Positions 1 to 34,906 of a DNA stretch of 34,906 bases are shown here, in pieces. A program made the position numbers and the translations under genes. Each line of letters opens with the position of its first letter. Position 1 is the stretch's first letter. The stretch lies in contig JADFNK010000022.1 in assembly GCA_022563405.1 (NCBI GenBank), positions 1-34,906 of the forward strand, written 5' to 3'. The notes under the pieces were generated by a model. That model did no database searches and was not told where the DNA came from. It saw nothing but the letters and a program-made list of their open reading frames with translations. The DNA comes from Gemmatimonadota bacterium (lineage in GTDB: Bacteria; Gemmatimonadota; Gemmatimonadetes; Longimicrobiales; Gaopeijiaceae).

Positions 1-39
1 GGCGAGGAGGACACGCAGATCGAGGGCGATGTCTTGCAT
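1..39 (-). CDS. Partial 5' end of a minus-strand gene, possibly an FtsX/ADOP-type permease
   Basis: An ATG at 39 reads leftwards off the window edge for 13 codons, giving MQDIALDLRVLLA. The pattern (Met, then an amphipathic run with D-L-R-x-L-L) resembles the N-terminus of MacB/ADOP-type ABC permeases, which often begin with a short 'DLR-LL' helix. There is no convincing Shine-Dalgarno sequence and only 13 codons are visible, so this is a weak call. It would be divergent from the cytochrome gene that starts at 208. Confidence 0.25.
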   Translation of the reverse strand, partial: MQDIALDLRVLLA

Positions 40-207
40 TGGGCGAATCTAGCACAGCGTTGCCCACGGGCTACCGCGATGTCCGCCAAGTCGAGGCCCA
101 AGGCCCTTGCGGATGCCGTAGACCGAACACCGGAGCGGTTGCGTCGGTATAATCGACACTAGTCGGTAATCGGCACTAGAGGTTCTGCCCCCTTGGGGAG
201 AAATAAC

Positions 208-1647
208 TTGAAGGCCACGTTCAGCTTTGTGATCTGCGTATCGTTCCTGGGCTCGGGCCTGGCCATCGGTGGGCGCGAGGCGGCAGGGACCACCCCTGGC
301 GATAACGCCCGCTTGGCCGTCCCATACGCAGATGTCCAGCGTCTCCTCGACGAGAAATGCACATCCTGCCACACGGGCGCCGACGCCGCGCGGGGCCTGC
401 GCCTCGACTCCTGGCAGGCGCTGATCGCAGGCTCCGACCACGGTGAGGCAGTGATCCCTTTCGACGCCGTTCGCTCACTGTTGGTCGAGTTGACGACCGA
501 GCTCGTGGGCGGTCCGCATCCGGCGGAGGTTGGCGGCGAGACCCTGAACGACGCCGAGGTGGCGCTCCTGAGGGAGTGGATCGACGAGGGCGCCCCGTCG
601 GACACCGGCGAGATTCCGTTCGCCGACGCGCAACACCTCCTCTACGCGGCCAATCAGAGCGAGGCCGTGATATCCGTGATCGACATGGAGACCAACCAGG
701 TGATCCGCACGGTAGATCTCCAGCAGCACGGATTCCAGGAAAACGCCTCACCTCACCACATCGCGGTCGAGCCGGACGGCTCCCACTGGTACGTGTCGCT
801 CATCACCGCCAACCGGATCCTCAAGTTCGACCGCGACAACAACTTGGTCGGGGAAATCGACTTCGTTCGTCCGGGCCTTCTGGCTCTCGACTCCGACGGC
901 GACAACCTCTACGCCGCCCGCTCGATGGCAGCGGTCCGGCCGCCACAGGAAATCGGCGTGATTCGCCGGTCGGACATGACGTTCGAAGAGGTGGGCATCT
1001 TCCTGCCGAGGCCCCACGCGTTGGCCGTCCGGCCCGGTGAGGGCACCGTCTATACGGCCAGCTTGGCCGTCAACCAGATCGCCTCGTTCAATCCCCAAGA
1101 CGAGGCCGTCGAGCTGTATGAGCTCGGGGGCGACCGCACGCACACACTCGTCGGGTTCGCGGTGTCACCCGACGGACGATGGATGGTGGGAACGACCGAA
1201 CTCACGGGTTATGTGTTCGTGTTCGATCTCGATCGAACGCCGGCGCTGACCCCGGTGGATACTCTGGTGGTAAACGCGGCACCCTGGCATCCGGTTTTCA
1301 CGCCCGACGGGCGCTGGGTCTACGTGGGTAACAACCGTGACAATACGGTCAACGTGATCGATATGGACACGCGAACGCTGGCGAAGGTCATCGAGGGGAA
1401 CGGGCTCGCGCAGCCCCACGGGGCGGCGATGTCACCGGACGGACGTTTTGCCTACATCTCCAGCCGCAACCTCGAGATGTCGGAGGATCAGGGCCGAGCC
1501 GGCCACATGTACACGCCTCGGTACGACCTGGGTGACAACGGACGGGCAGGCACAGTGGTCGTGATCGACACGGACAGCCAGGAGATCGTGAAGATCATCG
1601 AGATCGAAGGGTACGGCTCGGGGCTGGGAGCGGCCGCACCGAACTGA
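208..1647 (+). CDS. Secreted c-type cytochrome domain fused to a YVTN-type beta-propeller
   Basis: The 479-residue product has an N-terminal hydrophobic signal segment (about 4-20), then a haem-binding CTSCH motif (Cys51, Cys54, His55) in a planctomycete-type cytochrome c domain (about 38-140). The rest is a propeller with repeated 'SPDGR-YV-N--DNTV-VID' blades (about 150-470), typical of YVTN/lactonase-like proteins. I place the start at TTG 208 because GGGGAG at 195-200 lies 7 nt upstream; a TTG at 193 is in frame but has no such site. The protein probably acts in the periplasm as an electron-carrier or binding protein; its partner is unknown. The gene ends in the same stem-loop as the convergent nadB. 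Confidence 0.8.
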   Translation: MKATFSFVICVSFLGSGLAIGGREAAGTTPGDNARLAVPYADVQRLLDEKCTSCHTGADAARGLRLDSWQALIAGSDHGEAVIPFDAVRSLLVELTTELVGGPHPAEVGGETLNDAEVALLREWIDEGAPSDTGEIPFADAQHLLYAANQSEAVISVIDMETNQVIRTVDLQQHGFQENASPHHIAVEPDGSHWYVSLITANRILKFDRDNNLVGEIDFVRPGLLALDSDGDNLYAARSMAAVRPPQEIGVIRRSDMTFEEVGIFLPRPHALAVRPGEGTVYTASLAVNQIASFNPQDEAVELYELGGDRTHTLVGFAVSPDGRWMVGTTELTGYVFVFDLDRTPALTPVDTLVVNAAPWHPVFTPDGRWVYVGNNRDNTVNVIDMDTRTLAKVIEGNGLAQPHGAAMSPDGRFAYISSRNLEMSEDQGRAGHMYTPRYDLGDNGRAGTVVVIDTDSQEIVKIIEIEGYGSGLGAAAPN

Positions 1648-1667
1648 GCGGCGAGGTGCTCAGTTCG
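1640..1667. terminator. Bidirectional stem-loop between convergent genes
   Basis: CGAACTGAGC at 1640-1649 pairs perfectly with GCTCAGTTCG at 1658-1667 across an 8-nt loop. The 10-bp stem contains the stop codon of the cytochrome gene and reaches into the last codons of nadB on the other strand. Neither side has a clear T-tract, so it could be a bidirectional terminator, an mRNA 3'-end stabiliser, or both. Confidence 0.6.
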
Positions 1668-3309
1668 CGGTCTTGACGACCTCAGAAGCTCCCAGCGGCC
1701 GGAGCGTCACCTCCACGCCGCCCTCCACCAACCGGCTCCAGGACTCACGCGGCACCGGGTCGGTCTCGGGAAAGTCGAGCCGTGTGTGTAATCCGCGGCT
1801 CTCTTCCCTCGCACGGGCTGACATCGCCATGATCAACCCGACGAGCGAAATGTTACGAAGCTCGGCCAGATCCGACGACGGCCTGCTCGTCCCGTAAAGG
1901 TCGTCCGACCACTCCCGCGTCTCCGCCAGCCGGGTTACGGCACGATCCAGCCGACCCCGTGACCGGACGAGTCCCATGTAGTTCAGCATCAAGCTTCGAA
2001 CCGCATCCCACTCGTGGTCGAGGATCACTCCCTGGTCGGCCAGCGGTGGGTCCGTCCCCGGTGAAAGTGGCGGGGGCGGCTCGGGCCCCTCGGCGGGCTG
2101 CGGCTCGATGGCTCCAGCTCGCTCCGCCAACACCGAGGCTTCCAGCAGGGAGTTGGATGCCAGCCGGTTGGCTCCGTGTACACCCGTGAACGCCACCTCA
2201 CCCGCCGCGAAAAGCCCGTCGATTTCGGTACGCCCGTCCAAGTCGACGGCCACGCCCCCACACATGTAGTGCGCCGCGGGAACGACCGGAATGGGGTCCC
2301 GGCCGGCAACGATCCCGTACTCCAGGAGGCGCGCCGAGATCACTGGAAATCGCTCCGCGAATCGATCTTCACCGATACTGGACGTATCCAGCAAGACGAA
2401 CTTGTCGCCCCGGCGTTTGGTCTCGCGGTCGATCTCTCGGGCGACCACGTCGCGCGGGGCCAGAGACCCGAGGGGGTGGCGGTCCTTCATGAACTCTTCA
2501 CCGGCCAGATTACGGAGCACCGCCCCCTCTCCGCGAACCGCCTCCGATATGAGAAAGCTCTTCGCCTCGGCGTGATGAAGACAGGTCGGGTGGAACTGGA
2601 CCATTTCCATGTTCCCCAGCGAACATCCCGCCCGCGCCGCCATCGCTACGCCATCCGCGGTAGCGATGTCGGGGTTCGTCGTATACCGGTAGACTTTCCC
2701 ACAGCCTCCGGTGGAGAGCATGGTGTGCTGCGCTCGAACCAGCCCGACGGCCCCGGTCTCCTGGTCGAGGAACGAAACGCCGTAACACCGGCGTCGTCCG
2801 CCATCCGCGCCTACCCATAGATCGAGCGCAAAGTGCTGCTCGAGGAGCGTGATCTCGGAGTGCCCGGCGACGGCAGCGAGCAACGTGCTTTCGATCTCCT
2901 GCCCCGTGCGATCCTTCGAATGTACGATTCGACGCCGGCTGTGCCCCCCCTCCAGGCCCAGATCGAGACCCTCCGAGTCGCCGTCCGCGGGGGCAAACGA
3001 GGCGCCCAACTCCGTGAGTTTACGAACCAGAGCAGGCCCTTCTCGCACCACGACCTCGACCACATCCCGCCGGCACAAGCCCGCCCCTGCCTCGAGGGTG
3101 TCGGCGACGTGCAAATCGAAGGAGTCGGTGGGGTCGAGGACCGCCGCGAGCCCGCCTTGAGCCCTGTTGGTGGAGGAGTCGCTCCGGAATTTCTTGGTCA
3201 GAATGAGGACCGGCCCGTAGCGCGCCGCGCGAAGCGCATAGGTCAGGCCGGCCACACCGCTACCCAACACGAGTGTGGAGCAGCGGTGGGTGACGGAATG
3301 TGCGCTCAT
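1660..3309 (-). CDS. nadB: L-aspartate oxidase NadB
   Basis: The 549-residue FAD enzyme oxidises L-aspartate to iminoaspartate, the first step of de novo NAD synthesis in the cytoplasm. Its length fits the family (about 540). The FAD-binding GSGVAG is at 16-21, followed by the family's 'STNRAQGG' region, the fumarate-reductase-type 'HPTCLHHA' and 'APRDVVAREI' segments, and 'GANRLASNSLLEA' near the flavin. A longer reading upstream to 3528 is open, but the FAD fold begins just after Met at 3309, which has GGAG close upstream. No nadA or nadC is adjacent. It diverges from yajQ across about 160 bp. Confidence 0.92.
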   Translation of the reverse strand: MSAHSVTHRCSTLVLGSGVAGLTYALRAARYGPVLILTKKFRSDSSTNRAQGGLAAVLDPTDSFDLHVADTLEAGAGLCRRDVVEVVVREGPALVRKLTELGASFAPADGDSEGLDLGLEGGHSRRRIVHSKDRTGQEIESTLLAAVAGHSEITLLEQHFALDLWVGADGGRRRCYGVSFLDQETGAVGLVRAQHTMLSTGGCGKVYRYTTNPDIATADGVAMAARAGCSLGNMEMVQFHPTCLHHAEAKSFLISEAVRGEGAVLRNLAGEEFMKDRHPLGSLAPRDVVAREIDRETKRRGDKFVLLDTSSIGEDRFAERFPVISARLLEYGIVAGRDPIPVVPAAHYMCGGVAVDLDGRTEIDGLFAAGEVAFTGVHGANRLASNSLLEASVLAERAGAIEPQPAEGPEPPPPLSPGTDPPLADQGVILDHEWDAVRSLMLNYMGLVRSRGRLDRAVTRLAETREWSDDLYGTSRPSSDLAELRNISLVGLIMAMSARAREESRGLHTRLDFPETDPVPRESWSRLVEGGVEVTLRPLGASEVVKTAN

Positions 3310-3469
3310 GATCTCCGTAAGTGACGAACTTCGTCGGCGTGCGAGCTTCGGCGGTAGTGCTTGGTGACGGCGGTAGTACGACTTTTCGGCGGGCAGTGTA
3401 GACCATCCGGCCTCGGAACGACAGATTCCGGAGATTCGTCCAGCAAACGCGGCATAGCGAGGGATCCCC
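3310..3469. promoter_or_regulatory. nadB/yajQ divergent intergenic region with a 10-bp direct repeat
   Basis: The sequence CGGCGGTAGT occurs twice, at 3349-3358 and 3368-3377, with 19 bp between equivalent positions (about two helical turns). This places both copies on one face of the DNA between two divergent starts, a layout often seen for repressor sites. No recognisable sigma-70 promoter or known NAD-regulator box was identified. Confidence 0.35.
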
Positions 3470-3970
3470 ATGGCCAAGAAGAGTTCGTTCGATGTCTCGA
3501 CCGGCGTCGATCTCCAGGAAGTCGACAACGCAGTGAATCAGGCACGCAAAGAAATCGCCACCCGTTATGACTTCAAAGGCACGGACTGCACGGTGGAATT
3601 CGACCGGAACGGCGGGGCGATCAAGCTCGAGGCCGATGACGAATATCGCCTGACGGCCGTCCTTCAGGTGGTCCGCGAGAAGCTCTCGCGGCGAGGCGTT
3701 CCCGTGAAGAACCTGGACCAAGGTGAGGTCGAAATCGGCAGTCTGGGGCGGGCCCGCCAGGTCCTGGGCCTCAAGCAGGGGATCGACCAGGAGACCGCGA
3801 AAAAGATGGTGAAGACGGTCAAGGGCCACGGATTCAAGAAGGTCCAGGTCCAGATTCAGGCGGACGAACTGAGGGTCACCAGCCCCTCCAAGGATGAGCT
3901 GCAGGAGGTCATGACGTTACTCCGAGGAGAGGACTGGGGGATGGAGCTCAAGTTCGGCAATTACCGTTAG
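3470..3970 (+). CDS. yajQ: YajQ family nucleotide-binding protein
   Basis: The 166-residue product matches YajQ (UPF0234) over its full length: it opens with 'SFDVSTGVDLQEVDNAVNQA', has 'RYDFKG' at about 32-37, a central 'QVLGLKQGIDQETAKK' segment, and the family's C-terminal 'WGMELKFGNYR'-type ending. The family is cytoplasmic, and members bind nucleic acid or, in Xanthomonas, cyclic di-GMP; the role here is unknown. The start is the only sensible ATG, with weak ribosome-binding sequence upstream. Confidence 0.93.
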   Translation: MAKKSSFDVSTGVDLQEVDNAVNQARKEIATRYDFKGTDCTVEFDRNGGAIKLEADDEYRLTAVLQVVREKLSRRGVPVKNLDQGEVEIGSLGRARQVLGLKQGIDQETAKKMVKTVKGHGFKKVQVQIQADELRVTSPSKDELQEVMTLLRGEDWGMELKFGNYR

Positions 3971-4117
3971 GCAGCTACGGTGAGACAACTACGGTGGGTG
4001 GCTCGGTAGGCTCGATCCGATTAAGCTGCTTGTCGGTTCGCCGAGGCAGCCGGCAGTCGAGGATGTTCACCTCCGACGACCGCGACGTTGATAAGCCCGT
4101 CTTCAGGAGAAATCAGA

Positions 4118-4657
4118 ATGTGTAGACGTTCGCAGTGTGGGTCCGTTCGCTCGAGCGGTGTGCTCGCCGCCGTGATCTTCGGCGCGGCTGCCGCCGCGTT
4201 TGCCGCCGCGCCTGCCGCCGCGCAACAGAGGGGCGCTCCAGCCGCCCCTCCCGGCCCTTCCGCCGACCAAGCGATGGCAGCACTCCACGCGGCACAGGAG
4301 GCAGCGGAGGCGCTGGACGTCAGCCTCAGCTGCGCGGTCGTCGATTCCCGAGGAGATCTGATCGCGTTGGCTCGGATGGACGGGGCCCGGTTCTATACGA
4401 CCGACGTCGCGCGCGGCAAAGCACGGATGTCGGCCCTTTTCGGGCAACCGAGTGGAGATATGGCGGATTTCGGCAACTCTCCCGCCTTCCAGAGCTTCAA
4501 CGAGACGATCCCGGGCCCGCTTTACGCATTCCAGGGCGCACTTCCGATCATGAGAAATGGCGAACTGATCGGCGCGATGGGCTGCAGCGGCGCGGCGTCA
4601 CAAGTGGACGAAGACGCGGTACGAGCCGCGCTTGCCGTTTTTGGCAGCTCCCGCTGA
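4118..4657 (+). CDS. Secreted GlcG/HbpS-like (DUF336) protein, copy 1
   Basis: A 179-residue protein with an N-terminal signal peptide (hydrophobic Ala-rich segment about 14-36, ending 'AAAQQ'). It is followed by a GlcG/HbpS domain: 'ALDVSLSCAVVDSRGDLIALARMDGA', then 'ARGKARMSALFG' and 'GALPIMRNGELIGAMGCSGA'. Family members bind haem or small ligands in some species; no enzymatic activity can be read here. The start at ATG 4118 follows AGGAGA at 4105-4110. The paralogue at 4678 is 20 nt downstream, so the two are probably co-transcribed. Confidence 0.85.
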   Translation: MCRRSQCGSVRSSGVLAAVIFGAAAAAFAAAPAAAQQRGAPAAPPGPSADQAMAALHAAQEAAEALDVSLSCAVVDSRGDLIALARMDGARFYTTDVARGKARMSALFGQPSGDMADFGNSPAFQSFNETIPGPLYAFQGALPIMRNGELIGAMGCSGAASQVDEDAVRAALAVFGSSR

Positions 4658-4677
4658 TTTCGTCTGGAGAAGAATCG

Positions 4678-5178
4678 ATGAACCGGATCAAGAATTTCTC
4701 GCGGGCCCTGCTCACGATCATGCTCGTCGGAGGAAGCTTGGGCGCGTCGGCGGAGCTCGCCGCCCAGACCGGCCCCCAACGACTCACATTAAGCGAAGCA
4801 CAAGCGATCATAGCGGCGGCCCAGCGAGACGCCGCCAGCAAGAACCTCCGACTCAGCATCGCGGTGGTCGACGGGCGGGGCGACCTGATCGCTGCCACCC
4901 GGATGCCGAATGCGCGCCCCACGACCATGGACACCGCGATCGGTAAAGCGATGGGCGCCGCAATCTTCGGTCGGCCGAGCGCCGACCTCGCGGAACGGGC
5001 GGACTCTCCCCTCTATCGGAACATGAACGAAGCCACGGGCGGCCGGCTTCGGTTCTTCCAGGGTGCGGTCCCGATCGTGAGAGGCGGTTATACGGTGGGT
5101 GCGGTGGGCGCGAGTGGGGCGTCGTCCCAGGACGACGAAGACAATGTAAGAGCGGCGCTCGCCGCGGTAGGTCTGTGA
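4678..5178 (+). CDS. Secreted GlcG/HbpS-like (DUF336) protein, copy 2
   Basis: A 166-residue paralogue of the preceding gene. It has a signal peptide (about 1-30, ending 'AELAAQ') and the same core order: 'NLRLSIAVVDGRGDLIAATRM', 'AIGKAMGAAIFG', 'GAVPIVRGGYTVGAVGASGA'. ATG 4678 is preceded by GGAGAAGA. The pair arose by tandem duplication and has diverged considerably. Both probably work in the periplasm; the ligand is unknown. Confidence 0.85.
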   Translation: MNRIKNFSRALLTIMLVGGSLGASAELAAQTGPQRLTLSEAQAIIAAAQRDAASKNLRLSIAVVDGRGDLIAATRMPNARPTTMDTAIGKAMGAAIFGRPSADLAERADSPLYRNMNEATGGRLRFFQGAVPIVRGGYTVGAVGASGASSQDDEDNVRAALAAVGL

Positions 5179-5211
5179 GGGAATAAGGATACGTGAAAGG
5201 GGCTACGTGAC

Positions 5212-6588
5212 ATGGTACCAAGAGCAATACTGTGGGGCGCGCTGGCACAGCTCGCCGTCTTCGCTCCCGGCGCAACACAAGAGATCGCCCGCCCGGCATC
5301 GGCGTACGCGCTCGTCAACGCGCGAATTGTGGTATCCCCGGGCAACGTCATCGAGCGTGGGACCGTCGTCTTCCGTGACGGCCGTATCGAGGACGTGGGG
5401 TCGGGCATAGAGGCACCGTCCGATGCGGTCCGGCTGGATCTCGACGGGTACACGGTCTACCCCGGCATGGTCGAAGCGGCCAGCAGTCTCGGGTTGCCAA
5501 GGATCGGCCGCGGGGGAGGCCGCGGTGGTGGGAGGCCGAGTCAGGAGGGCGGCCCGCCCGCGGCGCTTCGACCGTTCCGCATGGCTGTGGAGGCGTTCGA
5601 CGCAACCGAAGAGACTCTAGAGACGCTTCGCGAAGCGGGAGTGACGACGGTCGGGCTCGCCTTCGAGGGGGGGATTTTCCCAGGCCAAACGGGGGCCACG
5701 AGCACTGGTAGCGGTCCTAGGGCATCCCAGATCCTCCGGACCCCGATCAGTATACAAATCGCATTCGGGCGCGTGCCGAACGGCTATCCGCGTACGCTCA
5801 TGGGCGCCCTGGCCTACATCGAGCAGAGCTGGGAGGACACGAGCTACGACATGCGGGTGCGAGCCGCTTTCCGGACAGACCCGACGTCCTCGCCAAGGCC
5901 CCAGTTCGATCCCGAGCACGAGGCTCTCATCCCCGCGGTCAGAGGGACGATTCCCATCTGGTTCGCTGCCTCCCGCCAACGGGACTTCACACGAGTGGCC
6001 GACCTGGCCGCTCGACTGGGCGTAACGGACTATACATTCCTGGGAGGCCAGGAGGGTTATCTGGCCATCGAGCTTCTCGCGGATCTGGGGCGCCCCGTGA
6101 TCGTCTCGCTCGACTTCCCCAACCCGAATCAAGTCACGGGGCGAGCCTTCGACTACCACATCGCGCCCGTTACCGGGGACGATGTAGTCGACGAAGCTGC
6201 CGACTCCGCCACCGCGCGGGCCACGAGGGGCAACGCCGCCGCCTTGGTCGATGCGGGCGTCAGGATCGCCCTGTCCTCCTTCGGCGCTGATGTGAGCGAG
6301 TTCCGAAGCCTCGTAGGGAGCGCTATAGAAGCTGGGCTCTCCGCGGATGAGGCCCTTCGGGCGGTCACCACGACACCGGCGGAGCTCTTGGGCCTCGGCG
6401 GAGCCATCGGGACCATCGAGCGGGGGAAGCTGGCAAACCTGTTGGTCACGGACGGTGACCTGTTCGACGACGACACCCACATTCTCCACGTCTTCGTGGA
6501 GGGGCAGCGTTTCGACTACGTACGCGAGTCCGACGACGACGAAGACGACGACAGCGGCCGCGATAGGCCGAGAGGAGGAGGACGATGA
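5212..6588 (+). CDS. Amidohydrolase-fold protein lacking the metal site (copy 1 of 3)
   Basis: The 458-residue secreted protein has a short signal segment (about 1-23) and an imidazolonepropionase-like amidohydrolase fold: 'NARIVVSPGNVIERGTVVFRDGRI' at the start and 'GTIERGKLANLLVTDGDLF' at the end. The expected metal-binding D-x-H-x-H is replaced by 'VEAASS' after 'YPGM', the barrel histidines are not evident ('FAASRQRD') and the catalytic Ser-Asp region reads 'SSFGAD'. It is probably a non-catalytic partner or has a changed activity. The C-terminus is very acidic (run of Asp/Glu about 440-452). ATGA overlap with the next gene at 6585 indicates translational coupling. Confidence 0.8.
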   Translation: MVPRAILWGALAQLAVFAPGATQEIARPASAYALVNARIVVSPGNVIERGTVVFRDGRIEDVGSGIEAPSDAVRLDLDGYTVYPGMVEAASSLGLPRIGRGGGRGGGRPSQEGGPPAALRPFRMAVEAFDATEETLETLREAGVTTVGLAFEGGIFPGQTGATSTGSGPRASQILRTPISIQIAFGRVPNGYPRTLMGALAYIEQSWEDTSYDMRVRAAFRTDPTSSPRPQFDPEHEALIPAVRGTIPIWFAASRQRDFTRVADLAARLGVTDYTFLGGQEGYLAIELLADLGRPVIVSLDFPNPNQVTGRAFDYHIAPVTGDDVVDEAADSATARATRGNAAALVDAGVRIALSSFGADVSEFRSLVGSAIEAGLSADEALRAVTTTPAELLGLGGAIGTIERGKLANLLVTDGDLFDDDTHILHVFVEGQRFDYVRESDDDEDDDSGRDRPRGGGR

Positions 6589-7874
6589 GGCCCTCACCGA
6601 GACACGGGTTCGCCGCTCTAGCCGCCGTTGGCGTCCTTGCTGCCGCGGCGGCTCCCGCGGTGGCACAGGACATCGCGATTCGTAATGTCACGGTCATCAC
6701 CATCACCGGAGCGGTCATCGAGAACGGCACGGTGGTGGTACGGGACGGCAGAATCACCGCGGTCGGCAACGACGTCGAAATTCCCGATGGCGTTCGGGTG
6801 ATCGACGGGACCGACAAGTACCTCATGCCTGGCCTGATCGACGCGCACTCCCACGCGGCGATCGACCAGGGCATCAATGAGGGCTCCGAGTCGGTGACGC
6901 CCGAGGTACGCATCCAGGTGCGGAACGACGACCCGACCATCTACCGGGCGTTGGCGGGAGGGGTCACCTCGGCACACCTGCTCCACGGAAGCGCCAACAC
7001 CATCGGAGGCCAATCAGCCATCATCAAGATGCGCTGGGGCCGGACCATGGAAGAGATGTACTTCGAGGGAGCTCCACGTATCGTGAAATTCGCGCTGGGA
7101 GAGAACGTGACGCGGGCCAGCACCTCGCTGCCCGACTCTCTGCGGCGATTCCCGAAATCACGAATGGGTGTGGAATATACGCTCCGCTCGTGGTTCACGC
7201 GGGCCCAGGAGTACCGCAGCGGCTGGGAGGCGTACCGAGAGGACGGCGGCGTCGAGCCTCGACGGGACCTGCGTCTGGAAGCCCTCGTGGATATCATGGC
7301 GGGAGACATCCTGGTCCACGCCCACTCGTACCGGGGTGATGAGATCTTGATGCTCATGAGGGTCGCCGAGGAGTTCGGCTTCCGGATCAACACGTTCCAG
7401 CACGTGCTGGAGGGCTACAAGGTAGCGGAGGAATTGGCGCAACACGGCGCCCACGCGTCTACGTTCGCGGATAACTGGGCCTACAAGGTCGAAGCCTTCG
7501 ACGCCATCCCCTACAACATGGCCATCATGGCGTCGCGGGGTGTCATCGTGAGCGTAAACTCCGACTCGGGCGAGCGGATCCGCCGGCTCTACCAGGAGGC
7601 GGCGATCGGAATGAAATACGGCGGGATGAGTGAGAACGAAGCTCTCAGGATGATCACCCTGAACCCCGCCATTCAGATCGGAGTGGAGGACCAGGTCGGC
7701 TCCATCGAGGTGGGTAAGGACGGTGACCTCGCGCTGTTCAACCACCATCCGTTCGATCCGGCGGCGCGCGTCGAAATGACGATCGTGGACGGCATCGTCT
7801 ACTTCGACCGGGCCGAGGCCGACACGATGGAGAAGCTGCTGAGGGTCCGCATCACGACGGATGACGACCGATGA
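6585..7874 (+). CDS. Secreted metal-dependent amidohydrolase with intact active site (copy 2 of 3)
   Basis: A 429-residue protein with a signal peptide ('AAVGVLAAAAAPAVAQD', about 9-27) and an imidazolonepropionase-like domain. The metal-ligand motif DAHSH follows 'LMPGLI' (about 84-88), with further ligands in 'VHAHS' and 'TFQHV' and the Asp in 'VNSDS'. All expected catalytic residues are therefore present, unlike in the neighbours on either side. The substrate is likely a small amide or cyclic amide in the periplasm. It overlaps the upstream gene by 4 nt and is read into by the downstream one, so the three are one translational unit. Confidence 0.87.
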   Translation: MRPSPRHGFAALAAVGVLAAAAAPAVAQDIAIRNVTVITITGAVIENGTVVVRDGRITAVGNDVEIPDGVRVIDGTDKYLMPGLIDAHSHAAIDQGINEGSESVTPEVRIQVRNDDPTIYRALAGGVTSAHLLHGSANTIGGQSAIIKMRWGRTMEEMYFEGAPRIVKFALGENVTRASTSLPDSLRRFPKSRMGVEYTLRSWFTRAQEYRSGWEAYREDGGVEPRRDLRLEALVDIMAGDILVHAHSYRGDEILMLMRVAEEFGFRINTFQHVLEGYKVAEELAQHGAHASTFADNWAYKVEAFDAIPYNMAIMASRGVIVSVNSDSGERIRRLYQEAAIGMKYGGMSENEALRMITLNPAIQIGVEDQVGSIEVGKDGDLALFNHHPFDPAARVEMTIVDGIVYFDRAEADTMEKLLRVRITTDDDR

Positions 7875-9195
7875 GCAGATCCATGAGGGCTCCATGAGGG
7901 GCTCCATGAGCGGTCTGGCGGCCACCGTGTTAGCGTGCGTTCCGGCATTTGCCGCGTTCGCGTTCGTCCCGGCGCTCTCCGCGCAATCCTTTGTGGGGAC
8001 CGAAGGCACGTTCTTCATCCACAGCGGGACCGTCGTGGTGGGTAATGGACAACGTATTCCGGGTGCCAACGTGCTGGTGCAAGACGGCAGGATCGCCGGC
8101 GTCGGTACCTCGGTCTCCGCTCCTGCGGGATCCACCATGATCGACGCCTCGGGGCAGTTCGTGTACGCAGGTATGATCGACTCCTACACACCGATCGGTC
8201 TCAACGAGATCGGTGGCATCAACACCATGAACATGCGCAGCGAACTGGGCGAGTATAACCCTCATATGCGGGCCATTGTGGCCATCAATACGGGCAGCGA
8301 GATGCTTGGCATAGCCCGCTCCAACGGGATAACCAGCGCCATCACCGCACCGAGCGGCGGGGTGATCAGCGGGCAGGCGGCCCTCATCAACATGGACGGG
8401 TGGACGTGGGAGGACATGTCCGTGAAGTCGAACGCCGGATACGTGGTGAACTACCCCGCCGTCTCAGCCGGCGGGCGTGGTGGCGGCGGCAGTGGCGGTG
8501 AGCAGCGGGCCAGAGAGCGAGTCGAGGAGCTCAAGGGCGAGCTCGCAAACGCGAGGGACTACCATCTCGCCCGGGAGGGTGGCCAGGAGGACGTCGACCT
8601 GGTGTACGAATCGATGCGCCCTCTCATGCGCGGTGAGGTGCCCGCCATCATCAACGCGGACACCCAGGAGGAAATCGAAGGCGCGCTGGCCCTCGCCGAC
8701 GAATTCGGCTTGCGCATCGTGATCCATGGAGGCCGAGAGGCTTGGAAGGTCAGAGAGCAGCTGGCCGACGCGGACGTCCCGGTCGTGCTGAGCTCCCTCA
8801 TGGTGGTTCCAGGGAGCGGTCTTCCCTATGACGCGGTCTATGCCCAGCCGGGCATACTGGTGCGGGCTGGGGTGAAGATCGCCTTCTCGACCGGTTCGCA
8901 GTCGGCGGCGCGGCGCTTGCCCTTCCACGCGGCCCTGGCCACAGCGTATGGGCTCGACCCGGAGGACGCTTGGAGAGCGCTCACGGTCTGGCCCGCCGAG
9001 ATCTGGGGGGTGGACGACGTGATCGGAACGGTCGAGGTAGGCAAGATGGCCAACCTCTTCGTGGCCGACGGAGACCCCCTCGACATCCGAACGAATGTGA
9101 CGGAGGTCTTCATCAAGGGGCGGCATGTGCCTATGGATGATCGCGCCACTCGTCTGTACGAAAAGTACGACGCCAGGCCGATCGGAAATCGATAG
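7861..9195 (+). CDS. Amidohydrolase-fold protein with degenerate metal site (copy 3 of 3)
   Basis: Up to 444 residues. The first HxH motif is replaced by 'IDSYTPIG' after 'YAGM', the barrel 'HAH' by 'INAD', and the SD motif by 'STGSQS'; one histidine ('VIHGGRE') remains. There is a Gly-rich insertion at about 205-217. The fold is clear from 'HSGTVVVGNGQRIPGANVLVQDGRI' and 'GTVEVGKMANLFVADGDPLD'. Three in-frame ATGs are clustered: 7861 overlaps the previous gene by 14 nt, while 7894 has GAGGG just upstream and sits directly before the signal peptide, so 7894 or 7906 may be the real start. Confidence 0.8.
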   Translation: MTTDEQIHEGSMRGSMSGLAATVLACVPAFAAFAFVPALSAQSFVGTEGTFFIHSGTVVVGNGQRIPGANVLVQDGRIAGVGTSVSAPAGSTMIDASGQFVYAGMIDSYTPIGLNEIGGINTMNMRSELGEYNPHMRAIVAINTGSEMLGIARSNGITSAITAPSGGVISGQAALINMDGWTWEDMSVKSNAGYVVNYPAVSAGGRGGGGSGGEQRARERVEELKGELANARDYHLAREGGQEDVDLVYESMRPLMRGEVPAIINADTQEEIEGALALADEFGLRIVIHGGREAWKVREQLADADVPVVLSSLMVVPGSGLPYDAVYAQPGILVRAGVKIAFSTGSQSAARRLPFHAALATAYGLDPEDAWRALTVWPAEIWGVDDVIGTVEVGKMANLFVADGDPLDIRTNVTEVFIKGRHVPMDDRATRLYEKYDARPIGNR

Positions 9196-9207
9196 GAAGC
9201 GACAGAA

Positions 9208-10332
9208 GTGAAGACCGACGTTTCGGAGCGACCGGCGGCTGGCGTCGAGGGCGTCCTCCCCGACGCCCGGGTCCGTATGCTGGTCGTTGCCGCGTTCCTG
9301 GCCGCCGCCGCCTTGATTCTCCTGGGTGTTCCGTCGCCCTCTCATGCGCAAGAACTGGCGTGGGGGCTCACGGCTATTCCCGGCCTCAAGGTCGGTCACT
9401 TTACCCTGAGCGAGCGACCGACCGGTTGCACGGTGGTGCTGGCCGAGGGTGGAGCGGTGGGAGGTGTTGACGTCCGTGGCGGGGCGCCGGGCACGAGAGA
9501 GACCGCTCTGCTCGATCCCGTCAATACCGTGCAAGAAGTACACGCCGTCGTGCTCTCTGGCGGAAGCGCCTTCGGTTTGGACGCCGCGAGCGGAGTGGTA
9601 CGGTATCTGGACGAACGGGACATCGGCTACCGGGTCGGGCAGATCCGAGTACCGATCGTGGTCGGCGCGGTCCTCTATGATCTGTCGGTCGGTGACGACC
9701 CACGCGTCCGGCCCGGCGCGGACTGTGGTTATCGCGCAGCGACCCACGCGAGCAGCGAGACGTCCGCCGAAGGTAATGTGGGCGCTGGAGCTGGTGCTAC
9801 GGTCGGGAAACTGCGCGGCATGGCCCGCGCCATGAAGGGAGGGGTCGGTACGGCCTCGATCACCCTCGACAGCGGACTCACCGTGGCGGCCATCGTCGCG
9901 GTCAACGCGGTAGGCGACATCATCGATCCTGCGACGGGGTCGGTCATCGCGGGGGTTCGGACGACCGATGGCCGCGGACTCGCCGATGCACGTAGGCTGC
10001 TTCGGGAGGGATCGTCGAACGAGCCCCAAAGCGGCGCCAACACCACCATCGGCGTGGTCGCCACCAACGCGACCCTCACGAAGGCCGAGGCCACGAAGGT
10101 CGCCCAGATGGCCCAGGATGGTCTGGCGCGTACGATCTACCCCGCTCACACGCCTGGGGACGGGGACACGGTGTTCTCCTTGGCCACGGGGACACTCTCC
10201 GGTGCCGCCTCCGTATCGACCATCGGAGCCCTGGCAGCCGACATGATGGCGGAAGCGATCGTGCGGGCCGTGCGGGCGGCCACCGGGATTCCGGGGTTCC
10301 CCGCCGCGGGCGACATAAGCGCGGGCAGGTGA
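9208..10332 (+). CDS. P1 family peptidase (DmpA-type aminopeptidase/esterase)
   Basis: The 374-residue product starts at GTG. It has a membrane/signal segment at about 23-48 and a DmpA-like domain from about 50. Family landmarks are 'GGAPGTRETALLDP', 'VLSGGSAFGLDAASGV' and the autoprocessing/nucleophile region 'GANTTIGVVATNA' (Thr279 or Thr280 predicted nucleophile), with 'GDTVFSLATG' near the end. P1 enzymes cut themselves before the nucleophile and release N-terminal residues from peptides or D-amino-acid amides. It lies 12 nt after the amidohydrolases and probably belongs to the same operon of secreted hydrolases. Confidence 0.87.
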   Translation: MKTDVSERPAAGVEGVLPDARVRMLVVAAFLAAAALILLGVPSPSHAQELAWGLTAIPGLKVGHFTLSERPTGCTVVLAEGGAVGGVDVRGGAPGTRETALLDPVNTVQEVHAVVLSGGSAFGLDAASGVVRYLDERDIGYRVGQIRVPIVVGAVLYDLSVGDDPRVRPGADCGYRAATHASSETSAEGNVGAGAGATVGKLRGMARAMKGGVGTASITLDSGLTVAAIVAVNAVGDIIDPATGSVIAGVRTTDGRGLADARRLLREGSSNEPQSGANTTIGVVATNATLTKAEATKVAQMAQDGLARTIYPAHTPGDGDTVFSLATGTLSGAASVSTIGALAADMMAEAIVRAVRAATGIPGFPAAGDISAGR

Positions 10333-10345
10333 GTCCGACCCCCTT

Positions 10346-11755
10346 TTGAGCCCCACCCTCCTTCTGATACTCGGATACTCAGCCGGGCTCATCGGCCTCG
10401 GTCTGTGGGTCGGCCGCCGAGTCGAGACCAGCCAGGGCTTCTTCGTAGCCGACCGTCGCCTGAGCGCGGTACTCCTCTTTTCCACGGTGCTGGCGGCGAA
10501 CATCGGCGCAGGAAGCACGGTTGGAGCCGCGGGGCTGGGTTACCGGGACGGTCTGTCCGCCTGGTGGTGGGTCGGGTCGGCCGGCGTGGGGACGCTCGTG
10601 CTGGCGTTTTGGATCGGACCGCGAATCTGGCGGATCGCCAGCGAACGAGGCCTCTACACCGTCGGGGACTACCTGGAAGTCCGATACGGGCGCCCGGTTC
10701 GGGCGACCATTACGGCGCTCCTCTGGATCGGGACGCCCGCGCTGCTGGCCGCGCAACTCATCGCGATGGCCAAGATCCTGAGTTTCGTCGCAGGAACGCC
10801 GCACTGGGCGGGTGTGCTGATCGGCGGGATCGTGGTCACCGCGTACTTCACCGCCGGTGGACTCCTCACGTCGGCGTGGGTGAACATGGTGCAACTCGTC
10901 GTCCTCGTAGCCGGCTTCGCGGTGGCCCTGCCGTGGGCGTGGACGGTAGCCGGCGGCTGGGATGCAGTGGTCGCTGCGGCGCCGAACACGGAGGGCTACC
11001 TGAACTTCTGGGAGGGGGGCCGATCCGGTTGGATTTATCTGGCGCTCCTCGGTCCCAACTTCATGGTCTCGCCTGGCTTGATCCAAAAGGTGTATGGAGC
11101 GATCGATGAGCGCGCCATTCGGATCGGCCTCGGGGCCACGGCGGCGGCTCTCTTTTTGTTCGCCCTGGCTCCCCCGCTCATGGGGATGCTCGCCCGTACC
11201 TTCGACCCCGCCCTGGCGGACCAGGAGCAAGCGCTGATGCTCGTGCTCACGGCCGGGCTTCCGGTGCTGTTGGGCGCGCTGGGACTCGCAGCCGTGTTCT
11301 CGGCGGAAATCAGCTCGGCCGACGCGATCCTCTTCATGCTGGCCACGTCCCTCTCGAAGGATCTGTACAAGCGATTCGTACGTCCCACGGCGAGTGACGC
11401 TCAAGTGCTGAAGGTAGCCCGCGCCGCCGCTCTCTCGGGGGGAGCGCTGGGCGTGCTCCTGGCGCTCGTGTTACCCTCGGTCATCGGGGCCCTCAGCATC
11501 TTCTACGCGCTGATGGCGGTCTGCCTCTTCGTGCCGGTGGTGGCGGGTCTGTACTCCCGTCTACCGGGTGTGCCCGAGGCCCTGGCCGCCAGCGGTGTCG
11601 GGGTGATCACGCTCATCTCGGTCGAGCTTGCCGACCTCTCCGGATCGTCTCCGTTGCTCGACCCGACCCTCCTGGGAATCGGCGCTTCAGCAGTAGCGTT
11701 CGTGGTGGTGGCGGCATGGCGGTCCTCGAGGGCCGCTCCGGTGAAGCCAAGCTGA
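10346..11755 (+). CDS. Sodium:solute symporter (SSS family)
   Basis: A 469-residue polytopic inner-membrane protein with about 12-13 hydrophobic segments. The SSS signatures are 'FFVADRRLSAVLLFSTVLAA' near the N-terminus and 'YFTAGGLLTSAWVNMVQ' in the middle, then 'ADAILFMLATSLSKDLYKRF'. Such transporters import amino acids, sugars or carboxylates with sodium. The start is TTG 10346, 13 nt after the peptidase stop. Position after four secreted hydrolases suggests it imports their products; the substrate is not readable. Confidence 0.88.
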   Translation: MSPTLLLILGYSAGLIGLGLWVGRRVETSQGFFVADRRLSAVLLFSTVLAANIGAGSTVGAAGLGYRDGLSAWWWVGSAGVGTLVLAFWIGPRIWRIASERGLYTVGDYLEVRYGRPVRATITALLWIGTPALLAAQLIAMAKILSFVAGTPHWAGVLIGGIVVTAYFTAGGLLTSAWVNMVQLVVLVAGFAVALPWAWTVAGGWDAVVAAAPNTEGYLNFWEGGRSGWIYLALLGPNFMVSPGLIQKVYGAIDERAIRIGLGATAAALFLFALAPPLMGMLARTFDPALADQEQALMLVLTAGLPVLLGALGLAAVFSAEISSADAILFMLATSLSKDLYKRFVRPTASDAQVLKVARAAALSGGALGVLLALVLPSVIGALSIFYALMAVCLFVPVVAGLYSRLPGVPEALAASGVGVITLISVELADLSGSSPLLDPTLLGIGASAVAFVVVAAWRSSRAAPVKPS

Positions 11756-11758
11756 CCT

Positions 11759-12607
11759 TCATCCCGCGATACGTTCCGCTCCCGCGTAGACGTTGAAGCC
11801 GTCGGACCGCGTGAACCCGAGAAGGCTCATGTTGAAGCTCCGCGCCAAGTCCACCGCGAGGCTGGAGGGGGCCCCTACGGCGACAACCAGAGGGATGCCC
11901 GCCGCCAAGGCCTTCTGTATGATCTCGAAGGAAGACCGTCCGGAGACGGCCAGAAGGGTCCTTCCCATCGGAAGCTCACCGGCCAGAAAAGCCTGACCCA
12001 CGATCTTGTCGACGGCGTTGTGCCGCCCCACGTCCTCGCGCACCGAGATGAGCTCGCCTGATTCGTCGAAGCGGCCCGCTGCGTGGATGCCGCCCGTCCG
12101 GTCGAAGAGCCCCTGCTGGGCCCGGAGCTTCTCCGGTAGACCACTCAAGATCGCCGGGTTCAGGCTCAACCCCTCGTCCGGGATCGGCTCACACCCTCGG
12201 ACCTCTACCGCCTCCAACGACGCCTTCCCGCACACCCCACAACTCGAGCTCATGTAGAAATTTCTGGAAAGTGAGTCCACATCGAAGTGGGCTTCGGGTC
12301 GCAGCTTCACGAGAACGATGTTGTACATCTGGGGCTCGCCGGTCTGGCAGTAGCTGATCTCAGCGACATCCTCCCGGCCACGCAGGAGTCCCTCGCCATA
12401 CAGAAATCCGGCCGCCAGCTCGAAGTCGTCGCCAGGCGTGCGCATCGTGACCGAGACCGCGGACGTCTCTCGCGCTCCGTTCCGGGTGAATTCCACCCGG
12501 ATCTCGAGCGGCTCCTCTACCGCCACGACGTCCTTCCGGTCGACGAGACGGCCATCGGTCAGGCGAGAGATCTTGACCCGCGACAGACCCTTCCCCGGTG
12601 AGATCAT
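11759..12607 (-). CDS. fdhD: Formate dehydrogenase accessory sulfurtransferase FdhD
   Basis: The 282-residue protein transfers sulfur to the molybdenum cofactor of formate dehydrogenase. The essential Cys pair is in 'SSCGVCG' (Cys123 and Cys126, matching Cys121/Cys124 of E. coli). Family segments 'AVEEPLEIRV', 'MRTPGDDFELAAGFLYGEGL', 'VREDVGRHNAVDK' and 'SGRSSFEIIQKA' are all present. No formate dehydrogenase gene is in the window. It converges with the symporter 3 nt away and lies 2 nt downstream of the cyclase-family gene on the same strand. Confidence 0.93.
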   Translation of the reverse strand: MISPGKGLSRVKISRLTDGRLVDRKDVVAVEEPLEIRVEFTRNGARETSAVSVTMRTPGDDFELAAGFLYGEGLLRGREDVAEISYCQTGEPQMYNIVLVKLRPEAHFDVDSLSRNFYMSSSCGVCGKASLEAVEVRGCEPIPDEGLSLNPAILSGLPEKLRAQQGLFDRTGGIHAAGRFDESGELISVREDVGRHNAVDKIVGQAFLAGELPMGRTLLAVSGRSSFEIIQKALAAGIPLVVAVGAPSSLAVDLARSFNMSLLGFTRSDGFNVYAGAERIAG

Positions 12608-12609
12608 GC

Positions 12610-13458
12610 TCAGAATTGCTCGGATGCCGAGGGAACGAACGCCACGATCCGGAGCGGACCACCACTCCCGCCGGTGACCTTCATGGGCAACGCGACCACG
12701 AAGGCACCGACCTCAGGAAGCTCATCCAGGTTGGCCACGTTTTCGAACCCAGGAATGTCGGCGCCATAGATGATCACGTGGGCCTCGAACCCGGAGGACT
12801 GGCCATAGTCGATGCTGGGGGTGTCGATGCCGACCGCAGCGATGTCGCGTCGATCGGTAATCCAGCGGGCAGCATCCGGGTGAATGCCGGGAAAGTGGAG
12901 TTCCGCGACGGCCTCCGGCCCGGTGCGCTCCGTTCCCAAGTAGCGGAGCCGGTCTGGCCAGCGCTCTCCCCACCCGGTGCGTAGGAGCAGAATCGCGCCG
13001 TCCGGAATGCGACCGTGGGCTCGCTCCCACCCTTCCAGATCCGCAACGTCGATCAGGTAGTCCGGAGTGGCGCGGGCCGTGACGTCCACGACCACGGCCG
13101 GAGCGATCAGCCGATCGAGTGGGATCTGCTCGGCGGACATGCCGCCACGAGAGAAGTGGATCGGCGCGTCGAGATGAGTTCCACCGTGCTCCGCCGTCGA
13201 GATTCTGTACGAGCTGTAGAAATAACCCGCCTCGGTCTCGCCGTACGCGAGCTCTTCCAGCTGGAAACCATCTTCGGTCGGCCAATAGATGGTCTCTTCA
13301 GAGAAGGCGTAAGTGAGGTCGATCCAGCGTCCTCCCGACCCGTCGAATACCCCCGAGTAATCAGGCGGGCCGGAGGAGACCTGGCAGGCGGAGAATACGA
13401 TCAGGCTCCCTGCCAAGCTCCAAACCAGGCTCCCTACCGAGACGAGCGATCCACGCAT
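12610..13458 (-). CDS. Cyclase-family (kynurenine-formamidase-like) lipoprotein
   Basis: A 282-residue protein with a lipoprotein signal ('VFSAC', acylated Cys25 predicted) followed by a cyclase-family domain. The metal-binding signature is HGGTHLDAPIH (His91, His95, Asp97, His101), as in bacterial kynurenine formamidases and related metal hydrolases. The lipobox predicts a membrane-anchored periplasmic enzyme, unlike the cytoplasmic KynB. It lies 2 nt upstream of fdhD and may share its transcript. The substrate is unknown. Confidence 0.85.
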   Translation of the reverse strand: MRGSLVSVGSLVWSLAGSLIVFSACQVSSGPPDYSGVFDGSGGRWIDLTYAFSEETIYWPTEDGFQLEELAYGETEAGYFYSSYRISTAEHGGTHLDAPIHFSRGGMSAEQIPLDRLIAPAVVVDVTARATPDYLIDVADLEGWERAHGRIPDGAILLLRTGWGERWPDRLRYLGTERTGPEAVAELHFPGIHPDAARWITDRRDIAAVGIDTPSIDYGQSSGFEAHVIIYGADIPGFENVANLDELPEVGAFVVALPMKVTGGSGGPLRIVAFVPSASEQF

Positions 13459-13500
13459 GATTCCCTCCTCCGACGTAATGGGCAGCGTCGCTTGGCCGCG

Positions 13501-15735
13501 TCATCGGTTCAGGTTCGCGGGCGTGCAACTATACGCGATGTGCTCGCACAGTGCGTTCGTGTACACCTCCGTCATCGTGACGAAGCTGGTGTAATCGAAG
13601 GCCGCGCCATGAGCGCCGGGCGGGTAGAAGCGGAAGTCCGCGTCCTTGCCGGCCCGTGCGAGCGCCGTCAGGAGCTGCATGGTGTGCTGCGGCTGCACGT
13701 TCTCATCCATTCCGGAATGGATCAGGAGGAGCTGGTCCTCGAGGGCTCCGACCCAGTTCAGCGTCGAGCTGCCTTGGTACCCGTCGACGTTCTCATCGAG
13801 AAGGCCCATGTACCGCTCCGTGTAGATCGTGTCGTAGAGTCTCCAGTCGGTTGCGGGCGAGTTGGCGATACCCAACCGGAACAGCCCCGGATGCCTCAGC
13901 AGGGTCGAGATCGCCATGAAGCCCCCGTAACTGGTGCCCTGGATCGCCATCCGATCGCCGTCGACCCACGGTTGTGACGCCAGCCATCGCGCCAACTCCG
14001 CGAAGTCGTTGGCCTCCCACTTGCCCAACTCGAGATACACGACCTCCATGAAGTCACGGCCATAGTTGCCCGACCCGCGGTTGTTGAGGCCGACCACGAT
14101 GTAGCCCAACTGGGCGAGGTACTGGTGCCAGCCGTCCGTTGCCCACTGGTCGTACACCTGCTGGGATCCCGGGCCGCCATAGATCGACACCAGCACCGGG
14201 TGCCGCTGGGACGGGTCAAAATTCGGCGGCCGGAGCATCGATCCGTCGAGCTCGACTCCGTCGGAGGTCGTAAAGCTGAACAGCTCGGTCGGTGAGTAGG
14301 CTCGGGCTTCGACGTAGGCCGCGACCTCTGCGTTGGCCTCGAGCGTGGTCAGCAACTCGCCGCCGCCCCGTGCGCTCCGGAGCTCGACCTGCAGAGGTCG
14401 ACTGCTGCTGGACCACGTGTCGATGTAGTAGTCCATGTTCGGAGACAGGTCGATGGCGTGGTTTCCGGCCACGGACGTCAGCCGCCCTTTGTTCTGGCCG
14501 TCGAAGTCGATTCTGTAGAGGTGTCGCTGGAGCGGGCTCTCCTCCGTGCCCGTGTAGTAGATGGTACCCGTCTCGGCGTCGATGCCCTCGACCTTCGTCA
14601 CCACCCACTCGCCCTCGGTCACCTGGTTCAGCAACTCGCCGTCGTACGAGTACCGATACAGGTGATTGTACCCGTCCCGGTCGCTGATCCAGAAAAATTC
14701 TCTCAAACCCTCGGGGAAGAAGAAGTAATCCTGGACACCCGCGAAGAAGTCGAACACGTCGATCCACGCTTCGCTGCGCTCCTCCATCACCAGACGCCGC
14801 TCGCCCGAGCGCACATCGAAGAAGTAGAGCCCGAGGTCGTTCTGATGGCGGTTCAGCGTGACGACGGCCAGCGTATTCGGGTCGCTCGTCCAGTAGATGC
14901 GCGGGACGTAGTACTCGCCGGCGAGGCCCACGTCCATCCAGCGAGTCTCGCCCGAGGCCACGTCCACGACACCGATGAGCACCTCCGAGTTGGCCTGCCC
15001 GACCTTCGGGAAGGGCATCACCGTCCACTCCGGATACTGCCCCTCCCAGTCGGTGATCTGGATCGTGGGGACGTCGGCCACGTGTGTCTGCCAGTAAGCG
15101 ATTCGCCGGCCGTCGGGGCTCCAGTCCCATGCCTGGGTGAGGCCGAACTCTTCCTCGTAGACCCAATCGAATACGCCATTCCAGACGATGTCGGTGGCGC
15201 TCGACGTGAGGCGACGCTCCTGCCCGGCATCCAGGTCGTAGACGAACAGATCACCCCCACGCTCGTATCCGAGGAGGGCACCGTCCGGGGACAACTCCGC
15301 GGTGCGCGCGTCCTCCGCCGCCAGCACGAGCGACTCGCTCTCGACTCCATAGACGTAAAAATCCGCGATGCCCGAGTATCGGTAGATCGGCCGGAAATCC
15401 GCTTGGAAGACGACGTGCCGCGAGTCCGGCGCCCAATCGAACGAACGATACGCCAGGGGTCGCGACGTTCCCGGCACCGTCAGTACTCCCGGATCGAAGA
15501 GCAGCTCGTCGCTGCCCGACTCCGGGTCGTACCCTCGGACCTCCGGTCTGCCCGTCTGGGTGTTCACCGCTGTGTACGAGTACCGTCGACCCTCGTCGAT
15601 CCAGTTCACCCCGTCCGGACCCGCACGCCCCGCAAGCTGACCCGTGACGCTCAGCCCCTCCTCGACACTCCCGATCTGGGCCCCTAGCGGGACCGCGCTC
15701 ACCAGCGCCACTACGAGGCTCGCATGTAATCTCAT
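13501..15735 (-). CDS. S9B family prolyl peptidase (dipeptidyl peptidase IV-like)
   Basis: The 744-residue secreted protein has a signal peptide (about 1-19), a DPP-IV N-terminal beta-propeller (about 60-480) with the substrate-amino-binding Glu pair in 'YEEEF', and an alpha/beta-hydrolase C-terminal domain. The catalytic triad is Ser602 in GTSYGG, Asp677 in 'SGMDENVQP' and His709 in 'PGAHGAAF'. Such enzymes release X-Pro or X-Ala dipeptides. It is in one piece with normal family length. It probably works with the other secreted peptidases and hydrolases here in peptide scavenging. Confidence 0.92.
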   Translation of the reverse strand: MRLHASLVVALVSAVPLGAQIGSVEEGLSVTGQLAGRAGPDGVNWIDEGRRYSYTAVNTQTGRPEVRGYDPESGSDELLFDPGVLTVPGTSRPLAYRSFDWAPDSRHVVFQADFRPIYRYSGIADFYVYGVESESLVLAAEDARTAELSPDGALLGYERGGDLFVYDLDAGQERRLTSSATDIVWNGVFDWVYEEEFGLTQAWDWSPDGRRIAYWQTHVADVPTIQITDWEGQYPEWTVMPFPKVGQANSEVLIGVVDVASGETRWMDVGLAGEYYVPRIYWTSDPNTLAVVTLNRHQNDLGLYFFDVRSGERRLVMEERSEAWIDVFDFFAGVQDYFFFPEGLREFFWISDRDGYNHLYRYSYDGELLNQVTEGEWVVTKVEGIDAETGTIYYTGTEESPLQRHLYRIDFDGQNKGRLTSVAGNHAIDLSPNMDYYIDTWSSSSRPLQVELRSARGGGELLTTLEANAEVAAYVEARAYSPTELFSFTTSDGVELDGSMLRPPNFDPSQRHPVLVSIYGGPGSQQVYDQWATDGWHQYLAQLGYIVVGLNNRGSGNYGRDFMEVVYLELGKWEANDFAELARWLASQPWVDGDRMAIQGTSYGGFMAISTLLRHPGLFRLGIANSPATDWRLYDTIYTERYMGLLDENVDGYQGSSTLNWVGALEDQLLLIHSGMDENVQPQHTMQLLTALARAGKDADFRFYPPGAHGAAFDYTSFVTMTEVYTNALCEHIAYSCTPANLNR

Positions 15736-15989
15736 TTTTTTTCGCTCGACTCTGAGTGTCCTGTGACGGTTGGACAGACCAGACCATCACGCTCTCGGGG
15801 GAGACGGACAAAGTAGGGGGCGGCCTCTGCGCAGTCGAGCGCAAGTCCGGACCCCAAGATCTGCTTTTCGTCCTGGCGCGCGCGGGCCGGCTCACTGGCT
15901 TCGCGAGGCGCTGCGGGTACGCCCTTACGTGGCCTGCGTTCGCTAGGTATTCCTGCGTTGGCTAGGTTTTATGACACCCTTTAGGCGTC
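15736..15989. repeat. Intergenic region with a 16-bp direct repeat
   Basis: The 254-bp gap contains no convincing gene. It holds two 16-bp copies differing at one base: CCTGCGTTCGCTAGGT at 15933-15948 and CCTGCGTTGGCTAGGT at 15952-15967, with a 19-bp period. They lie about 200 bp upstream of the peptidase start on the minus strand and just past the end of the DUF6152-like gene, so they could be protein-binding sites or remnants of a small repeat. Confidence 0.5.
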
Positions 15990-16454
15990 TCACTGTGCGG
16001 GTTCGTCGGCCGTCGAAGGAACGAAGGCAACCATTCGCATCGGCACCCCATCGGTCCCCGAACGGACGAGTGCGATCCGGCTACCGTCCGGCCGGGTGAG
16101 CTGTGCGCAGCACATGCCGTACGTCCCTGGTGCTCGCGATGGTTGACCAACGGCTCTGATCGGGTCACCAGCCTTGATCCTTTCAGGGGTCCAGCCCCTG
16201 CGGGACAAGCTCACGGCCGGGCCCATCTCGATTTCCCACTCCACCATCTCGCCAGCTTCGTTTTCGCCTTGAATGGAGATGAACGAGTGCGGATTCAGGA
16301 AGCGGAATTCCGTGACGACCCCGATCACCTCCACGCTCTTCGTGTCATCGTAGAAGGGGGCGCTGGCGTGGTGCGCGCCGGCCGGCAGACCCGTGATCAC
16401 GAGTCCGAGGACAACAACGGTGGTGACTGACGATATCCAGAGAAGTGGCTTCAC
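15990..16454 (-). CDS. Secreted DUF6152-like protein
   Basis: A 154-residue protein with a signal peptide (about 1-27, ending 'LPAGA') followed by 'HHASAPFYDDTKSVEVIGVV' and 'RFLNPHSFISIQGENE', the pattern of the DUF6152 family of small secreted proteins of unknown function. I choose GTG 16454 because GAGGAG lies 7 nt upstream and the signal peptide starts there. A longer reading from an ATG at 16514 would overlap the upstream stop as ATGA but adds a non-signal-like extension. Confidence 0.72.
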   Translation of the reverse strand: MKPLLWISSVTTVVVLGLVITGLPAGAHHASAPFYDDTKSVEVIGVVTEFRFLNPHSFISIQGENEAGEMVEWEIEMGPAVSLSRRGWTPERIKAGDPIRAVGQPSRAPGTYGMCCAQLTRPDGSRIALVRSGTDGVPMRMVAFVPSTADEPAQ

Positions 16455-16510
16455 GGTGTAGCTCCTCGAGGTTGCACATTCATCATCGGTATTCGCGGAA
16501 TTGATGTACT

Positions 16511-17272
16511 TCATCGGTATTTCGGGATCATGAACTTCACCGCACGACGCGCCTCTACTGGATCACATGCGTACGGATTGAGTCTGTAGCCCTCACGGGC
16601 AGGAAGCCAGCGTGTCGTATAGGATGCTGGTTCCCTCAGGAACAATGGGTCCTCGACCGTCAGGGTCATGCGCAAATCGTCCCCGTCCCGCCAATACCGC
16701 TCGGTCACCTTCTTGAGCTGGGACGACGGGATCCCGTTGTAGTCGTCGAATCCTGTGATATCGAAGACGAATTGCGTCGTTTCGACAATGAGCGCGTCGC
16801 CCTCGTATCGACCGACCGAGAAACCCTGGACTGTGAATTCGTTCAGGGGCGGCTCGCGCCCGTCCAGCCACACGCTACGGAGCACGTCGTCCTTCTCGTA
16901 CCGCAACATCACCCGATCCGGCCACTGCACGACCTCCATGAAATAGGGGTCGTACTGGATCGCCGGCGACGCCGCTGGAACGCAGTCGTACTTCGGTGCA
17001 ATCGCCTCGTCGAAGACCCCCTGAAAGGCGACCGCACGCTCGTTGAGCACCGGAAAATTCTCCGATGTCCAGGGCATATTGGGTCCGTTGACCGGGCGCG
17101 CGCCGAAGCCGCCGTTCCAGACCCCTACCAGGTCGGGAATCTCCGCGGTAGCCGCGGCGGCTTGGGCGGTGACCCCGACCGAAGCCCCAGAAATTCCGAC
17201 CGCAAGCAGGGCGGCCGCTGCGGCCAGGCATGTGAGTGGTCGAGAAAGCACTGGGCTGTCCGTCTCTATCAT
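16511..17272 (-). CDS. Secreted protein of unknown function
   Basis: A 253-residue product with a clear signal peptide (hydrophobic stretch about 12-36, 'AAAAALLAVGISGASVGV'). The mature part includes 'DLVGVWNGGFG', 'YDCVPAASPAIQYDPYFMEVVQWPDRV' and 'RSVWLDGREPP', a pattern I associate with conserved hypothetical secreted proteins often found beside DUF6152 genes. ATG 17272 follows a very strong AGGAGG six bases upstream, so the longer reading to 17341 is unlikely. It is co-directional with the DUF6152-like gene and ends about 57 nt before that gene's chosen start. Confidence 0.7.
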   Translation of the reverse strand: MIETDSPVLSRPLTCLAAAAALLAVGISGASVGVTAQAAAATAEIPDLVGVWNGGFGARPVNGPNMPWTSENFPVLNERAVAFQGVFDEAIAPKYDCVPAASPAIQYDPYFMEVVQWPDRVMLRYEKDDVLRSVWLDGREPPLNEFTVQGFSVGRYEGDALIVETTQFVFDITGFDDYNGIPSSQLKKVTERYWRDGDDLRMTLTVEDPLFLREPASYTTRWLPAREGYRLNPYACDPVEARRAVKFMIPKYR

Positions 17273-17413
17273 CCTTCCCCTCCTTGATTGCTGCAATCCG
17301 ATTCCTGCAATCCGCGGGTACTTTGTGTTGCCGACACACACATCTCGGGACGAAACACAGCAAGCTGAATCTAAACGGGCTCCCGGCTAGGGGGTAGACT
17401 GGTCTGAGGGCTC

Positions 17414-17433
17414 GCCTGAGATCCGGATCAGGC
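17414..17433. terminator. Stem-loop at the end of the SorC-like regulator gene
   Basis: GCCTGA at 17414-17419 pairs with TCAGGC at 17428-17433 around an 8-nt loop (GATCCGGA), touching the regulator stop codon. There is no T-tract in either direction. It may mark the left border of the tagging cassette transcriptionally; the terminator role is tentative. Confidence 0.35.
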
Positions 17434-18707
17434 TAACGCCCCACCGTCTTGAGCACCGCCCGCGCCGTCCGGTGGTCGCACACCAGATGCGTGAACAAGG
17501 GTCGGGCGAAGCGACCCCCGTCCACCGACGCCTCGGCCCCGAGCGCCGCGAGCAGCACGTCGCCTTTGTGAAAGCCAGCTTCGTAGGGACCGAGCACGAA
17601 CAGCACCTTCTTCCCATCATCGATGAAGTCGGGGATGCCCTCGAGCGGGGCGAGCGTCATCGCCTGCACCTCGGTCTCGACCTGGGGTGGTCCGTTGAAG
17701 GTGAGCGGCTGCCACAGCATGTCCGCGACGGTCCCTGCTTTGATCAGCTTGTTGTAGCCCCTCTTGTCGCGCTTACGCATGAGCGCCCTGAGCTGGGAAT
17801 AGATGGTGTTCAGGGGATTCGGGTCGTTCGGGTCCCAGACGGGGTCGGGGCCGGTGTCGGGGGCCGGCCGGATCTCACCCGAACTGGAGATTTCCATCAT
17901 CCGCCAGCTAGATCCCGCCGTGACGAGGATGTCGACCTCTCTGAACAGCTTGGCCGCCCTACGCATTTCAGGCTCCTCTTCGAGCAACGCTCGGACCTCG
18001 CGGCTCATGATCGGGGGAGCCTGGTAGGGCACGGCGGTCGTCCTGGTGTCGAGGCCGGGGATACGGAGCAAGTGCGTCATGAACGCGTTCGGGTCGGTCG
18101 ACGGGTCATGGTAGTCGATTCCCGTACACGCCGTGTGGAATCCGAGCGCCGGCGGCACGTCCTCCGGGTCCTCTCGCTTGAGAAGCTCGACCAGCGCTCG
18201 GACGATTCTCAAGACGGTCCGCCCACCTGCAAGCCCGATTCGGATGGTACCGCCCTCATCATCGGCATCGGCCTCCACCCGTCCACGGCGGGGCCGGACC
18301 CTGCTCCGCTTGACCTCCCACTCCTGCTGGATGAGGTCGAGTAAGACCTCTGCCGCTCGTGAGGCGACGTCGTCCAGGACCCCGGTCTGGACGACATGCA
18401 CACCGCTGAGCTTCCATTTCGCAGAGAGGTCCTCTCCGAGCTGCTCTTCCAAGGGAGGGCGGTACGTGAAGTACCCGAGCGCGGCCGCCAGTTGCAGAAG
18501 GCGGTACGGCTCCTCTCGACGGATGGTCTCGTCCTCGAAGCGCTCGCTCAGGTGCTTCTGGATCTGAGAGGGCGACTTCCCTTGGCAGAAAAGCCTGGCC
18601 GTGAGAGAGAGGCGCTCCTCGTGGTCTAGCTCACTGTAGGCTCGACGGAGCTCGGGGACCTTTACCACTCGGCGGCCGCGCTTGGACTCCTTCTCTAGCA
18701 TTCGCAC
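17433..18707 (-). CDS. SorC/DeoR-like transcriptional regulator of the tagging cassette
   Basis: 424 residues from GTG 18707 (AAAGG 4 nt upstream); ATG 18701 is an alternative. An N-terminal helix-turn-helix lies around 27-60 ('LTARLFCQGKSPSQIQKHL', then 'TIRREEPYRLLQLAAALGYF'), followed by a SorC-type ligand-binding domain from about 100: 'VASRAAEVLLDLI', the glycine-rich 'IRIGLAGGRTVLRIV', 'FMTHLLRIPG', and 'GTVADMLWQPL'. SorC proteins sense phosphorylated sugars and repress or activate adjacent operons. It is divergent from the RING/E1/E2 operon and is the obvious candidate for its control. The ligand is unknown. Confidence 0.75.
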   Translation of the reverse strand: MRMLEKESKRGRRVVKVPELRRAYSELDHEERLSLTARLFCQGKSPSQIQKHLSERFEDETIRREEPYRLLQLAAALGYFTYRPPLEEQLGEDLSAKWKLSGVHVVQTGVLDDVASRAAEVLLDLIQQEWEVKRSRVRPRRGRVEADADDEGGTIRIGLAGGRTVLRIVRALVELLKREDPEDVPPALGFHTACTGIDYHDPSTDPNAFMTHLLRIPGLDTRTTAVPYQAPPIMSREVRALLEEEPEMRRAAKLFREVDILVTAGSSWRMMEISSSGEIRPAPDTGPDPVWDPNDPNPLNTIYSQLRALMRKRDKRGYNKLIKAGTVADMLWQPLTFNGPPQVETEVQAMTLAPLEGIPDFIDDGKKVLFVLGPYEAGFHKGDVLLAALGAEASVDGGRFARPLFTHLVCDHRTARAVLKTVGR

Positions 18708-18837
18708 TCTACCTTTGAAACAGATATTGCATTACTGTCCGCATAGTAGTAGTCTTGTGTTCCACAGAAATCTGATATGTCCGATCAAGAGAACTGGGCA
18801 AGCTGAAATCGGCAACCCCCTGCTCTTGTTTTTCGGA
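18708..18837. promoter_or_regulatory. Divergent promoter/operator region between regulator and tagging operon
   Basis: This AT-richer stretch stands out from its GC-rich surroundings. It contains two imperfect dyads: TGTG-TTC-CACA at 18756-18766, and TCTGAT (18771-18776) facing ATCAAGA (18784-18790) with one bulged base. TTGAAA at 18715-18720 and TTGCAT at 18727-18732 could be plus-strand -35 elements, but no strong -10 follows. On the minus strand, TACTAT (18738-18743 region) could be a -10 for the regulator. All assignments are tentative. Confidence 0.4.
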
Positions 18838-19437
18838 GTGAGGCACCAGGATTTGAGAACCACGGAAATCTGGACGTCGGGACCCGACGATACCCCTTCG
18901 CCGACCCGAACGCGAACCGCTGTGTGGCTTCGGCGGGCAGGCCTCAAGTCTTCCGCGGATCTTTCGCCGCGCTCCGAGCCCGACTTCGTCATGCTCCTAC
19001 CGACGAAACCCAGGGGGCGCACCTGCGGAGTGGCTCTGGTGCCCGACGCCTGCACAGGCCACGTGCTTCTCAATGGGGTTCGCCTCAGACCGGGCATGCA
19101 CGTCCTCCGACACGCCGACCGCGTCGCCCTGGACGGTCGAGCCGTGTGGTTCGCGATCTCGGCGGCACCGGACGAGGTCCCATACGACCCGGATGTTCAC
19201 GGTGACCCCGTGTACTGCCATCGCACCAAAGCGCGGCTGAAGGAGGGCGATCCGATGGTGATCTGCCGGGGAACGCCCGAGGCCGACTGCGGCATGATGT
19301 TCACGGCAGCCGCATGGGGGGCGGGGATCCCCTGCCACAGTTGCGGTGCCCAACCTGGGGACCCCGGATGGACGCCACCGCCATCCGAGCGAACCGGCTC
19401 GCTCGCCGAGTTGCTCGAACTCGTCGCGGAGGCCTGA
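18838..19437 (+). CDS. FHA-like and RING-like zinc-binding protein (candidate E3)
   Basis: About 199 residues from GTG 18838; TTG 18853 is an alternative start and an open frame extends to 18682, but that part overlaps the regulator start and looks non-coding. Residues about 75-105 ('GHVLLNGVRLRPG', 'HADRVALDG') resemble the C-terminal half of an FHA domain. Residues 123-170 carry zinc-ligand candidates Cys127, His128, Cys143, Cys151, Cys166 and Cys169, in the layout 'C-H...GDPMVIC...DCGMMFTAAAW...CHSC' typical of prokaryotic RING/treble-clef fingers. It lies 3 nt upstream of the E1 gene, supporting an E3-like or adaptor role in Ubl conjugation. One zinc site looks degenerate, so a single-zinc ribbon is possible. 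Confidence 0.6.
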   Translation: MRHQDLRTTEIWTSGPDDTPSPTRTRTAVWLRRAGLKSSADLSPRSEPDFVMLLPTKPRGRTCGVALVPDACTGHVLLNGVRLRPGMHVLRHADRVALDGRAVWFAISAAPDEVPYDPDVHGDPVYCHRTKARLKEGDPMVICRGTPEADCGMMFTAAAWGAGIPCHSCGAQPGDPGWTPPPSERTGSLAELLELVAEA

Positions 19438-19440
19438 CAG

Positions 19441-20646
19441 ATGTCGGATCCCGGTCTCATGTCGGACGACGTGGTGGACGACGTGGTGGACGACGGTCGC
19501 TTCGATCGCCTCCGTGCGACCGCGACCTTCGCGGACGCGGCACACGAACACTGGATGCAGGCGACGCTCGCCGTTGTCGGTGTGGGCGTTCTGGGGAGTC
19601 TGTTCGCCCGCGAGGCATCACGTTCGGGCACCCACATCGATCTGTACGATTTCGACATCGGTGAGGCCCATAACAAGGGAAATCAGCCCGTGGAAGTCGG
19701 CGAGCCGAAGGCCGAGGCCATCGCTCGCCTCTGCAACTCGATCGCTCCTGGGTCCGCACGGGCCCACGTCGAGGACATCCGGCATGTAGGTGCAGGCTCG
19801 TTCGAGCATATCGCGCTGATCGTCGACTGCACGGACGATGCAGCCCTCGCGCTGCCGCTCACCGAGCTGTCGAACGGCTGGGGGATTCCGCTCCTGAGGC
19901 TGGCAGTCGACGGGAGCGGCCGCCTCGAGCTCGGTCGTGTGCTGGTTTCGCACGGTGGACAGGGTCACGCCTGCCAGCTCTGTGCGTCGAGCTGGAAGGA
20001 CGTATTCGATCCGGGCGCGCGCACTCCCTGCCTAGGTGACGAGAAGCAACAGGCCCCCACCAACGCGGGGTCGGCGCTGGCCATGTCGGTGGCCGGGCTC
20101 GGGCTGCTCTACGCCCAGCGCCTCGTAGGCGGAAACGGATCGGATCGGATCCTCGACGAGGAGGTGATAGTGGATCTCGACACTCCCGGGATCCTGCCCA
20201 TGAAGCTCCGCAGGAACGAAGAATGCCTCAGTGGGCACACGCGGTTCGATCCGACCCACCTGGACCGCAGCGCCGCCAACACGACCGTAAAGGAGTTGTT
20301 CTGGCTCGCGCGCATCGCCCTCGAGGATTCCCGGAACCCCGGCCCACTCCAGGAGATCAGCCTGGCGTTCCGAGGGCACCCAATCCTGCTCGGCGTCGCC
20401 TGCCCGGGTTGCGGCTTGGAGCTGGTTCGCCCCGGCACCTTCTGGCGACCGGCTCCCGAATGCCCCCGGTGTGGTGTGGTCATGGAACGCCGTAGAGACG
20501 CGGCCCTCGATCACATGAACCAGGCCCAAGCTCGTGCCCTCGGGTTGGCCGACACGAGCTGCGAAGCTCTGGGGCTACCCACCAAGGGGGCTCTGGTGAT
20601 CGCCCGTGCTCCAGGTTACTCGCCCGTCCAACTCCTGTTTGCCTGA
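19441..20646 (+). CDS. ThiF/MoeB/E1-like Ubl-activating enzyme
   Basis: The 401-residue protein has a Rossmann adenylation domain: GVGVLG at 47-52, ribose-contacting acidic 'YDFD' at 69-72, 'HNKGNQPVEVGEPKAEA' at 78-93 (the N-L-N-R-Q...VGKPKA region, with the Arg replaced), and 'VDCTDD' at 128-133. Zinc ligands match MoeB/UBA5 order: Cys178 and Cys181, then Cys262 with His266 replacing the last Cys. Cys197 sits where MoeB/MOCS3 enzymes have a conserved cysteine and is the candidate thioester or persulfide residue. A C-terminal domain has an extra zinc ribbon (Cys321/324, Cys341/344). A 12-bp tandem repeat encodes VVDDVVDD at the N-terminus. Neighbouring E2, Ubl and JAB genes argue for Ubl activation rather than thiamine or Moco synthesis. 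Confidence 0.87.
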   Translation: MSDPGLMSDDVVDDVVDDGRFDRLRATATFADAAHEHWMQATLAVVGVGVLGSLFAREASRSGTHIDLYDFDIGEAHNKGNQPVEVGEPKAEAIARLCNSIAPGSARAHVEDIRHVGAGSFEHIALIVDCTDDAALALPLTELSNGWGIPLLRLAVDGSGRLELGRVLVSHGGQGHACQLCASSWKDVFDPGARTPCLGDEKQQAPTNAGSALAMSVAGLGLLYAQRLVGGNGSDRILDEEVIVDLDTPGILPMKLRRNEECLSGHTRFDPTHLDRSAANTTVKELFWLARIALEDSRNPGPLQEISLAFRGHPILLGVACPGCGLELVRPGTFWRPAPECPRCGVVMERRRDAALDHMNQAQARALGLADTSCEALGLPTKGALVIARAPGYSPVQLLFA

Positions 20647-20655
20647 GAGGAAAAC

Positions 20656-21252
20656 ATGACCCACACACCCGACATCCAGTTCTCCCTCAGCGACCTCCTC
20701 GAACAGTTGCACGATCTCTCCGGGCTCGATGAAGGCCTTCCCGACCCCTCGACCGGCGAGGGTCAGGCCACACGCGACTTCTTCGCAAACAACTGGGAGG
20801 AAGCCCGCACGGGGCTGCTCTCCCGCACGCAACGGGTTCAGGTGCGGCCCTTACCCGGGACTGGGCCACGGTCGTTCGCGTTCGAGTTCGATCGCCCTTA
20901 CAAGTGCAAGCGCCCCGATGGAATGGTGGAGCTGGCTCCCGGCCCGGTGACCGGCACCATCCGGTACCGGCCCAACGTCCTCACGCCCGACCCCAGATCC
21001 CGCTCAGTCATAGTCTTCGTCGACTCCGAAGGATTCTATCACACGAACTACAGCCGAGTAGCCAAGGTCTTGTGCCTCGGGGACTTTCCCCCCGGACCGT
21101 TCCCGTTGGAAGCACTGGTCGAGCATCTCTATTCCGTCATCTCGTACCAGAACATGGACTCCACCAACCCCGCGGACAAAGAGGCCCTCCGCTACTTCGG
21201 GACCGACCCCGACGCTCTCGAGGGACTCACCGAAGTACAGCCCCTCTACTGA
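20656..21252 (+). CDS. E2-fold ubiquitin-conjugating-enzyme-like protein
   Basis: 198 residues. The second half follows the UBC pattern: 'SVIVFVDSEGFYHTNY' gives an HTN in place of the eukaryotic HPN motif (His129, Thr130, Asn131), 'VLCLGDFPPGPFPLEALVEHL' places Cys140 at the catalytic cysteine, and 'SYQNMDSTNPADKEALRYF' matches the 'PN-DP-N-EA---F' helix region. The N-terminal 60 residues are a separate helical extension. It would accept activated Ubl from the E1 nine nt upstream. SD AGAGG precedes ATG 20656. Divergent from well-known E2s, but the linked residues make the call good. Confidence 0.78.
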   Translation: MTHTPDIQFSLSDLLEQLHDLSGLDEGLPDPSTGEGQATRDFFANNWEEARTGLLSRTQRVQVRPLPGTGPRSFAFEFDRPYKCKRPDGMVELAPGPVTGTIRYRPNVLTPDPRSRSVIVFVDSEGFYHTNYSRVAKVLCLGDFPPGPFPLEALVEHLYSVISYQNMDSTNPADKEALRYFGTDPDALEGLTEVQPLY

Positions 21253-22190
21253 TGGGAACCACGCTTACCCAGGTGGAGACGCCGCCTACACGGACGCCGT
21301 CCACGCGGAGGGCGACGCCGCTCACGCTAGAGACGGCGCCCGCGCAGGTGGTGACGCCTCTGGTTTCCGGGTCGCTGCCCACTGCCCGGGGGCTCCACTG
21401 GAAGGACGGCTTTCGGGGTCACATGAATACGGGAGAGGGCGTGGCGCAGGTCCGGCTCGACGCGACGGACGGAGTACGCGTTCGCATGAAGCTGAATCGG
21501 CGTCCCGCTCCTGCGGAGGCGTTGGTGCTGAACGCTACGCTGCCGGCCAACCTGCGCGTCGCCGGACCCGCCCACCGGTGCCATCTCCTGGCGGACATAT
21601 CGTCCGTCCAGGCCGGATTCTCGCAGAGCCTCAGCGAGATTCGACAGGGGATCCGGCGCAACCCCAACGCCACTGGAAAGGGCAGGCGGCCTGCAGTTGG
21701 TGACCGGGGGCCGTACGAGCACGTCTTCGAGCAGCTATGCGAGGGAAGCGGTTCCCTGGACGTGGTCGATCGCGAGCCCGACTGGGAGATCGGCATCCGG
21801 ATTCAGGGCGGGCGAGTGGCCGTACGCGTATCCCCGGAACGAAGCGGGCTGCGACTGTACCGGATCGTGCTCAAGCAGGCTGAGTTGAGTGGGGTCGAGG
21901 CGGGCTCTGAAGGCCCGTCGGTGGAAGGCCTGTCCGTGAATGACCTGGCCCTGCGCTTGAACGAGGACATGCGATTCGTGCGCCTGTCCCGGATCGATGC
22001 CGGCGTGGCAGTCGAGGCCCGTCTCAGTCGGGCGCTCGTGGACGTCGAGCGAGTAGTCGACACGGCCAGCGCGATCGCCGTCGTCAGCGCGGAGGTGGGC
22101 ATTCCGCTGCGGACCCTTTTGAAGACAGAGGGCGTGGCTCGTTGCTACGCCGACACATTCGACCTCCCCAATGGAGAAACCAAACGATGA
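21252..22190 (+). CDS. Unrecognised 312-residue protein between E2 and Ubl genes
   Basis: Starts at ATG 21252, overlapping the E2 stop by one base, and ends with an ATGA overlap with the Ubl gene, so it is clearly part of the operon. The N-terminal 40 residues are Thr/Pro-rich and low in complexity. The rest looks like two alpha/beta modules: one with 'GEGVAQVRLDATDGVRVRMKL' at about 60-80 and one with 'DWEIGIRIQGGRVAVRVSPE' at about 180-200, followed by helices ('SVNDLALRLNEDMRFVRLSRI'). The repeated sheet-helix pattern is reminiscent of YbjN or secretion-chaperone-like folds but I cannot assign it. Cysteines are few and show no zinc motif. It could be a substrate adaptor or E2/Ubl scaffold. 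Confidence 0.7.
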   Translation: MGTTLTQVETPPTRTPSTRRATPLTLETAPAQVVTPLVSGSLPTARGLHWKDGFRGHMNTGEGVAQVRLDATDGVRVRMKLNRRPAPAEALVLNATLPANLRVAGPAHRCHLLADISSVQAGFSQSLSEIRQGIRRNPNATGKGRRPAVGDRGPYEHVFEQLCEGSGSLDVVDREPDWEIGIRIQGGRVAVRVSPERSGLRLYRIVLKQAELSGVEAGSEGPSVEGLSVNDLALRLNEDMRFVRLSRIDAGVAVEARLSRALVDVERVVDTASAIAVVSAEVGIPLRTLLKTEGVARCYADTFDLPNGETKR

Positions 22191-22492
22191 TCACCACCTC
22201 GAGAATCCGATTTTCCGACCTGAGCCAGCAGAAGCGGTTCAGCACTGATCTGACGGACGAACTCACGGTCGACCACAACGTAGACCAGGCCATCGAGCAC
22301 TTCCTCGAGCAGATCGGCGTTCCAGAAAACGATCTGCCCTGGTCGGCATACAGTCGTGGAGTCCGGCTGGACAAACGAACCCGCCTCGGCGATCTGCCGG
22401 AGCAGGATGCCGACTGGACGGTGCTCCCGACCGTCACAGCCGGAGGCGCCGGGGCGTCGACAGGCCCGTCGACAGGCCCGTCGACAGGCTGA
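22187..22492 (+). CDS. Ubiquitin-like protein precursor with internal Gly-Gly
   Basis: 101 residues. The pattern suits a beta-grasp fold: strand 'SRIRFSD', strand 'ELTVDHNV' leading into helix 'DQAIEHFLEQIGV', then 'WSAYSRGVRLDKRTRLGDL' and final strand 'DWTVLPTV'. Gly86-Gly87 follows the last strand exactly as in Ubls, but a 14-residue tail (AGA then STGP-type repeats) follows, so maturation by the neighbouring JAB protease is predicted. The tail is coded by a 12-bp tandem repeat. Two lysines are present (Lys16, Lys63). ATG 22187 overlaps the upstream stop as ATGA. Confidence 0.75.
   Translation: MITTSRIRFSDLSQQKRFSTDLTDELTVDHNVDQAIEHFLEQIGVPENDLPWSAYSRGVRLDKRTRLGDLPEQDADWTVLPTVTAGGAGASTGPSTGPSTG
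22456..22491 (+). repeat. 12-bp tandem repeat coding the Ubl C-terminal tail
   Basis: Three head-to-tail copies of GTCGACAGGCCC (the last ends CTG and runs into the stop) encode TGPS-type repeats after the Gly-Gly. Copy number change would lengthen or shorten the tail in steps of four residues without touching the Ubl core. Confidence 0.85.
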
Positions 22493-22503
22493 GGACCTCC
22501 GCA

Positions 22504-23535
22504 ATGCACGTGACCACGGACTTCCCGTTCGAGCTCTTCACCGAGTTGAGCGTCGATCCGGAGTTGGGGGCTGAGGCGATCCATCGTGAGAGTGTCCAGT
22601 CCGACTTGGGCGAGCTCGTTGAGGAGACCTTCGTCGGGGGTGTTCTCGCTGACGCTTTCCCTACCCACCCCGGTGGGGTCCGCGTCGACATCACCCCGGT
22701 GTGGGACCAAGAACCCCGCGCACGGGCGCTCGAGGTCCGGATTACCGAGCAGGATGGTGAGGGGCGCTCGTTCACCCGGCGCTTCGAGACGGGCCGTTGG
22801 ATGAGGCGGGCCCAGCGGAAGACAGAGCAACTCGTCGATGAGGGCACGCTGGAGGAAGGAGTCCGGACGTACGTTCATCTCCTCGCCGAAGGCAAGGACA
22901 ACCCGCCCGAGCTCAGCCTCCCAGCGCTACAGGCTCCAACGATTACGGAGCAGTCACTGGACGAGTTCGGCGTGCGCGAGCTGGGTGACGGTGAGTTCTG
23001 TCCCGATCGTCCCGTTCTGGTCAACGAGCGAATGCTCGAGGAGATCCTGAGTCATACGGAGGAGGCCGGAGCCGAAGAGACGGGTGGCAGCACGCTGGGC
23101 AAGATGATCAAGCTCGACCAGCCGTTGCCGGGGACGAGCACGCGGATCGTCACGGTGCTCAGCGCGAGCTTGATGGACGCCCGCCACAACGGGACCGTTG
23201 CCCGCATCACCTTCGATCCGGCGGCTCTTCAGGAGGCCGCCCAGGTCGCCCAGCTCCGTGCTAAGGGCGAAACCGTGCTGACGGCCTTCCACACGCACGG
23301 CTGGGGCACCGAGTGCGGGCAATGCAACCAAAACACAGGGTGCACCCTCCCGTCGGCCACCCTCGTGTCTCTGGACGACTACCAGGTGTTGGAGTGCCTT
23401 TTCCCGAGTAAGGCGACCCTCATGCCCATCGCCGGGCGCAAGCTCGGTGCTCCGGGCACCCGACCCGTGCTCGAGATCCACGCGTGGCGGGGTGGTCGAA
23501 TGGTCTCGATTCCTTGGCGGACCTACGGCGACTGA
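22504..23535 (+). CDS. JAB/JAMM-type metalloprotease (Ubl peptidase)
   Basis: 343 residues. The JAMM zinc site is complete: Glu192 in 'EETGGSTLG', His263 and His265 in 'FHTHG', Ser289 and Asp292 in 'SLDD'. The gap between the second His and the Ser is 23 residues rather than the usual 7 and carries three cysteines (Cys271, Cys274, Cys280), suggesting an inserted loop, perhaps with its own metal. The first 165 residues are an extra domain I do not recognise. Likely jobs are trimming the Ubl precursor after Gly87 and removing Ubl from targets. It lies 11 nt after the Ubl stop. Confidence 0.87.
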   Translation: MHVTTDFPFELFTELSVDPELGAEAIHRESVQSDLGELVEETFVGGVLADAFPTHPGGVRVDITPVWDQEPRARALEVRITEQDGEGRSFTRRFETGRWMRRAQRKTEQLVDEGTLEEGVRTYVHLLAEGKDNPPELSLPALQAPTITEQSLDEFGVRELGDGEFCPDRPVLVNERMLEEILSHTEEAGAEETGGSTLGKMIKLDQPLPGTSTRIVTVLSASLMDARHNGTVARITFDPAALQEAAQVAQLRAKGETVLTAFHTHGWGTECGQCNQNTGCTLPSATLVSLDDYQVLECLFPSKATLMPIAGRKLGAPGTRPVLEIHAWRGGRMVSIPWRTYGD

Positions 23536-25409
23536 TGGAAGCACCCGATGCGAAGGAACCGAATGCGGGGGACCCGAATGTGGAGGCACCGAATGTGGAG
23601 GCACCGAATGCGGAGGCAAACAATGCGCCTGTTGGAGGCATCATGAACCGACTTGCCGCTCTCACTCAGATCCTGAAGGACGCGGGTCATACGCCCGACG
23701 AATCTGGCGGCGGTGACGTTCCCCTCGTGGAAGTGGACCGGTTGCTGACCCAGGCCGAGATGGACCCCAAACAGGCGGTCGCTCAAGTCCTCGTTGCGCG
23801 TCTTGCGGGCGACAAGGCCAAGAGATCTGCGGCCGAGGTCATGAAATCGGTGGAAGGCTTGCAGGGCATCCTCGAGAAGTTGCTCGAGGGCAGGCCTTTC
23901 CTGTGCCGCCTCGAGAGCGTGACCGGTAGCCACGAGACCGAAGCCCGGGCTACGGTCACGCTCGGCGGCCAGCTGCGTGAGCTGGCCGTCCATCCCGACG
24001 TCGATCTGGAGGCGCTCGGCGCCTTGATGCCCTGGCACTTCGTGTGTGTCCACCCCCAGGAGATGGTCGTCACCGGGTACCGCAACGACCCCGCACTCTT
24101 CGCGCGCGCCCAAGGCGAGCTGGTCGAGTTCTTGGGTTGGGCGGACGAATCGAGGTACCTGGCAAGGGTTTCGTACTTGGGAAACGAGGAGCGAATCGTG
24201 GCGCTGGCGCCGACGCTCCACGGCGTCGAGCTCCAGGCACCGGCCCGCCTCGTGCTCCAGCGCGACGACGACAGGTGGGCCATCGAAGTTCTGCCGCAGG
24301 ACCGTCGGGAGAGCCGATTCGAGATCCAGCTCGATACCATCACGACACGTCTCGAGGACCTGGCCGGCCTCGACTCGGTGAAGGAGCGCTTGATCGAGGA
24401 TCTGGTCCTCCGGGTCCTCCATCCGGACGTACCCGAGCGGTTCGGTGTGAAGCCCATGCGGGGCCTCATACTCGAGTCGCACAAACCCGGCCAGGGGAAG
24501 ACCGCACTCATAAGGGCGTTCGCGGCGTACGCACGGGACCTCGGCAAGGAGCACGATTTTGATGTCTGCCTCTATTTCGTGCCCCCGGGGGCCCTGAAGA
24601 CGGTCTGGCACGGCGGGGACGCCAAGCTGGTTCGGGAGGACCTGTGCGGGGCGATCCGAGCCCGTCAGATGCGTCCCCGCACGCGGCCGCTCTTTCAGTT
24701 GATCGTGCTGGACGAGATCGACTCCCTCGGCAAACGTGGCGGGGAGATGATGTCCTCGGCCCAGAACGACGCGCTGACCGCGCTGTTGTCCGAGATGGAC
24801 GGCCTGGTCCAGTGGGAGAACGCCCCGGGGCAGCCGAGCGCCGAGATGCTCTGGGTGGGCATGACCAATCGCATCGACCTGGTGGACGTCGCGATCAGTC
24901 GTCCCGGTCGCTTCGATTTGGTCCTGCCGATGCCGGAGCCGACGTTGGAGTCGGCCGAGGCGGTCATGGCGATCTACGCCACCTGCGGGGCGTGGTACCT
25001 GGACGAAACGGTCCACACCTCCCTGGAGGAGGAGATCATCCGGTCCGCGTTCCTTCGGCCAGCCCTGGGTCACGTCTTCGAAGCACAGGTTCTCCGGTAC
25101 TCGACCGAGAGTCAGAGCGGCGTCAGCGTGACGGCGGGACGGCTCATGTCGAGCGCCCACTACGAAGCGGCCATGAACACCGCCAAGAGGTGCGCAGCGA
25201 TGCGGGACTATCGAGGGGTGGGAATTCCCGCGGTGGCGGTGGAGGACGTCATCGAAGCCTTGTTGGAGGAGGCTCACTCGGCGGCCCGTCGCATGAGCGC
25301 AGATCACGGCACCCTGGCTCGGGAGCTCGAAGTGCCCGGGCACATCACACGGGTGGAGATGGTGGCTACCGACGAGCCTCGACCCCACCGCTACCTCCGA
25401 GCCTCCTAA
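23535..25409 (+). CDS. Proteasomal-ATPase (ARC/Mpa)-like AAA unfoldase
   Basis: 624 residues, close to the about 600 of Mpa/ARC. Order: repeat-rich N-terminus (2-31), a helical probably coiled-coil region (36-118), two OB-like domains (about 121-180 and 200-255), and one AAA module (about 270-580). Walker A is HKPGQGKT (316-323, first Gly replaced by His), Walker B is VLDEID (391-396), sensor-1 Asn445, Arg fingers in 'SRPGRFD' (Arg456, Arg459). The pore loop reads 'TVWHGG' with Trp358 as the aromatic. The C-terminus is 'HRYLRAS', not the exposed Gln-Tyr-Leu that docks Mpa on the 20S core. It overlaps JAB and the Dop-like gene by one base each. ATG 23643 is an alternative start without the repeats. 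Confidence 0.85.
   Translation: MEAPDAKEPNAGDPNVEAPNVEAPNAEANNAPVGGIMNRLAALTQILKDAGHTPDESGGGDVPLVEVDRLLTQAEMDPKQAVAQVLVARLAGDKAKRSAAEVMKSVEGLQGILEKLLEGRPFLCRLESVTGSHETEARATVTLGGQLRELAVHPDVDLEALGALMPWHFVCVHPQEMVVTGYRNDPALFARAQGELVEFLGWADESRYLARVSYLGNEERIVALAPTLHGVELQAPARLVLQRDDDRWAIEVLPQDRRESRFEIQLDTITTRLEDLAGLDSVKERLIEDLVLRVLHPDVPERFGVKPMRGLILESHKPGQGKTALIRAFAAYARDLGKEHDFDVCLYFVPPGALKTVWHGGDAKLVREDLCGAIRARQMRPRTRPLFQLIVLDEIDSLGKRGGEMMSSAQNDALTALLSEMDGLVQWENAPGQPSAEMLWVGMTNRIDLVDVAISRPGRFDLVLPMPEPTLESAEAVMAIYATCGAWYLDETVHTSLEEEIIRSAFLRPALGHVFEAQVLRYSTESQSGVSVTAGRLMSSAHYEAAMNTAKRCAAMRDYRGVGIPAVAVEDVIEALLEEAHSAARRMSADHGTLARELEVPGHITRVEMVATDEPRPHRYLRAS
23538..23627 (+). repeat. 15-bp tandem repeat in the 5' end of the AAA gene
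   Basis: Six in-frame 15-bp units with consensus GAGGCACCGAATGYG encode a five-residue repeat of the type Glu-Ala-Pro-Asn-Ala/Val. The middle units are nearly identical, indicating recent expansion. It forms a flexible acidic N-terminal tail before the coiled-coil region. Confidence 0.85.
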
Positions 25410-27103
25410 TGCCGATTCCCAAGCTCATGGGCCGCGACTGCGAGCTCTCCACGACGGGACTGACCCCCGAGGGTCGGACCCTACACTCATGGCGTGTGAC
25501 ACGACACGTGCTCGCGAACATCGACGCCGCGTTCGAGCCCGTCGGTGGAAGGGTCTGGACTCGCCGCTCATGGTGGCAGGAATCCGGACCGACGGGATCC
25601 AGATACAGCTCCAGTTACACGTCCGACGCGGGAGCTCTCTCGGGCTCGTGGCAGGGGTCCGATGGGACCAGCTCGTCCACATGGCAGGGGTCTCAGTCCA
25701 TCGACGCTCTCCGTCACTGGGCCTCGTCGGGACAGTGTTACTACTCCGACATGAGCCACCTGGAAGTTTGCACTGCGGAGACCTTGGACCCGCGTAAGCT
25801 CGCGGCCCAGTGCTTGAGCAACCTTCAAGTGTGCGAGGTGGCCCGCAAGCGGGCGGAGGCAGAGGCCGAGCCGGGCACCACGTACGCCCTCACCACGGCC
25901 AACGTGGACATCGTGGATCCCGGAGTCTCGTGGGGCACACACTTCAACGTCGCGGTGGAGCCCGATCTCTGGGAGGACCTGTTCGACGACATCAGGCGCC
26001 CGGCACGGTTGGGCTTCGTGTCCAGCGCCCTGGCCGCTCTGATTCCGTTCTTCGGTGCCGGCTACGTTCTCCCACTGCGCTCCGGGCCGCGTCTCAGCCT
26101 CAGTGCTCGAGCCCACCACCTGACCCGCTTGAGCACTCTTCCCACCACCGAGACCTACGCCCGAGGGCTTCTCAACGCCCGCCGGGAACCCCACGCTCAG
26201 GGAGAGGATCGGCTGCACCTCATCGGCTTCGATCTCGCGCTTGCCAGCGGGGCGCTTCTGGCTTCCACACTCCAGTGCTGCCTCGCCGCCGCCGAGCTTG
26301 GGTTTGCAGGGCTGGGACTGTACGAGCCCGTCCGAGCCTTGGGCGCATGGAGCCTCGGACTCGACGCCACGACGGGCCGGCTGACCGGTGTGGCCAGGTT
26401 GGCCGATGGTGAGCGGATCACCCTTCCCCTCTACATGCGAAGGTTGGTCTCCCTCCTCATCGGTCTGGTCGACGACGGATCCATCCCCGAAGAGGTCGCT
26501 CCAGGTGCGTCCGAGCTTCTCCCGAAGGTCCTGGATCTGACCCACTTCCTGGAAGAAGGCTCGCTGGATCGGTACGCACCCCACCTGGATTGGGCCGCTA
26601 AGCTGCTGGTTCTCGTCGACCTGTGCCGACGGGACGGCATGAAGCTGGACGACATGCCGATCCGGGTCGCTGATCACGACTACGCCTCCAGCGACCCGAG
26701 TCGGGGTCACTTCTGGAAGCTCTGGGAGCAGGGTCGCGTGGACCCGCTCGTGAGCCACGAAGACGTCGAGGCCTGCCTCCTGGACGGTCCCGAAGATGGC
26801 CGTGGTTGGGCCCGGGGACGGCTGATTCGGGACTACGGAGATCGAATCACCGACGTGAATTGGAGCCACGTGGAGCTCAGAGGGGAGGGGTCGTTCTGGG
26901 GATCCCGGGTCCGCGTCGAGATGCCCCGGCCGAGCAGTCTATCCCGCGACGTTTTTGAGCCGGTACTGGCCGCGGCTCGCGACGTCGAGGAGATCGGGCG
27001 GTTACTCCCGACCGATCCCGTGGAATCCCCGGAGGTGGAGGCGGAGGGTGATCTGCGGGCCGAAATCGTAGCTCCCGCAGGCGGGGTTCTCCGGCTGACC
27101 TGA
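25409..27103 (+). CDS. Divergent Dop/PafA-family protein (candidate Pup deamidase/depupylase)
   Basis: 564 residues with carboxylate-amine ligase-like landmarks of the Pup ligase family: 'MGRDCEL' (7-13) for the family's GIETE (Asp10, Glu12), 'YYSDMSHLEVCTAET' (111-125) with Asp114 at the catalytic Asp and Glu119, Glu124 for ATP/metal, 'VSWGTHFN' (173-180) for 'YGCHEN', and 'NARREPHA...RLHLIGFD' (256-275) for the 'RDEPHA...RLHVIVGD' region. A Ser/Gly/Trp-rich insertion at about 54-98 sits between the first two motifs, where Dop carries its loop, favouring Dop over PafA. It is longer than either (about 480-500). It overlaps the AAA gene by one base. The family call is firm; the deamidase assignment is inference. 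Confidence 0.75.
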   Translation: MPIPKLMGRDCELSTTGLTPEGRTLHSWRVTRHVLANIDAAFEPVGGRVWTRRSWWQESGPTGSRYSSSYTSDAGALSGSWQGSDGTSSSTWQGSQSIDALRHWASSGQCYYSDMSHLEVCTAETLDPRKLAAQCLSNLQVCEVARKRAEAEAEPGTTYALTTANVDIVDPGVSWGTHFNVAVEPDLWEDLFDDIRRPARLGFVSSALAALIPFFGAGYVLPLRSGPRLSLSARAHHLTRLSTLPTTETYARGLLNARREPHAQGEDRLHLIGFDLALASGALLASTLQCCLAAAELGFAGLGLYEPVRALGAWSLGLDATTGRLTGVARLADGERITLPLYMRRLVSLLIGLVDDGSIPEEVAPGASELLPKVLDLTHFLEEGSLDRYAPHLDWAAKLLVLVDLCRRDGMKLDDMPIRVADHDYASSDPSRGHFWKLWEQGRVDPLVSHEDVEACLLDGPEDGRGWARGRLIRDYGDRITDVNWSHVELRGEGSFWGSRVRVEMPRPSSLSRDVFEPVLAAARDVEEIGRLLPTDPVESPEVEAEGDLRAEIVAPAGGVLRLT

Positions 27104-27195
27104 CCCACGAACCGAGAATTCTGGAGAGGCCGAGCATCTCTCCGGCATGGCCTTTCGACACACATCGTTCGGCACACATTAAGGAGGACATCAGA
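27104..27195 (+). promoter_or_regulatory. Leader of the Pup-like gene: stem-loop, direct repeat and strong SD
   Basis: In an operon of overlapping genes this 92-nt gap stands out. GGAGAG (27123-27128) pairs with CTCTCC (27138-27143) over a 9-nt loop. Two 12-bp copies of TTCGRCACACAT follow at 27154-27165 and 27168-27179 (14-bp period, one mismatch). A perfect AAGGAGG (27181-27187) lies 8 nt before the ATG. This suggests separate, higher expression of the Pup-like protein, by internal promoter, mRNA processing or simply strong translation. Confidence 0.5.
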
Positions 27196-27399
27196 ATGGA
27201 TCAGCAACGGAATCTTCAGCCGCCGACCCGTCGCACCGACGCGGTGGGCCCAAGCTCCGTCGAGCCCGAGCCCGAGAGCTCGCTTCTCCAGGAAGCACTG
27301 GGTTGGGCCGGGAGCGCTCGGGAAGCCCACGCGAGGATCGAAAACGAGCAGGCCGCAGACCTTCTGGCCACTCGGCGGCGCAACGGCCCCGGCCAATGA
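27196..27399 (+). CDS. Pup/UBact-like small protein modifier ending in Gln
   Basis: 67 residues, the size of Pup (about 64). The N-terminal third is polar and Pro-rich, apparently disordered; residues about 29-60 ('SLLQEALGWAGSAREAHARI' onward) are predicted helical, as in the Mpa-binding part of Pup; the C-terminus is RRRNGPGQ. Terminal Gln implies activation by deamidation before ligation, and the two Dop/PafA-family genes lie on either side. The usual Gly-Gly-Gln is Gly-Pro-Gly-Gln here. There is no lysine or cysteine at all, so chains on itself cannot form. It has the best SD in the operon and its stop overlaps the next gene's start (ATGA at 27396). Confidence 0.72.
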   Translation: MDQQRNLQPPTRRTDAVGPSSVEPEPESSLLQEALGWAGSAREAHARIENEQAADLLATRRRNGPGQ

Positions 27400-28796
27400 C
27401 CTCGTCGCGCTGCTTGTTTTCCCTCGAGCAGGAGTGCCAGACCACGGTCGAGGCGACCGACGGGGAAGCTCAGATCTCCGAAACACTCAGGCGCTTTCTG
27501 AAGATCTTCGGCGATCTGGCCCCTTCCCTCCCTGGCGAGGGGGGCCTGTTCAACGCGTACGGGCGAGTGTACGTCGACATCAACCATCACCTGGAGTTCT
27601 CGGCCCTCGAGTGCGATTCGCCCTATGTGCTCGCGCAGATGGTCGACACGCAGTACGGGCTGGCTACGAAAGCGACGGCAGAGCTCGGGCGGCGCGGCGG
27701 TCGGAGTGCTAAGGGCGGCGGCGTGAAGCTGTTGCTCGTCAACAACAACCACAACGGACTCCTACGCCCGGAGACCGCGTTCTGGGGGACCCACGAGAAC
27801 TACCTCATCGACGGTCCGGCTCAGGACCTCGCGGACCTCACGCTCCCGTTTCTGGTCACGCGTCTGTACGGTGGCGCCGGTGGTGTGCTCTTTCCCACCG
27901 CCGAGTTTCTGGCGGGTACGCGGCCCTTGGCCATGGAGCTCGCGACCGGAGGACACACGACGGGGAATCGAGCCATCTACTCGACCTGCCGCGAGGAGCA
28001 CCACATGGGACCCCGTCCCAAGGGTCGCCGGCTCCACCTGATCCTCGGCGATGGTCACCGCAGCCAATTCAACCTTGCCCTTCAGTTCGGAGCCACTGCG
28101 CTGGCCCTGAAGGCGATCCAGTCGGACCGGGAGCTGGGGGCTCAGTTGGGAAAGGTGACGCTGCGGCGGCGGGGCGAGGGTTGGGTGGGCACACTCCAGC
28201 GTCTGAACAAGTTGGCCAACCCAGGGGAGCCTCCGCGGGTGGATCCATCCGTGATCGAGGTGCAGCGTATCTACCTCGACGCCGCGGGCCGGTGGGTGGC
28301 GTCCATGTCGGATCCGCAGGAATGGATGGCGCAAATTCTCGAGGATTGGGAACTGACCCTGGATGCATACGAGCGGGCCGATCGCTCCTGGCTCGCGCCC
28401 CGGTTGGATGCGTTCACCAAGTACGAGCTCTACAGCGCCTACTTGGAGGACCGCGGATCATCGTGGGCCGAGCTCGTCGACGACATCGAGGCCCTGAGCA
28501 CGTTGGGGCTTCTGGATCACGACTACCACTCCATCTCCGAGCCCGTGTCGGCCTTCTCGGACCTGGAGCAGCGCGGTCTGCTCAGCCAGCGTGTGGGAGA
28601 CCGGATCGAGCCCGGGAGTGAAGAAGAGCCTTACGTACCCGCCGTGGGTACCCGGGCGCGGGCGCGGGCGAGATTCATCAAGGAGCATTCGGGTCGAACC
28701 GATCTGATCATGAGTTGGGACCGCGTGTTCGAGCTGCCACCCAATGAGCGGGTGAGGACGCTGTTCGATCCGTTTGCGGAAGCGTATGCGGGGTAA
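27396..28796 (+). CDS. PafA/Dop-family Pup ligase-like protein
   Basis: 466 residues, close to PafA (about 480). Motifs align well: 'FSLEQE' (8-13; Glu11, Glu13), 'RVYVDINHHLEFSALECD' (57-74; catalytic Asp61, Glu67, Glu72), 'AFWGTHENYLI' for 'SYGCHENYLI', 'LPFLVTRLYGGAG' for 'LPFLVTR...GAG', 'CREEHH...RLHLILGD' for 'RDEPHA...RLHVIVGD', and the C-terminal 'DRVFELPPNERVRTLFDPF'. No Dop-type loop lies before the Asp, so I favour ligase (PafA) activity: ATP-dependent isopeptide bond between the modifier's C-terminal Glu side chain and a target lysine. ATG 27396 gives a 4-nt overlap with the Pup-like stop. Ligase versus deamidase is not certain. Confidence 0.85.
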   Translation: MTSSRCLFSLEQECQTTVEATDGEAQISETLRRFLKIFGDLAPSLPGEGGLFNAYGRVYVDINHHLEFSALECDSPYVLAQMVDTQYGLATKATAELGRRGGRSAKGGGVKLLLVNNNHNGLLRPETAFWGTHENYLIDGPAQDLADLTLPFLVTRLYGGAGGVLFPTAEFLAGTRPLAMELATGGHTTGNRAIYSTCREEHHMGPRPKGRRLHLILGDGHRSQFNLALQFGATALALKAIQSDRELGAQLGKVTLRRRGEGWVGTLQRLNKLANPGEPPRVDPSVIEVQRIYLDAAGRWVASMSDPQEWMAQILEDWELTLDAYERADRSWLAPRLDAFTKYELYSAYLEDRGSSWAELVDDIEALSTLGLLDHDYHSISEPVSAFSDLEQRGLLSQRVGDRIEPGSEEEPYVPAVGTRARARARFIKEHSGRTDLIMSWDRVFELPPNERVRTLFDPFAEAYAG

Positions 28797-28821
28797 GGGG
28801 GTGGGATCTCGGCGCCTGGAC

Positions 28822-28869
28822 AACTGAAGGCATGGGAACTTGAAGGCCTAGGAACCTGAAGGCATGGGA
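28822..28869 (+). repeat. Three 16-bp tandem repeats spanning the FtsZ-like start codon
   Basis: Copies at 28822-28837, 28838-28853 and 28854-28869 share the consensus ACYTGAAGGCATGGGA. Each carries GAAGG, and copies one and three an ATG; the third supplies the real start at 28864. The first ATG is closed after three codons by TGA. The array duplicates the ribosome-binding/start element, so copy number could tune translation. Confidence 0.8.
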
Positions 28870-29958
28870 ATCACGAGACGGGAATTCGTAGCGCAGATGG
28901 GGGCCGGCGCTGCGATTATTGTGGGCGTGCCCACCCTGCCCACACTTCCCACCCCGCCCACCGACCGCTCCCAAAAATGGTTGATCCTGCCCTCGCAACC
29001 TTGCATCAGGGTTATCGGCGTGGGTGGAGCCGGAACGCTCGTGCTGGACCGGATGGCCGGGATCGGTCACGCGGGGATCGACCTGATAACCGTCGATACC
29101 GACGCGCAGAACCTGCGGTTCAGACGGGCCGCGGTGAAGCTGCACATTGGAGAGGCCGTCCCCCGTGGTCTGTGCGGGGGCGGAGGACGGGTCGAGTACG
29201 GAAGAGGCGCAGCCGAGGAGAGCAGGGAGCGCGTACACGCCGTCCTCGAGGGGGCTGATGTCGTCGTCGTGGTCGCGGGACTGGGGGGTGGCACAGGAAC
29301 CGGGGCCGCCCCCGTGGTTGCAGAGGTGGCGCGGAGACTGGGGGCGTTGACCCTGGGAGTCGTCTCACTCCCCTTCGAGTTCGAGGGGCAGCGACGCAGA
29401 CGCCAGGCCGCCAACGGAGTCAGGGAGCTGGCCGACCGGCTGGACACCACCGTCGTCGTCCCCAGTCGCGCTCTGGTGCCACCAGCCGATTCCAACATCC
29501 TGTTGAGCCATGCGCTAGAGCGCGTCGACGAGCTCATGTTGCAAGCCACCCAAAGCCTCACCGTTCCGCTCGTTCAGCCAGGCCTGATCAACATCGGCTT
29601 CAGCGATTACCGGGAACTCTTCAACCAGAGCGGACCCGCGCTCGTGGCGGCCGCTGTGAGCGATGGCGAACATCGGGCGAGAGGCGCGGCGCAGGCGTTG
29701 CTCGAACACCCGGTCCTCGATGGTGTCGATCTGCGGTGTGCTTCCGCGGCGTTGGTGACGATCGCCACCGGCATGGGCGATGACGACCTGACGATTGGTG
29801 AGATCGACGAGATCTCCACCGTGTTGTACGACAGGTTGAGGGAAGCGATGGTCGTGTTGACCAATGTCCAGGATCCGACGCTCGGCAGGGGGTGCCGTGT
29901 TACGCTCACTGCGCTGGGCCTCGACAAGGTCCTGGGACCGGATCCCGCGCTTTGTTGA
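28864..29958 (+). CDS. FtsZ-like tubulin-superfamily GTPase with a Tat-like N-terminus
   Basis: 364 residues. The GTPase domain closely follows FtsZ: 'RVIGVGGAG' (49-57), 'GIDLITVDTDAQNL' (71-84), tubulin signature GGGTGTG (141-147), 'GALTLGVVSLPFEFEGQRRRRQA' region, and 'GLINIGFSDYR' (240-250). In this catalytic T7 loop the first FtsZ Asp is Gly245 while the second is kept (Asp248), so GTP hydrolysis may be weakened. The N-terminus reads TRREF (4-8) then a short hydrophobic run 'GAGAAIIVGV' and Pro-rich linker, a Tat-signal-like segment never expected on FtsZ. The C-terminal FtsA/ZipA-binding peptide is absent. This is a dedicated paralogue, not the cell-division gene. 67 nt after the PafA-like gene. 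Confidence 0.82.
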   Translation: MGITRREFVAQMGAGAAIIVGVPTLPTLPTPPTDRSQKWLILPSQPCIRVIGVGGAGTLVLDRMAGIGHAGIDLITVDTDAQNLRFRRAAVKLHIGEAVPRGLCGGGGRVEYGRGAAEESRERVHAVLEGADVVVVVAGLGGGTGTGAAPVVAEVARRLGALTLGVVSLPFEFEGQRRRRQAANGVRELADRLDTTVVVPSRALVPPADSNILLSHALERVDELMLQATQSLTVPLVQPGLINIGFSDYRELFNQSGPALVAAAVSDGEHRARGAAQALLEHPVLDGVDLRCASAALVTIATGMGDDDLTIGEIDEISTVLYDRLREAMVVLTNVQDPTLGRGCRVTLTALGLDKVLGPDPALC

Positions 29959-29994
29959 GGCGGTGCATGGCCTCTGCGGCTTCGGGAGGTACAT

Positions 29995-30210
29995 ATGGGC
30001 GATCAAGATCACACGCGCGCCAACGACCGTACGATCCGCGTGTTCATCTCGTCGACGTTCCGTGACATGATCGAGGAGTGCGATGAGTTGATGACGCACA
30101 CGTGGCCGGAGCTGCGCCGGCTATGCCAGGAACGCCAGGTCGAATTGGTGGAGGTGGACCTGCGGTGGGGCATCGCATCGCGCTCGGCGCCGAGCGAAAC
30201 TCGGTGCTAG
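29995..30210 (+). pseudogene. Truncated DUF4062-domain gene
   Basis: The 71 codons begin with a good SD (GGGAGG 29984-29989 region) and encode 'TIRVFISSTFRDMIEECDEL' and 'VELVEVDLRWGIA', the start of DUF4062, a domain found at the N-terminus of large NACHT/WD40/TPR conflict proteins. The family normally continues to 'C--EI--C--FIGLLG-RYG' and then several hundred residues; here the frame stops just after WGI. It is a remnant cut off by a rearrangement at about 30200-30240, or much less likely a small stand-alone protein. Confidence 0.72.
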
Positions 30211-30240
30211 GTATGGTGCTCGTCCAAGGCGGGAGGCTAG

Positions 30241-30447
30241 TTTTTGTTCGGATCCGCGATTGGACTCGGGATCGGATTCCTGCTGAGCCGGCTCACCGCG
30301 AGCCTGGTCGTCGGGGTCGGACCGAACGACCCGGTCACCTTCATCGGCGTCCCGCTGGTACTGCTCGCGACCGCCCTGGTGGCCAACCTCATCCCGGCGC
30401 TCAGGGCAACCCGCATCGATCCCATATCTTTAGTCTTTGGAGGTTGA
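30241..30447 (+). pseudogene. 3' remnant of an FtsX/MacB-like (ADOP) permease gene
   Basis: About 68 codons ending 'ALVANLIPALRATRIDPISLVFGG' preceded by 'SRLTASLVVGVGPNDPVTFIG', the last transmembrane segment and terminal 'P-RRA-R-DP---L' motif of FtsX-type permeases. An in-frame TAG at 30238 closes the frame upstream; the family is normally 400-800 residues. GGGAGG at 30231-30236 before a TTG could allow translation of the stub but it cannot be a working transporter. The junction with the DUF4062 fragment marks a deletion or insertion edge. Confidence 0.75.
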
Positions 30448-30479
30448 GAAGTGAGCCCATGTGAAAAAGGTGGAAGCAG

Positions 30480-31013
30480 GTGAACGAGGTCAAAACAGAG
30501 TCTCCCGTGGTAAGCTGGGTGATCGGTGTCCTGTCGGTCGTCGTGGTCACCGCTGTGGTCATCGTACTCTACGGCTTGCCGGAGCGCGGCGCGGCACCGG
30601 GTACGCCCGGAGTGCTGGCAACGGTGAACGCCGTCCTCAACGGAAGCACGGCGGCTCTCCTGCTAGCCGGCTTCGGGTTCATCCGAAAGAGAAACATCAA
30701 AGCCCACCGGACCTGTATGGTGACCGCCTTCGTTCTGTCGTCGCTCTTCCTCGTCACCTACCTGCTTCATCACGCCCAGGTCGGCTCGGTTCCTTTCCAG
30801 CATGACGGATGGATCCGCGGCGTGTACTTCGCCGTACTCGTGCCGCACGTCACGCTGGCGGCGATGATCGTTCCGCTGGCGCTGTTCACGATCTATCGCG
30901 GCTGGACCGGACGCATCGCGGAGCATCGCAAAATCGCGCGCTGGACGCTGCCGATTTGGCTTTACGTTTCCGTGAGCGGCGTCGCCGTCTACTTCATGCT
31001 CTACCACCTGTAA
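30480..31013 (+). CDS. DUF420 family membrane protein
   Basis: 177 residues with about five transmembrane segments (first at about 12-32). The family pattern 'NAVLNGSTAALLLAGFGFIRKRNIKAHRTCM' and 'LVTYLLHHAQVG', with histidines in the membrane, is that of DUF420 (YozB/CtaM-like), linked in Bacillus and Staphylococcus to haem-copper oxidase maturation. No oxidase gene is nearby. Starts at GTG 30480 with a weak AAAGG upstream. Confidence 0.82.
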   Translation: MNEVKTESPVVSWVIGVLSVVVVTAVVIVLYGLPERGAAPGTPGVLATVNAVLNGSTAALLLAGFGFIRKRNIKAHRTCMVTAFVLSSLFLVTYLLHHAQVGSVPFQHDGWIRGVYFAVLVPHVTLAAMIVPLALFTIYRGWTGRIAEHRKIARWTLPIWLYVSVSGVAVYFMLYHL

Positions 31014-31053
31014 GCTCGCCGTGCGCCAGGCAGTCCAAGGAGGACGCCTCTAA

Positions 31054-31779
31054 GTGCTGTTGGAAGCAAACTGGATCGTCTACGGATTACTCGCTTCGAT
31101 CATCGCGTCCGTGCACCTGTGGATCGGTTGGTTCGAAGTCCGGTTCGAGCGATCCGAGAACCGGTGGATCGGGTTCATTGGCGGCATCGCCGTAGGCTAC
31201 GTAACGCTGTACATGCTGCCCAAGCTGTCCCGCGTCACGGTCCGTTTTATCGCCGCCAACCCCGATGCCGCTTGGGCACTTCAGTACCGAGCGTATTTTA
31301 TTCTCCTGCTCGGTATCGTGGTTTATCTGGTCTTCGAGCGCGTTTCTCGGATGAGTGCCGGGGGCGCCAACGCGGCCAGATGGCTCGAAATCGGCGTACT
31401 GGGTCTCTACGGCTTTCTGATCGGCTACGTCGCGGTAGAACTGCCGCGATCGGAGATCAGGTTCCACGTTCTCGCCAACGTCATTCTAGCTTTGCACCTC
31501 ATGGGCATGGTGCATCGCCTGCGTAGGCACCACCCGTCGGCTCACGCGGGGTGGGGACGCATCGGGTTCGCGTTGCTGGTGGTCTTCGGCTACGTGCTCG
31601 GGGTCGTCACCGAGTTGCACGAGTTCATTATCGTCGACGCGACGGCGTTCACCGCCGGTGTCATTCTCGTCAACATCATGTCCGAGGAGTTACCCAGGGG
31701 GAAGGAAGGCCACCTGCGTTATTTCCTGATGGGCGTGGGAGTGTTTGCGGCGGTGTCCATTCTCATACCGCGGACGTGA
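31054..31779 (+). CDS. Polytopic membrane protein of unknown function
   Basis: 241 residues with about seven to eight hydrophobic segments. The distribution of buried polar residues ('LHLWIGW'-like N-terminus, 'VVTELHEFIIVDATAFTAGVILVNIMSEELPRGKEGH' region) is reminiscent of ZIP-type metal transporters, where His/Glu in the membrane bind metal, but the match is loose. GTG 31054 follows AAGGAGG at 31037-31043. It lies 40 nt after the DUF420 gene, so the two may be co-transcribed. Confidence 0.7.
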   Translation: MLLEANWIVYGLLASIIASVHLWIGWFEVRFERSENRWIGFIGGIAVGYVTLYMLPKLSRVTVRFIAANPDAAWALQYRAYFILLLGIVVYLVFERVSRMSAGGANAARWLEIGVLGLYGFLIGYVAVELPRSEIRFHVLANVILALHLMGMVHRLRRHHPSAHAGWGRIGFALLVVFGYVLGVVTELHEFIIVDATAFTAGVILVNIMSEELPRGKEGHLRYFLMGVGVFAAVSILIPRT

Positions 31780-31988
31780 ATTGGCCCCATCATCATCAGC
31801 ACCCGGACCAGGCACATCGCCGCGTACGCGAGCATGAATTTCTTCCGGGCACCCGCGCGGTCGGCGATCGCGACGAGCGAATCGCACCTCCTGAGAGGAT
31901 CCGAAACGATTGGACCCTAGTCCTATGGAGCGTGGTATCGGGTTCCGTTAGCCTTGGAAGCTCACTCAGACCACGGGGATCACCCGAG

Positions 31989-32795
31989 ATGCGCACAGTG
32001 ATCGTGACGTTGCTGTTCTTCACAGCGGCGATGGAGGTCTCGGGCCAGGAAGCGCTGGGCACGGACTTGGGCCGATGGTTGGCGGCCCTGTCGTTGGACG
32101 CTCGGATCGCCGGTGAGATGGGACGCTTCACACACGACGACTTGGAGCTGAGTGCGGGTTACCGCTCCGCCAGGGTGGCGAGCATGCGGGAGCTCGTCAC
32201 AGTGGAAGTGGACCAGGCGGTCGCAGCACTCTTACTCGGCCCGTGTGAGCCATCCGTCGAGGTCACCTACCCGTGGCAGAACGACAACGACCAGGACGTA
32301 GAGGCCGAGAAGGAGTTCTCGAAGTCGTTCATCCGGACCGAGATGTTCGCCTGTTTCGAAACGAGCCAGGCAGATCCGACCGCCGCCTTGGAAATCTACA
32401 CATCAAGCGACTTCCGGAAGGAGGTCTCGTCACGCATCGAGGAGCTGTGGGCCGAAGGAGACCTTTCCTGTGTCGAGTCCGGCGGGATCCGGGCACTTCT
32501 GTCGCCCACGAAGTCCTGTAACTCGATCACGCGCTTCTTTCAAAGTGGGATGGCAGCCGAGCACTCCCAGGTGGTGTGGAACGAGGGCCAGGATCCTTAT
32601 CAGGACGTGTACTACAAGGAGAGCGTGAAGACGTTTGTGCAGATCCCCGGCGGGCTCGCACTCCACTATCTGAACTACTCCCGGACCACCAACATGGGGA
32701 GGATGCAGCGCTGGATCGGAACAGGGAGCATCGAAGACTCGCAGAAGGATTCGGCCAAGTTGATGGCCCAGCGCTTGGCCGGCGAGAATCGCTGA
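31989..32795 (+). CDS. Secreted protein of unknown function
   Basis: 268 residues with a signal peptide ('RTVIVTLLFFTAAMEVSG', about 2-19). The mature protein is acidic, with cysteines at scattered positions ('GPCEPS', 'FACFET', 'LSCVES', 'KSCNSI') that could form disulfides. No family recognised. ATG 31989 is chosen because the signal peptide begins there; the open frame upstream is not protein-like. The 209 bp before it hold no convincing gene. Confidence 0.62.
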   Translation: MRTVIVTLLFFTAAMEVSGQEALGTDLGRWLAALSLDARIAGEMGRFTHDDLELSAGYRSARVASMRELVTVEVDQAVAALLLGPCEPSVEVTYPWQNDNDQDVEAEKEFSKSFIRTEMFACFETSQADPTAALEIYTSSDFRKEVSSRIEELWAEGDLSCVESGGIRALLSPTKSCNSITRFFQSGMAAEHSQVVWNEGQDPYQDVYYKESVKTFVQIPGGLALHYLNYSRTTNMGRMQRWIGTGSIEDSQKDSAKLMAQRLAGENR

Positions 32796-32839
32796 GTCCG
32801 ATACTTTTCTCCCTCCTCACCTAGGCCACGATCCGTCTC

Positions 32840-34015
32840 ATGGACACCTTCATCGAGGCCAACCGTCTCCTCCATCAGCGGTTCTCCCAGATTTCTTGGC
32901 CATGGTGCGGGCTGTTGGCATTGTGGTTCGTCATCCTTTGGGTTGGGCCTGATCCCCGCCCGCTGGGCGCGCCCGATTGGGCCGTCGATCTGGCGAGCAT
33001 ACTGGGCTTGAGCGAACCCACGGCCCGGGCGGCGGCTTCACTGGTCCTGCGGGTCGGGGGGCTTGCGCTGCTGGGTGCGCTGCTGATGCTCGCGGTCGGA
33101 GCGCGAAAGCTGGGTCGGGTCGCGGCAATCGCGATCCTCCTCGCACCTGTGCTGGCAGTCGCCGCCCTCTGGGCCAACTACGGGTATTTTCCGATCACGA
33201 TCCAAATCGAGATCGCCGCCGTGAGCGCCGCGATGGGCGCGCTGGCCGGGCTCGCTTTACGACGCAATCTGATCGCGGCCGTCAGCGTCGTGGTCCTGAC
33301 GGCGGGGATCTTCACCTGGGGTACCGCCACCGGGATCGACGACGAATTGGACGCGGCGACTCGAGCCGTAGGCCTGCACCTGATGGCGACGGCCGACCAG
33401 GTTCCCGACGGCGACGCGGGCTTCGTCAAGCTGCTGGAGATCGCCTTCACCTTTGCCGAAGACAACTCGCACAACACGGATCCCGTCCTGCTCAACCGAG
33501 CGGCCATCCTCGCGCTCGGGGTCATTCTGGGTGACGAGCGCTTGGCCGATCTCGCCCGGCGTCAATTCGATGAGGGCCGTCTGCCCGAAGCCGAAGCGCT
33601 GCGGGGCCGCATCACGGCACACGGACGGGCGGATTGGCCACGACACTTTTGGGTGAGCGCCGCTCTGACGCCGCTGTCCGATGCCGATCGTTCGATTGCC
33701 GTCGGGATTACCAAGGAGCTCATGGACGCGGTGCCCGGTGGAAGCGGGTTTTCCTTCGCCGATCTGGCCGCGGATGCCGCCGGCAACACGTTCGCCTTAG
33801 CAGCGACTCAGGATGCTGCGTCCGCGCGCGCGACGCAGCGAAAAATCATGAGGGGTGCCCGTATCGAGGACTACCTGCCCGATCTGCACGGCCTGCCGGA
33901 AGGGCTCACGCGAGACCAACTGCAAATGGAGTACGGGGGCTTAGGGGGCCAAGGGACGCAGCGGGTCGTGGACGAGATCAACCGCCTTCTTCCCCGTCCC
34001 GAGTGGCTGCCGTGA
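32840..34015 (+). CDS. Membrane protein with C-terminal soluble domain, unknown function
   Basis: 391 residues. About five transmembrane segments occupy residues 18-165; the remaining 225 residues are soluble and contain 'EDNSHNTDPVLLNRAAILALG', 'WPRHFWVSAALTPLSDADRS' and 'SGFSFADLAADAAGNTFALAATQD'. I have no confident family for it. It overlaps the next gene by GTGA at 34012, and the secreted-protein gene is 44 nt upstream, suggesting a three-gene unit. Confidence 0.68.
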   Translation: MDTFIEANRLLHQRFSQISWPWCGLLALWFVILWVGPDPRPLGAPDWAVDLASILGLSEPTARAAASLVLRVGGLALLGALLMLAVGARKLGRVAAIAILLAPVLAVAALWANYGYFPITIQIEIAAVSAAMGALAGLALRRNLIAAVSVVVLTAGIFTWGTATGIDDELDAATRAVGLHLMATADQVPDGDAGFVKLLEIAFTFAEDNSHNTDPVLLNRAAILALGVILGDERLADLARRQFDEGRLPEAEALRGRITAHGRADWPRHFWVSAALTPLSDADRSIAVGITKELMDAVPGGSGFSFADLAADAAGNTFALAATQDAASARATQRKIMRGARIEDYLPDLHGLPEGLTRDQLQMEYGGLGGQGTQRVVDEINRLLPRPEWLP

Positions 34016-34857
34016 GCGAACACAGGATCTATCGAGTCACCTCCATCGGCCGGCCGATGGAGCCGAAGAAGTATCCCACCAACAAGGCCATCCTGATCCT
34101 GATGGTGGTGGCGGCGCTGATCGCAGGCGTAGTCGCTTTCATGCGGGGAGCTGGTGCGGGGGCCAGCGCGGCAGGTGCCCTGGAAGCGTTCCTGGTCGTG
34201 TTCGCCTGTTGGGCGCTGGGCCGGGAGCTGGCACCCGATGACAACTCTGCCGCATTCGTTGGAGCGGCACTCGCGTTTATCGCCTTGTGGTGGTGGCCCT
34301 CACCGAGCCTGCTGTTGCTGTTCACGGCGTTGGCCTTGTCCCGCATCGTCAACCGCAGTACGGGACTGACGGCCCGGCTTGGCGACTCTGTGATCGTCAC
34401 TGCGCTGGTGGTCTGGAGCATGGTCAGCCTTCAGAATCCGTTGGCGGGCGTGGCCGCAGCGCTGGCTTTCATGCTGGACGCACGCCTGGCGGATCCCAAC
34501 CGACGGCAGTGGCTGTTTGCAGCGATCTGCCTGACGGCCGTGGTGATCCAAGTGTGGCGGATCGACAGCGGCACCCTGGAGATGGCCTTCCTGCCCGAGC
34601 CTCAGTACGTGATCGCTGCGGCTACCTTGCTGGCCTTCCTGATGTTTTCGCTCGGTCTTCAAAGCGTGTCGTCCCGGGGTGATGTGGGCGGGCGGACGCT
34701 CAACCCGTCGCGCGTACGCGGCGGCATGCTGGTGGTCTGGTTGTTGGCACTCCTGACCAGTGTGCAGGGGCCAGGCGCAATCGAAATCGTCACACCGGTG
34801 CTGGCTGTAATGGCGGGGCTCGTGCTCGCTGGACTGGTGGGCCGGCTCGGGAGCTAA
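34012..34857 (+). CDS. Polytopic membrane protein of unknown function
   Basis: 281 residues from GTG 34012, overlapping the previous stop. After a short hydrophilic N-terminus (1-25) there are about eight to nine hydrophobic segments with few charged residues. No signature motif is recognised. Translational coupling suggests it forms a complex with the preceding membrane protein. The last 49 bp of the window after it hold nothing recognisable. Confidence 0.65.
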   Translation: MSEHRIYRVTSIGRPMEPKKYPTNKAILILMVVAALIAGVVAFMRGAGAGASAAGALEAFLVVFACWALGRELAPDDNSAAFVGAALAFIALWWWPSPSLLLLFTALALSRIVNRSTGLTARLGDSVIVTALVVWSMVSLQNPLAGVAAALAFMLDARLADPNRRQWLFAAICLTAVVIQVWRIDSGTLEMAFLPEPQYVIAAATLLAFLMFSLGLQSVSSRGDVGGRTLNPSRVRGGMLVVWLLALLTSVQGPGAIEIVTPVLAVMAGLVLAGLVGRLGS

Positions 34858-34906
34858 TCGTAGCATCTTTGCTCCACCTCCCTGCGGTTTCTCGCCAAGC
34901 CCGCGT

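What the first reader, a model, noticed from the sequence alone, without database searches (positions are those of the whole stretch)
18838..29958. One operon joining a ubiquitin-type conjugation set to a pupylation-type set and an FtsZ-like filament protein
The sequence shows, in one tightly coupled plus-strand operon, RING-like protein, E1, E2, an unknown, Ubl, JAB, ARC/Mpa-like ATPase, Dop-like, Pup-like, PafA-like and FtsZ-like genes. Ubl/E1/E2/JAB sets are known from bacterial antiphage Bil and CBASS-linked systems; Pup, PafA, Dop and ARC are known from actinobacteria and as UBact in some Gram-negatives. I do not know of a characterised system that couples both. The one-base and four-base overlaps argue that they work together, e.g. 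two tags marking one target, or Ubl marking and Pup-driven unfolding. A defence or conflict role is inferred from the family types and the adjacent DUF4062 remnant.
Basis: partly seen in the sequence, partly recalled or inferred. Interest (0 to 1): 0.95.

Follow-up and report, generated by a model that had tools for sequence, protein, structure and literature searches.

The report
Operon pairing ubiquitin-type and Pup-type tagging
A bacterial gene cluster encodes both a ubiquitin-like tagging set and a Pup tagging set with one unfolding motor; the same ten genes in the same order occur in seven Planctomycetota draft genomes, so the two tags likely act together, and because no 20S proteasome was found in the eight draft genomes searched, tagged proteins would be unfolded rather than digested by one.

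Summary
Ten genes (RING-like, E1, E2, a chaperone-fold protein, Ubl, JAB, ARC-like ATPase, Dop, Pup, PafA) form one plus-strand operon with 1- and 4-base overlaps. The same ten, in the same order, occur in all 7 related genomes found (Planctomycetota drafts; 5 on one contig, 2 split at contig ends inside the operon). Trees of the two halves agree except for one weakly placed genome (Mantel r 0.92). Motifs kept in 8 of 8: E1 Cys, E2 H(P/T)N/CLG, JAMM, Ubl V[ST]AG, Pup G[QE]. The Ubl model matches ubiquitin/SUMO folds. PF00227 hits in 5 of 8 genomes are all HslV, and the ATPase shows no proteasome-docking tail. The FtsZ-like gene is adjacent but not in the conserved set; nothing here shows a defence role. 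A same-genus genome lacks ~14.3 kb holding the operon. Coupling of Ubl and Pup conjugation was noted in one sentence in print (Kaur 2020), so the kind is not new; my searches found no characterisation. Most likely mechanism (inferred): Ubl selects the target, Pup supplies the disordered handle, JAB strips Ubl, the ATPase unfolds.

The parts
18838..19437 (+). RING-like candidate E3: N-terminal region resembling an FHA end (by eye, not tested) plus a cysteine-rich C-terminus; start GTG 18838 or TTG 18853
   Evidence: Ortholog at the head of the operon in 8 of 8 genomes; five invariant Cys in 7 rows; no firm family match
19441..20646 (+). E1-like adenylating enzyme, single ThiF domain; C197 candidate catalytic Cys; C178/C181/C321/C324/C341/C344 candidate zinc site
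   Evidence: PF00899 5.6e-13; profile best matches Cap2; these residues invariant in 8 of 8
20656..21252 (+). E2-like conjugating enzyme, H(P/T)N...CLG active site, Cys140
   Evidence: Profile vs PDB: Ubc1 1fxt E 0.0014 aligned over HPN...C; motif in 8 of 8, HPN in 7 and HTN in the window; no Pfam match in 7 members
21252..22190 (+). Unknown gene; C-terminal domain with class I type III-secretion-chaperone/YbjN-like fold
22187..22492 (+). Ubl, one beta-grasp domain ending V-T-A-G86 followed by a 15-residue extension
22504..23535 (+). JAB/JAMM metalloprotease with ~170-residue N-terminal region; candidate JAMM residues E192, H263, H265, S289, D292
   Evidence: PF14464 4.8e-5; invariant residues in 7 rows; HxHG...SxxD in 8 of 8 with a CxxC..C insert
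23535..25409 (+). ARC/Mpa-like AAA+ unfoldase; Walker A/B and aromatic pore loop present; no HbYX/GQYL tail
   Evidence: TIGR03689 8.7e-26, below cut-off; motifs in 8 of 8, C-termini listed; start ATG 23535
25409..27103 (+). Dop-like Pup deamidase/depupylase, with GRDCE in place of GhExE
   Evidence: PF03136 9.5e-39, TIGR03688 1.5e-35; PDB Dop 9cku 2.2e-18; GRDCE in 8 of 8
27196..27399 (+). Pup-like modifier, 67 aa, no lysine, C-terminus RRRNGPGQ
   Evidence: G[QE] terminus in 8 of 8 genomes; two tandem copies in L008
27396..28796 (+). PafA-like Pup ligase (LEQEC, YVD and WGTHEN motifs)
   Evidence: PF03136 1.3e-44, TIGR03686 2.2e-35; solved Dop/PafA 1.8e-19 to 6e-18; 47-50% identity to relatives
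28864..29958 (+). FtsZ-like protein, adjacent but not part of the conserved set
   Evidence: PF00091 3.7e-33; second FtsZ in the genome at 43% identity; no match in 13 related loci; TIGR00065 253 bits vs cut-off 295
17393..31643 (.). ~14.3-kb segment holding the operon, missing from a genome of the same genus (G002); exact left edge uncertain (17299-17393)
   Evidence: Flanks lie 12 bp apart in L068 if a weak 50-bp match (E 0.006) is counted, 87 bp apart by the strong matches alone

Best explanation
The operon encodes an E1-E2-Ubl-JAB set and a Pup-PafA-Dop-ARC set that have been inherited together, and most likely they work as one two-tag unfolding machine. Inferred steps: JAB trims the Ubl precursor after Ala-Gly86; E1 adenylates the Ubl and passes it from Cys197 to Cys140 of the E2, which conjugates it to a target, perhaps chosen by the RING-like protein. 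Dop deamidates the Gly-Gln end of Pup to Gly-Glu, and PafA ligates it to a lysine of the same target. The disordered Pup is then the handle threaded by the ARC-like ATPase, the folded Ubl is the selection mark, and JAB removes it as the ATPase pulls, as Rpn11 does in the eukaryotic proteasome (established knowledge, used as analogy). No 20S protease or docking tail was found, so the predicted output is unfolding or disassembly; a role other than proteasomal targeting has been argued for the ATPase of proteasome-less pupylation loci. The chaperone-fold protein probably holds an extended segment (Pup, the Ubl tail or the target).
For: Ten-gene order in 8 of 8 genomes including the window; trees of the Ubl half and Pup half share all three pairs with 93-100 support, Mantel r 0.92, 2 of 10,080 sampled permutations as high; all 8 genomes with this E1 hold the Dop/PafA pair; overlapping genes, with the JAB/ATPase overlap joining the halves; motifs intact; Ubl fold, E2; an extension after V[ST]AG in 4 of 8 Ubls implies maturation; aromatic pore loop in 8 of 8; no 20S found: PF00227 hits in 5 of 8 genomes, all five HslV; the control genome Corynebacterium glutamicum likewise rings for Pup_ligase and not for PF00227; passages of Barandun 2012: ATPases of proteasome-less pupylation loci lack the docking motif and pup directly precedes pafA, both as here.
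Against: Nothing shows that both tags land on one target; one shared ATPase for two separate pathways fits the genomics as well. Seven of the eight genomes are Planctomycetota drafts and the window's is a 157-contig draft, so missing 20S genes are weak evidence. The E3 is not firmly identified and the E2 fold rests on a profile match and motif, not a model. Congruent trees could reflect common vertical descent, and the place of one genome (G415) differs between the halves with weak support (69 against 41). The ATPase, Dop and PafA fall below NCBIfam equivalog cut-offs, and Dop has Asp for the first Glu of GhExE.
Confidence: 0.48

Rival explanations
1. Two parallel tags: Ubl and Pup mark different targets and share the operon because both feed, or are recycled around, the same ATPase.
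For: Each half has its own writer and eraser; single ATPase gene in the operon; 2 of 8 genomes carry a further Pup_ligase gene elsewhere, so Pup ligases also exist apart from this operon.
Against: The halves were not found apart among the 8 genomes with this E1, and the genes overlap across the joint.
Confidence: 0.25
2. Antiphage or conflict system: the operon is a Bil-like defence in which phage proteins are tagged and then unfolded.
For: Family types; weak matches of the E1 to defence E1 models (PADLOC E1-E2 6.1e-8; NCBIfam 6A-MBL cap2_3 5.3e-8 but 32 bits against a cut-off of 320); the segment is missing from a same-genus genome; patchy: among 98 relatives, 154 genomes of the order and 395 of the phylum only the window's own genome has it; DUF4062 remnant downstream; Kaur 2020 places the related Ubl systems among conflict systems.
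Against: No specific PADLOC system; flanks differ between loci and Pfam on ten flanking genes shows no defence family; no relative of the E1 in the plasmid, phage and viral collections; no toxic effector seen in the conserved set.
Confidence: 0.15
3. Pup is ligated to the Ubl itself, making a composite tag (Ubl core plus disordered tail) that the E1-E2 cascade then places on targets.
For: The window Ubl has only two lysines, K16 and K63; K16 is matched in 7 of 8 orthologs and a lysine lies at or next to the LD-x-K position in 8 of 8; the window Pup has none.
Against: No direct evidence; the lysines may serve chain formation or solubility.
Confidence: 0.1
4. Chance adjacency or assembly chimera.
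For: The window genome is a 157-contig draft.
Against: Same ten-gene order in 7 other genomes; left flank syntenic with a same-genus genome at 82-84% DNA identity; the window PafA cluster has 18 member sequences on 6 contigs.
Confidence: 0.02

Closest known systems
[quoted passage not shown] 2020 (PMC7159879)
   Same: Coupling of the two conjugation systems, also in Planctomycete lineages; suggested link to target degradation
   Different: No gene list, order, motifs or experiment in the passages I saw (supplements not available); the window genome probably lies outside Planctomycetota (inferred), its phylum is not known, and here no 20S proteasome was found
Pupylation locus ARC-Dop-Pup-PafA without proteasome genes (corynebacteria)
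   Same: Gene set, pup directly before pafA, no docking tail, G[QE] terminus (signature)
   Different: Joined to a Ubl conjugation set; enzymes far below equivalog cut-offs
BilABCD and other bacterial Ubl operons (types 6a-6e of Iyer 2006)
   Same: E1, E2, Ubl and JAB genes or domains in one operon
   Different: BilA has two Ubl domains and BilB a CEHH motif (passages); here a single Ubl domain and H(P/T)N...CLG; the Iyer 2006 classes in the passages list no Pup genes
Five-gene ubiquitin cluster of Caldiarchaeum subterraneum
   Same: Ubiquitin, E1, E2, RING and Rpn11-like genes side by side (passages); its ubiquitin is a close fold match
   Different: No Pup, Dop, PafA or ARC in the cluster as described
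Rhodopirellula/Plesiocystis Pup ligases
   Same: Pup ligase outside actinobacteria without linked proteasome genes
   Different: Those have an insertion of four membrane segments and link to a membrane-protein gene; no such insertion is evident in the window's ligases, which align through with solved Dop and PafA

Membership tests
Pupylation system | Pup ending in G[EQ] | tested here: met
   8 of 8 genomes
Pupylation system | PafA and Dop paralogs of the Pup_ligase family | tested here: met
   PF03136 9.5e-39 and 1.3e-44; at least two copies in 8 of 8 genomes
Pupylation system | Gene order arc-dop-pup-pafA | tested here: met
   pup before pafA in proteasome-less loci; the full order is recalled
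Pupylation system | Pup ligation activity | not testable with these tools
   Sequence only; Dop has GRDCE instead of GhExE
Pup-proteasome system (with 20S) | 20S core subunits in the genome | tested here: not met
   PF00227 hits in 5 of 8 genomes, all HslV; the genomes are drafts
Pup-proteasome system (with 20S) | C-terminal docking motif on the ATPase | tested here: not met
   C-termini such as HRYLRAS, FHYMHIQTT and RFVRAESA end in no shared HbYX or GQYL (motifs recalled; the L005 protein is cut by the contig end)
Ubiquitin-type conjugation | E1 adenylation domain with catalytic Cys | tested here: met
   PF00899, Cap2 match, C197 invariant; the catalytic role of C197 is inferred
Ubiquitin-type conjugation | E2 fold with catalytic Cys | tested here: met
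   Profile hit Ubc1 E 0.0014 and motif in 8 of 8; no structure model was made and Pfam has no match
Ubiquitin-type conjugation | Beta-grasp modifier with C-terminal Gly | tested here: met
   processing needed in 4 of 8
Ubiquitin-type conjugation | JAMM protease | tested here: met
   HxHG...SxxD in 8 of 8
Ubiquitin-type conjugation | RING E3 | tested here: inconclusive
   Five invariant Cys; Prok-RING_1 in 1 of 7 at E 0.065
BilABCD | Two-domain ISG15-like Ubl | tested here: not met
   One domain, ~86 residues; definition
BilABCD | E2 with CEHH motif | tested here: not met
   H(P/T)N...CLG instead; definition
Antiphage defence system | Protection against phage | not testable with these tools
   Context gives no support
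Ubl-Pup coupled system of Kaur 2020 | Ubl- and Pup-conjugation genes coupled | tested here: met
Ubl-Pup coupled system of Kaur 2020 | Relation to the Ubl sets of FtsH-ternary systems | not tested
   No sequence of those sets was compared

The most novel reading that the evidence does not exclude
A bacterial machine writes two unrelated tags on one target: a folded ubiquitin-type tag for selection and a disordered Pup as the pulling handle, with a JAB protease clearing the first while one motor threads the second. It would be an independent assembly of the eukaryotic logic of affinity tag, unstructured initiation site and Rpn11, without a proteasome.
Probability: 0.35. Interest if true: 0.92.

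Novelty: new member of a known kind. Interest (0 to 1): 0.74.

Why it matters
Ubiquitin and Pup are textbook examples of convergent tagging systems, with different folds and chemistries. A conserved operon encoding both offers a compact system to test how tags, unfoldases and deubiquitinase-type proteases were combined, and whether prokaryotes split 'select' and 'unfold' between two tags. The kind was noted once in print; here the gene set, order, motif conservation, co-inheritance and lack of a detectable 20S partner are laid out for eight genomes, which makes the question directly testable.

Tried and rejected
FtsZ as part of the system: rejected, no match in 13 partly overlapping loci of 7 related genomes; sequence beyond PafA is available for 5 of the 7. 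Defence from context: not supported. RING and FHA identity: PDB profile search empty, Pfam weak. Unknown protein: the sequence profile gives only designed proteins; its fold points to T3SS chaperones/YbjN, but Foldseek had nothing at E <= 0.001, and residues 48-136 were hardly tested. A weak N-formylglutamate amidohydrolase hit (0.0087, under cut-off) was not pursued. PHROGs: one marginal E1 hit among 10 proteins. Promoters and terminators: at shuffle level. Conserved neighbours: 4 pairs among 316 flanking ORFs, none with the window. Empty-site search in other relatives: besides G002, eight further stretches (L063-L067, L069-L071) keep either the left two genes or the DUF420 gene, never both. 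Phylum of the window's genome not established; that it is not Planctomycetota is inferred from the handles listed not overlapping (only part of each list is shown). Burroughs 2011 could not be read.
Full report
WHAT IS THERE. The window is a whole contig (C141) of an unnamed 3.25-Mb draft genome, G000. Eleven plus-strand ORFs run from 18838 to 29958. Overlaps suggest translational coupling within and across both halves: 1-base overlaps (TGATG or TAATG) at E2->unknown, JAB->ATPase and ATPase->Dop, and 4-base overlaps (ATGA) at unknown->Ubl and Pup->PafA. Placing the ATPase start at ATG 23535 rather than GTG 23484 is my choice; it gives the same overlap pattern and joins the two halves.

PUP HALF. 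The order is arc-dop-pup-pafA, with pup directly before pafA, as in proteasome-less pupylation loci (passages of PMC3511204). Two Pup_ligase-family enzymes: by NCBIfam the first is nearer Dop, the second nearer PafA. The Dop has a longer stretch between its first motif and the Asp of YSD than the PafA has to YVD, and GRDCE where the family motif is GhExE (motif from PMC2588565, parts 1-2 of 3 read). Pup orthologs end G[QE] in 8 of 8 genomes; L008 has two Pup genes in tandem. The ATPase keeps Walker motifs and an aromatic pore loop in 8 of 8 but no docking tail.

CONSERVATION. One genome-contig scan with E1 profile A2 gave 6 loci, all Planctomycetota by title; a search of 392 genomes of that phylum gave 4 matches, three already known and one new, G683. 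So 7 relatives, all examined: RING-like, E1, E2, unknown, Ubl, JAB, ATPase, Dop, Pup and PafA in that order in all 7. In 5 of 7 they lie on one contig (in L007 the PafA frame runs off the contig end); in 2 (G414, G418) the pieces end at contig ends between ATPase and Dop, and in G414 the second piece starts with the ATPase C-terminus. Identity of the window to relatives is 38-40% over the Ubl half and 46-49% over the Pup half. The halves' trees agree in the pairs G414-G416, G417-G683 and G418-G419 (support 93-100) and disagree only on G415 (support 69 and 41); Mantel r 0.92, with 2 of 10,080 sampled permutations reaching it. In the protein database, of 18 E1 hits (out of 56) whose longest contig I tabulated, 5 share a contig length with one of 23 tabulated PafA hits (out of 120 listed); suggestive only. 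Not tested: how often this PafA type occurs without the E1. All 8 genomes have at least two Pup_ligase genes, and two (G418, G419) a third elsewhere.

RARITY AND MOBILITY. Only the window's own genome has a match among 98 relatives (Pup_ligase), among 154 genomes of the order (window PafA) and among 395 of the phylum (E1 profile; there, as, only four first-look candidates per genome were scored). In same-genus G002 the strong left anchor (to 17299) and the right anchor (from 31644) lie 87 bp apart; a weak 50-bp match (E 0.006) would carry the left edge to 17392 and leave 12 bp, so 14.25-14.35 kb is missing. The right anchor is only 136 bp (76% identity) near a contig start, and the first 197 residues of the right-hand gene are missing too, so loss in G002 is as possible as gain here. 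The left flank shows that the contig belongs to the genus (82-84% DNA identity). The composition of the segment does not stand out.

NO PROTEASOME FOUND. PF00227 gave one hit in each of 5 of 8 genomes (G000, G415, G417, G419, G683) and none in 3; all five are HslV above its cut-off. The controls show that this family also rings in E. coli, and that Corynebacterium glutamicum rings for Pup_ligase but not for PF00227. Draft completeness limits this.

FTSZ AND DEFENCE. The FtsZ-like protein is a second FtsZ (43% to the other copy) with GGGTGTG but NIGFSD instead of NVDFAD in the T7 loop (loop names recalled). It is found beside the operon only here. Flanks of relatives share nothing with the window. 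Pfam on ten flanking genes gave a DUF4143/AAA_14 ATPase, a kinase, a beta-helix protein and an FAD oxidoreductase, nothing for six, and no defence family.

LITERATURE. Nine searches ran over an open-licence library; most subscription text is not held. One sentence in Kaur et al. [quoted passage not shown] The passages I saw of Iyer 2006, PMC7947786, PMC11354881, PMC4197634 and PMC8195603 do not mention it; PMC7203096 was searched only in its held first part, with no hit. PMC7947786 notes a single-copy Dop/PafA relative in some Planctomycetes. Burroughs 2011 (PMC5938088) is not held, so I cannot say what it contains. I therefore file this as a new member of a kind noted once and, as far as these searches reach, uncharacterised.

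HOW IT LIKELY WORKS. Shown: gene content, order, co-inheritance, intact motifs, Ubl fold, no detectable 20S. Inferred: conjugation by both halves, both tags on one target, JAB acting like Rpn11, unfolding as the output, and the role of the chaperone-fold protein. The main rival, two parallel tags around one ATPase, fits the genomics equally; the preference rests on the tight coupling of the halves and on the complementarity of a folded selection tag and a disordered handle.

Noticed in passing
window 17436-18707 (-): Divergently placed 424-aa ORF upstream of the operon, inside the segment missing from G002; no Pfam, NCBIfam or PHROGs match; by eye a possible regulator.
   Followed up: partly
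window 23536-23631: Five copies of a 15-nt tandem repeat encode a PNxEA-like repeat at the ATPase N-terminus; the Ubl tail has a TGPS repeat and 28814-28870 holds three copies at 16-nt spacing before FtsZ.
   Followed up: partly
window 28864-28960: The FtsZ-like ORF begins with a twin-arginine-like leader (ITRREFVAQMGAG), odd for a cytosolic filament protein; may be a fusion or a misplaced start.
   Followed up: no
window 29995-30210: Short DUF4062-like start (E 0.0016, under cut-off), followed by a short ORF at 30244-30447 that by eye looks like a permease end; probable remnants inside the segment.
   Followed up: no
L008:14731-15373: Two tandem Pup genes with different N-termini, both ending in PGQ.
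   Followed up: partly
L010:18013-20331, L036:2289-4616, L035, L007: In four relatives the PafA frame carries a ~300-aa C-terminal extension (cut by the contig end in L007), TPR-like in L036 (TPR_12 3e-4, under cut-off); a possible target-selecting arm.
   Followed up: partly
L016 and L017 (G418, G419): A third, higher-scoring Pup_ligase gene lies away from the operon in two genomes.
   Followed up: no
L035 (reverse strand) 7321-8160: A second E1-like ORF (2e-6 to the window E1) a few kb downstream of the operon in G414.
   Followed up: no
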